This document shows, one piece after another, positions 1-64,000 of a stretch of 64,000 nucleotides of DNA. This DNA comes from Beroe forskalii. Lineage: Eukaryota > Ctenophora > Nuda > Beroida > Beroidae. The translations under genes and the position numbers were made by a program. The notes below the pieces were generated by a model. The model did no database searches and had not been told where the DNA came from. It saw nothing but the letters and a program-made list of their open reading frames with translations. The DNA lies in NCBI GenBank assembly GCA_011033025.1, contig WFMF01000228.1, positions 1 through 64,000 on the forward strand, written 5' to 3'. Numbering within the stretch: the stretch's first letter is position 1; the number at the start of each line of letters is the position of its first letter.

Positions 1-1078
1 AAGAAAATGGATTGGGAAATGGACAAATGGGACAGAGAAAATGGAACAAATGGGACTAAGAAAGTGAATTGTGGCAGAAAATGGGACATTTGGGACAGCG
101 ACAATCCCCCCACTATGAGCAGTTTCAACTCTAAGGTGGTGTTAATTCCAGGTGGTACTTGGTCCTGGTAGCTTTCTGCCATACCACCCGAGAGGAGATA
201 TGAAAGTACACCATCTATACCATTGATCATTAACCTTATCAAATATCATTGTCCGAGCAGCTATTGTGTCAAATGTTGGTTTATAAAAAGTGTGTTTCTC
301 AACACAAATCCAGATTATTACGATAGCAGTTGGCAACCGTCATTCTATTCATAGCTAAATTTCTTGAAATTCAAAATCACATTCCAAGAAAACTGTGTTT
401 ATTTTCAAAATCAGAAGCATTTGACTCGTTTCACGTCACAACTGGCATACCAGTTCATCAGCAGGTCACGTCCAAACGACTCGCGCGCGGCGGGACGCGC
501 GCGCTAAGAACAATAAGAGACCAATCCCGCATCGCATGAATGTCGTCGCGCCCTACGCAAAGTTCACAATTTCTTCCTCTCTTTTCGTGTTGAGGAAGAT
601 TTCCTTGTGTTTTAAGATGGAAATAACATATACGATTCTTTTCAAGTTCCACAGGAGGGTTTAGTGGCATGAGACGAAGTCATAAACCAAATTTCAGCAA
701 ATTCCAAAGCGCCGTTCTTTGATATAATCGTCTTTGTACCATTTCAAGAAATCGTACAAAGTATGGTACTTGAAACCGATTGTAAGTCCGGATCTCCTCT
801 TCCGGGAGATTTCTTAAGATCCTTAAGGCCCATAGGGGTTTCAGAAGGCCTCTATTGAAGATTCTGAATAGTGGACCCTTGTCTAATTTTGATTGACAGA
901 CTCTGAACGATCACGTTATGATTCGTCATGGAAAAGTTGTACGAGGCTTTGAGCGGGTTAAAAAGTTCAGGGGGTGATTGATATGCTATGAAAGGTAGGA
1001 TTATGCTATAAAAGGTAGGATTAATACAGGCATCATACTCACATGTTCCTTGAATATCTTGAACTGTTGCGGGGTCTT
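1..1078. other. Non-coding flank left of the duplicated segment
   Basis: No convincing exon on either strand. The first 110 bases are an imperfect purine-rich tandem repeat built on AAATGGGAC. A CG-rich inverted run lies at about 480-507. The open frames here are short, have no family signature and look like chance. Confidence 0.6.
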
Positions 1079-1989
1079 GACGCTTGTGAAGTATTTGAAC
1101 CAATGTGGGTGACATTCCATTAGCCGGTTGAAAGTCAGTTCCGCATTCTACGGGGGGTAATCAGTGTTAATTAGTGCGGGGAGGAATTAGTGTTGCCAAA
1201 CAATGCAATCACTAAACTTTGCAAATTCTATCATAAATGGAACAATAGTAAAGTATTCATTTGCTCGCTAATGCAAATAATACCTACTTTGCGAATAAAA
1301 CCTGAAATTAAAACTTCAACTTATAACTTCCTAAATATGGATTATGGGAGCAAATTGTAACTCTGCAGTTGAACTAAGCGATGTTTTCACATTCACTTGA
1401 GACAGCCTGTATTCGCATATGATGGGTTCAATCGTTGATTTCTTTGATCGCAGCGACCTGCGAAAAGCACATATTCAGCACTCGGCAAGTAAGTAGTGCA
1501 TCATGGCTAAATTTACACTTTTGACGTCAAATCGTCTATTTTGGGAGCATTCGATCTCATTAGCATTTAAGAATGGGGTGCCCTGAGGCTGCATTGATTA
1601 AGCCATATTTGGTCAAATGTTTACAGTCATATGGAAAGGAGTCTCCAGAGTCCAGTTCATGACTCAATAACAGGATCTTACAATAATCGTCTGACAGAAA
1701 CGTAAAATAAGTTTCTATCTTGAAAGTTCCAAAATTGCTAGTGGCTGAAAGAAACTGAAAGTTCAAATATTGCTAGCTGCTTATAACATCTTATTAAAAT
1801 ACTTAAACACAACAGTACTTTTTATCAGGAGTACCAGAAGTAAAATACGCGAAATATCCACTTACCGCCATTGACCTGCCATCTTGTGGGTGGCAAACCC
1901 AAGGATGGGGTCCACAACGAGGGCCGTAGCGTAGTCGTCAAAACACGCTAACTGTTCGTAGTGTGGGATAGCGTTCACAACCATGCTAC

Positions 1990-3790
1990 TGCTGCTACTA
2001 AACAGGGTGGCGGTGTCAGGAGGGGGGATGACACTGGTGTCAGGAGGGGTATTGACACTGGTGTCAGGATGGGTATTGACACTGGTGTCAGGGGGAGTAT
2101 TGACACTGGTGTCAGGAGGGGGCTTGACACTGGTGTCAGGAGGGGCTTGACACTGGTGTCAGGAGGGGGCTTGACACTGGTGTCAGGAGGGGTAATGAAA
2201 CTGGTGTCAGGAGGGGTAATGACACTGGTGTCAGGGGGGTTATTGACACTGGTGTCAGGAGTGGGTATTGACACTGGTGTCAGGAGGGGTATTGGCACTG
2301 GTGTCAAGAGGGGTATGACACTGGTGTCAGGAGTGGGGGTAATGAAACTGGTGTCAAGAGGGGGGCTTGACACTGGTGTTAGGAGGGGTATTGACACTGG
2401 TGTCAGGAATGGGTATGAAACTGTTGTCAGGAGGGGTATGACACTGGTGTCAGGGGGAGTATAACACTGGTGTCAACAGGAATACGACACTGGTGTCAGG
2501 AGGGGGCTTGACACTGGCGTCAGGAGGGGTATTGACACTGGTGTCAGGAGGGGCATTGACACTGGTGTCAAGAGGGGGCTTGGCACTGGTGTCAGGAGGG
2601 AATTGACACTGGTGTCAAGAGGGGTATTGACACTGGTGTCAGGACGGAATTGACACTGGTGTCAAGAGGGGGCTTGATACCGGTGTCAAGAGGGGGCTTG
2701 ACACTGGTGTCAGGAGGGGGTAGTGACACTGATGTCAGGTGGGGGCTCGACACTGGTGTCAGGAGGGGTATTGACACTGGTGTCGAGAGGGGCTTGACAC
2801 TGGTGTCAGGAGAGGTATTGACACTGGTGTCAAGAGGGGTATTGACACTGGTGTCAGGTGCTCGACACTGGTGTCAGGAGGGGTATTGACACTGGTGTCA
2901 GGGGGGCAATGAGACTGGCGTGAGGAGGGGGGGGGGGGCTTGACACTGGTTTCAGGAGGGGGCTTGACACTGGTGTCAGGAGGAGAATTGACTATTGGCA
3001 CTGGTGTCAGGAGGGGCTTGACACTGGTGTCAGGAGGGGTATTGATACTGGTGTCAAGAGGGGTATTGACACTGGTGTCAGGGGGAGTATTGACACTGGT
3101 GTCAGCAGGGGTAATGACACTGGTTTCAGGAGGGGTATTGACACTGGTGTCAAAAGGGGGCTTGACAGTGGTGTCAGGAGGGTATTGACACTGGTGTCAG
3201 GAGGGGTATTGACACTGGTGTCAGGAGTGGTATGAAACTGGTGTCAGGAGTGGGGGTAATGACACTGGTTTCAGGAGGGGTATTGACACTGGTGTCAGGA
3301 GGGGTATTGACACTGGTGTCAGGAGTGGTATTGACACTGGTGTCAGGAGGGGTATTGACACTGGTGTCAGGAGTGGTATTGACACTGGTGTCAGGAGGGG
3401 TATTGACACTGGTGTCAGGAGTGGTATTGACACTGGTGTCAGGAGTGGTATGAAACTGGTGTCAGGAGTGGGGGCTCGACACTGGTTTCAGGAGGGGTAT
3501 TGACACTGGTGTCAGGAGGGGTATTGACACTGGTGTCAGGAGGGGTATTGACACTGGTGTCAGGAGGGGTATTGACACTGGTGTCAGGATGAGTTGACAC
3601 TGGTGTCAGGATGGGTATTGACACTGGTGTCAGGAGGGTATTGACACTGGTGTCAGGAGGGTATTGACATTGGTGTCAGGAGGGTATTGACACTGGTGTC
3701 AGGAGGGTATTGACACTGGTGTCAGGAGGGGTATTGGCACTGGTGTAAAGAGGGTTATTGAAATTTGTTTCAGAAGGTGCTTGACACCAT
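1990..3790. repeat. TGGTGTCA minisatellite, copy A (about 1.8 kb)
   Basis: Tandem array of a 21-24 bp unit whose commonest form contains TTGACACTGGTGTCAGGAGG. Units vary by the GGGG run and by TTGACA/ATGACA/ATGAAA starts; the most regular stretch is about 3180-3740. Long open frames through it on both strands give repeats such as VSGGVLTL, a by-product of unit length. I do not call these genes. Confidence 0.95.
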
Positions 3791-4127
3791 TGGCGGCAAA
3801 ATAGTACTAACAGAACGGACGGGTATTTAGACCGTGCTATAAAGATGGTTTAAGCGAAAATGACACTTGTGTCAGTGAAATTGCTGAATAAACAACTGAC
3901 AACATAAAAAAAAACCTTCTTCTTCTTCTTTAAATTGTGGTAAATTTTTAAATCACAGAGATGGAATGATGGTTAAATGCCGGTACATTCAATTCACCCT
4001 TATATTGATATTAAACCCACAGAATGCTTTAAGAAAGTAATCGTTTACACGTACTTTCATTGTATTGATGAAAATAGCAAATACCACTGACTACTGAGTT
4101 CATGCCTACAGATTCCATGAATAGGAC

Positions 4128-4272
4128 CACGTGCCACACAAGAGTAACCACGTGACTTACCCCCGGTCACGTGCTCTTATCATTGAAAGTGTCACGTGAC
4201 AACATCCCAATCACATGACTTGAATTACATTACGAGACTATCGCTTGAACAAGTCCATCATTCGGACACGTG
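4128..4272. promoter_or_regulatory. Cluster of five CACGTG E-boxes upstream of the TRP gene
   Basis: CACGTG occurs at 4128, 4149, 4168, 4193 and 4267, five times in 145 bases. The 4193 site sits in the full palindrome GTCACGTGAC, the form bound by MITF/TFE/USF-type bHLH-zip factors (CLEAR element). It lies about 440 bases upstream of the proposed TRP start codon, and copy B preserves the cluster. A promoter or enhancer role is inference. Confidence 0.55.
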
Positions 4273-4712
4273 CCATAACACGTTGAAATGCAGATAATTC
4301 AAATTTGGTTTAATGACACAGTCAAACAATTAGATCTCAATCACTGAACAAAAGGGGATGTGAAAAGGGTAAATTTGTGCGGTTATTTGGTCTTATACTC
4401 CAAACAAAGTGTATTATTTCTACCGCTGATGTAAACATCGCAAATGTGGAGTGCAGTGCTATTTGTTACTTTGTCTTACGTCGTCAGACAATAGTTTCAA
4501 CTATATTTTCATCCTCAACAGATTCGATGAAATTTTATTTTTTCGGTGGTTAGGTTTGAAATCTTTATGTGATCTGTGATCATAAACATCAACGACGAAT
4601 AAATTTTAACAGAAAATGGGGCCGAATAAGGCAACATGTTTCTGAGTTACGTCTCTCAGTTTCTCTTTACGTTGTACGTCTTGATAATTCCCTTCTCCTC
4701 AGCAGTGACAGT

Positions 4713-7700
4713 ATGTCGTCTGAAGTTTCAGAAAACGAGGATACTGAAGTCGAGGTAAATAAATAAAAAGGTTATACACCTCCCCACACGAGAAATAGGC
4801 GGTTATTAAGGTTTCATCATTATCGTAGTGCAGTGTGAAAGGTTTTTGACGTCATTATCATAATTCAAACTGGTGAATATTGGTAACTTAAATCCACTAA
4901 ATATCGGAGGCGAATTATCTTACCCATTTTAGGATCCTAAAGTCGGCTGGATATTGTCCAATCAGGAAGCGAATTCATGGTCAACTTGCGCGCTGATTGG
5001 TCAATGTCAAGTGTACCGGTGGGTAAACTAATACGCCGTCGATATGTAAATACTTGTGTGCGGTCTTTAGGTGATGTATCAGTGCGAAACAAATCATTTC
5101 CTCCGCCATTGCCCTTATAAGACCGAATGATTGAATTCGCAGATATTTCTGCTGGGGAAAGCGTTGCAATTTAAGAATTGTTTTATTGCAAGGGAGTATT
5201 CTAATGAGTTTGTATTCAGACGTATGGCTACGGTTAAAAGACTAAAATAACAACCACTGTAGAATGTAAAAATGTACAAACAAGTGCTTTTCCCAGCTAA
5301 ATAAAAGCAGTTGATTATCCGTCATTTCCGTTAAAATCACACTAAATCCCCGACAGGAGAGGCCCGCCTTCAAATACAACTTCCTGGATAGGAAACCACC
5401 GAAAAGGAGGTCGAGCAACCCGCTGAAACAGATAGCTAAAGTGAGGAGACTGCTGAACAAGATCAAGGAGAACACTGAACAACTCCACAATGAACCCAGC
5501 ACCTTGGTCCTCGATCCCTCCATGTGAGTAGGGGAACCACATAGCTAAGCATTCCGAATAATGTTATTCATGATCGGAAATGACGCTTACCATCATTAAT
5601 GAGTTAAGAATAAGATATCAAATCGGTTGAGAACATATTCGCCTATTTTCATTGAAAAATTGAGCATTTATTAACAATCCTAAAGTGATTGCAATCTTAC
5701 GTAGTTCATCTCATACATCGCTCCAAAACTCTCCTTAATTAACCCTGGTCAGGTACGGCAACTCTGCGTATGGTATACTATATTTCTTCCTGGAAATGTC
5801 CAATTACGAGGGTTACGAGAATAGCGTGGACACCTCTCAGCTTGACAGGTGGAATTTATAATGATATATTCTCAATTTAGATTATTTCAGATTAATTCAA
5901 ATTAATAACTTTATAATAATATTATCAATATATTATCATGCTGTAACGATATGTTGAAACAGTTCATATTAACTTAAGGTTTTGATCATTTTCACTCCAA
6001 TATTTTGAGTACGAACGGGGTGGTTGGAGCACCAGAACACATTTACGGGGTCAATATATAAACCTTGATTCTTTCACACAATCAAATGAATCTGCCCCTC
6101 ACTTCCACAACAAATATATTGTATTCTCTCAAACCCTTCCTGCCTCCCTCCCACACAAACAACGTCCAATCATCTCCATGCAACCCCTTCAGCCTCTTTG
6201 AGCGTGGGGCAGACATCCACGCGACAGACAAAGTAGGACAGACGATACTGCACGACTGTGCCCGGATTCACACTGTGGCAACAGTCCGGTATTTTATCCG
6301 ATGTGGGGTGGATGTTAACAAGCAGGACATATATGGAAGAACTGCTCTCCATGTTGCTGCTAAGAAGGATTACGAAGAAATGGTAGGGTTGGATATATGA
6401 TTCAAAGAATTAAAAGAAATAATAAGAAATAATAAGAAATTTAGGTTCCTGATCCACAATTGGCTTTTGTCATATTCAGTGCATCTGAGGAAGCTTCCAG
6501 AATGAATCCTATAGCTTTCTTAGTTGATTATTAAAGTAGATTCTCTAATATAAAGAAATACAACCAGAACTGTGATCCCAGGTAGAACTTCTGATAGAAA
6601 ATGGAGCTAAAACAGACCTGACCACCCACGGATCGTGCTTCACTGCCCTCCACTGGGCAGCCATGGGTAACGCATCTGATGCTATTCATGTTCTGGTGAA
6701 GTATGGGGCTGACAAGGAACCTGTTGACTACAGGGGCAGAACCCCTCTGTTAATTGCTGCAGAGTATGATAGGTAAGTGGGAAACAGAACAGACCGTTCA
6801 ATTTATCACAGTATTTGAACAATGAATCATGCAATCATTCCAGCTATTGCCAACAGAAAATACCGTTTTTATTCATTATAAGTCAAATATTTCACACAAT
6901 TCTCTATGGTTTACTTCCCATTACAGCAAAGTAAACATTTCGACAGGAAGGCTGCAGCACAGAAGCTAATAGAGGTGGGTGTCACAGCACGTGTTGTTGA
7001 CTACACAGGGCTTCATGCCCTCTCACTCCTCATTGCAAAAATGCCTAAACTAGCAGCACAAGCCTTAGATCAGTTCTTCTCCATCAACAAGAAATCACGG
7101 GAACTCAAAGTCTGGATCAACTCAATGGAACCTGATCTCCTGGTTCCCAAAGATGCCCGTTATGGATTTAGTGTCCTGGATGAAGTTTCAAAGAGTGGTG
7201 ATAGTGAGCTCGTCCAAAACCCTGCTATAAAGGCCCTAATTTCCACCAAGTGGAAACAGTTTGGGCAACGAGCAGTAATCAAAGACATCTCCCTTTATCT
7301 CATCTATCTTATTTCATGGAGCATCCTCATGATTCTGACCCCTTTGTACCCTCCTGAAAATGATACTACATTTGCAGAATCAAGGGGTTCTAGACGACTC
7401 ATCACTGAAACAGTGGCATACATCCTGTACATTGGCTTTGTATTGGATGAGATTAGTGAGCTGAGGCATGGGATGGTTCAACAAAAAAGATGGAAGAATA
7501 TGAGGATAGGACAAGTTCAGAGTGATTTGAAGATAATTCGACCTCTGTCTGAGATGGAAAAACAGTTTCTGAACAGTGAAATGGAGAAATCTACCAAAGA
7601 AAAGTCTCAATATGGAAAAGATTCTTGGAATTACTTTGATTGGACAGTTTACATTCTACAACTTGTTGGCATCTGCACTTATATCTACTGTGAAATTGCA

Positions 7701-9083
7701 TGCATTAATATGGACTTGAGTAATGAGGAGGTCAGGAAATCATACCACAAGATCTTCCGAATAAGATCACAACTGATGGCAGTTGCAATTTTGCTGTCAT
7801 GGTTCAAAGTTTTCAAGTATCTTCGTGTTTTCAAGTCAATGGGTCCTTTTGTTGTCATCATAACTCACAGCTTTGGAGATGTTGGAAAGATAGCAATTGT
7901 TTACTTGCTCCTTTACATTCCAATGGTCTGCATATTCTATCAGGTAATTGGGGTTGAAATAACAATGAAGCTTACAAAAAAGTACAGAAATTGTTTACAC
8001 AAATTCGAAGACTCTGGTTCTGTCATTTTTATATCAAATTTAGCTCTAGGAATCACCAAAACCAAGATTCGTGGTTATGTAATGGATTGCAATAGTTAGT
8101 TCGAACCTTGACTATAGGTTTAACTATTCTCTGTATATTTCTTTCTGAAATGCAAATGGACAACTTTCCTGGAAATCTTCTAACAACATTCCTTTCCAGT
8201 TTTATCAAGGGGTTAATGGATATGAAGATGTAGGAAGCACCATGTTTACTGTATTCCGGATGATTGTTGTTGATGACTACAACTATGACAGTCTGGTGGA
8301 AACAAGTAGGCCACTTGAAGAAGATTTGGATGATGAAGGTGTCATGACAAAAAGAAGACGGGGTAGTAAAGGGGGTGGTGGAGGTATGTATAATGTATGA
8401 GTTGTACAACATATGTATTTTATTTATGTCAATAATATGGATGTAAATTCCATGCTGAGGGCCGACATCAAGCCAATCATAATTCATAAAGACAGTTAAT
8501 ACTTAATTGAAAGTGAATATTAATGTAGCATGTGTCGAAAATTTCACATGATTGAAGCTTAATGATATTCTCCCACTGCCCAGGAGCAAGTGACACTAAC
8601 ACCGACCGTCCTGATGTTATAGTGGACCTATGGTGGACAAGATTTCTTGTTGCTTATTGGATCCTTGTTTCCAGTGTTATCCTTCTTAACTTGTTCATTG
8701 CTTTGATGTCAGATACCTTCCAAAGAGTGTATGACAATGCAGTTGGAGTAGCTGCTCTTGAAAAGGCAGAGATAGTGTCTGAATTGGAAGTGAAGCTAAC
8801 AAAAAAGTCTCGAGATCGGTATTTGAAAGACCTTGAAGACAACTACTCTCCTCTTGTGGAATTTATGGAAAAAGATGAAGGTGACACAACAAGTGAAGAA
8901 ATTACAAAGTTAGAGAATGTACAAGCAAGGATAGAACGAGTAGAACGCCTCATAGTTGCACTGGATGAAGAACAGCAGCAAAGATCAAAAGAAATACGAG
9001 AAGAAAACATTCAGCTGTTTACACTGCTGGAGTCTAAAATAGATTCAATGGGCATCCAGACATATATGGCAGATGACATATGA
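4713..9083 (+). CDS. Ankyrin-repeat TRP-type cation channel (copy A, intact)
   Basis: Eight exons, all with GT-AG introns and compatible phases: 4713-4754, 5357-5523, 5753-5848, 6193-6382, 6582-6772, 6947-7943, 8200-8383, 8584-9083; 2367 nt, 788 aa. The start is the ATG of MSSEVSENEDTEVE. A basic linker (residues 15-70) precedes about five ankyrin repeats (100-290; GRTALHVAA, FTALHWAA, GRTPLLIAA). Six membrane spans follow: S1 about 343-362, S2 381-398, S3 456-477, S4 501-521, S5 528-560, S6 642-664. The re-entrant pore (562-593) reads FRMIVVDDYNYD, with an acidic filter-like stretch. A charged, glycine-rich insert lies between pore and S6, and a coiled coil near 700-770. TRP channels are tetrameric plasma-membrane cation channels. 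The pre-S1 region, with KW.QFG, resembles TRPA/TRPV-like families, but I cannot assign a subfamily, ligand or gating stimulus. Confidence 0.87.
4935..5050. repeat. CCAAT-bearing foldback repeat in TRP intron 1
   Basis: Short interrupted palindrome. CCAATCAGGAAGCGAATT and GCGCGCTGATTGG face each other, and the outer ends read TTACCCA and TGGGTAA, closing with ACGCCGTCGATA. Related copies lie at 12550-12680, 44715-44860 and 53330-53400. It looks like a MITE family; the CCAAT boxes could also recruit NF-Y. Confidence 0.65.
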
Positions 9084-9439
9084 AAGGCAGCATATTTTAT
9101 TGATTGTAAACTGTAACTGACAAATTATTGGCCTGATCAATTTATTAATCGAATGTAAACACAAGGATACGATTCATGATTGATATTTGTGATACATGAT
9201 AGTGATCATGCACCTGGGACCACATCACATATTACTTTTTTTTCAATACAGATGATAACTTTCGAACAAAATTTTCATCAAAGTAAATTTTCTGCAGTTG
9301 TGATGTAAAGCAATTTATTGTAGATCACAGATTCGTTTTTGCATGCATGATTGATGTGATCTAAGAAAATCAAGATTGATAGAAAAGGTTTTTTCTATAA
9401 CAGAAATGTCCCAAAAATTTTGCTGCCTACTAAACTTTG
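9084..9439. other. 3' flank of TRP gene A
   Basis: AT-rich downstream sequence shared closely with copy B (22375-22745). No canonical AATAAA was noticed close to the stop codon. No further exon seen. Confidence 0.5.
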
Positions 9440-9880
9440 TTATGGTTCTTACGTGGCACTTGCTAAACACGTTGCGCGGCGTTGTCTGACGTCGTGGCGC
9501 GCGAGGGGGTCAGGCAACGCCTGAAAAGTGCAGCACGCTGGTTAAGGCAATAAGCTTACTCTTACCAGATCTCTAGTTTTACGCGCGCGCCGCACCTTGC
9601 TCGACGACCCTGGTTAGGGGAAGCCTTTCTATAATTACATCTGATGAGTGCGCAAATGTGACGCGCGCGCGTCCGCCAACGTCTAGTCTGACAACAGACA
9701 AGTTGCGCGCGCGGCGCGAGGGATAACATCCCCTAACCAGGGGTGTCGCGTGCGCACCGCCCCTGGTTAGGGGATGCGATGTTCTCCGATCCCGCACGCG
9801 CGCAACGTTCTTGCCTGTTGTCAGACGTTGGCGGACGCGCGCGCGTCACAGTTGCGCTCTCGTCAGATAACTACTACTAG
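9440..9880. repeat. CG-rich nested foldback, copy A
   Basis: Nested inverted repeats of CGCGCG runs. The arm at about 9660-9715 (GCGTCCGCCAACGTCTAG..TCTGACAACAG) faces its reverse complement at about 9790-9850. CCCTGGTTAGGGGA or its complement occurs three times (near 9610, 9730 and 9760). The motif CAGACGTTG also borders other CG-rich foldbacks (10051-10087, 45478-45575). Probably a MITE cluster. Confidence 0.75.
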
Positions 9881-11084
9881 GGAGCGGAGTAGGGTCTATG
9901 AATCTGGCTAAAGCAACAAACTAGGGTAAACAGTAAACGTGTTTAGCAAACCAGACTTGGAGTTTGAAACTAGGGATCTGGTTAGGTTTAGGATATAGAT
10001 ACAAAACGATCGAAGTTTAGTTTACTATTACGGATACATAAAAAAGATTTGTCAGGCGTTGCCTGACCCCCTCGCGCGCGTCAGACAAAAAAAGATCGCG
10101 AGGTTTAGGATATAGATACAAAGATCGCGAGGTTTAGCATTTAGGATACAAAAAGATCGAGTTTACGCTTGAAGTATTTGAACCAATGGGGTGACATTCC
10201 ATGAGCCGGTTGAAAGTCAGTTGCATTCTACGGGGGTAATCAGTGTTAGTGGTATTATGGGGAGGAATTAGTGTTGCCAAGCAATGCAATCACAAAACTT
10301 TGCAAATTCTATCATAAATGGAACAATAGTAAAGTATTCATTTGCTCGCTAATGCAAATAATACCTACTTTGCGAATAAAACCTGAAATTAAAACTTCAA
10401 CTTATAACTTCCTAAATATGGATTATGGGAGCAAATTGTAACTCCATAGATAAAATTAGCGATGTTTTCATATTCACCTGAGATAGTCTGTATTCGCATA
10501 TGATGGGTTCAATCGTTGATTTCTTTGATCGCAGCGACCTGCGAAAAGCACATATTCAGCACTCGGCAAGTAAGTAGTTCATCATGGCTAAATTTACACT
10601 TTTGACGTCAAATCGTCTATTTTGGGAGCATTCGATCTCATTAGCATTTAAGAATGGGGTGCCCTGAGGCTGCATTGATTAAGCCATATTTGGTCAAATG
10701 TTTACAGTCATATGGAAAGGAGTCTCCAGAGTTCAGTTCATGACTCAATAACAGGATCTTAGGATAATCGTCCTACAGAAACGAAAAATAAGTTTCTATC
10801 TTTAAAGTTACAAAATTTCTAGTGGCTGAAAGAAACTGAAAGTTCAAATATTGCTAGCTGCTTATAACATCTTATTAAAATACTTAAACACAACAGTACT
10901 TTTTTTCAGGAGTACCAAAAGTAAAATACGCGAAATATCCACTTACCGCCATTGACCGGCCATCTTGTGGGTTGCAAACCCAAGGATGGGGTCCACAACA
11001 AGGGCCGTAGCGTAGTCGTCAAAACACGCTAACTGTTCGTAGTGTGGGATAGCGTTTACAACCATGCTACTGCTGCTATAAAAC

Positions 11085-11425
11085 AGGGTGGTGGTGTCAA
11101 GAGGGGTATGAAACTGGTGTCAGGGGGAGTATTGACACTGGTGTCAAGAGGGGCTTGACACTGGTGTCAGGAGCGGTATTGACACTGGTGTCAGGGGAGC
11201 ATCATACTGGTGTCAGGAGGTGGATCGACACTGGTGTCAGGAGGGGGCTTGACACTGGTGTCAGGGTGCCTGACACTGGTGCCAGGAGGGGTATTGACAC
11301 TGGTGTCAAGAGGAGGGTTGACAGTGGTGTCAGGGTGCTTGACACTGGTGCCAGGAGATATATTGGATTGACACTGGTGTCAAGAGGGTTATTGACACTG
11401 GTTTCAGAAGGTGCTTGCCACCAGT
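11085..11425. repeat. TGGTGTCA minisatellite, copy B (about 0.33 kb)
   Basis: Homologue of the 1990-3790 array, with about a dozen degenerate units. The size difference from copy A shows large copy-number change since the duplication. It accounts for most of the length difference not explained by the two transposons. Confidence 0.9.
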
Positions 11426-11770
11426 GGTGGCAAAAGAGTACTAACAGACGGGTGTCAGGAGGCCGGAGGGGTATATGGACAGTGCTATGGTGGTGTCAGC
11501 AAAAGTGACACTTGTGTCAGGGAACTAGCTCAATAAACAACTGAAAATAGAGAAAACCTTACTTCTTCTACTTTAAATTGTAATAAATTCTTGAATCACA
11601 GATGGTTGAATGCCGGTACATTAAATTCTCCCTTATACCTTTATACGACTAAAAGAGATTGCCGTTAAACCCACAGAATTCTATAAGAAAGTCAACTCGT
11701 TCTTTCATTGATAAAAATAGTACATACCACTGACTTCTGAGTTCATGCTTACAGATTCAATGAATAGGAC

Positions 11771-11915
11771 CACGTGCCACACAAGAGTAACCACGTGACT
11801 AACCCTTGGTCACGTGCTCTTATCACTGAAAGTGTCACGTGACAGCATCCCAATCACGTGACTTGATTTAGATCACGAGACCATTGCTTGAACAAGTCCA
11901 TCATTCGGGCACGTG
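11771..11915. promoter_or_regulatory. CACGTG cluster, copy B
   Basis: Six CACGTG sites at 11771, 11792, 11811, 11836, 11855 and 11910, aligned with the copy A cluster. The fifth is a gain: copy A has CACATG there. The sites persist although the gene behind them is damaged. Confidence 0.5.
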
Positions 11916-12821
11916 GCAAAACACGTTGAAATGCACTACATGCAAATTTGGTTTAATGACACAGTCAAACAATTAGATCTCAATCACTGAACAAAAGGGG
12001 TGGGTGAAAAGGGTAAATTTGTGTGGTTATTTGGTTATTTGGTCGTATAATACAGTGTATTAATTCTACCGCTGATGTAAACATCGCACAATCTGGAGTG
12101 CAGTGCTTTTTGTTACTTTGTCTTACGTCGTCAGACTATAGATTCAACTATATTTTCATCTTCAACAGTTTCGATGAAATTTTATTTTAACAGTGTGTAT
12201 GAAATCTTTATGTGATCATAAACATCAACGACGAATGAATTTTTATTGAAAATGGGGCCGAATAAGGCAACATATTACTAAGTTAAGTCTCTCAGTTTCC
12301 CTTTACGTTGTACGTCTTGATAATTCCCTTCTCCTCAGCAGTGACAGTATGTCGTCTGAAGTTTCAGAAAACGAGGATACTGAAGTCGAGGTAAATAAAT
12401 AAAAAGGTTATACACCTCCCCACACGAGAAATAGGCGGTTATTAAGGTTTCATCATTATCGTAGTGCAGTGTGAAAGGTTTTTGACGTCATTATCATAAT
12501 TCAAACTGGTGAATATTGGTAACTTAAATCCACTAAATATCGGAGACGAATTATCTTACCCATAGGATCCTGAAGTCGTCATGATATTGTCCAATCAGGA
12601 AGCGAATTCATGGTCAACTTGCGCGCTGATTGGTCAATGTCAAGTGGACCGGTGGGTAAAGTAATACGCCGTCGATATGTAAATACTTGTGTGCGGTCTT
12701 TAGGTGATGTATCAGTGCGAAACAAATCATTTCCTCCGCCATTGCCCTTACAAGGAATAATTGAATTCGGAGATATTTCTGCTGGGGAAAGCGTTGCAAT
12801 TTATGAATTGTTTTATTGCAA

Positions 12822-13103
12822 GGGTGTGCAAGCTGCCCCTCTTCTCTCAAATCACCTTCACCTTTTTCTTGGAGGTGAGGTTCATGCCAAATAGCAATCC
12901 TACAAAGTTTGAGGAAAATTGGTCAATTTTTAGGGGTGGCAGATGGCCACTTAAGTTTTGCGCCAGGCGCGATGGGTCGCGCAGGGGCAAAATCGCTATA
13001 TCTCGGGTTCTGATCAAGGTAGAGAGGTAAATGATAGCTTAAACAACTCACAATCACCACATTTCTATACAATTGTCAACATATTTAGAGACAATCTCCT
13101 TCA
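12822..13103 (+). repeat. Left terminal inverted repeat of the 3.7-kb transposon
   Basis: Pairs with 16229-16520 in reverse complement, apart from a short diverged patch just inside the tip (about 12840-12865). The inner edge is ACAATCTCCTTCA. Confidence 0.9.
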
Positions 13104-13294
13104 ATTTTTAAATTATTGTGAAAAATAGCATTTTGAGCCAATAAAACCCAACTTTAGTTGTAAGAGCAAGTTTAATGACTTGATAAGGGTCAATCATAAA
13201 ATTGAAATTGATACTATAACAATTTGTAGTCACTGTCATGGTGAATTATGGATCACACAATAAGTTAAGATTTGAAAATAAGTGTCTGAAACAA

Positions 13295-15910
13295 TCAAAG
13301 GCTCAAAAACCAGTTCTTAGACTTCAACTTACGCTTCCTTTGATTTGGAAGCTTGTTTCGTGTGTTCTCCACAACTTGTAGAACATGTTGCAGATTATCT
13401 TCCTTTTTGGATGTGTCCAAGAAGTCATGGCACAGTTTCACACCTCTCTCAGCAGAGTCATTCACAACACACATGTTTCTAACTATCTCTTTCCCTGCTA
13501 TGAATGCTTCATTGGTTTCCCATTCACTCACAGGCAACTCAAGGAAGCTAGGATTTACTCTAGTTATCCTGAAGAATTCCCACGAATCCTGTCCCACAAA
13601 AAGGTCAAGACTACACTTCTCTGTAGGGATGACTGGAAAGCAAGGTTTGCCAAACCCAGTGCCAGCCTTGTTCTGTCGACCTCTAGAATCAGCCTTATCA
13701 TACTTCCTGACTTCATCTGCCACTTTCTGCTTATCCCCATCAGATGTAGAACTGCTGAAAAGGCTGAGAGGCACTAGCTCTTCAGTCAAATACCACAGGT
13801 GCCCACTAAGAGCCTTGAGAGCTGCAGATGTAATGGAAGGTTCTGTCTCCTTGTATTTCAGCAGAGTATTGATGAGGTGAACATCATTTCCTGGTGCTGC
13901 AGAAGATACAGGAGCTGTCAGCCACCAAGGAATATAGCAAAACACCACAAACTGTACAAATTTCCGGATTTTGTTCATTTGACCTACTGCCAGAATCGTA
14001 CCTCTAGGCAGTTCACTGATCTGCTGATTGAGAAGCACGATCTTTATTGTGTACAGTAATTTAGCCATCCATCTGGCTTTATGAAGAGCACCAGGTCTGA
14101 TCAAACCTCTGAATAACTCCTTGCCATCACCAAGATAGACCAGAGTTAGTACAACAAGCTCTTTATAGTCTCCTCTTGCAATGTCTTCATCAAGAGCTTT
14201 GTGACACAAGGTAATGATGTCGCTCTTCTGCTTCTTCAAAGAGGTGGGGATGGTTGGTATGTCCAAATCTTCTATGGTAGTGTAGGACAGACATTCAAAG
14301 TTTTCTTTGAACCTGAAATTTAGAAAACTTGTTACCTACTGAATAAAATGAAACTCATTAAACATTAGAACTGTACAGCAAATAAAGAAATAAGCCTCTT
14401 CCTAAAAGTGAATGCTAATGAAAATTGTTTAGAGTAACTTGAAACCTCTTGAATAGAGTAATATCAGGACTCTTTGAAACTTCAATCTTTAGAGAGTCCC
14501 AAGCATGGGTCAACAACACTTCTCCAACATGGTGACGACAAGCTAACCACAGAAGATCTCTTCCAAGAATAGATTGTACTGATATGCAACCTGAAGTATG
14601 AAAAATTTTAATGGTTAGTAGCTACTTCAATAGAATAAAGAGATGGCTGATTCTGTTCATTCACATGGAAAATGGAAATATGAATGAAAGATTTAAATAA
14701 ACTTAATATGTCTATTGTCTATACCTGCAGTTATAGCACCAGTATTTGAACTGGTTGTGTCGAAAACCATTCCAACGACGTTGTCACAGCAGCTCCACTC
14801 ATCAAGCAAAATCTTGGTTGCACTTGCTATCATAGGTCCTGTTTTTTCTGTTGACTTATGAGCTAAGGCCGGAACTCCCAACAGTTTCACTCCTCCAATA
14901 CCTGATATTAGAACAGGTAGCCGTTCTTCAACTGCTTGTTCATTTCCTAGGGTGTCCATTAACTTTCCATCCCAATGTACAATCCCGATAGCTGGAGGCT
15001 CCCAAGATTCCTTAATCTGTTTTGCAATAGTAATCGTGGTTTCTATTTTGTAGTTGTATGCAGTCTTGTAGTGAAGGTTCACTTTCTTTGGATCGCCTGA
15101 GGTGGCTTTGACTAAAGAATGAGCAACAGATGCAAGCTGAGTTGGGGTTATCTTGTTTCGGAGTGCTGTCTCAACTACCTCTGGACTCCGGAGTACATCA
15201 TGTGGCCAGAATGCAGCTGTACCAGTTTTAACCACCCGTTTGTGAGAACGCTTTGGGGTTCCATCCTCTCTTTCAGCAACATAAGAGGCATCAGTTTGAT
15301 CATCATCAGGTCCTTCATCACAATCTTCAGTGTCATTTGAAGGGCCTGCAGATTTCTCTTCTTCATTTCGAAGTTGTTCCCTCTGTCTTCGAAGCTCTTC
15401 TGCAGTTCTTCTTTCCTGGACTTTCCTTTCTGTTGTACTCAGAACAAGATCAGCAGATCCCATTGTTGCTTTTCTATCATTCATCATGGACTCTAGAAAA
15501 AGCTTGTCCTCCTTATTTGTCAATCTATCAAGAACGTTTCTTGGCCAAAATTTCATTGTTTTATTGAGATTGTCTTTGAAGGCTTTGATCTTTCCTCCAT
15601 TTACATGGTCCTCTCGGTGGGCATGATCAATCTTCAGAAGAGATTTCATAGAGGAAAACAATTTGATTATTTCTTCTGCCATTTTATGATTTCCTAGAGA
15701 AATGATTCTTGCTCGTTCATAAAATGGAAGTACTGAAGCCACTGTAAGATTGGCGGCCTGTCGCAAGGTATTTGAAGGTGAAGCATGATGGGCTAAGAAA
15801 CAGAGCAAAACTTGTCTAACTGTAGGTAACCTGCAACCAGTAATTGTCTTGTCATCATCTGTAGGGACTGTCCCCAACAAAAAATAACGGGGATCACTTG
15901 ACTTTGACAT
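13295..15910 (-). CDS. Transposase-like protein (RNase H/DDE-type candidate)
   Basis: Three exons on the minus strand: 15910-14725, 14590-14446, 14312-13295; phases match and the 2349 nt encode 782 aa with no internal stop. It starts at the ATG of MSKSSDPRYF. A charged, coiled-coil-like stretch (about 145-210) precedes the core. HWDGKL (first candidate Asp), VGMVFDTTSSNTG (second candidate Asp) and, in exon 2, LLWLACRHHVGEV follow in the order seen in hAT transposases, where the second Asp is followed by a Cys/His helix. Candidate catalytic Glu residues lie in exon 3. The position inside an intact inverted-repeat pair supports a transposase role. I cannot name the superfamily; the long inverted repeats and lack of a clear 8-bp duplication are not typical hAT. 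Confidence 0.8.
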
Positions 15911-16228
15911 AGTCAGCAGAAATCAGAACCAGTACAAGAGTACAAGCACTCAAGCAACGTAGCAAGATACAATTTAACACAAAGAAAGGCATCTGTACGA
16001 TATGTTTCACATTGTCAGGGTCCAGTGACATTTCCTAGAAATTTCTTCTTCCTAGTACACTAGTTAATACAACAGAATTCCATGAATTGGACGAGGCAGT
16101 ACTCTGAAAATCGATTAGTCACAGTAAATTCAATACTTGATCCAGTGCTCTTGTAAGTTCAAGTACAAGGAACCACATTATGTATCAAAAGTGGAAAAAT
16201 TCGTCTATTTTCGTCATAGCTTGGAAAC

Positions 16229-16520
16229 TGAAGGAGATTGTCTCTAAATATGTTGACAATTGTATAGAAATGTGGTGATTGTGAGTTGTTTAAGCTATCA
16301 TTTACCTCTCTACCTTGATCAGAACCCGAGATATAGCGATTTTGCCCCTGCGCGACCTATCGCGCCTGGCGCAAAACTTAAGTGGCCATCTGCCACCCCT
16401 AAAATTGACCAATTTTCCTCAAACTTTGTAGGATTGCTATTTGGCATGAACCTCACCTCCAAGAAAAAGGTAGGCACTGTAGGCCAAAATTTTGAAAATT
16501 TTGGGGCGGCTTGCACACCC
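16229..16520 (-). repeat. Right terminal inverted repeat of the 3.7-kb transposon
   Basis: Reverse complement of 12822-13103. The terminal 18 bases match the left tip except at one position. Confidence 0.9.
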
Positions 16521-17958
16521 GGTGTATTCTAATGAGTTTGTATGACCTATGGCTTTGGTTAAAAGACTATAATAACAATTAAAATGTACCAACCACTTCA
16601 AAACTATCTTTTCAGTTGATTATCCGTCGCTTCCTTAAAATCACAACAAAACTACAATTCCCCTGCAGGAGAGGCCCGCCTTCAAATACAACTTCCTGGA
16701 TCGGAAACCACCGAAAAGGAGGTCGAGCAACCCGCTGAAACAGATAGCTAAAGTGAGGAGACTGCTGAACAAGATCAAGAGAACACGAAAAACGCAGTTG
16801 TTGAAAAATTGAGCATTTAATAACAATCCTAAAGTGATAGCAATTTCACGTAGTTCGTCTCATACATCACTCCAAAACTCTCTTTAATTAACCCTGGTCA
16901 GGTACGGCAACTCTGCGTACGGTATTCTGTATTTCTTCCTGGAAATGTCTAATTACGAGGGGTACGAGAATAGCGTGGACACCTCCCAGCTTGACAGGTG
17001 GAAGTTATATTGAAATATTCTCAATTTAGATTAATTCAGATTAATTCAAATTAATAACTTAATAATGATATATATATTATCAATATATTATCATGCTGTA
17101 ACGATATGTTGAAACAGTTCATAAACTTAAGGTTTTGATCATTTTCACTCCTAGAATTTGAGTACGAACGGACTGGCTGGAGCACCAGAACACATTTACG
17201 GCGACATTATGACATAAACCTTGATTCTTTCATACAATCGAATGAATCTGTCCCCCACTTCCACAACAAATATCATGTATTCTCTCAAACCCTTGCAGCC
17301 TCCCTCCCACTCAAACATAGCCCAATCATCTCCATGCACCCCCTTCAGTCTCTTTGAGCGTGGGGCAGACATCCACGCGACAGACAAAGTAGGACAGACG
17401 ATCCTGCACGATTGTGCCCGGATCCATACTGTGGCAACAGTCCGGTATTTCATCCGATGTGGGGTGGATGTTAACAAGCAGGACATATATGGAAGAACTG
17501 CTCTGCATGTTGCTGCGAAGAAGGACTACGAGGAAATGGTAGGCTTGGATATTTGATTCATGGAATTATAAGGAATTGAGGTTCCTGATCCACAATTGGC
17601 TTCTCTGTCATAATTCCATATTCTGTGCATAGACTTAGGAAGCTTCCAGAATTGATCCTATACAGTAGCCTTCTTAGTTGATTATGAAAGTAGATTCTCC
17701 CATTCCCAGTGGCATAATTTTTTAAAGTGGCTGGGAATGGGAATTTGGTGGTAAATTGGCTTTTTTGACCAATTACTTTCACTGCGATCCCAGTCATACC
17801 TCGAAAAATTTTTTTTGCATGTATCCTGAGTTTGAAATCACAAAACTGCATATTTTTTGCGCAGGCAAATTCTGATTTCATATACAACAAAAATTATTCA
17901 CGGGTGCACGAAATCAATTTCAAAATTTCCTCTCAGCAGCATCCTAAAAGCTCCCTGC

Positions 17959-18425
17959 ACGTTGAGTTGATTTCTAATAAGTGGAGCAGGGGTCTGGGGG
18001 CGGCAGCCCCCAGAAGCCAGACGTTTTCTATAAATAAATTTGCCGCCTCAGTAGGATTTTAACTCTGAATTCTGTCCTGTAAGTTGAGTCGATTGATAAC
18101 ATGTGAAGCAGGGGTCTGGGGGCGGCAGCCCCCAGATGCCAGACGTTTTCTATAAATAAAATTGTCGCATCAATAGGATTTTAACTCTATCTGTCCTGTA
18201 AGTTGAGTCGATTGATAACATGTGAAGCAGGGGTCTGGGGGCGACAGCCCCCAGAAGTCAGACGTTTTCTATGAATAAAATTGTCGCCTCAATAGGACTT
18301 TAACTCTTAGTTCTGTCCTGTAAGTTGAGTCGATTGATAACATGTGGAGCAGGGGTCTGGGGGCGGCAGCCCCCAGAAGCCAGACGTTTTCTATAAATAA
18401 AATTGTCGCCTCAATAGGATTATAT
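17959..18425. repeat. Four-copy 121-bp repeat inside the hAT-type element
   Basis: Units start near 17987, 18108, 18228 and 18349. Each carries the hairpin CTGGGGGCGGCAGCCCCCAG followed by CAGACGTTTTCTAT. The copies differ by a few bases. Confidence 0.9.
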
Positions 18426-19011
18426 AACTCTTATTTCTTTATTTCAGCATAATTTAAGATCAAGGTACCTTAGCAAATGTAATGTAGTTACAATTTCTAC
18501 AGAGATGAAGATTAAATCCAGTAGATTGGGATCTGGGGGCAATTTAATATTATGCATAAAATCGTAATTTTATTCAACGTACAATTTCTATGAATACAAT
18601 TACTATTTTTTAATACAAATGAGATTTGAAACATGCATAATTGAAACATGCATAATTTTCATTTCAGTGCTTAAAACATGCACTTTCATTTTCACAGCTA
18701 CTGACTAGAATCCCTTGATATGGAAAATCGATAAATACAAAAATGCACAATTTTATCTTTAAAAATGCACATTCGTTTCTAAAATAAAGATAAAGCTCAA
18801 GTAATTTTATGCATTTTTTCTTGGGAGTTGGAAATATCTCAAAACTGCATATTTTGAAAAGGATTTTGCATGTATCTAGGATGGCCAGGATTAAGTTTTT
18901 TCGTCGCATGATCCCAGTAGTCAAAATTTTTGCTCGGGAACATAGCATAACCTTCAATGTGTTCAGTAAGTTCAAAACACGCTATGAAATAAGATTTTTC
19001 GATAATTTTCA

Positions 19012-19085
19012 AAAAGTGCGCCAGCGGGGTTGGAACTCGGGTCAACTGTGGGCTACGCAGGAGGTATAACCATTGCGCCACCACC
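19012..19085 (-). repeat. tRNA-like (SINE-type) segment
   Basis: On the minus strand a box A-like TGGCGCAATGG is followed about 35 bases on by a box B-like GAGTTCCAACCCC, then TTTTT. The layout matches a decayed tRNA-derived promoter. It is not a functional tRNA by eye. Confidence 0.45.
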
Positions 19086-22000
19086 AGATGGTGTGGAAAA
19101 AATTTTACACTATTTATTCATAACTCATCAAGCTATGTGTGATATGCTTAAAATGACTCTTCAAACCTTTTCAGGAATCTTTTACGCAGGATAAAGTGTA
19201 TTGAGTGTGTGAGAGTGTGTTTTAAGCAGCCTGGGAGCAAAAGTCATGAATCATGGCATGTACAGGGTGTTCAAAATCTATCTAGTATGAAGAATCATAT
19301 TACACAATGTATTGCACACTATCTGCCACTCTAAATCTGTCTTCCATAGTTTAAACCATGCTAAAGATTTGGTAAACCATGAAAGCATTTATTTAAAGTT
19401 CTTAGTAAGCAGGGTCTTCGACCCATGGCAAAAAACCTTTTCCATTTCCTTGAACTGCCCAAATTTTAGACTGGCATATTAAAAAAAGTCACAAAAAGTC
19501 TGCCCACACCTTCTAAATCGTTAAAACAGCCGGGAAGTTTATCATATGTCGGGAATTTTAGGAATCTGTAGATTCCCCAAACCAGCCACTACATTCCCCA
19601 ACCAGCCGGCTGGGCTGGGAATTTAATGGCTGGTTCGGGAAGCGCGCTCCGCTTAATTGGAAATTAAGCAAAAGGCTGCTCCTTTATAAAATCATTTTTT
19701 CGAAGTCGATGAGACACAGATGAGACACAGATTTTACAGTGCGCGCGTGAAATCGAACAGCCACTCTCAGTGAAAAAAATATTTAATTCAATTTTCCGTG
19801 AATTTGGCTTTTTGAGTCCGATTTCACAGATTCTGTCCCAAAATTTGGCTGGGCTTGCCATTCCCTCATTCCCTACATTATGCCACTGGGCTCCCATTTA
19901 TAAAGCACTACATAGAACTATGATCCCAGGTAGAACTTCTGATAGAAAATGGAGCTAAGACAGACCTAACCACCCATGGCTCGTGCTTCACTGCCCTCCA
20001 CTGGGCAGCCATGGGTAACGCATCTGATGCTATCCATGTTCTGGTGAAGTATGGGGCTGACAAGGAACCTGTGGACTACAGGGGCAGAACTCCCCTGTTA
20101 ATTGCTGCTGAGTATGATAGGTAGGTGAGACACCGGACAGGTTCAATTTTCACAGTATTTGTACGATGAATCATGCAGCTACTGCCAATAGAAAATGCCA
20201 TCTTTATTCATTCTCTATGGTTTACTTCCCAGTACAGCAAATTACCTAACATTTCGACAGGAAGGCTGCAGCACAGAAGCTGATAGAAGTGGGTGTCACA
20301 GCACGTGTGGTTGACTACACAGGGCTTCATGCCCTCTCACTCCTCATTGCAAAAATGCCTAAACTAGCAGCACAAGCCTTGGATCAGTTCTTCTCCATCA
20401 ACAAGAAATCACGGGAACTCAAAGTCTGGATCAACTCAATGGAACCTGATCTGCTGGTTCCCAAAGATGCCCGTTATGGATTTAGTGTCCTGGATGAAGT
20501 TTCAAAGAGTGGTGATAGTGAGCTCGTCCAAAACCCTGCCATAAAGGCCCTGATTTCCACAAAGTGGAAACAGTTCGGGCAACGAGCAGTAATCAAAGAC
20601 ATCTCCCTTTATCTCATCTATCTTATTTCATGGAGCATCCTTATGATTCTGACCCCTTTGTACCCTCCTGAAAACGATACTACATTTGCAGAATCAAGAG
20701 GTTCTAGACGACTCATCACTGAAACAGTGGCATACATACTGTACATTGGCTTTGTATTGGATGAGATTAGTGAGCTGAGGCATGGGATGGTTCAACAAAA
20801 AAGATGGAAGAATATGAGGATCGGACAAGTTCAGAGTGATTTGAAGATAATTCGACCTCTATCGGAGATGGAAAAACAGTTTCTGAACAGTGAAATGGAG
20901 AAATCTACCAAAGAAAAGTCTCAATATGGAAAAGATTCTTGGAATTACTTTGATTGGACAGTTTACATTCTACAACTTGTTGGAATTTGCACCTACATCT
21001 ACTGTGAAATTGCATGCATTAACATGGACTTGAGTAATGAGGAGGTCAGGAAATCATACCACAAGATCTTCCGAATAAGATCACAACTGATGGCAGTTGC
21101 AATTTTGCTGTCATGGTTCAAAGTTTTCAAGTATCTTCGTGTTTTCAAGTCAATGGGCCCTTTTGTTGTCATCATTACTCACAGCTTTGGAGATGTTGGA
21201 AAGATAGCAATTGTTTACTTGCTCCTTTACATTCCAATGGTCTGCATATTCTATCAGGTAATTGGGGTTGAAATAACAATGAAGCTTACAAAAAAGTACA
21301 GAAGTTGTTTACACAAATTCGAAGACTTTGGTTCTGTCATTTATTATCAAATTTAACTTCAGGAATCACCAAAACCATGTTTCGTTGTAATATAATGGAT
21401 TACAATAGTTAGTTTGAACCTTGACTATTCTCTGTATATTTCCTTCTGAAATGCAAATGGACAACTTTCCTGGAAATCTTCTAACAACATTCCTCTCCAG
21501 TTTTATCAAGGGGTTAATGGATATGAAGATGTAGGAAGCACCATGTTTACTGTATTCCGGATGATTGTTGTTGATGACTACAACTATGACAGTCTGGTGG
21601 AAACTAGTAGGCCACTTGAAGAAGATTTGGATGATGAAGGTGTCATGGTAAAAAGAAGACGGGGTAGTAAAGGGGGTGGTGGAGGTATGTATAATGTATG
21701 AGTTGTACAACATATGTATTTTATTTATGTCAATAATATGGATGCAAATTCCATGCTGAGGGCCGACATCAAGCCAATCATAATTCATAAAGACAGTTAA
21801 TACTTAATTGAAAGTGAATATTAATGTAGCATGTGTCGAAAATTTCACATGATGATATTCTCCCACTGCCCAGGAGCAAGTGACACTAACACCGACCGTC
21901 CTGATGTTATAGTGGACCTATGGTGGACAAGATTTCTTGTTGCTTATTGGATCCTTGTTTCCAGTGTTATCCTTCTTAACTTGTTCATTGCTTTGATGTC

Positions 22001-22744
22001 AGATACCTTCCAAAGAGTGTATGACAATGCAGTTGGAGTAGCTGCTCTTGAAAAGGCAGAGATAGTGTCTGAATTGGAAGTGAAGCTAACAAAAAGTCTC
22101 GAGATCGGTATTTGAAAGACCTTGAAGACAACTACTCTCCTCTTGTGGAATTTATGGAAAAAGATGAAGGTGACTGACACAACAAGTGAAGAAACCACAA
22201 GTTAGAGAATGTACAAGCAAGGATAGAACAGTAGAACGCCTCATAGTTGCACTGGATGAAGAACAGCAGCAAAGATCAAAAGAAATACGAGAAGAAAACA
22301 TTCAGCTGTTTACATTGCTGGAGTCTAAAATAGATTCAATGGGCATCCAGACATATATGGCAGATGACATATGAAAGGCAGCATATTTTATTGGTTGTAA
22401 ACTGTAACTGACAAATTATTGGCCTGATCAATTTATTAATCGAATGTAAACACGAGGATACGATTCATGATTGATATTTGTGATACATGATAGTGATCAT
22501 GCACCTGGGACCACATCACACATATTACTTTTTTTCAATACAGATGATAACTTTCGAACAAAATTTTCATCAAAGTAAATTTTCTGCAGTTGTGATGTAA
22601 AGCAATTTATTGTAGATCACAGATTCGTTTTTGCATGCATGATTGATGTGATCTAAGAAAATCAAGATTGATAGAAAAGGTTTTTTCTATAACAGAAATG
22701 TCCCAAAAATTTTGCTGCCTACTAAACTTTGTTATGGTTCTTAC

Positions 22745-23175
22745 GAGGCACTTGCTAAACACGTTGCGCGGAGTTGTCTGACGTCGTGGCGCGAGAGGGG
22801 GTCAGGCAACGCCTGAAAAGTGCAGCACGCTGGTGCAGCACGCTGGTGCAGCACGCTGGCAATAAGCTTACTCTTACCAGATCTCTAGTTTTACGCGCGC
22901 GCCGCGGCCGCACCTTGCTCGACGACCCTGGTTAGGGGAAGCCTTTCTATATTTCATATTTACATCTAGTCTGATGAGTGCGCAAATGTGACGCGCGCGC
23001 GTCCGCCAACGTCTAGTCTGACAACAGACAAGTTGCGCGCGCGAGGGATAACATCCCCTAACCAGGGGTGTCGCGTGCGCACCGCCCCTGGTTAGGGGAT
23101 GCGATGTTCTCCCGCACGCGCGCAACGTTCTTGCCTGTTGTCAGACGTTGGCGGACGCGCGCGCGTCACAGTTGC
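22745..23175. repeat. CG-rich nested foldback, copy B
   Basis: Counterpart of 9440-9880, with the same paired arms and CCCTGGTTAGGGG repeats and several small deletions. A local triplication of GTGCAGCACGCTG lies at about 22822-22858. Confidence 0.8.
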
Positions 23176-23220
23176 GCTCTCGTCAGATAACTACTACTAG
23201 GGAGCGGAGTAGGGCCAGGG

Positions 23221-23678
23221 TCTATGAATCTGGCTTAAGCAACAAACTAGGGTAAACGTGTTTAGCAAACCAGACTTGGAGTTTGAAACTAGGGATCTGG
23301 TTAGGTTTAGGATATAGATACAAAACGATCGAAGTTTAGTTTACTATTACGGATACATAAAAAAGATCGCGAGGTTTAGGTATATAGATACAAAGATCGC
23401 GAGGTTTAGCATTTAGGATACAAAAAGATCGAGTTTTTGTCTGTGATGTCTATGAATCTGGCTAAAGCAACAAACTAGGGTAAACGTGTTTAGCAAACCA
23501 GACTTGGAGTTTGAAACTAGGGATCTGGTTAGGTTTAGGATATAGATACAAAACGATCGAAGTTTAGTTTACTAGTACGGATACATAAAAAAGATCGCGA
23601 GGTTTAGGTATATAGATACAAAGATCGCGAGGTTTAGCATTTAGGATACAAAAAGATCGAGTTTTTGTCTGTGATGTC
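23221..23678. repeat. 228-bp tandem duplication closing copy B
   Basis: The block from TCTATGAATCTGGCT to GTCTGTGATGTC occurs at 23221-23448 and again at 23449-23678 with few differences. Copy A has one version (9897-10163). Each contains two GATCGCGAGGTTTAG units. Confidence 0.9.
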
Positions 23679-23690
23679 ACTCAGCCAGAT

Positions 23691-24402
23691 GCAGAGTTAT
23701 TTGACCGGGACACATAGCATACACCCAAATTTTAAGGTTTCAGTGCTGAGTACTATTGACTATACCTATACCATTTGATTTTATTATGACCTAACACATA
23801 ACAAGAACTTATATTGATAAACCGGTGAAAAGGTTTTTTTAGGTTGAGCTCCAATACTCGGACTCCATTACTCAAATTACTTTAATTGGCTAAAATATAA
23901 GACCAAATATAAGACCAAACATAGTTATCAACTGCCGCGCGCCGGGCATTTAAATGCTTTGTAATGCATAATGTACGTGATTGGTCGAAATTCAAAGTTG
24001 ATGTGCACGTGCACAAGCACCAAGCACGCGCGCGCAATTTAACTTATGCGCGTTGTTTTAGTTATGAGAGTGCGACTATACAATTACGTTTGCTATGTTA
24101 TTGTTGCAGGTTGCTTGGCAATTTACACTTAGGTACATATTCGATTTCGATTATCTTCTTTGATATCGCTTTTTTGTTTTTTCATCAGTTCTTTAAAGCT
24201 TTAAGTTATTAGCTCACAATAAATGGTGATACTTTAACTTAAGCACTGATATCGATCATAGAAAACTCGAATTGAAATTAATTCATTCAATCAAATAAAA
24301 TTCTATATCGATAAACTCATTAAATCTTTATCTTCCACAAGGTCTTCATAATTGTATGTTAACATAAGCACCAAGAACTAAGACTAATAAGATTGATACA
24401 TC
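23691..24402. other. Upstream region of the plus-strand GPCR
   Basis: No exon seen. It includes two close ATAAGACCAAA(T/C)ATA repeats near 23898 and GTGCACGTGCAC near 24003. No TATA box recognised with confidence. Confidence 0.4.
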
Positions 24403-25608
24403 ATGATTCGTTGGATTACAACCACAGACGCAGAAAAAGAAGAATCAGTCAATATCTTCGTGGCTGTGCTTCTCTCAATTGGATTCGCTATTTCCACAAC
24501 AGTTAACCCTTTCATTATCCACTACTATTGTTCAAGAGCTGGGTAAGTGGAAAATGAAAATGGAATTTATGCAAATTTATTCAGCGGTTAGTCAAAATAT
24601 TCAAAATAGCGACTTAATTTGCTATGCAATTTAATTAACTATGAAATTGAATGGTAATTATTCCAACCTAATAATTTCAGATCGGCAGTAAAAGAGAAGC
24701 TCAGCGGAAAGCTGTTCCTCTCAATTTCCTGCCTGGACTTCATCACCAACACTTACCCGCTCCTGCACATCCTATACTTTTGTCTGTGTCCCTCCATAGA
24801 CCTGGGTACCACTGTTCACTACCAAGTACCTGGGGATGAGGCTCAAGTAACGCAGTTCACAGTGCCTTCCGTGATATTTTGCACGTTGGGGTGTACTGGT
24901 CAAGCTGCTACAACAGTCTTGGCGATTGTGAGATTACTCCACATCTACAGACCTTTCATTTCCTACCCCTCGTGGGTTCCACTGTCTTACATAGCGTCTT
25001 TTGGAGTTTTCACTGGGATCAGTGAAGCTCTGTTCGCTTCTCTCCACCATATGCAAGCTGACACAACCTTTGGTAAGATGATCAGCTACTACGACCGACT
25101 TTGTGCCTTCTGCCACATTTTCCTCGGAGTTATTGGAATAACAGCGTCCGTCATGATAGCGCTGAAAATCTATTCTGCGAAGAAAAAGTCCGGTGCCGAT
25201 TCGAAATACTCCCCTAAAGCTTGGAGTAGCTGGTTAATATGCCTCATGAACTTACCTTATCTCATCTCAGTTATCAATTATTTGCTCTGTAACACAGTCT
25301 TAGAAAAGTACGGCTATTATTACCTCTCCTTTGTAACTGTCACCTGTTTCACATCCATGCTGAATCCTGTTCTGGTGGTCTCAATGGACGGAGAGATTCG
25401 TCAGAGTATCAGGAATGTCTGGAAGTGTAACAACCGAGTGACTGCATCCACGGGAGGTGTTCAGAAGTTTCTCAGCAGTGGTCAGGTTGGGGACCAATCA
25501 CAGCCTTCCCAGGGATCACTCCACCAATTAGAGCCTTCCCAGGGATCACTCCACCAATCAGAGCCGTCCTCAAGATCTCCTGACCGATCAGAGTCATCTC
25601 AGTTATAG
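24403..25608 (+). CDS. Rhodopsin-like (class A) G-protein-coupled receptor
   Basis: Two exons, 24403-24542 and 24681-25608 (phase 2 junction), 355 aa, starting MIRWITTTDAEKEE. Seven hydrophobic spans are visible: TM1 around residues 18-44, TM2 LFLSISCLDFITN with the conserved Asp, TM3 ending in VRLLHIYRPF (DRY replaced by VRL, Arg kept), TM4 YIASFGVFTGISEALF, TM5 FLGVIGITASVMIALKIY, TM6 with MNLPYLI (the CWxP proline kept), TM7 with NPVLVVSMD in place of NPxxY. The extracellular N-terminus is very short. The tail holds imperfect repeats of PSQGSLHQ(L/S)E, rich in Ser as a possible kinase target. Orphan receptor; divergent DRY and NPxxY motifs are common in invertebrate lineage-specific expansions. 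Ligand and coupling cannot be read from the sequence. Confidence 0.85.
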
Positions 25609-25935
25609 TTCTATGGACCGGAAACTCCTGAAAATGGAAATCTTGAAAAGGTGTAATAAGACTGGGATTTTATATCTGAATGATATTGATAAATGAATTT
25701 TCTGCCTATAGTTACGTCCCCTTGTTAATACCCAAAATTTTTCCATGCGAATATCAATGTTCGGCAACCCCTTTTTCATTTTTTACGATTTTTGTAAATG
25801 TTCACGCTAAATCTGTAAACTTTTCAATTTCATTGGTGTGATTAAATTGTGAAAGAAATTAACTTATGTATCTACTTATATTATTGACATGACTTTACAA
25901 TTACCAAAAAAGTAGTGTCTTTTATTTCCTTCTCG

Positions 25936-25941
25936 AATAAA
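25936..25941 (+). terminator. Candidate poly(A) signal of the GPCR gene
   Basis: AATAAA 328 bases after the GPCR stop codon, in an AT-rich 3' flank. Confidence 0.4.
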
Positions 25942-26329
25942 AAACTATTGAAAAAGACTAAGAGGGTTCAGAAAATGGTTTAGATAACTTCTTGCTATCC
26001 GTTTCATAGGCCAGGAGGAAAAAGTTAAAGACGATAATCACAAACGAACACGTCATGTATCTTAGGGAATTATTGGATTTGGTGTTGCATTCGTTGGATA
26101 TGACGTTGCAGTATCTCGGTATGTTGCATGCAGGCGAATTCAGTTCAAGAAAGTGAGATTCATATTATCTACATAAATGCCTGCTAAATAATTAAGATAA
26201 TTTCCGCCCTCTTCATCCAGTAATCACATCGGTATATATGCAGCAGGTCGATTGGTTTAGCCTTACTCGCTTGCAATGTCACAAGAGAGATGGGAAGTCT
26301 AACCTTATATTCGCCTGTCTGTACAGCGC

Positions 26330-26485
26330 AGCAGAGCCCGAGTGACGTCACAAACCGGTTCGACCAATCAGAACGAGGAACACGCGCACGTGACCGCGCA
26401 TGGCAACCAATGACAATGGTAACCTAGCAACACGTGCTCAATGAGAGATTACACGGCACGTGGGAAGATTTTGGGATCACGTGAC
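26330..26485. promoter_or_regulatory. Orphan promoter-like cluster (CRE, CCAAT, X-box, E-boxes)
   Basis: Within about 150 bases: GTGACGTCAC (CRE) at 26342, ACCAATCAG (inverted CCAAT) near 26363, CACGTG at about 26387, 26431, 26457 and 26478, and GTAACCTAGCAAC, a full match to the RFX X-box consensus GTNRCC-N(0-3)-RGYAAC, at about 26420. This mix is typical of broad, often bidirectional promoters. No gene was recognised within several kb on either side except the GPCR, which points away. Confidence 0.45.
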
Positions 26486-26489
26486 CAGT

Positions 26490-27347
26490 ATTTATCTTAT
26501 TATGAGACGCAATGGTAGGAGATTGCTCAGACTGTCAAGTCCAAGATTTCGTGTAATTTGTCCAATTAGTGCACTGGGCTGGTCCGCTACACAGCTCACT
26601 CCCATGCAACTTGTCAGCCCTCACTTCCTGATACAAAAACCTTATTAGCCCCCTGCGAAAATAGGGTGGATTTACGTCACAGATCCGCTGTTTCACCGTT
26701 CTGAAATGTGTTACGCTAAGTACTTTGCCTCTTTTGAAGTTATTACCTATAGGTACTCCTAATAGCTTATTACTGCTAGTGTCCGTACCTCGCACCTCTT
26801 TTACCTCCTCCTCCTATGTGCTCATTTTACCCCGATTTGTTAATTAGTTAAGTACCCTGGATTAAATTTAATCGGATCTAGGGAACTTTGATGATGAGCA
26901 GCATCATTTTAATTTCAAGTTCGAGTCAAGTTGAGTAGGACTAGGTAGAGCGATCAATCAAAATGACATAGTTGATGGGTCTGAGACTAAAGTGATATTC
27001 TGTCCGTAAGTCATAAAATATTTTAATCAATTGAAGTTCGCACTTCAGATCTTTCAAGAGCTTAGAGCAGTAGTACGGTTTCTGATTTTTTGTTTCTAAG
27101 AGTAGCACACTGATAGGGGTATTCCGGGGACGAACGGTAATCGTATCCCGTGCCTTTGTAAACTGTTAACTTCTGTAAGAAAACTTGGTTGATAAATGCG
27201 TATTTTTTGAATACGGCAAAAAAAGGATACGTAGGTATAATTGGCAGTAACCCGTATTTTCGTCTTCAAGTTCAATATTGAAGTTTCGCTTTAATTGTAA
27301 ATCAGCCCATGGCTGATTCAGCCGTGTAATCGCGCATTTTTCACGCG
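26490..27347. other. No gene recognised
   Basis: Open frames of 60-90 codons occur on both strands without family features or clear splice contexts. If the preceding cluster is a promoter, a short or non-coding transcript could start here. Confidence 0.4.
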
Positions 27348-27483
27348 CGTGACGTACCATGAAAACGAAAAATTTTGATAGAGGTTGTTAAATACGCGAA
27401 AAAGTGCCCGAGGACGTCCTCGGGCACTTTTTCGCGTATTTAACAACCTCTATCAAAATTTTTCGTTTTCATGGTACGTCACG
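27348..27483. repeat. 136-bp perfect palindrome with no spacer
   Basis: Bases 27348-27415 are the exact reverse complement of 27416-27483; the centre is AGGAC|GTCCT and I found no mismatch in 68 pairs. The arms carry GTTGTTAAATACGCGAAAAA, which recurs in related form near 46545 and 46655, so the sequence belongs to a dispersed foldback family. A fold-back assembly or cloning artefact is possible. Confidence 0.95.
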
Positions 27484-29048
27484 AATTTTTCTTCACTTCT
27501 TCAGGACTGCAGGTATGTATTCGATTTCAACAGCCATGTTTTAAGATGAATTCTAGTAAAATGTTGGTCTGTTCTAGCTGTACCTATTCTAGGAGTAGGA
27601 AAAACTTAAAATGTAATCGATTGAAACTACGTAACTTGGATTTGGGGTATATAATTGGGCATTTTGGGTGAGGCATCTTTTTTGTTTTTTGAAAAACTTT
27701 TTACAATATATTTACAGCAGTCCATTATCTCATTACTACAGCTGTAGCAAATCTCAACTATGAAAATACGGGAGGTATTTCAGTACAATGCAGTTACAGG
27801 CCATAGCGTTATAACCACTTCGGCATTTTTGAGTTATTGAGGCCCTCCGGACTCAAGGTTTATTGCAGGATAAATTCTTCTTTTCATTCCTTTCATTATC
27901 CTTCTCTTATCTTCATTAATTTTTATTAGTTTCATGTGGAAATAGATACCTCCAGGATCCCTACCTATGTCAAGTCTGACATGAACGGTTGTAAAAAAAC
28001 TAAAATCAACACACATTCACTGAGCAGTGTGGTGAGCTCATTAATTTAGGGGTCAATATTAAGACAAGTGATTGGAAGATAGCACTGCGCGCACAGGCAC
28101 CTTTGTAGGAATGTCTTTTGAAAGTGCACGATAAATTTTCCAATGATACTCTATAGAAATTGTGCATGCGCGCAGACGTATCTTCATCAATATCACAATC
28201 GCACGTCTCAATTCATCCCAAAATTTACTACTATTTTCTCTAGGTGTCAATTTGCATGCATATTGTTATCATAACCGTATTATTTAGAGAAAAATACCTT
28301 GTTCTCAGCCAAATGACTGACTCTATTACTTGGCGTTAAAATGAGAGTCTTTTCAAACACAAGGAAATATCTGTGATTATAATATGAAGATTTAAATATA
28401 ACTTTCAACATATGAACTATTTCCTTATTGCATATTGGTAGGCGAATCTAATTATATTATTACTGCCATGTAAGGATCGAAGGGTGGATTCTACCTTACA
28501 AACAATCAGATAGATTGAAGTATTAGGGTGCAACTGTAAGACGCGAGACGCTAGAGTTTGGCTGCAAGTAACAGGCAGATCTTGACACATGAGGTCATTA
28601 TCATAGCTCAACATGGTATCTTTAGGACGCATTGAACCGCAGCTTCTTGTTGCATAGGTCATTGGGCAATAATAATACTCTCGCAAGTCCGTTCACCTTA
28701 TAGTAGTAGTAGTAGTTGTACCTATACCTACTTAATATCATAGTCCTACACCAGAGGGGTATTATAATTTATAATCATACGGGGTGGTGTGTAACCGCTT
28801 ACTGTAGGTCTAAGGGTAGGTCCGCATCCCAAAAGTAAGACGTGCCCAGGACTTTCATATTCGCTCCTCCATATATAACCTATAATCTGGGGGAAGGTTT
28901 ACACTTGTTTTTTGTTCTTTTTTTCCTGTTTCTTTCAAAAATGATACCAGTTATTAGTTAAATAACAAAAAACCATAAAAAACATAGTCATGAATATTGA
29001 ATCCCCCCAATAATTTAGACCGGTTAAATTACGGTAACTTATATTCTT
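27484..29048. other. Intergenic, no gene recognised
   Basis: AT-rich sequence without a convincing exon. A (TAG)n-like run lies near 28702. Nothing else stands out. Confidence 0.45.
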
Positions 29049-29195
29049 ACCGTGGTGTTTCCACATAAAAGACGGCGCGCACTCAGTGCGCGCCACTGAG
29101 TGCGCGCCATTCCCACCTTTGACCTTGGAGATTTAATGGTGGGAATGGCGCGCACTCAGTGGCGCGCCGTTTTTATCATGTGGAAACACCACGGT
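29049..29195. repeat. 147-bp foldback element (MITE-like)
   Basis: The arms start ACCGTGGTGTTTCCACAT and end with the complement ATGTGGAAACACCACGGT; the inner arm is GCGCGCACTCAGTG plus ATTCCCACC. The loop is about 25 bases. The left arm carries an extra 14-base ACTCAGTGCGCGCC unit. Confidence 0.9.
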
Positions 29196-29618
29196 TAGGT
29201 ACCAATTAGCGGGCGGAATTACTTGAATCAGAGCAAATCTACAGAATATATGAGCAGTGATTTTTGCGCGGCCATGAAAATTTTGTCCTATGGCCTTGAG
29301 TTCAATGAGCTGAAAGTTACCAACCTAATGTAATATATGCTTGTAAAATTACCGCAATAATAATCAGCAAATTTCAGTTTCACGGAAGACTTTCCCTTTT
29401 TTTCGTTTTCTCGGGGTATGGTACAAGTAATTATACTGTTTTTCCTTTACTCCTCATAAATCGTTTTCTGTACATTTTTAGACCGACCAATTTGGTAAAA
29501 CCCAGAAGGTAATTGTGAACGGCAATTTTGTATCGGCTGGCACTGAAAAATTGGTGAAACGGGTTATACTTTCCCATTTTGACGGCTTGCAGTTTAAACA
29601 GAGGTACCTAACTGAAAG

Positions 29619-29677
29619 ATGACATCATTATCATGGTTTACCATGGTGAATTTCTGACGTTAAACCGCCTATATTAT
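29619..29677. repeat. TGACGTCA interrupted palindrome (dispersed family)
   Basis: GATGACATCATTATCATGG, then a short spacer, GGTGAATTTCTGACG and TTAAACCGCCTAT. One of at least fifteen related copies in this window (see findings). Confidence 0.7.
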
Positions 29678-29929
29678 TCATCAGAACTCCCAATATTTCT
29701 GGTGGGAGGGATACATCTAACATACCTATTTGTAAGTCCTTATATCGAGGCTAGAAGATCGATCCAGGCTCTCTCCTTGCCTGGCTTGGCATTGTTGTGA
29801 GCAAGTACATGCGCTGTATACTCAGAGTATGATAAGTACTGTCCACTCCCCTACGATTATCCTACTTCAAAATATATGTGTGTGTGCTTGTAATCCAGAA
29901 TCCTGTACTTAGACTATACGCTGCTCACG

Positions 29930-30005
29930 GGAAATAGGCGATTATTTTCAGCAGTTTGGCAGCGCGCATAATGTTAATGACGTCATTGTAACCGCCTATT
30001 TATTC
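29930..30005. repeat. Copy of the TGACGTCA family with AAATAGGCG ends
   Basis: It begins GAAATAGGCGATTA and ends AACCGCCTATTTAT, so the outer ends are inverted repeats; AATGACGTCATT lies inside. This copy shows the family's likely terminal repeats best. Confidence 0.7.
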
Positions 30006-30174
30006 TGCGTGTGCGTTATATACCCCACGCACTAACCATAGGAGCTTTAACGTCATCAACACACCACTTTAAGCCCTTATGATGAAATCATATATTGCTC
30101 AATGCTCTCCTATTTCTCCTTGCTTGAGCTCTACTAGTGAGCTACAGCAGCGTCTCGGAAGCACAGACTCACAT

Positions 30175-30415
30175 AATAATCACAAACACTCACAAACATA
30201 TTCTCATTCTCAAGCATACAAACATACTCAAAAACACACTCACAAACATACTGACAAACAAGTATACATCCTCACAAACATACAAACATACTAACGTGAC
30301 ACATACACACAAACATACTCACACACAAACATAGTCACAAACATACTGACAGACATTCAAACATAGTCACAAACATACTAACAGACATACAAACATAGTC
30401 ACAGACAAGTATACA
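30175..30415. repeat. CACAAACATACT microsatellite
   Basis: About 240 bases of imperfect ACAAACATA(C/G)TCAC-type units. The Thr/His/Lys-rich open frames across it are artefacts. Confidence 0.9.
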
Positions 30416-31858
30416 TGCTCAGTGCTCACTCCTCTCAGATCATGCAGTATTATTATATGAGCCGCGCGCGCACGATTACAATGCTATAATGCCGTCATTA
30501 GCACGCTTTAAAGTGTAGAATTGATGACGTCATTAGCAGCCTATATTCGCCGTATGAAGCTGTTGCCTGTGTAATTGCCATGATTATCTCTTCTCTCTCT
30601 TCTCCTAACACTATCTTCTGTGGTGGATCAGCTCGAGGAGCAGCGTATTGCCGCCTGGGTGTATTTGGTGTGAGTTGTTGTTACATCTGTGATAGTTGTA
30701 TGTAGATATATGGTGACGTCATTATCACGAGTTAGAATGGCGAATTGATGGCGTCATTCGACCTAGAGTTGATGTACATAATATCACTATTGTATGATGC
30801 ACATGATATTATCCTACTATTAGAAAAAATAAATAGGAAAGTACCTACCTACAGAATACAAATTTATAACTTCAAAGCTGCGCACAATTAACTATTTAAT
30901 AATTAAAGTATAACCGATACTTTCAAATTTCAAAACTTCCTATTATAGAATATAGATGCACCTATTATATCATAGTTCAACTGTTAAAGGTAATAGGTAC
31001 ATCCTTACATTATCATGATTAATTATCATCATGATTTATTAATCGCGTTAATCGATGACAATGACGTTGTATGATGCGTATGACTTGTAACCTACTCATG
31101 AGCGTACATTGTTAACAAGAGACGATTAACCCGTGTCATTATATGCTGAGAGTAATTCTCGAGGGATGGCTAGGGTTTAAAATCTGCTCTTTCACGAGCG
31201 GATATAAGTATACTCATGGGCTGTATAATGTGAGCACTGAGTAACTTCCTGCTCCACAATCGTCGTTTTCAGCTTGTAAAAACTAGTTACCTACGCAGAT
31301 TTTGGATAATATAGGCAGAAATTTGGCAGGTTTCGTTATATTCTAAATTCTAATCTTGTTTTGCTGACTTTGACTATGTGTAATGTGAGTAATTTACGGG
31401 CCCAAATCGTCGCCGTCTTCAGCTTAGCCCACAAAAAAGGCTAGCAGTAGTTGGGTTTTGCAGTAATTTAACTGGAAGGTTTTATTGTCGTGTTTTATTG
31501 TTTTGTTGACTTTGATACTTTTCTGCGTTTACTCATTGACCCTTTCTTTGAGGGTATCTAACAACATGATTGACCCTTCAATCATTGTGCTCCAATTATT
31601 GCTCAGAGTTCATTCGAATGGCCTGCGACTTCAGTCCCAGATAACGTCTTTTATCATATTTTGGTCTTTTTGGCAGTTATGGACAAGGAAATCCATTTAA
31701 CTTTAAGCCCAAAATTTGAGTTTGTTGTCAGGGTTTATAGTTACAAAAAGGCTCACATAAAACATTTTGAGATTCAGCAAAATTTTAGCTATGTAGATAG
31801 AGATCAGAAGAACGTGCTTTGTAACTGCAGTAGTCACAAGATTTCTTCCTCAAGCAAA

Positions 31859-34800
31859 ATGACAAAAATTCTTTTATGTCTCTTAATCTTCTCATTCTTG
31901 TAAGTACCCTGATTTTGATTTGAGTAAAACTGTGATTAGATAAATTTTGAATTGATTGATTTTCCACTAGTAAAGATTCTACACCCCTCAAGATGGCAAG
32001 GAATTAGATTTTACTTATATGATTGAAACCTAGACATTTCATTCATAGTTTCTTCCAAAATTAAACTCCCGTTCAGATCATTGATACGATCACAAGATAC
32101 AGATTCAGCGCCTCAAGACTCCTCACAACCCGAAAGTGAAAAAGAGACCGAAACAAAAGCGGATACTCCGGAAACCGAAAGCGAAACTAAATCCGAGGAA
32201 AGTAACGAAAGTGCTGATGAAGATGATGGGGTTCCCGAAGAGAAGAAGGTACCTTACGAGACGTATTTTTCATTTTTGTGGAACGAAATTATGGGTATAG
32301 GACACTACGGCACCGGACTCTAGGGCACTGGACCCTACGGCACACCACAGGACTCGTGGGCACACTTTTCAGTTTTGGGGGGACGTCATCAATCACCTGC
32401 GGCATACAATTAAAGTACCACTAATTAAAGGAATATCTCCTATTAACAAAACCCCTGATCATTACCCAATGATAAGCAAATATAGGCCAGATGGAAGTTC
32501 ACCATGATGGTTTCAGGATATTATTGTCAGGACACCCAATTTAAAGGGTGGGGTCAAGTATCCTTGTGGGTGACAATGTACTAATGTAGAGACAAGGAGG
32601 AGACCCAGGAGGGAAGACCCAGGAGTTGGGGTTTGGGATTTGGCATGTGTTTTCAGACTTGAAGAAGAGTTGAGGACAGGAAGCAAAGGTTCCGTCAATG
32701 TACCAGCTCAAGCTCTCCTCCAGGATGTCAAGGTTACTGTTGGCCAGGATGATGACCCGCTTCTTCTCGTCGTTGTTGTCGAATTTCAGCATCAGGTCAC
32801 CAGCTCCTCAAGGCAGGTGGGGCTCTAGGACAAGGTTCCTCTTCCGCCCGATGCTTTGAGCTCTCTTCTTGGTAGCCTCCTCACTAGGAAGTCTTGCCCT
32901 GGTGTCCTGCGAGATTGAGCCAGTGGAGTAGTGCATGAGGTAGGGTGGGTGTGGGTGTTCAGAATATGTTTGCAATATTGGAGAAGACCTCACGCAGCTC
33001 ACAGTCAGCAAGGTCTAGCTCGTGGCATTGAGGCTGGTTAAAGACGTCATTCCCCTAGTGTCCAGAGCCTAGATTGGGGCGGTCGTTCTTCTTCACGCAC
33101 CTCCAATGTCTTCCATCCAGATAGCGGAATCCAAGATGAAGAAGATTCTGAAAAAAGCCGATGAGTCCCTGAACGGATATGAGGTCAAAATCAGTATCTA
33201 CCGCATGTTATTTATCTCTAATCCTAATAAGGTCAGCTAACAAGCAGTATCTCCCGTATGTTCTGATCTCTGATGAGAGGTATCTGTCGTTTTAGTAGGG
33301 ACAAATGTCCCTACTACATTCTTAACTGCAACCGTGTCTTAGAGTGTGCCTTAGAGTCCAAAAACCAAAGTGTGCCGCAACAAACTGAAAAAAGAGTCCT
33401 GTGCCGTAGTGTCCTGTGCCGTAGGGTCCAGTGCCCTAGAGTCCTGTGCCGTAGTGTCCGAACCCCGAAATTATGGGGATTGAAGTATCAGGGGGTTCAA
33501 AAATTTGGGACAATAATAACATTATTGCCCATGCTATAAGAATATTCTTCGTAAGGTGGACCAAGTGACGAAGGACCTGGAGGAGGCAGCACTAAATGAT
33601 CTGGATGACTTGGAGTCGTACCTGCTGGAGATCATAGTGGTTCCGGAGGAGGGAGACGAGGAGAAGATAGCTGACAAACCCGTGGAGTACGACAAGTGGA
33701 CTGCCATGTGAGTACGGAGAGGGGACTGCCATGTGAGTACGACAAGTGGACTGCCATGTGAGTACGGCAAGTGGAATGCCAAGTGCAAAGGTGAAAATCG
33801 GGCAAGAAGGGATTTAAGGATCGGCAAGGCGTGGCATAGGAATTGTCAGGTAGAGTCCACGACTAGGGGACGGTCAGAAATTATTCTTTCGTCAGCATGT
33901 CTTTCCATCAAATCCCGTTGATAGAGAAAGTTCCCCCAGGATGGAAGAGAAGCTGAAAAAGGCGTACGAAATGGCGAGTTTGGAAAGCGGCGGAAAGACC
34001 AAACAAGAACCCGTGGTCAAGGTAATCATATGAACAGTAAGGAGGCATGTTTAGCGGTTCTTAATAATAAAGTTGACATTTAGCATTGGCGTGTTCTAGA
34101 AGTATCTTAAAGAGACAAATGAAAAGAGACAAATCAAACCTCCCACAGATAGTCAAAACAGACCTTATCAAAGAGGAAGAAAGCAACAGTGTCAAACTTC
34201 TCTTCTATGTGAGACAACCTCCTGAAGGGCCAGTGCCAGGTTTGTTTTTAAGGCATAAGGGATCTTTCCCATGTTACGTTGCCAATTTTCAGACCCTTTT
34301 GAATTTAAACCCTCCACCCAATCAATGTCTAAACCAATATGGACCCAATCAGGCAAGTTTCTTTGTATTATCGACACCGATGAAAATTCGTGAGATGGTT
34401 CTTAAGTCCACAAACACTGCACAGGTATCCAAGTAGAGGCCCTGTACAAGACACTATCAGATAGTGAGTTGTGGGACTTCACCGAAAGGCAGACGCTGGG
34501 GTTTCCCACAGCAGTGAAGCAGGCTCAGGACACCAGCGGGGCCTCCAGGACCATCTCCATCATTGCTTTCGTCCTTGGATGGGTGAGATTGTGTTTGATT
34601 GGAACCCACGGTGGGGTACCCATAACTTCAAATAGTCTATTCTTTTCAAAGAGTTACGGAAATTTTCAGTTTTTCACCTAGGCCATCGGTATCTTTTTCA
34701 ACTTTGCTAAATGATAGGTCACTAAAATAACTTCTGGAAGAATTTATACTAGTTTCCTTCCATTTCAGGTCTGCTTATCTGCTTTGATTGTTATCTTGGC

Positions 34801-36148
34801 GTATCTTGGAATAAAATACAGAGATGGACTGAAATCGCTGGCTCAACGAATCCAAGACTGGTCTAATGTCTATGTAAGTTGGAATCTGTTTCAAAACAAG
34901 TTTCATTTCTTGTAAAACTAAAGTTGTATAGTGCTTACATGATTTACTTCGCAATGGCTCTATGTTATCAGTTAACTTATATTCCACTCAGCCTAACAGA
35001 ACTGGTTATTCTAATCTGGGTGGTGAGAAGTGCATGTCAATGAAGACTGGAGGTCACCAGTCGTTGCAGAAGGTTAGATTCAGATAATCCTATAACCATT
35101 ATTCCGTCAAAAAATGCCAGAAAAAAGAAAAGGGACCGTTATCAGCAATTTCAGACTGATTCTGATTTTTCGAAGTCGCGACACTTGTGATACAATAATT
35201 TAGCCCCACATAAATATTTCTCCTTATGTGCCTCTCCCCAGACGAGTTGGATCAAGACGTGGAAAGTAAGCCTCTGCCTAAGAAGAAACTCCGGGCTCCA
35301 GGGGGTCTACTTCACGAGATGGAAGAGGGGGAGACCATCTCACCCCAGACACAGAACTACAACTCCTACGGGGGCACTGCAGACGGGGGTGCAGCAGCAG
35401 GAGGAGGGGGACCAGGGGGACTGGAGATGCAGATCAAGGTATGTGTGTCAACTCAAAACGTACTTTTAATCTATTTGACCTTCAACAGTTCTTTCCTGAT
35501 ACACCTCACCCTCTCCCAAGGTTTGTTTGATTTAGGGGTGGGGTTCGAATGACGCTCATAATATCATGTTCTACTCTCGTAGGATTCTACACAGCTGAGA
35601 CTGTCGGAGTTGACTAATTTGGATGAGACTGGAGGTGACTACAACATGGGAGGAAACGTCACCCCTCCTCTGACACCCAAGTCAATGCAGAAACACCTGA
35701 TAAAGAAGTACCAAGAAAAAACAGGTGACAGTAGAGACTATAACCTTACTCTCTTGATACAGGAAAAAGTTACATTCATTTAATTTTTTGTAATCCCTGC
35801 AGTCAGGTATTTAGATTGTGTCAAAAATAAAATAAGTTAATAATCATCATTTTACTCACTCAAAAGACCTAAAGATAGCCTTAATCTTATGGAGATAAAA
35901 GACATGTTCGCCCCCGCATTGCTGTTCGCCCCTTTCTGGCAGTATATAAAACTTCAGTACGCCGCGCAAACTTAAGCCGCCCAAACTGCAGTTCAAACTG
36001 TCACCAATTTTTCCATATTTTCCAGGTGGAGGAGCAATCCCGTGTGCTGGTGAATGACGAACCTCTGACGGCCTCCAACTCCGAAGTCTTCCCGGAGGAC
36101 TTCGCGGACTGCGTTGAGGAGGAAGAAATCTTCCAAGTGAAACCTTGA
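31859..36148 (+). CDS. Signal-peptide, single-span membrane protein; possibly the N-terminal part of the NIT cyclase
   Basis: Predicted exons: 31859-31899, 32077-32248, 33121-33183 (or to 33231), 33541-33707, 33940-34021, 34439-34582, 34769-34873, 34992-35072, 35247-35438, 35583-35724, 36026-36148. MTKILLCLLIFSFL begins a signal peptide. A Glu/Asp/Ser/Thr-rich stretch, charged helices (KMKKILKKADESL, EEKLKKAYEMASLES) and one membrane span (about residues 213-239, IAFVLGWVCLSALIVILAYL) follow. The rest is a cytoplasmic tail with a Gly-rich run. Exons down to 35724 join in phase; the step to 36026 does not (phase 1 into phase 0). A 14-base microexon at 35943-35956 would repair it. The last exon either stops at TGA 36146-36148 or splices at 36137 (GTGAAA) to 38385. 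Start of exon 9 (35247 or 35242) is uncertain. I do not recognise the family. Confidence 0.6.
32300..33459 (-). mobile_element. MULE-type transposon remnant bounded by inverted repeats
   Basis: About 45 bases at 32300-32345 (GGACACTACGGCAC.., CTCTAGGGCACTGGACCC) recur in reverse complement at 33414-33459, and a further direct copy of the tip lies at about 33400-33416. Between them the minus strand holds a MULE-like transposase fragment. Predicted exon 3 of the membrane-protein gene (33121-33183) also lies between the repeats. Confidence 0.6.
32541..32792 (-). pseudogene. Fragment of a MULE-family transposase
   Basis: Minus-strand frame with RVIILANSNLDILEES and SWYIDGTFASCPQLFF, matching the start of the MULE domain (typically a line ending W(F/Y)xDGTF, whose Asp is the first catalytic residue). 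The upstream part (about 32808-33011, QSIGRKRNLVLEPHLP) is in another frame, so the copy is frameshifted, and everything after the first catalytic region is missing. Confidence 0.6.
33697..33780 (+). repeat. Splice-donor segment repeated in tandem
   Basis: The exon end and donor, ACTGCCAT|GTGAGTACG at 33700-33716, are followed by further copies at about 33724-33740 and 33750-33766, and a looser fourth at 33775. Each copy carries a full GTGAGT donor. Use of a later donor would add 24-50 bases. Confidence 0.85.
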
Positions 36149-36251
36149 GGGTTTAGGAGCAGGTACACGGAGATACACGTGTATATTAGGATGTGTTGTA
36201 ATTTTAAAGCAGAACTTATGAGAGTAAAAGAAAATCAATTTCAGTAAAAGT

Positions 36252-36383
36252 CAACGGTGGTGAGTCGAAATCTACATGCGCGGCTTTTCCATGCGCGGCG
36301 TAATTCTGCGAATCTGCGCGGCTCACTGCCTGTTACTAACAGCATTGGGCCGCGCATGAGAAAGCCGCGCACGTAGGAATTCG
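36252..36383. repeat. CG-rich foldback downstream of exon 36026
   Basis: The arm TCGAAATCTACATGCGCGGC..CATGCGCGGC faces GCCGCGCATG..GCCGCGCACGTAGGAATTCGA, with a spacer of about 55 bases. MITE-like. Confidence 0.8.
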
Positions 36384-38384
36384 ACACGACACTGCAAAAG
36401 ACGATTAAGAAGAGTACAATGATAGTTGAAAACGTCAAACCTTCAAAGTAGTTATTACTATTATTTCGCTATTTGACCATGTTGATCATGAATTTCAAGT
36501 CTGAAGAGTATTAAAAATCTAATATGATTCATTCGAATTATATAACTGCAACTTTAGGTTTATAATTTTGATTATGGTTCTATAACACCATTGTAAATTG
36601 TTTATTATTTATTTACTTGAACTTACCAATCATTTATTTAGTTTTATTCAATTAATAATTTATCTGATTTTTTCCTGATTGAATCATTTTAGCATTTTTG
36701 TCCGGAGCGTCCGGAGAAATTGATATTTTCAAGTGTTGTAACAATAAGTTGATCTCATAATAATTTCATCTAAAAAATTTAAACAAATATTTATTTCGAG
36801 TTTCACTATGATAGTATTGATGAAAAACTTTTGAAAGCGAATTAATTGGGGTGCATATACTATCAGCTAATCAGAAAATCGAAAAAGATATTATCATGAA
36901 AAATGGAGAAAGCCATGAAAATTCATTTTATTTTTTGAATTGGCTATTTATGTAAATTGTTAATTGATTAATATGATACATATTTGATGTATATTATATG
37001 TGAAATACAATATATGATACATTTTTGATTATTATACCTTTATAAATTTCCGATTAACTTTATTTCTGCCATATCTTTAAATGGACCAACAAAAAGAGGC
37101 GATTTCATAAATGTGGGCCAAGTACAAACCTACTTTGCAGTATAAGGTAGGCTCTTTCAGTTAATTATACTGGGAAAAATAATATGCAAAATGGCCAACA
37201 ACGAAAATATCAATGGTAATTCGGCCACTTTTTGTTGACTAAAGAACCCACAGATAAGAAAAATAACTAACAATATGATCTAGGTTAAAACTAATTAATA
37301 TATTAATATTAATAAAACTGCTTAAAGTTGAAATTCAATAAAGATGAAATTGCAGAGGCGGTACTTTTCTGTCAAAAGCTTGTAGTATATCACATGCGCC
37401 ACATATTATAGTGGCGCAAATGCGGCGCCCGCAAAATATGCGCCTGGGCACGTCACCAATTCACCATTCAAAACCATGATAACGACATAACAACCACCCG
37501 CGAACTTTTCATGTGCATCATTTCGACATCTATATAAATATAAATATAGAGTACGTGCGTCGAGCAATATTGCAATTTAATAAAAGCTTGACACTGGAGC
37601 CACCATACGCTACTCTGCGAGAAACCATCTTATTTTATTGGGATTTTATTCTGTCACCCCGCGTTATATTGCACACGGCGGTATTACTACTGGTACTACT
37701 CAGACGGCCATTTTGCAATTTAACTCGAAGTTCCGGAGGTGTTTCGCTCCGTCCTTCAAATCCTTCTCTCTCGCACCAAATACACAGTTTTAATTTATAG
37801 TACACATTTATCTTGTGATCTATATACATCGTTATCTACATATTCGAAGAAAGATAAGACACGTGTATTGTATATCTCGGGATATACATATAACTATCTT
37901 CCCACACTCGAGTTGTGGTGAAGGTGTCTGAGTGACGATCTCATTTGGAGTACGTGTCCCGGAGCCGAGTAAAACATCATTTCCAGGCGCTCTTCCCTTT
38001 CTCAGCGACTTGCTGAGTATTTGGTAGGTTCCAATGATAGGGTACATTGATTGCAGTCTAAAATAGTCTAAAAACAGACCAAAACAGTCTAAAAACAGAC
38101 TTGCTTAGTATTTGGTAGGTTCCAATGATAGGGTACATTGATTTCAGTCTAAAAAAGTCTAAAATAGTCTAAAAACAGCCCAAAACAGTCTTAAAACAGA
38201 TTTGCTGAGTATTTGCAGTAGGTTCCAATGATAGGGTACATTGATTGCAGTCTAAAAACCGACCTAAGACAGTCTAAAAACAGTCTAAAATATTCTAAAA
38301 ACAGCCCAAAACAGTCCAATGGATCAACTTCTGTCATTTGACCAGCGACTGCTAAATTCCTGTTTAATTCCTGTTTTATAATAG
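36384..38384. other. AT-rich gap between the two receptor exon blocks
   Basis: About 2.0 kb with no exon I can support and no start codon that would begin the NIT cyclase. 36430-37360 is strongly AT-rich. A GTCACCAATTCACCATT repeat fragment lies at 37452, and the tandem repeat at 38015-38310 ends just before the next exon. It could be a long intron or an intergenic space. Confidence 0.45.
38015..38310 (+). repeat. Tandem repeat upstream of cyclase exon 1
   Basis: Three units of about 90-115 bases, each with TTGCTGAGTATTTG, TTCCAATGATAGGGTACATT and CAGTCTAAAA runs. Each unit contains an acceptor-like ATTG(A/C)AG|TCTAAAA. Confidence 0.85.
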
Positions 38385-41300
38385 ACCAAGTACTCGCAGG
38401 GAATCCACAAACTGTACCGGTCACGTAGAAAGATTCTCCCGAAAAGGAAGGGAGGGAAACGGAACCGCAAAAACTCTTCCACCTCGTCGAGTCTTAGCAT
38501 CGCCGCAGGTGAAAATATGCCCTCACTAAATTAGTTTTTAAATTTTAGTCTCTTATCTTCTCTTATGATGAATATCTTTTCACGTCTCGAACTGTGCAAC
38601 CACCTCGACTTCGTCTCGAAGGCATCAGCACAGCTCTCAAACTGAGAACTTGAGAATGTATTAATTTATCATAACCAACCCATCTTCAGGCTCGGTCAAC
38701 TCATGGGACAAAATACAGAATGACTTCAACGACATCGTCGACAGCGTTGTCAAAGATGACAAAGGCCTGGAGTACAAGACGAAGAGTCGGAACATCATCG
38801 TTTGCATCATCATTCCTATTCTAGCAGTGGTGTGCTACTCCTGCTACCATATCTACCAGGGCAACACGTCACATGGACAGAGCAAAGCAAACCACAACCT
38901 GGTGGGGAGTAGCCAACAGGTACAGTGTTTAAGGAATACTAATAGTAGTAGGTAGTGGTCGGCGGATGGCATTGAGTGGTGAAGCCATGAGATGACTTCA
39001 GCCGATCGATAATCATAATTTTAATTTCCATCTATCCTTGCCCCTGCAATCGTGGTTTTTCCGGTAGAGGACGCTCTAGCCAGGAGTGCAGAGGCAAGAA
39101 TAGGGACTGTTGGATACTTGGATATACTATATAGTCAGCTGCAGCAACGAAGTTTTTCAATTAAGCCAGAGCCCAAGAGAAATTGGAAAAATTTTCATCA
39201 ACCAGCGAATAGGGGTGCACATACTTATATTGTTATCACAAATCGGTGAAACTTGACAGGAATTAAATTCACACCTTCCTTCTGCAGTTCTCAAAAGCGG
39301 TAGAAAGCCTGAATGCTGAGATGTTGTGGACCATGATGTACATCTACGGAAGCTTGGATTACCCGGCCGTAGTAGTCAGTGATTTGAGGATCAAGAGTAA
39401 TCAGTCGTTAGGTAAGTGCCGTCGTGGTCGAGTACCCAGTCGTAAGGTGAGTCACTAGGTAACCACTAACCAGTCAGTGTCACTAGGTTACCATTCATTC
39501 AGTTATTATACTAGGTAACCAGTCACTGGGTAAGTGCCGTTGTGATCGGCGATTCAAGGATCAACAGCAACCAGTCATTAGGTGAGTTACTAGCCACTAG
39601 GAAAGCAGGCACTAGGTGAGTTACAAGGAAACAGTCTCAAGGTGAGTAAATAGGAAACCAGTGACCAGTCACAAGGTAACCAGTCCCTAGATAAGTTACT
39701 AGACAACACAGATGCAGCAACAATATAGGGTGTACGACGTTTGATCCCACATTTCATCTCAGGACACTAATTCATCCCTCCTTCCTGACCCTAAGACGTA
39801 ACTCTAACCCTCAAGCTATCCTGCTATCCATGTCCCTAACATTAATTGCTCAGAGATATGATATCACGAGATAAAGTGTCGTGAGATCAATGTCCGTTCC
39901 CCACGAAATTAAGTGTCGTGAAATCAATGTCCATTCTCCATGACCCTCCTTCCCCTCCTCAGCCCTGATATCCTCGTGGCCGGACACGCTGGAAACTAAC
40001 TACGCGGACATCTCCGAGTTTATCAGCGATCTGGAGCACCTCCGAGGGAAGATAGACGCTCAGCAGCTCAGAGCTGACGAGGCCTTCAAAGCGTACCACA
40101 CGATGATCAAGATAATCTACGAGGGGGTCATCCAGTCCCTCCAGGGAGGCTCCTTCTCTCTCGTGTGGAATACTCTGGTGAGTCATCCGTCGTAACACCG
40201 CAATCCAGCCCCTCTCATCACTCAGCACGTCAGCACATCGCACCCTCTCACATCATACCCTCTCATTGCACTATCTGACTTCTAAATCATAGTCTCAGCA
40301 ACCGAACCAACAGTACTCTGGTGAGAGCAGAGCCTGCGCCAAATCGCACAAAAAATCGTAATACCCTCTCAATTTGAGAGATCTGCAGATGAAGGCGAGA
40401 CGAAGTCGAGGCGTTTGCACAGCTCGTGTGGAATGCTCTGGTACAACTTTACAAGAAACTCAATAATATATTTTACATTACTTTTAACCTTCCTACAAAT
40501 ATTTATTTTTCAGGTTACGTACGAGACGATCATCTTCAGCAGATACCAGCTGTTTTTGATTGAAAGCGTGGGGGTGATGTACTTCATGAACGGCACCATC
40601 TCGGACGACATACATTCCTTGTTCATAGGCGCTTTGAAGGTTCATTTCTTATTTCAAAAGTTCAATTTAATACTTATCTGATCTCTTTCCTCATCAAACA
40701 ACTTAATTCAGTACTCAATCATCCAATATCCAGAAAATCTGGTACCAAAAAAGGCCCAAAACACAAATAACTGAATATTTCGTCAAAATAAATCCTACTT
40801 TTAGGGACTTGAGGTTTTTAGTAGTGTTATTCCTAACACTAGAAAATACGACAGAAGGGAAATAACATTTCAGCTACACGATTATTCGCTACAATTCTCT
40901 CAAATCTACGGTGGTGATACCATTCGATCGAAGATATACCAATCCCTCTTCAAATACAGGTACATGAAACTGAATTCATTATGTTGATCGAAATTTGATT
41001 AATTTCTTTTTTTCTGTCAACATTTTATCTACTCACGTACTCTGATTGATAATCATTTTTTTTATATTCGATTGTTTGTTAGTTTCCAAAACACCTAACT
41101 CGCTTTTCAGTGGTGACTTGAGGACCCTTCTAAAGCAAATCAGAAGTAATGCACCGGTTGAGCAGTCACACAAAATAGCCCTCTTCTGGATAAACATAGG
41201 AATGTCATACGATGAGGTGAGAAGGAGATTTTTGATTTCTTTTTTCTACCACCGACTGTAAGTGTATACTTGCTTTCAAATATACTAACTTCATTCTAAA

Positions 41301-44300
41301 CCAATCTAAAGGCTAAACCAATTGATGAAATATCAGTCACACATCTTATGGGTACTGATTTCCAAAACTCACGTCTCAGCATATCAAAGCAATCCAAGAT
41401 GCCGTTGCGGAGACGGTCAACGAGAAAATGATGAGTCTGATCAACAAAGCGATCCTGTACCAGTACGCTACTGAGGTGGTCCTGATCATCCTCTGTCTGG
41501 TGTTGTCAGTGTTCGCAGTTATTGACATCAGGAAGATTAAGCAGATTTACCTGTATCTCAAGGTAATAACTGAAGGCTATTCTAGCGTGAACTTTGCTCA
41601 TTCATAATTAAAACGGAAGACAGAAAGCAATGAGCATTTGTATAGTCAAAATATTACCAACAGAATAAAATATTCCCTGAAATTTTAGGCAAATTCTAAA
41701 TCTCTGAGAATGAATGAAGAATTCTCATTTAGTCAATAATTTTTTTCTCGTTCCTTCAGTCTCAAAGTGAACGGAACAAAGCCACGATGAAGGTTTTGAA
41801 GATGCAGAAAGACAAGTCAGAAGCCCTTCTGTTCCGGATGCTGCCCTACTGCGTGGTCAAGGAAATGAGGAGGTCTGACAGACGTGATCTAAAACCTATA
41901 ATAATCATGTCTATTATTCTAATGGTCGAAAGTATGTTCCCTTTTGACTAAAATTCTAATTGGCAGAAATTGGCAGAACTCTCTTAATGTGGTATACTTC
42001 CTCAATATAACAGGCAAATTTCCTTGTCTTAATCACACACATCTCCAACTCCACGTGCTAGCCCCCTCCAACCCACCCTCTAACCCCACTCCTAACCACA
42101 CCTATTTCTAACCCCTCCATCCCTCTTCTTACCACATCGTCCCTCTTCTAACCCCGCCATCCCTCTTGTAACCCAACTCCCTCTTCTTACCCCACCCTCC
42201 TCCGAGTTAGCTTCCCTCACCCAGGTGCAGGGAAGATATATAGGGGCATATTGAGTTGGGCAGCTACCAAAGTGTACTGTGTTTTATAGATGACAAATTT
42301 AACTTCCAGGTAGGATATAATCGTCCAATCGAGGCTATCAATCGAGTTACCGGTTTTTAACACACGGGGCAGAGCCGAGTGTTATAAGTTCCTAATAATG
42401 CCACGAGCAATTATCAAGGTTTGATCTTTCAGCGACTAGCAGCAAGGGATATGAGCCCGTTTGCTTACGTGCGGTTCCTAGAGGCTTTCTACATGAGGAT
42501 TGCAGAGGTGCTCGAGTCTCACAAGGTAACAACAGTTCAATCGTTGAACAAAGTAGGTTATTTTGGACTGATCATTCGAAAATCTGGAAATAGTTCACCT
42601 TTCTAAAGTAACTTATGGTACTAAATTTAGGTATGGTACCGATCAGTTTCAAAGTTTTCAACACGCTGACAAGTAACAAGGTGTGAACCCTTCATATGAC
42701 AATGCTTTTTTATGACTCATATTTGAAATTCCTATAGAAATTCCTTGTTATGTCACTCACTGCAACTCACCCACCAAGGTAAACGAGATCGAGACAGCTG
42801 CTGGAGAATGTCTCGTTGTGAGTGGGTTACCTGACCGGAGCAGCACCAGCAAGCATTGCTCTGAGGTGGGTCACGGCGGGTGATGACTAATTATCTGGAC
42901 AATTCAATACTAAGAGTTGGCTATGATTTTAAGATTTTTTCTAGGACCTTTCAAGCTTGTAGACTAAGAATAAAACTCCCTGATCTATATTATAACTCCC
43001 CCTTGATCCCCTGTTCAAATTTTAGATAACTTAACTTGGGCACAATCCCCGTTCTAACTTGATCCCCAATCCAGATGTTAGATAACTCCCCCTCAATCCC
43101 CGTTCTAACTTGCTCCCCTGTTCAGATGTTAGATAACTCCCCCACCCCCGTATTAACTTGATCCCCTTTTCAGATGTTTGATTCAATCCTCCTTTTAAGT
43201 TTTTAACTTGATCCTCTGTTCAGATAGCCCACACTGCCCTGGGACTCCGGAGCGTCATGTGCAGGGGTCTACAGCTCGGTGTTCACGGAGACTTCGTCTG
43301 TTTCCGGCTCATTCAGGGCATTGCTTCAGGTCATATATTCAAAACACAAAGCATTGATTCAGGTTTTATTTCAAAGCACAAAGCATTAGATTTCAGGTTA
43401 TATTTCAATGCACTTAGCATTGCTTCATGCTATATTTCAAAGCACAAAGCATTAGATATTAAATTTCAGTTTATTGACAATGAACCTCCTCGCAGGCCCC
43501 TGTGCCGCTGGTATCATAGGTGTCAAACTACCGAGATTCTGCGTATTTGGGGACACTGTCAACACAGCAGCCAGGATGAAATCCACTTGCTTGGGTAAGA
43601 GACGGGTGGGATATCAAATATGAATTAAATGCCGCGCGCGAAAAAATATGCGGTTATTTTTCCACAATTTGGCAGCTTGCACAGTGTTAATGACGTCATT
43701 GCGACCGCCTATTTATATTCTGAGCAATGAGCATATTATTAGTGCGAAAAATAATGAAATTTCAGTTTGATTGATTCATTGATCAACATTTGTCGCAGGA
43801 ATGAGGATTCAGATCACAGACATCTGCAGCATTATCTTGGAAGAAGGATTCGTGGTGACTAAGCGAGGAACTATATTTGTAAAAGTAAGACCATGAATAT
43901 CTCAAGGTTGACAAGCGTTAGAGTGAACGATTCAGATTATAGTGGTGTCACGGTTGAATGGCGTCTAGGATAACTGATGTAAAAGGTGACAGGTGTCAAG
44001 GTTGACTGGTGTCAAGGTTGACTGGTGTCAAGGTTGACTGGTGTCAAGGTTGACTGGTGTCAAGGTTGACTGGTGTCAAGGTTGACTGGTGTCAAGGTTG
44101 ACTGATGTCAAGGTTGACTGATGTCAAGGTTGACTGATGTCAAGGTTAAATGGTGCCAAGCCTATGATTGCAAGTGTCAAGGTTAACTGGTGCCTTGGTC
44201 AACTGGTCTCAAGGTTATGTCTACGTTATTACTGGTGTCAAGGTTAACTGGTGCCAAAGCTGAATGGTGTCATGGTAAACTAATGTCAAGGTTAACTGGT

Positions 44301-44571
44301 GTCAAGGTGAACTGGTGCCAAGGTTTTCTGGTGTCAGGTTGAAGTCTAAGTTTAATGGTGTCAAGGTTGACTGGTGTCAGTGAAATTAACGGGTATAGTG
44401 GATTTTACTCTACCACAATCAAACTTAATTTGTTCAATCAAACTGATTTTTTTTAATTTTCAGGGAAAGGGTGAAATGGAGACACATTGGCTGATCTCAG
44501 AACGAAACAGCAATCACGACTACGACGAAATACCTCGGCATGCTGGCAACAGCAACCAGAAAAAATCATGA
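38385..44571 (+). CDS. NIT-domain receptor guanylate cyclase (catalytically atypical)
   Basis: Fifteen exons: 38385-38508, 38690-38919, 39288-39411, 39963-40177, 40514-40639, 40874-40959, 41111-41216, 41380-41562, 41760-41924, 42433-42525, 42779-42865, 43224-43329, 43496-43594, 43799-43884, 44464-44571; 1938 nt, 645 aa, 5' end incomplete. Order: basic leader, TM1 (about 76-97), NIT-type ectodomain (about 118-365, helical, two-bundle style), TM2 (369-387), linker [14 protein letters not shown], class III cyclase domain (about 430-630; [39 protein letters not shown]). NIT domains sense nitrate/nitrite-like ligands; such receptors make cGMP. Guanylate-type residues E489 and C564 and the catalytic N571 and R575 are kept. 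Both metal Asp positions are changed (I450 and G493). Exon 9 ends at a weak donor (GTCGAA, in phase); the stronger GTATGT at 41932 is out of phase. No ATG before the NIT domain, so the start lies upstream, perhaps at 31859. Confidence 0.8.
39380..39720 (+). repeat. Decoy donor array in the third cyclase intron
   Basis: The exon 3 end GATCAAGAGTAATCAGTCGTTAG|GTAAGTGCCGT recurs as GATCAACAGCAACCAGTC..TTAG|GTGAGT near 39560. Around and after it lie about ten shorter units of CCAGTCACTAGGTAA or CTAGGTGAGT type, many of them good GT(A/G)AGT donors. Confidence 0.85.
40160..40445 (+). repeat. Repeated exon-end/donor segment in the fourth cyclase intron
   Basis: TCGTGTGGAATACTCTG|GTGAGT at the true exon end (40161-40183) recurs as AGTACTCTG|GTGAGAG near 40313 and as CTCGTGTGGAATGCTCTG|GTAC near 40424. 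Confidence 0.75.
42985..43223 (+). repeat. Acceptor-like tandem repeat ending at the true acceptor
   Basis: About five units of TAACTTGATCCCCTGTTCAG followed by ATGTTAGATAACTCCCCC. The last one, CTTGATCCTCTGTTCAG, is the real acceptor of exon 43224-43329. Each unit is a polypyrimidine tract plus AG. Confidence 0.85.
43312..43480 (+). repeat. Exon-end/donor segment repeated into the intron
   Basis: The true junction GGCATTGCTTCAG|GTCATAT is followed by three more units of GCATT..TTCA(G/T)G..TATTTCAAAGCACAAA at about 43350, 43386 and 43418, period about 33. Two keep CAG|GTTTTAT or CAG|GTTATAT. Confidence 0.85.
43984..44385 (+). repeat. CTGGTGTCAAGGTTGA minisatellite in the last cyclase intron
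   Basis: A 16-bp unit, regular from about 44004 to 44150 and degenerate beyond. It shares the TGGTGTCA core with the arrays at 1990, 11085 and 57041. Confidence 0.95.
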
Positions 44572-44714
44572 GATTACATTCAAAAAAACTTTACATATCT
44601 TATCCAATACTTAATTTACTAATCCAGGCAATATTTCCTGAGGAGGCATGCTGTAATAGTGTACTAATCGAAATAATTAAATGCAGATGATCGGAGCTAC
44701 TCGGACTTTTGGGT

Positions 44715-44860
44715 TTTTAAATCGACGGCGTATTTGCTTACCCATAGGATTCTGAAATCGATATGACATTGACCAATCAGCGCGCGAGTTAACGGGTCAA
44801 CTCGCGCACTGATTGGTCAAATGGACCTGTGGTTACGCTAAAACGCCGTCGATAATTGTT
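44715..44860. repeat. CCAAT foldback repeat
   Basis: The outer inverted ends TCGACGGCGT and ACGCCGTCGA enclose GACCAATCAGCGCGCGAGTT facing its complement at about 44795-44820. It is the most complete member of the family at 4935 and 53330. Confidence 0.9.
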
Positions 44861-44871
44861 ACGGGTTGTTC

Positions 44872-44877
44872 AATAAA
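44872..44877 (+). terminator. Candidate poly(A) signal of the cyclase gene
   Basis: AATAAA 300 bases after the TGA at 44571, just past the foldback repeat. Confidence 0.4.
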
Positions 44878-45477
44878 ATGGAGCAGAACCGACAACTTTT
44901 CGAGCGCAGTATACATTTTGGTTCCACGGATTCTATTGTTTCACATCGTTGAAACATCATTGTGCTAAAATTGATATCATTTCTTGCGCTGAGGCAAAAA
45001 ACACATTCAATCACATAAATTACGTTGGATCTAATTATGATGCAAAATTATGATGCGAAATTATGATGCGAAATTTGAAAATTTGGGATTTTTTCAAGAA
45101 ATCTCATAATTTTACGCCACCAAAATTACAATTATAGCCCATACAGATGTCCATTGTCCCTCCTTGTAGAACTTGAAGACTATACAATTTAGGAAGATTA
45201 TGGGTATGAACCATTTTAAATCTAAATAGCTTGAGAGGAATCAAGCCGTCTGAATTCGATTAAGTAACGAAGTTACGACTGATGCCTATTGCCTATTATA
45301 AATGTCTCGATATTTCTGCCTGTTACATTTTGTTACAATTTAATTTGTGATATGTTATAGTCATTATATTATGATGTGTGGTGATCATAAATTATTGTAT
45401 TATACTCACCATTTGTTGATTACTGAAACATGATTTTCAAATTGGTATAAGTAGGTACCTATGGATAAGATACTGAA

Positions 45478-45575
45478 ATCTGTTGTCAGACGTTGTCTGA
45501 CCCCTTCGCCTTGGGCGGGCGCGCGCGCGAAGCGCGCCGCGCGCGTCCGCCGCTTCAGACAACGTCTGACAAGAA
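45478..45575. repeat. CG-rich foldback
   Basis: TGTTGTCAGACGTTGTCTGA faces TCAGACAACGTCTGACAAG, with GCGCGCGCGC runs inside. It shares the CAGACGTTG border with the 9.5-kb and 22.8-kb foldbacks. Confidence 0.85.
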
Positions 45576-45609
45576 ATCTGTACCTATGGTGTCTCGACCT
45601 TTTGCGGAG

Positions 45610-45695
45610 CGGCAACGCGGCGTAATGGCGTATTACGACGCGCTTGGTTACTTAAAGTACCCAAGCGCGCCATAATACGCCGCGCTGAGCAAAGT
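45610..45695. repeat. Foldback GCGGCGTAATGGCGTATTA
   Basis: The left arm GCGGCGTAATGGCGTATTA (about 45617) pairs with TAATACGCCGC near 45680; the centre pairs CGCGCTTGGTTACTT with AAGTACCCAAGCGCG. The loop is minimal. Confidence 0.8.
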
Positions 45696-46147
45696 TGCGC
45701 GCTTACATGCGCCATAGACATGTCCCCCTCAGTTTTTGGTAGATTGTTGGAAAATTGATCAAAATTCAATGAAAAATCTAAAATTTGCGAAAAAAGAGTT
45801 AGGCTTCCATCTATGCACCACACTAGCCATGCGGGGCAGGGCCGTGATTTTATATCAGAGGAGGTGGGGGATGGTCAGGGTCTCAGGGCCCAAGGACCAT
45901 GAGCCCAATGCGTAGAACAATACCTCAATTGAGCAAGTGGGGGCTGGGGAGGCACGTATATTCTCTCCATGCATGTACTCAGTGTACCTACATATTCACT
46001 CAACATCAGTTGAGTGAGATACATAATCGAATAAAACAATCGCACACATTATAAACATGATAAAGTGATAAAGGAGTCGTTGTCCCCCTCCGTAATTGGA
46101 GCCACCTAACATTCTTCAACACACATACATACCTACACTGATAAATA

Positions 46148-46205
46148 TTAGGCGGTATGGCGTCATCAATTCACCATTAAAATCTCTGATAATGACGTCA
46201 GATTC
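46148..46205. repeat. TGACGTCA interrupted palindrome (dispersed family)
   Basis: Opposite orientation to the copy at 29619: TTAGGCGGTATGGCGTCATC, AATTCACCATT, then TGATAATGACGTCA. Confidence 0.7.
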
Positions 46206-46529
46206 TCACGCATACTATCAGGACGCAGCCCATAATATCATCCATTTGCGCCTGCGCGACCTCCAGCCTCCCATTCTACTTCCTATATATACGTTACATT
46301 GTGATATTGTTTCCTTCCTCGCATCACATTCCCCTTTCTTTGTGTGCTGATGTGCGCCTATTTTACCTACAAACCACAGAAGAGCTGATCAAACCATGCT
46401 CCTTTTATAATAGTTAGTAGGTAAAATACAAATCATTCACATTGTTTATTTTGCTCATGGGATATTTTGCTTGATCCTCGTTGCTCATTTTGATCTGAAT
46501 AGTTAACATACGTTCATGGACCATGAGGG

Positions 46530-46745
46530 ATATGCTAGGATGTTAAATACGTGAAAAAATCGCGAAAAAGTACGGCGTATTAGCCTCAGAAGAAAAATAC
46601 GCGTATTTTTCTCACAATACGTGGCTTCGAAATCTCAACACGGAGACTGAATAGGGGTTGTTAAATACGTGAAAAAGTACGCGCGCATTCGCTACCAAAT
46701 ACAATAAAACGATGGTATCGTAAACAATTAGAATGCGCGCGCGAC
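46530..46745. repeat. Foldback cluster related to the 136-bp palindrome
   Basis: Two copies of GTTAAATACGTGAAAAA (about 46541 and 46660) match the arm of 27348-27483. GCGCGCATTC near 46692 faces GAATGCGCGC near 46731. Confidence 0.65.
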
Positions 46746-46752
46746 CTATACT

Positions 46753-46797
46753 AAGTAAAATGAGCAACATATCCCGGATATGTTGCTCATTTTACTT
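46753..46797. repeat. 45-bp near-perfect palindrome
   Basis: Arms of 22 bases (AAGTAAAATGAGCAACATAT plus CC) with one central C and no mismatch seen. Confidence 0.95.
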
Positions 46798-47831
46798 GTA
46801 TTTAGATGTCAAATATAAGTAGACAGTACAAATAAAACCTTCATAGCAACAGTATTGTATTAGATTTGCTTCCGATTTTAAAGAAAATTGTCATGAAATT
46901 ATGCGAACCTATATCTTTACTGACTTCTACCCTGAAATTTCTGCGTTCGTCCTGTTTAATATTATGGTTAACTCTACCTGACCACCATGATTCATGAGCA
47001 ATCAGAGAAATCGTTAAATTGGATTTACTTTGATCTTAAATAAGTTTATAATCGTCTTGGTTCTGTCCACTAAGCTTAAATCGAACCCCTGTGATAAATG
47101 GAAGTTTAAAATGAAACGTACCTACTACAGCTTTAATTTCTCAAAGTCTGTGATATATTTTGATACTAATTTCGAGAAATATTTATGCTGGATAATAATT
47201 TTGGGGAAGGAAATTTTGAGGATGAAAATTTTGGGGGTTCGAAAATATGGGATTTTTTCAATATTTCGTAAGATGATGACGTCATATTTAATTTAACGGG
47301 TTGCGAAAATATAGGGATTTTAGCTTCTGAAAGAAAGTCAGTGATATTTTCATCAGTTTCACTCCCTAGCTTTCATTTCATTGAAAAATTTAATATATTT
47401 CATTTCCGGTGTCGTTACGGTCCAGACACTACGTCTTTGACACGTGGGGTATGTGACTCTTAACCTGGCAGTGCCTAGACTTGCACTTACCGCGAAATAA
47501 AGGTGCGGTTTGGAGACATATTATTATTACCAGATCACTTACATACTAAGAAACTGTCGGTATTCTCCCTATATTGTAGGAAAATTATGACAATTTTCTC
47601 ATTGATATGAAAACTGTGCGGATGCTGTCGAGATGAAGTCGAAGCGGTTGCACAGCACGAAAAGTGAGAAGGTATTTATTCTCGTTCCATTTTGTGGTCA
47701 AATAATGGTATGAGAACTTGAAGTATGGTGTATAAGGGTGCCCTGCGTCATATTATCAAGACGACCTGCGAAAAGAATACGCATATTTTTTTGCAGTTTT
47801 TCTATAATTCAGTGATTTCATTATTTTGGCG

Positions 47832-48266
47832 ATGGGCCATTATAAAAGACCGTGTTTGATATGTGGAAATAGCTTAATTCAGTACCTCGTAACAAATCTT
47901 ACATACAAAGCCTGTATTTGCCTACTTGTAACACAATCTGATAAATGGGAAGGCAAGGCAACTTCAGTAATTTTAGATATGATACTACTTAGCAGTACCC
48001 GCCCTTTATTTTATAGCTTGTATTTTAAAGTTTGGTATTTTATGGTTTATTGCTTTGATAGCAGATGTCTTGCTAGTTCGCTATTGTATTTAGGTGAATC
48101 TTTAGAAAGGGCAGGAATAGGGGCCATGATACGTGCCTACCCATGCTATTTGTGTAGTAATACGGTGAGTAATAATGTCGAGCTCCGAAGGGGCGAGCCA
48201 TTATTAGGGACCGTACGCGTATCACGTAGTAATACTGCAACCACTATTTATAGTATTACTACGTAA
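47832..48266 (+). CDS. Hypothetical protein, 144 aa (doubtful)
   Basis: Open frame from the ATG of MGHYKRPCLICGN to TAA, in AT-rich surroundings. It has two CxxC pairs (CLIC, CYLC) far apart and a hydrophobic middle. No family recognised, no splice or promoter evidence. A 435-base frame can arise by chance here. Confidence 0.2.
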   Translation: MGHYKRPCLICGNSLIQYLVTNLTYKACICLLVTQSDKWEGKATSVILDMILLSSTRPLFYSLYFKVWYFMVYCFDSRCLASSLLYLGESLERAGIGAMIRAYPCYLCSNTVSNNVELRRGEPLLGTVRVSRSNTATTIYSITT

Positions 48267-50230
48267 TATGCGTATAAGGGACGAACGTGATATTATGTTC
48301 TCAAATTTTTTCTTTCTATAGGTGCGTAGCTGGAGTCTGGACGTCCTGATCACGTCTAGCAACAATTATCCAAAAAATAACTTGCGTTCAGCATACGGGT
48401 TCATATTTTAGTTTTCGTTCGAAAACCAATCGTTTTTAGCAGTTTCACGTCAAAACTTATCCAAATATGTGCGTCATAAGGATGACATTTTAACATAACT
48501 TATTCATTTATGTGCATATTTATGAGGATCACGAAAATGTTATATTACCAAAAAGTTTAAATTCAGAAACTTTCGAATTTCGTAATAATATGATCGCCCG
48601 GGCCAGGCGATTTTATTTGATATCTAAGTTCAATCATATTATCATGTTGTTATTGCTTTACTCGATATCATGAATCTTAAAATGCGAATCAGATTGCCCA
48701 AATCAAATCAGATTCAAGTTTTATAAACGATCGTGTCGGAGAATTGCACCATTTCGAAAATTGTGCGTTGATCATTGGCTCCCTTTTTGCTTCGAATGAA
48801 ATATCATTTATATGGTAAAATCTCATTAAAAGAGTTTTATAATGCTTTTGTGATTCTTTTGACAGGAAGACGCTTTTTGAAGTTTTAATGCAGAGAATGC
48901 ATGTCATTTAATTTCAGTAATAAAGTGATATCTATTATTGGGCATCATCATTTTACCACCCCAAAATATGATTATTTCCCTATCCCTTATTTTGTTACTC
49001 TCATCCACCAACAGTCCGTGTCTGGCTGCTTTTGACCAGGAATTTGTGGTCTGAATGGGTTTGTGGTCGCAGCTAAAAAATATATGGGGCTTGGAATCAC
49101 CCTTTCGTGGGACAAAAATATAAAATGTTGCCTTTTCAGAAAATTTCAAAAGGAATATTGAATTTCACCTGCTATTTTCGCTGTCTTTCTGATCCATGGG
49201 ATCTGATTTGTTGAACTGCCCTCGATGTCCTGATCTCTTATCTTTTGTAGATTAGTCGTATTTACCAGTCGCGTATCAACGATCTGAAATAGAAAGGTGT
49301 CAGATGGGAATAAAATTATTATGCAGCTTCAAGAGGTCAATAGGTACAATTCTACATTTACACGTTAATTAGTTAATCCATGTCGCTTAATGTGTGTTTT
49401 ATTTTTATAACTGCGCAGTGCACGATGCGCGCGCCAATTGCGTTGTTGAACGTGCTTAAAGTCTATTTTTTTGTCCATGGACTTTCCAAACTTTAGCTTA
49501 AGGCACTGGAATGAAAGCAGAGTCTTACTGTCGTTCATGATCTTTTAGCTGTCTGCTTCAATTGACAATCGATTTTAACTGTTATCAAACATAATATCAT
49601 AGCCGATTATTTGGTTTTTAGTTCCGTGCCAGATCACTGAAACAGGCATACATATATTATATGACATCCACACTATTAAGATTGAATCCAACGTAGGTAC
49701 ATTTAAGATTTATATATATTTTTGCCTTTTATGCCTTAATTACCCCCATCCCATCCCATAGCTGCAACACATATAACATTATATAGCTACTATAGAGTAA
49801 GCAAAAGTTCACTCAATTCTTTTCAAGCTTTCATACTTTCATAGTTTCAAGTGTACGGGTCTACAACATCACGCATTTTCAACTATTATTATACCCTATT
49901 ATATTACATGGTGCGAGGGAGGGAGAAATCTTTCTTTATTTTATTTGAGTCCCCCTTCATGACCTTCATAGCAAAGATATTTTCATTTATATTTTGACCA
50001 TTTGGGCCTTGGGTTGAGCTAAAGCTTACAAAAAAGAGAAGGGGAAGGAGGGAGTTATAATGAAGATAGAAGTAACTTGATGAGGGAGGAGCTTACATAT
50101 GAGAGGTAACCGCTGATGATTTACAGTTTCTCCCCTCTTCTTTGAAATAGAAAATCGATTTTATGCAGTATTTTTATCTTCAAACCACGTTGGGTTTTTC
50201 GTATATCCGTATTCCCGCCCTGGCCAGGGC

Positions 50231-51575
50231 GGTAACCCCCTGCATATCAGAAAAATAAAAAGAAATAGAGAGTCAGGACCTATCTAGAACGATTCGTCGT
50301 AAAATTTTAGGTCTAGAACAACCGTTCTTATAGATACGCGTATACTTAAATCGCACGCTACAGGGCCAGGGCTATATATGAGAGAATTCAGTGTCACAGG
50401 AGTTTATATAATAAGATAATTTGTGACCCAATTTAAATCGATGAGATCTCAAGTTCTACAAATGGTAGAGACATGATCGAGGTCACGTTTTGTAGATCTA
50501 AGATGGGAAAATGTAATAGGCTATAAGAGAAGTTCTGGTGACGTCATTATGACGTCATTATGACGTCATCAACTTAGCGAAATTTTACTGCTTTTTTAGC
50601 GAAAATAGGTCGTTTTCGAGCGCATTTTTCACCAAGAAGGAGTAGAGATAGCTCAAAAATTTTGAAAAATCGTTAGTTGGAAATTTAAAGAGCTTTCAGA
50701 AAATTATGCGGATCATTGGGCTATCTCGATTTTTCATCGAGATATACGCGATTTTCTAAGGTGCGGTAAACAATCAATGTCGAAAATTTCGGGCAAAACT
50801 TAAACGAGTGCGATGTCAAGAACTGCGACTTATCTTGAGATGAGACCGGTCAAATTATGTTGTACTAAGGCGGAATTGTCTTATATGCTATATGGGAAGT
50901 TGGTTTGAGCCTATTTGGGTGCTGTGATGACGTCATCAAAATCGCGTAAAACCACTTAAATAGCGTATTTTGCGATAAAACGCTATTTTGCGCTACTTTG
51001 AACATCTCTAACTCAAAGAGTTTTCATCAGAATATGTTTTACTTCGATATTTTGCTTTTAGACGTCGAGATTTAGCTATAAAACGAGTTTCAAGGTGATC
51101 GGTCGAAATATGTCGTCATGCGAAGCCTCTAAAAATTGAGCCGCAAAATGGTTGAAATTACGTTAATGATGAAAAATTGTACTTTAGCCTTATTCTGTGA
51201 TCGGATGACGAACTAATAATGGTTTCCTCATGTCTCTCAGTGACTAAATGTGGAAATATACGATGAAATAGTGAATCACGTGAGTTCACGTGGACGTTTT
51301 GTAGAAATTAGGGATTTCAAGAAAATGATATTTACATGCAATTTTCGACTTGATTACGTTGAAATGAGTTCAAATACGACTAATGCACGTGAAATTAGAT
51401 CTGGGTGCTACATTTCAGCACGTGAGTTCACGTGGACGATTTGTAGAAATTAGTAAATTGGTCGGTTCTAGTAATTCCAAGTTTGAATAACGTTGTTTCG
51501 GAATGCGTGAGGTTTAGTTACGTTGGTTCCAACCGAAAGAAATGGACTGACGTCACCAAATCAGCAGGGGGTTAC
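50231..51575. mobile_element. Possible 1.35-kb element with short inverted ends
   Basis: GGTAACCCCCTGC at 50231-50243 is mirrored by GCAGGGGGTTAC at 51564-51575. Inside there is no gene, but a triple TGACGTCA run and a direct repeat. No target duplication was identified, so the boundaries are tentative. Confidence 0.35.
51275..51452 (+). repeat. Direct repeat CACGTGAGTTCACGTGGACG
   Basis: CACGTGAGTTCACGTGGACG plus (T/A)TTTGTAGAAATTAG occurs at about 51277 and 51419, 142 bases apart. A partial third copy lies near 50479. Each holds two CACGTG sites. Confidence 0.8.
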
Positions 51576-52483
51576 TACGACAACCGTCCCGGTTTTGGAG
51601 AGCCTACACCTTTAGAGATAAGACAATGAATAATTGTTATGTTTTGTAGCCAACTGATAACCAATTACACTTCCTAACGTCCTAAGATGAAGTCTAAGTG
51701 CGTGTTCACTGTTTAATTACTGTGTGATTGTAAATAAACACGTGCAATCGAATATTGTTCGCGCTAGCTAACATCTTAATCAATCAGCTGTTAACTTGTG
51801 CGTTTATTGGTTTATTGGTCGACGTCATGATGAATTCGGGATTATACAATGTCGGGTAAGCTAATATGCCGCCGATATTAACCCTTCACTTTTCTTGGCC
51901 TATACAATTAGTAAACGGTAAATTGAGCGATCCGTCTAGGCCAGTATCACTCCAGTATCAGGCTTACCTCACGCCAATATTGCGCCAGTAGCACGCCAGT
52001 AGCGCAGCGCGCCAAAAGCACGCCAGTATCAGGCCTACCTCACGTAGTTCGAAGTGGATAATTGTTGACATCAATTGGTGGTTAATCGTTGGCTGACTAA
52101 GTTAATTGATGATTTAAGGGATACCTTCCAATCTTAGTTCAACGTACAGGAGCCTAATAATATACCGCAGAGCTTGTCAGAAAAATAAGAGAAGTCACAA
52201 ATTTTAAATTTCCGTACGGCGTACAGCAAACTAAACGAAACTTTTCCCATAAAAGGGTATTTTGTGATGTCAGATAGATCCTATATATAATGTCGGTGGT
52301 CGACCATTAGTTTAATTGTCGGCATAAATGTAGAGATTATATGCGCGCGCGCAAAAACAACTAAGCGATTGAGATGACGACATCATCATAAATTACCGTG
52401 GTAAGTTACTGAAATGTTAAACCATACAATTCTTATGGCATTATCTCATTAGATTAAAGAGCATAATATGATTCTAGGACCCG

Positions 52484-52990
52484 TTCTAGACAGGGAATTT
52501 TGAGGAGCTATTGCTCGAGCAATTGCTCGAGCAAGCCTGTCTAGAATGGGTTTGCTTGCCCGAGCTATTGCTCGAGCAATAGCTCGGGTAATAGTTGGAG
52601 GTATTACCCGAGCAATTGCTCGAGCAATAGCTCGGGCAATCATTCCTGTCTAGAAAGCACTCTTACCCGGGCAATAGCTCTCACTGATACACGTGACCCT
52701 GTCACGTGGGTCGAATCATGACACAACGTGAAATAGGAAGCTGATTCATAGCTGATGGCAGTGACGCTATACCTGTTTTGTTATTGTAACATTATACCTT
52801 CCTTATGCACGTGATATTAGAGATGCGCTGACAGGAGCAGCTCGAGCAACCCTGTCTAGAAAGATTTTCGAATCCAATGATTGCTCGGGTAAGCGTGGAG
52901 GGTCATCCTGTCTAGAAAGTAACGCTTGCCCGAACAATTGTTCGAGCAATAGCTCCTTGAAGCTCCTGTCTAGAACAGGTCTAGAAGTGA
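52484..52990. repeat. Nested palindromes of TTGCTCGAGCAA and CTGTCTAGAA
   Basis: Many forms of GAGCAATTGCTCGAGCAA and CCCGAGCTATTGCTCG, separated by at least six CCTGTCTAGAA or TTCTAGACAGG boundaries (52484, 52537, 52648, 52851, 52908, 52966). It looks like repeated nested insertion, or duplication, of a foldback unit ending in TCTAGACAGG. Confidence 0.8.
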
Positions 52991-53329
52991 TAGCTCGAAT
53001 TATTGTTAACAAGGTTAATTAGGATCATAATTCTGTAGTTTGGATTTCTATTGTTGGTATGTCTGGTCTTCTATTGGTCTGATAATCGCACACCGGTGGC
53101 AGGTCTTCGCAATATGGCGCGTGATCTGACCTGATAAATCCGCCAAATTCGTGATAAATTGCACTTCAAGGAACTTTAAGTGACATCATTCGCCTTATAG
53201 TTGGTAGTTAGCCATATTGCAGACCAATTTGGGCAGCTTTTGGCAGATTTTGGCAGTGTGTTAATCTTAACCCGCATTCGAGCTCTATAGACCGATAGTT
53301 ACTGTCTACGGTAGCAGCTTACGCACAGG

Positions 53330-53400
53330 ATCATTTGACAATGACCAATCAGCGCCCGAATTGACCGTCAATTCGGACGCTGATTGATCAATGGCATATA
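53330..53400. repeat. CCAAT foldback repeat, short copy
   Basis: GACCAATCAGCGCCCGAATT faces AATTCGGACGCTGATTGATC. Same family as 44715-44860. Confidence 0.8.
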
Positions 53401-54959
53401 ATTGTGGCATTGTTGCCAAAAGCTGACATTAAATAGGAGAAACCCATCACCTTTGACAAATGTTGCGTTGAATTTCTTGCATTTATTGCTCTGCTTTTCT
53501 TTATTGCATTTCATTGGTCGAAATTCTCCCTTAAACTTGACAATACTATTTTATACAATCAAAATTGGGGATGCGAGGGCGATAGGATTCGGGTTTTATA
53601 GGGCGAGCAGTGCTCAAATCGTTTCCGGGCTGCCTACCGCTGACTTTGGTGTCATTTCTATTTCTTTCTTGTATTCCATTCTTTCAGCATTTCTGTCTGT
53701 TATTCCGTTCTAGTATTTCTGATACACAGGGTAAGGTTACCCACACAAGACACATTCCCCTGTCCGAGTTAAAATGTCACAAAACAAACAAGTTACGACG
53801 CCATATGACGTCACTATCACACCTCAAAGTAGCGTGTTGATGCCGTGTAACCGCCTACCCGGGCGTGTTGTACTCCCTCGTTCTCGGGTTGATGACGGAA
53901 TACACAACATATGTATCGTACTATCGTTCTCGGTTCGTATCGGATTACGTTCGCCCTCGAATGTGTGTGTGTGTGAGTTACATGACTCCTTCGTAGCCCA
54001 CGTGACATATGTCCTAGGAGTCAGGTGACTGATATCGAGGCTTCCTATTGGCTCGTATCTGTCACATGGAGGGTTATTTTTTGGAATGATTGGTCGAAGG
54101 ACACACACACTCTCCAAGGTGCTCCTTTATAAAATATATATTTGCGAGTGTAGCTGGCATAATTTAATCTTTCCGCCGATTGGGTCCGTTATATATAAGT
54201 TGCTGTGTTCTAATATGTGTGTTTGTGGTGTTGTGTTGTCCTCCGCCTATTCTTGCCTTGTTCAGCCCTGACAGAGAATGCGCGTACAATATAAACGTCG
54301 TCAACTCACCATTGTAAACCTTGATAATGACGTAATATATTTTGTATATACTGAGCTGTTTCATATATATCCCGCTCCAAATAAGGATTTATATGAATCA
54401 GTCATCGGCTCAGGGAGCCCTGCCATGAATTTGTAGTACTTGGAGATTGAACTATAATTTTTCTATGGCTTTAGGCCATCTTTTAACATCTTGTGTCAGT
54501 TTTATATATTTTGCTATATAATAAATGCTGTATTTCGGTAAGAAAGTAACAACTCCGTGTAGCAACATTTGTAGCAACTATATATCCGGTCACTCTCAGC
54601 TTTTGTAGGCCTTGCAGTTACGCCTATACAGCTCCGAATTGTATTCCTATATTATACGCTTACTGCTAAACACTCTTTCCGGGCCTTTTAGAGCCGTGTA
54701 ACGCCCTCGCACTGCTCAAGCGTTGCGTGCGCGGCTCTCAAAGTCAGAAGGTATTATTTATTTGGGATGTTATATTCATCAATCAAATGTCGGTTAGTTA
54801 GTGAAAAGTAGGAGAGAAGATCATGCTACAATTAAAAGGTATTACCATTTAGATTGTCATAATGGTGAATTGATTGATCATGCTATTTATTTGTCAGTTG
54901 TTTAGTTTAATGTGCACCTTTGTACGGTCTCAAAACCCAAAAGCTCGACGTAATTGCAA

Positions 54960-55092
54960 TTGCAGCGCCTGAAAATCTTTGATAGGGTTACACCCACCCA
55001 TTGATATAATTTTACGGCGCCTATTTGACTAGATAGAGAAAGATATTTGGTAGGGTCACTGCACGCACCCTTTGATGTAATTTTACGAAACA
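54960..55092. repeat. Two-copy direct repeat
   Basis: TAGGGTTACACCCACCCATTG.. and TAGGGTCACTGCACGCACCC.., each ending GAT(A/G)TAATTTTACG, start near 54981 and 55050. Confidence 0.6.
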
Positions 55093-57040
55093 CCTAACTT
55101 TCGCCATATTTATATTTAAGTAATTCAGTCAAAAGTCATTCACATTTTTACTCACTACGTTTGTTCCCTTCGTTTTATTCCCCTTACGCCCTACAATGAT
55201 ATATGATAGCGGTACACAGCACTGCAGCTGTACTGTGGTTTTTAGATTGAAATAAAAATGTAGAAATCGAAAAGTTGGATCTGGTAGATTTACATTATTA
55301 ATTGAAATCTATTAAATCAAACTTTCTAATTCCTATGGATGACTCCTTATCATTTTCGATGTCCACAGTCCAATATTAATCAAAAAGCGAAGTTGGAACA
55401 TCATATCATATTCAGGAACGTAATCATTGGACCAGAACTTCGTCATTTTAATTATATTCCCATATATTTGATATTTTACCTGCAATTCCCGCAGTTTATA
55501 TCGATGCTATTTAATGTTGTTTGTTGTTGTTATTTGTAATAATTAGACATGTGAAACGATGCCCAATTTTCTTATTTTTCTTCTGAAAATTATTTTCTTC
55601 TCTTTTTCTGTTTGTTGATGCTCAATGCTCCTTTAATAAGCCTCTGGCTCAGTTCATCTTTTTTACGAATCGCCGCATTATTGATGGTTGCTATTGAAAC
55701 ATAAGATGAGGACTTATGACATATTGGGGCAAGTGTTCCAAATATAACAAATATTCCCTCTGAGCGCATATTATGTAGAAAATGTAACGCCGACACCCAG
55801 CATACCAAACAATAGCAGGCTGGTCGGGATCCAGCCACAATCCTGTTATGGGTGTTCCCACGCAGGGAAACTTATCATAAGTCAGCAACTCACTATTCTA
55901 AGCAGTGATAATGACGTTGCTCCCTACAGTTTATATCACGGAGACTGACCAGTGCCCCTTTTTATCAGAAAAGGGTGTGCCGTCTGATCTATGACGTGTT
56001 CAGAGCTCACTGCATCATTTATTGCATGTGGTTGTGTGCAACTAACGTTATGCTCACTTAGGTTCTCTGAAGTCAATTTGTTTCTCAACAGAGCTAATAA
56101 TTTGAGTTATCATACTCAAGTCAAAAAAGTGACGTAAGTTAAAACTGCAAATTAGCGATTATAGCTTTAGCATTAAATCAGTTTTGCCTAAAGTTCCGTT
56201 TCAGAATGGACCCCCTGAGAACATATTGAGGACCCCCCCCCCCCCCTTGCGTACAGCGTACGAAACATGACCAACTCGATGAATTATAAAACCCTGAGAG
56301 TGAAGTGATCATTTGGCTTGGATTGGTTAAATCGCAAGGACCGCTTCAACTGAAACCACTTGGAATTGTCAAACCGTTTCATGGAACGGTTAAACTGCTA
56401 ACCTTTCACGCCAGTATTTAGTGCGGTATGAGGAAGTTGAATATATTGAGCTGACCATGTTTTAAAACCCAGCATTATAAATCTTGTTTAATCCTCTCTC
56501 CCATTACATTTTCAGTGGTGTGTACGTGCGTACATTTTAAAGAGGTTCGATCGAGTGAACCCATGCCTTATATAATGAGTCTAGAGAATTCTTGCTCTAC
56601 ATTTTACGGGGAATATTATTATATTATGACCTTTTTCCGTTTTAAGAATCTGTGGTCACGTAATGTCAATAGTTTGGTTTACATGTTAAGCTACTTAACA
56701 TATATAAATTGCTTCATTCAACGCTGTTTTATTGAAATTTTCGATTTTTTGATTATTTTAGAGCCTATGAGTGGCAGGATAAACTCATAAATTTGTGTTT
56801 TAGAGATCAACGATTTTTCCAACCCTTTTTTCAATAGATATACTCAGAAATGAGCCCAGAGAGTTTAATTCACCTTTCACGATAATTTGTTTTTTTGCAA
56901 TATGTAGCAGCAGGACTAAGTAAGTTTGAAGTGTTAATTAGCTGTAAGAGACACTTCTACAAATCCTACTTTCCGGATGTAAACACATTACGATATATCC
57001 CGATTTATCTGAAAAAAACAATGAACAGATTGAACTGCGG

Positions 57041-57340
57041 TTTCAGAGAGAAGTGGTGTCAGAGTGAAGAGGTGTCAGTGAGACCAGTGTCAGAGAAAAG
57101 TGGTGTCAGGGTGAAGTGGTGTCAGGATGAAGTGGTTACAGAGTGAAGTGGTGTCAGATTGAAGTGGTGTCAGAGAGAGCAGTGTCAGTGAGAGAAGTGT
57201 CAGAGAGAAGTGGTGTCAGGGCGGAGTGATGTCAGTGAGAAGTGGTGTCAGTGAGACCAGTGTCTGAGGGACCGGTGTCAGAGATGCCGGTGTCAGTGAG
57301 AAGTGGTGTCAGGGTGAAGTGGTGCCGGAGTGGTGTCGGC
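57041..57340. repeat. GTGGTGTCAGAGAGA minisatellite
   Basis: A 14-17 bp unit of GTGGTGTCAGAGTGAA type, about 18 degenerate copies. The fourth array in the window with a GGTGTCA core. Confidence 0.9.
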
Positions 57341-57749
57341 ACCTGTGTAAATGAAAATCCGTGTGCGCATTCACTCACCGACTTCCGGAAAAAAAACATT
57401 TCTTTCGAAATTATCAATAATCAAGAAGAAATTTATGTTTACACACAGTTTCATCTTCAGAACTTCCACGCAACATATTTGCTGTGTAATAACTCTATAG
57501 AAACGTAACTCGTACATACATTGAATATAACGAACTTCTTTCCCTTCTTTCCGTTGAATTTTAGGCCTTGGACAAATCAAAGACAACGGAAAATGACGTC
57601 ATTATGACAGCTTAACGTGTGCAACTGTTGACGGCAATGAACTCTACCTCCCACCCCGTATAAACGCCGTGTTAGATAATCTGTAAAGCTGCATGACAGG
57701 TGCCACAGTGCTGTCGACACTAGGGGAGCCGCGCGCGCGACAATAGACC

Positions 57750-57800
57750 ATGCCAGCGTCATCAATTCACCATTCTAACGCGTGATGATGACGTCATAAT
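57750..57800. repeat. TGACGTCA interrupted palindrome (dispersed family)
   Basis: GCGTCATCAATTCACCATT, spacer, TGATGATGACGTCATAAT. A second member follows at 57935-57995 in the other orientation. Confidence 0.7.
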
Positions 57801-59007
57801 TTCATCCGCCATTCATTTCGCCGGGGCTTTGGAGATATATAATACATATATAACATTTTACATTCTCCAGTGACAACGTCAGGTTAGGAACTACACATAT
57901 ATATTAACATGCCAACACGAGATACATAGGCGTGTAGAAATGACGCCATTATCATAGCGCAATGTAGTAAGTTGATGACGCAGAATCGCCTATTTTTCGC
58001 ACGCGGGCTTTACATATATAGCATGTTTTAGTAGTAATATAAAACACGTCGAATCATATGTAGCGGATGTTTTCTCTTATATATATACGTTGGCGTTGTT
58101 TTTTGCGTTTCACGATGTTTTATTAATAGTTTGTACAAAGCTTTTTCCGAATATATGAGAATTGTGATGCATGTATGTATGTATATATGTTTTCGTGTGA
58201 ATGATCAGTGCTTTGCTTGCAAGTTACACTCATCATTTTTTTCAAGAAAATTATTGAAACTGTAGGCTAAAATTTTCTTATTTTTCTGTGATTTTGAGCC
58301 AAGAAGTTTCTTAGTCAGTTTATTCATTCTTCTGCAATCCTAATTATTTCAAGCTTTGCAGCTTAATTCTGCTAGGTGTGATATAAGGGCAAATGAATCA
58401 ATGAAGTTTCCAAAATCCTAGCATAGGTTAGAAGGTTAGGAGGATAGGTTAGTTCAACCTTCGATTTAAGATACAAAATTATACGGTCTGTTAGTTGTGA
58501 TATAACGACGTTATCTCATATACGCCATCATTATTGTCATTATTTTTATCGATTTTAATGTGCCACTTGTAGACTTTTATCCTTCTAGTATCGATTTGCA
58601 TTGATCAAATTTGCCATAAAAATGTTCGAAGTTTCCGGCGCATTTTAACATTTTGCCACCATGAAAATTAGCGCAGGAATCTGAGCAGCAAATTTATTCC
58701 AGCAAAATCTAAAAATCTTCTTTTGCCACAATTGATTTTTTGTCTGTCATAACGTTTTTTGTCCTTTTTAGACACAATTTTGGGCGCCTACGTGCAGTAT
58801 GGATAAAGTTGCACGTGCAGATGAATTACTGCGCACACGTTCATTTCTGTTCAATGCTGTTTTTAATTATGTTGATCTGATTGGAAATTTTTGATGCAGT
58901 AAAAAGTATTATATCCAATTAATTTGAATTTTAGTGTTTTAAGTTTGCGAACGAGGTGCTCAGGTGCTTTGTAGCAGCACCTGTGTATTTGCAGGCCCAG
59001 CGCGCCT

Positions 59008-59066
59008 GCTAGTCTAGTTGTAAAGGTTGACCGTTGAGGAGGCGAGTTTGATTCGCAGAGCAGTAT
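59008..59066 (+). repeat. tRNA-like segment
   Basis: CCTGCTAGTCTAGTTGTAAAG (box A-like), GAGTTTGATTCGC (box B-like) and a 3' AGAGCAG that can pair with the 5' CTGCT. The anticodon arm is poor. Probably a SINE head or tRNA relic. Confidence 0.35.
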
Positions 59067-59379
59067 ATGCAGGTTTAATATATAAGGTTTAATTACTATT
59101 GTGGTTTGACATCACCAATTCACCATTGTTAATCATTATAATGACACCACCTTCCTGGCGCTAGAGAATTTCTTGAAAAATTTTAGAAACGAGGTCGAGG
59201 GTTAGGTTACTCAAACAAAATCAAAAAATCCAACCAATGAAAAACAAACAATCTCAGATGTAAAGAATTTCGAGCAAGGGCTCATTAATTTGCTCTGAAT
59301 GTTCAGTGCTTCTCAATGATCAGTACTTCAAATTTCTGGCACAATCACATATTATCAGACTATCAGAGTCTGCTCCGAT

Positions 59380-60593
59380 TCAAACACTATCCATTTCTCG
59401 TGCCCCAAGTGTAGCTCCTCGCCCCCTCAGACCCCATCCTCTCAAAGCCTCAATCCCATTCCTGAACCCCTGCAGCACAAACTTCCTAAACCTCTGGTTA
59501 GTCAGAGAGTAGAGGATGGGGTTAGCGAAGGTGTTAATGGGCATGAAGGTGTAGGACAGGACCCTGAGTCCTTGCCCTGGATCCAGGCCCAACAAACCAG
59601 CCAGACTCCGAGCTATGTAGGGTGCCCAGCTGAGGATGAAGGCCCCTGAGAGTAGGAAAGTGAGAGTGATGCCCTTCATGCAATGCCTCTTCTTGCTGGC
59701 TCTCCTGAACGCGATAATGCAGATCAGCAGGTTGGCAAGGGAGATACCAAGCAGGGGGAGCCCTATCACCAGCACTACCAGGGCTACAATTACAAAGGAT
59801 GCTACATTCTGTGAAGAGTCCGTCAGGAAGGCAGCATGACAGTTCCCGACATAGGAGAAGAAGTGCACCTCTGAGCCGTAGAATCCTATGATAACAGCAG
59901 GAACAGCAACTCCCACAGTCCATATGAACCCGCAGAGGAGGGTTGCAGAACGAGGTCTCAGAGTCCGGGTGGGGGATGAGAAGAGGACGAGGCGATGGAG
60001 GGTTATGCTCAGGGTGAAGAGGGAGTTGGCCGTTCCAGGGGTGTAGACAAGGAAACTCTGCACCCAACACCATCCCTGCCCCAGCACCCAGCTCCTCACG
60101 CAGAAGGTTACCCAGGCCGGGAACACGTAGACCACCTTATGGGAAATATCTATGTTGGACAATACAAATTCTGAATATCGCAGTTTTGGAGGTACGAGAT
60201 AATACGGGGATTTTTTCAAAATTACCCCAGTTGACGTATGATCATGATAGGATGATGCCGTCATATATTGAAGTTTTATTGGGTGCGAAAGTCTGGGTGT
60301 TTTCTCGTAAAATCCCCAAATTTCGTTCGCACTAAATAGGTGATCTCTCATAGTACCTGGTAGAAGGCATCAGCAGCAGCTAGATTCAGGATGAAGGTCA
60401 GTGAGACGGCATCCACTTTGAGAGCTTGGTGGCGGATAGCTCCCCATATAACGGTCAGGTTGCCTCCTAGACCCAGGAAGAGGATGAGAGAAAACCAGAG
60501 GGAGAGGGGAAGAGATTCAGATGGTGCCAAGGTTAAGGTGGAGTTGTTAGGGACCATGCCATCAGAGTCATTGAGGGTGGAATTGGGAACCAT
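59380..60593 (-). CDS. Rhodopsin-like (class A) G-protein-coupled receptor, minus strand
   Basis: Two exons, 60593-60357 and 60135-59380, joined in phase 0 with GT-AG ends; 330 aa. The start is the first ATG of the open frame (MVPNSTLNDSDGMV). The extracellular N-terminus of about 29 residues has NST and NNST glycosylation sites. TM1 has GGNLTVIW, TM2 LNLAAAD, TM3 an extracellular Cys (GWCWVQSF) and LSITLHRLV (DRY replaced by HRL), TM4 a Trp and Pro, extracellular loop 2 a Cys (VGNC) for the usual disulfide, TM5 IGLPLLGI, TM6 FILSWAPY (CWxP form), TM7 NPILYSL. The order and spacing are those of peptide- or chemokine-like class A receptors, but no ligand can be assigned. The intron carries a short repeat also seen at 47220-47330. 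Confidence 0.88.
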
Positions 60594-60626
60594 CAAGGTA
60601 GAGTCTGAGGTCCAGTGGCGAATCAA

Positions 60627-61710
60627 AAGCCACAGAAAAGCAGAAAAAGTTGTCGAATTGAGACCTAATTTCAGAAGTGACTCTGCTACTTACTATCATG
60701 TATTTTCACAGTTCATAGTAAAATCAGGAGGAAGTCATCTGAAATACCCTCCTGAGTAGCTGTTCGTGAAAATTAGTCCAGTATTTTCTCTGCAAATATG
60801 TAGGGTAAAGAAAAAAGGCAGAAGAACCAACCATCAAGCACATGTCCGTGGAACTTAAATCCATGATAATCATGTCCAATAAGGTGATAATTTTCGGTTT
60901 AGAGTGACATCATTATCATGGTTTAGAATAGTTCATTGATATATAACACACTGATTATGCTTTATCTAGCTACCACCCACCAAGTGCTGGATGACTTTTA
61001 GTTCCCTAGAACATACACACGTATTCCACACACTGATAAGCTTTGGATTAATTTGATGTCAAGAATATAATATCGTGTGAGAACTGCTGAGCATGTCTGC
61101 TTGAACAGTTGATTTTCATAGGCATATGCGTGGTATATGTTCTGTTATCTATTGACAATATATGCGAATTATTTTCGAGACAAAAGCTGGATTTTCGAGA
61201 ATTTAGTTCGCTTCTTTGCGGAAAAAAGGTTTTCGTAGTTTTTTGCAAAATTTATAATGTTATATTGCAACGTATGTCCCTTTCCCCAAGGAAATGTTTG
61301 AAAAAGGCCTTCTGCAATACCTTCTGACTTTGTGAACCGTGTAAACGCCCTCACACAGCTCATACGTTACCAACACTGCTCTAAAAGTGAGGGTTATAAT
61401 TACAGTAGGTCACGCTTCTGTGACTAAAACAAACCCCTGAGCTCCCGCCTTGATTTCCATCATTGGACCGACAACAACACCAAGACTTAGCACATTTAAT
61501 GGCAACCCTGTGAAACCTCTTCACTTTTCACGTACGAACAGCATATCAATGACGTCACTATCATGGGTTAACATGGTCAGTCGATGACGTTTATATTATC
61601 CCTTCTTCTTCAGAAATTTCCTTGACTGTGATCCAGAGACAGTCCATTAGTGTACATCATTTACCAATTAACCAGCTCCTTACACTAAATTAACATGCTC
61701 AAGATGAATT
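60627..61710. other. Upstream region of the minus-strand GPCR
   Basis: No exon recognised. Two TGACGTCA-family copies (60900-60945, 61548-61600) and a CCGTGTAAACGCCCTC repeat at 61338 (compare 54693) are present. Confidence 0.45.
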
Positions 61711-64000
61711 GAGCAGTTGTAAGATGACGCCATTATCATAGCTCAACCAGGAGATACTGGTGACGTTTAACCGCCTGTAAGATTTTGCTGGGGAAGTTAT
61801 ACTTACCAAAAGTGTACCATTTAAGAGCATTTACCGAAGGTCGAGTACCACATTTATACTTGTGCCTTGGAGAGGAACATCCTTTGAGGAGACTTGTCCA
61901 GTTTGTGATTTTTCGAGGCAAGGGCTCAGAATAGCAAAATTTGATAGAGAATTGTAGTTTACCCTTTTACGATCATGTATTATTATGATTTGATTTTGAA
62001 GTGCCAGAAAATGTATTAAAAGTTGTTTCTAGCTATCAAAATTTCTTTCTCCTCTTTTACATGACTTTGCTATGATAATGACCTAGCTTCGTGTATTTTC
62101 TATGTTGATGTAACTTATGTAATGCAACATTTATATGGCTTCATGACCTCATACGTAATAGAGGAACTTTTTGCTGTAATTTCCTGTCTCAATATATTAT
62201 ATATACGAACAATATATTCAGTACTAAAATTCAACTGATAACCATAGTCAGTTCCCTAAAAGAGGCAGTATATGGCTTCGTTGATTATGGACTCAGGAGT
62301 CAGAACCATAACGCATATTCCGTGTGTGTGCAGATCGCACGGTTGAAGGAGGGTTTAATAGTTGATAACGTTGTGTAATTTTGGAGTTCTCTCGATGAGA
62401 ATCTACATCGATTTTTTTTTCAGAATTTTCAAATGTCCTAACGGAGAGGGTGTTAAATAACTGAACGCCATTGTAGTAAAAATTCAAAAATTAGAGGGGC
62501 ATCCGCCCCCCCCCCCTCGTCTATTTGAGACTGAAGTCTGGTTAGTTCTATATATCATTCCACATAAGTATATTAGTCAGGGATGGAACATGGAACCGTG
62601 GCGAACTCGCCAAATTTAATTACAGAACACCGCGTGGGTGAAATTATACTATTAAAGGAAGATTCTGGGTATTATATACCTTCCCCACACACCCATGTGT
62701 GTTGTGATACAATAGTGTGCTTTATATAAAGTTGCTTTATATAAGTGATTGTCGTATTATATTACCTTGCTTTGTATATAGATATTGTTGCTTTTTGTTG
62801 CTATTAATATATACATATCTACACACATGAGTTGCCTTGCTTATATTGTTGTTGTTTCCATTGATTGAGCACGGACTTGATCACATTCTATTGCACTGTT
62901 TTTGAATAAGAGCAGTTGCAATAAGAGCAGTTGCAAGATGATGCCATTATCATAGCTCAACCAGAAGATATTGGTGACGTTTAACCGCCTGTTAGATTTT
63001 CCTGGGGAAGTTATACTTACCAAAAGTGTACCATTTAAGAGCATTTACCGAAGGTCGAGTACCACATTTATACTTGTGCCTTGGAGAGGAACATCCTTTG
63101 AGGAGACTTGTGCAGTTTGTGATTTTTCGAGGCAAGGGCTCAGAATAGAGAAGGGTAGTTACCCTTTTACGATCATATCGATAAATTTGTACTGTGATTT
63201 GATTAAGAAGTGCCAGAAAATGTAACTAAAAGTTGTTTCAAGCTATCAAAATTTCTTTCTCAATCTATTTTATATGACTTTGCTATGATAATGACCTAGC
63301 TTTGTGTATTTTCTATGTTGATGTAACTTATGTAATGCAACATATATATGGCTTCATGACCTCATACGTAATAGAGGAACTTTTTGCTGTAATTTCCTGT
63401 CTCAATATTATATATACGAACAATATATTCAGTACTAAAATTCAACTGATAACCATAGTCAGTTCCCTAAAAGAAGCAGTATGGCTTCCTTGATTATGGA
63501 CTCAGGAGTCAGAACCATAACGCATATTCCGTATGTGTGTGCAGATCGCACGGTTGAAGGAGGGTTTAATAGTTGATAACGTTGTGTAATTTTGGTGTAC
63601 TCTCGATGAGAATTTACATCGATTTTTTTTCAGAATTTGCAAATGTCCTAACGGAGAGGGCGTTAAATAACTGTATCCCATTGTATTAAAAATTCAAAAA
63701 TTTGAGGGGCAACCGCCCCCCCCACTCGTCTATTTGAGACTGAAGTCTGGTTAGTTCTATATATCATTCCACATAAGTATATTAGTCAGGGATGGAACAT
63801 GGAACCGTGGCGAACTCGCCAAATTTAATTACAGAACACCGCGTGGGTGAAATTATACTATTAAAGGAAGATTCTAGGTATTATATACCTTACCCCACAC
63901 ACCCATGTGTGTTGTGATACAATAGTGTGCTTTATATAATGTTGCTTTATATAAGTGATTGTCGTATTATATTACCTTGCTTTGTATATAGATATTGTTG
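61711..64000. repeat. 1.2-kb tandem duplication running off the window
   Basis: Unit 1 is 61711-62924 and unit 2 starts at 62925, period about 1214, with only scattered differences to the last base. Each unit opens with a TGACG..ATTATCATAGCTCAACCAG repeat of the dispersed family. No gene is seen inside; the array may continue beyond 64000. Confidence 0.95.

Follow-up and report, generated by a model that had tools for sequence, protein, structure and literature searches.

At several exon edges of the ctenophore Beroe forskalii the end of the exon and its GT donor are repeated in the following intron, forming series of decoy splice sites, almost all of which would damage the reading frame if used. 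In the junctions sampled, repeats of this kind are found at a rate near that of other non-coding DNA. The near-background rates, in DNA that is rich in tandem repeats, support ordinary local tandem duplication, which most probably explains the arrays; the junction cases would have been tolerated, with the outermost splice site still in use. The window referred to below is the 64,000-nucleotide stretch that was analysed (contig WFMF01000228.1, positions 1 to 64,000; here contig C279) from an assembly of 216 Mb in 1134 contigs.

Exon-edge copies in the window and on other contigs

The predicted cyclase-like gene of the window (Table 1) was identified by its matches to PF08376 (E 2.9e-8, 34.8 bits against a cut-off of 24.9) and PF00211 (E 7.9e-32, 110.8 bits against a cut-off of 21.9); a NIT domain and a class III cyclase domain are thereby combined in one protein, as in a NIT-receptor guanylate cyclase. 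Gene names beyond the Pfam matches were read from translations. The metal-binding aspartate of the SDIVGFT motif appears to be missing from the cyclase domain at 41760-42525, and judging from its sequence this cyclase may be catalytically dead. A separate, non-cyclase gene lies upstream, with a predicted model that finishes at the stop codon 36146-36148; the repeats near 33.7 kb, which an earlier note on this DNA had assigned to the receptor-cyclase gene, belong to this upstream gene.

For each junction, the 22-mers spanning it were compared with its own intron and with 300 block shuffles of that intron. At four donors and at acceptor 43224 the best intron copy was never equalled by the shuffles. 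The best copies were 22/22 for the donor after 33707 (3 copies of at least 15/22), 18/22 for 39411 (4 copies), 16/22 for 40177 (1 copy), 16/22 for 43329 (2 copies) and 20/22 for acceptor 43224 (4 copies). When exons were aligned to introns, the exon tail 33685-33707 had a 23/23 intron copy, and one copy in the 39411 case could be aligned across 46 exon bases. The claim that exon end and GT recur after four exons of the window thus holds for all four donors, but the near-tandem series described at 40161-40445 consists of one strong copy 250 bp off, a weaker one and a dispersed repeat. The repetition of a polypyrimidine-AG acceptor up to the true acceptor was borne out at 43224, where what recurs is the tract on the intron side, with no more than one or two exon bases, and where TRF reports an array (43043-43182, 51 bp x 2.8) among the copies. 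A weaker case after the exon at 33121 does not rise above chance at the junction: its best junction copy (12/22) was equalled by 223 of the 300 shuffles, and the CAGTATCT copies begin within the intron, not at the junction.

Table 1. Features of the window discussed in the text (window positions).
Feature	Position	Strand	Basis
NIT-domain receptor guanylate-cyclase-like gene, ~15 exons predicted	38385..44571	+	PF08376, PF00211
Exon of upstream non-cyclase gene, with its end inside the array's first unit; GT of the donor at 33708	33556..33707	+	gene model
Tandem array, 25 bp x 4.0; unit is the last 23 exon bases and GT	33685..33785	+	TRF, 22-mer test
Cyclase exon, tail and donor repeated downstream	39288..39411	+	gene model, alignment
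Degenerate near-tandem copies of exon tail and donor (39433, 39516, 39568, 39677)	39433..39698	+	22-mer test
Cyclase exon, last 18 bases repeated once (17/18)	39963..40177	+	gene model, alignment
Short dispersed repeat adjoining the distal exon-tail copy, ~66 bp	40359..40425	+	own-genome matches, core copies
Distal copy of the 40177 exon tail and GT	40427..40448	+	22-mer test
Four polypyrimidine-AG acceptor tract copies upstream of acceptor 43224	42998..43174	+	22-mer test
Cyclase exon, acceptor repeated upstream and donor repeated downstream	43224..43329	+	gene model
Array, 32 bp x 4.2, exonic in its first 12 bases	43318..43453	+	TRF

TRF arrays span two of these junctions (33685-33785 and 43318-43453). 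Both consist of head-to-tail units, as expected of a minisatellite (units of about 10-100 bp), as do the arrays of L005 and L006 described below; this is not so at 40177, and at 39411 it is so only in part (TRF 39599-39658 only).

Cases were found on six contigs (C279, C142, C248, C209, C954 and C218). In a pair of cyclase paralogues on C142, L005 and L006, a 34-bp unit comprising the last 20 exon and first 14 intron bases is present 38 times (in two blocks) and 25 times respectively, and at the next acceptor of both there is a 52-bp unit containing the first 18 exon bases. The minisatellite of L005 is broken at 4625-6230 by ~1.6 kb with many CCCACTTTACCCC-like motifs; the L006 array is continuous. 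In L016 (C248) the unit is formed by 41 bases of a NEK-like kinase exon plus GTAAG, and an open exon of L019 (C209) carries a 43-bp unit. Seven kinase loci, L008-L014, were picked from a list of hits with their sequence still unseen; exon-end copies occur at a donor of L014 and at two acceptors of L011, and an exon-to-intron alignment of at least 15 is present at 3 of their 78 junctions. An array that starts in the exon and bears a donor in its units, the feature of an IFI6-type splice-donor minisatellite, is found after 33707 and 43329, in L005/L006, in L016 and in L019.

In L011, 11-mers recur once per 50-bp unit: TAATCTCTCCC at 3119 (intron) and TAATCCCTCCC at 3169, 3219 and 3269 (exon). 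These near-identical 11-mers of the intron tract and the exon are the likely seed of the duplication. An origin of the L011 copies from elsewhere in the genome was considered and discarded, as a search of the own genome matched the L011 locus alone.

Other repeats and genes were observed alongside these. Minisatellites with GGTGTCA-type units of 16-24 bp occur at four window sites (2012-3761, 11092-11411, 43943-44379 and 57039-57324), one of them within a cyclase intron, and units resembling these are also present in L023 (contig C179). Two near-identical copies of an ion-channel-like gene with ankyrin, TRP-like from translation, lie at 4700-9080 and 16670-22115, with the last exon of the second copy predicted to terminate early relative to the first, and two long open frames (346 and 409 codons) lie at 13298-15922 (-). 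Contig C1134 (13,339 bp) is mitochondrion-like, with a cox1 containing four in-frame TGA codons; over the 10,000 bases read its GC content is 17.4% and ARAGORN found no tRNA.

Effect of the decoy sites on the reading frame

The series of decoy splice sites proposed in the earlier note are present, and by PWM the decoy donors often score equal to the true donor; L005 has 37 decoy donors of the same predicted strength and L006 has 24. The consequence of using each decoy was examined for 84 decoy donors from nine arrays, L016 being covered in its first part only. Use of 83 of the 84 would cause a frameshift, introduce a stop codon or both: 54 would do both, 25 would give an in-frame stop, 4 a frameshift and 1 neither. 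With the first donor or last acceptor the expected protein reading is retained, as in the motifs after 43329 (10 protein letters) and in L011 (NPSRRTSAEEAL). Therefore, given the damage that the decoys would do, a duplication crossing the border would be expected to survive only where splicing continues at the original outer site.

Repeat frequency at exon edges and the origin of the arrays

The gene models are predictions of a home-made finder trained on the window, made without RNA evidence. From 127 predicted exons, 32 that on visual inspection were too short or too weak, or lay in repeats, were removed (including exon 2606 of L013 and a cyclase exon predicted at 39503, within the decoy series) and 3 were restored with hand-set ends, giving a sample of 85 donors and 95 acceptors. 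Outside the window the sample comprises ~71 kb of nuclear DNA, in stretches whose selection was not based on repeats; L004, being the opening 10 kb of the window, is not independent. The near-duplicates L005/L006 and TRP1/TRP2 were counted separately in the TRF, copy, alignment and exon-interior tests. The search for copies was restricted to introns, and the copies are thus intron-side by design.

It is clear that exon ends match their own introns beyond chance. Alignments of at least 15 were found at 12 of 180 junctions and in none of 720 null introns, for which each intron was shuffled three times and reverse-complemented once. Ten of the 12 best alignments end at most 2 bases from the junction; the exceptions, 14 and 11 bases off, are two L015 junctions with doubtful exon models. 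Donor 43329 and acceptor 43224 do not reach this threshold. Within the window 3 of 74 junctions had such an alignment, and beyond it 9 of 106, four of these nine coming from the L005/L006 pair and two from the doubtful L015 exons. Likewise, exon-edge 18-mers matching at 15/18 or better were found at 5/85 donors against 0/420 exon-interior controls and at 4/95 acceptors against 3/470.

The non-coding DNA is itself rich in tandem repeats, TRF arrays (score of at least 40) covering 9.9% of the window and 10-24% of the three 10-kb stretches L005-L007. When other non-coding positions were taken as the control, the sampled exon edges were not clearly preferred. The first unit of a TRF array lay at 3/85 donors (3.5%) against 2.85% of control positions, and the last unit at 4/95 acceptors against 2.7% (63,142 control positions, with a 6-base margin that excludes the 33708 case). 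Copies of the exon end of at least 15/16 were present for 5/85 donors and 2/95 acceptors; among 9,580 and 9,535 random non-coding positions the edge-matched rate was 2.3% for both, and the rate at any position 6.6% (donor) and 5.7% (acceptor). The donor rate thus lies between the two controls and exceeds the edge-matched one ~2.5-fold, with a one-sided P of 0.047 that is uncorrected and includes the non-independent L005/L006 pair and the pre-selected window; acceptors show no excess. In the cyclase gene alone, 3/14 donors have copies of at least 13/16 (P 0.011 edge-matched, 0.16 any). A comparison of donors at intron edges with intron interiors (5/85 against 44/486) was not side-matched and was superseded by the edge-matched count.

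Motif pairs counted genome-wide contradict each other. Tandem CAGGTAAGT pairs number 254 against 20 in the reversed control (singles 1734 against 1365), whereas tandem AAGGTGAGT pairs are far fewer than in the reversed control, 217 against 1077. The CAGGTAAGT pairs are concentrated in few long arrays, three clusters (C122, C248) holding 77 of the 100 pairs listed out of 254. A piece of 350-600 bases was examined for each of 11 listed clusters; the array starts in an exon-like frame in 2 of the 11, and in a third (L022) the frame is open owing only to a short repeat.

Ordinary duplication would run as follows. Local tandem duplication would act throughout non-coding DNA, driven presumably by replication slippage or unequal exchange, and sometimes between short direct repeats such as the L011 11-mers. 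Occasionally the duplicated segment would span an exon-intron border. This would be tolerated through continued use of the 5'-most donor or 3'-most acceptor, the extra units becoming decoys on the intron side. Certain arrays may later have grown into minisatellites of tens of units. The presence of the same array in L005 and L006 at differing copy number also supports this origin. The donor excess over the edge-matched control, the cyclase count, the CAGGTAAGT excess and the proportion of aligned junctions outside the window as against within it count against it.

For 40161-40445 a mobile-element insertion with target-site duplication, in place of a tandem repeat, is possible although doubtful. 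Here the 18-base direct repeat (17/18) flanks a stretch whose end is the dispersed repeat. Of the 36 own-genome matches listed for 40161-40445, one is the window interval itself; 32 of the remaining 35 map to this 3' part, one of the 32 being inside the window. The core of the repeat has three window copies, at 38592-38615 (-) and at 40399-40422 and 47632-47655 (+). However, the dispersed part is only ~66 bp long and does not fill the ~245 bp between the exon-tail copies.

That a junction-specific process, for example template switching coupled to transcription or splicing, builds arrays anchored at splice sites is improbable. The tandem CAGGTAAGT pairs, the mild donor excess and the recurrence of exon tail and donor in arrays or repeats across several gene families would be consistent with it, but the opposite behaviour of AAGGTGAGT, the few exon-like starts among the CAGGTAAGT clusters, the near-background TRF rates and the absence of an acceptor excess argue otherwise. 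The shared junction-anchored process suggested in the earlier note is accordingly unsupported by TRF edge units, edge-matched copies or motif pairs: within the power of the sample, junction repeats were no commoner than repeats placed elsewhere, and an above-chance rate genome-wide was not confirmed. It is likewise improbable that minisatellites arising at donors by a junction-tied process form a class of their own across the genome, with ladders in many genes of up to tens of equal donors of which the first alone would be spliced.

Alternatively, the decoy arrays could be functional, for example as splice-site reservoirs or splicing regulators, with selection or exchange with the exon maintaining their units; we consider this very improbable. 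In the 63 units of L005/L006 the exon part varies mainly at two synonymous sites (29 synonymous against 5 non-synonymous cells), the 7-base donor block is almost invariant while the 7 spacer bases vary, and the three changes between the L011 copies and their exon are all synonymous. Over 11 arrays, however, the events are 16 synonymous and 17 non-synonymous, a total that omits both arrays of L006, the duplicate of L005, which would add 3 and 6 respectively. The synonymous share exceeds the decoy-only neutral value of 0.28 (P 0.01) but is near the 0.44 expected if the exon itself gains synonymous changes (P 0.35), and the 33708, 40177 and 43329 copies have non-synonymous changes only. Selection or exon-array exchange is therefore unneeded when synonymous changes in the exon itself are taken into account. 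Finally, extra units produced by mis-assembly of haplotypes or repeats are extremely unlikely, even though a ctenophore genome is described as highly heterozygous in passages of PMC8527503, since the units are not identical to each other, two paralogues share an array at different copy number and the cases are spread over six contigs.

Relation to known systems

These observations suggest that, in an animal genome rich in repeats, exon borders are no barrier to tandem duplication on the intron side. The strings of equal-scoring donors provide a natural experiment in donor choice, and such ladders bear on the standing question in exon definition of how the first donor gets chosen. Annotators of this genome should be cautious, as exon tails are repeated in its introns.

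The tandem-repeat load is comparable to that of another ctenophore, Hormiphora californensis, where TRF arrays make up 13% of the assembly according to passages of PMC8527503, passages in which junction repeats are unmentioned.

A survey of junction-straddling arrays was not found in the literature searched, which is weak evidence as subscription papers were mostly outside its scope. The minisatellite of human IFI6 reportedly lies at an exon border (Turri et al. 1995 are said to have described it). This minisatellite of IFI6 (6-16) contains multiple splice donors, as given in passages of PMC4526556, and is a precedent for the present arrays; the remark in the earlier note that no named class of junction-anchored minisatellites is known does fit the literature searched. 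In both systems repeat units downstream of an exon bring further splice donors. Two downstream units are reported as used donors in IFI6, whereas most decoys here are predicted to break the frame, and several genes are affected here. In the RdRp gene of potato, a tandem duplication across an intron-exon boundary is described in passages of PMC4974935; there, as here, a splice junction is spanned by a tandem duplication, but in potato one duplication gave a new intron, whereas the copies in Beroe lie within an existing one.
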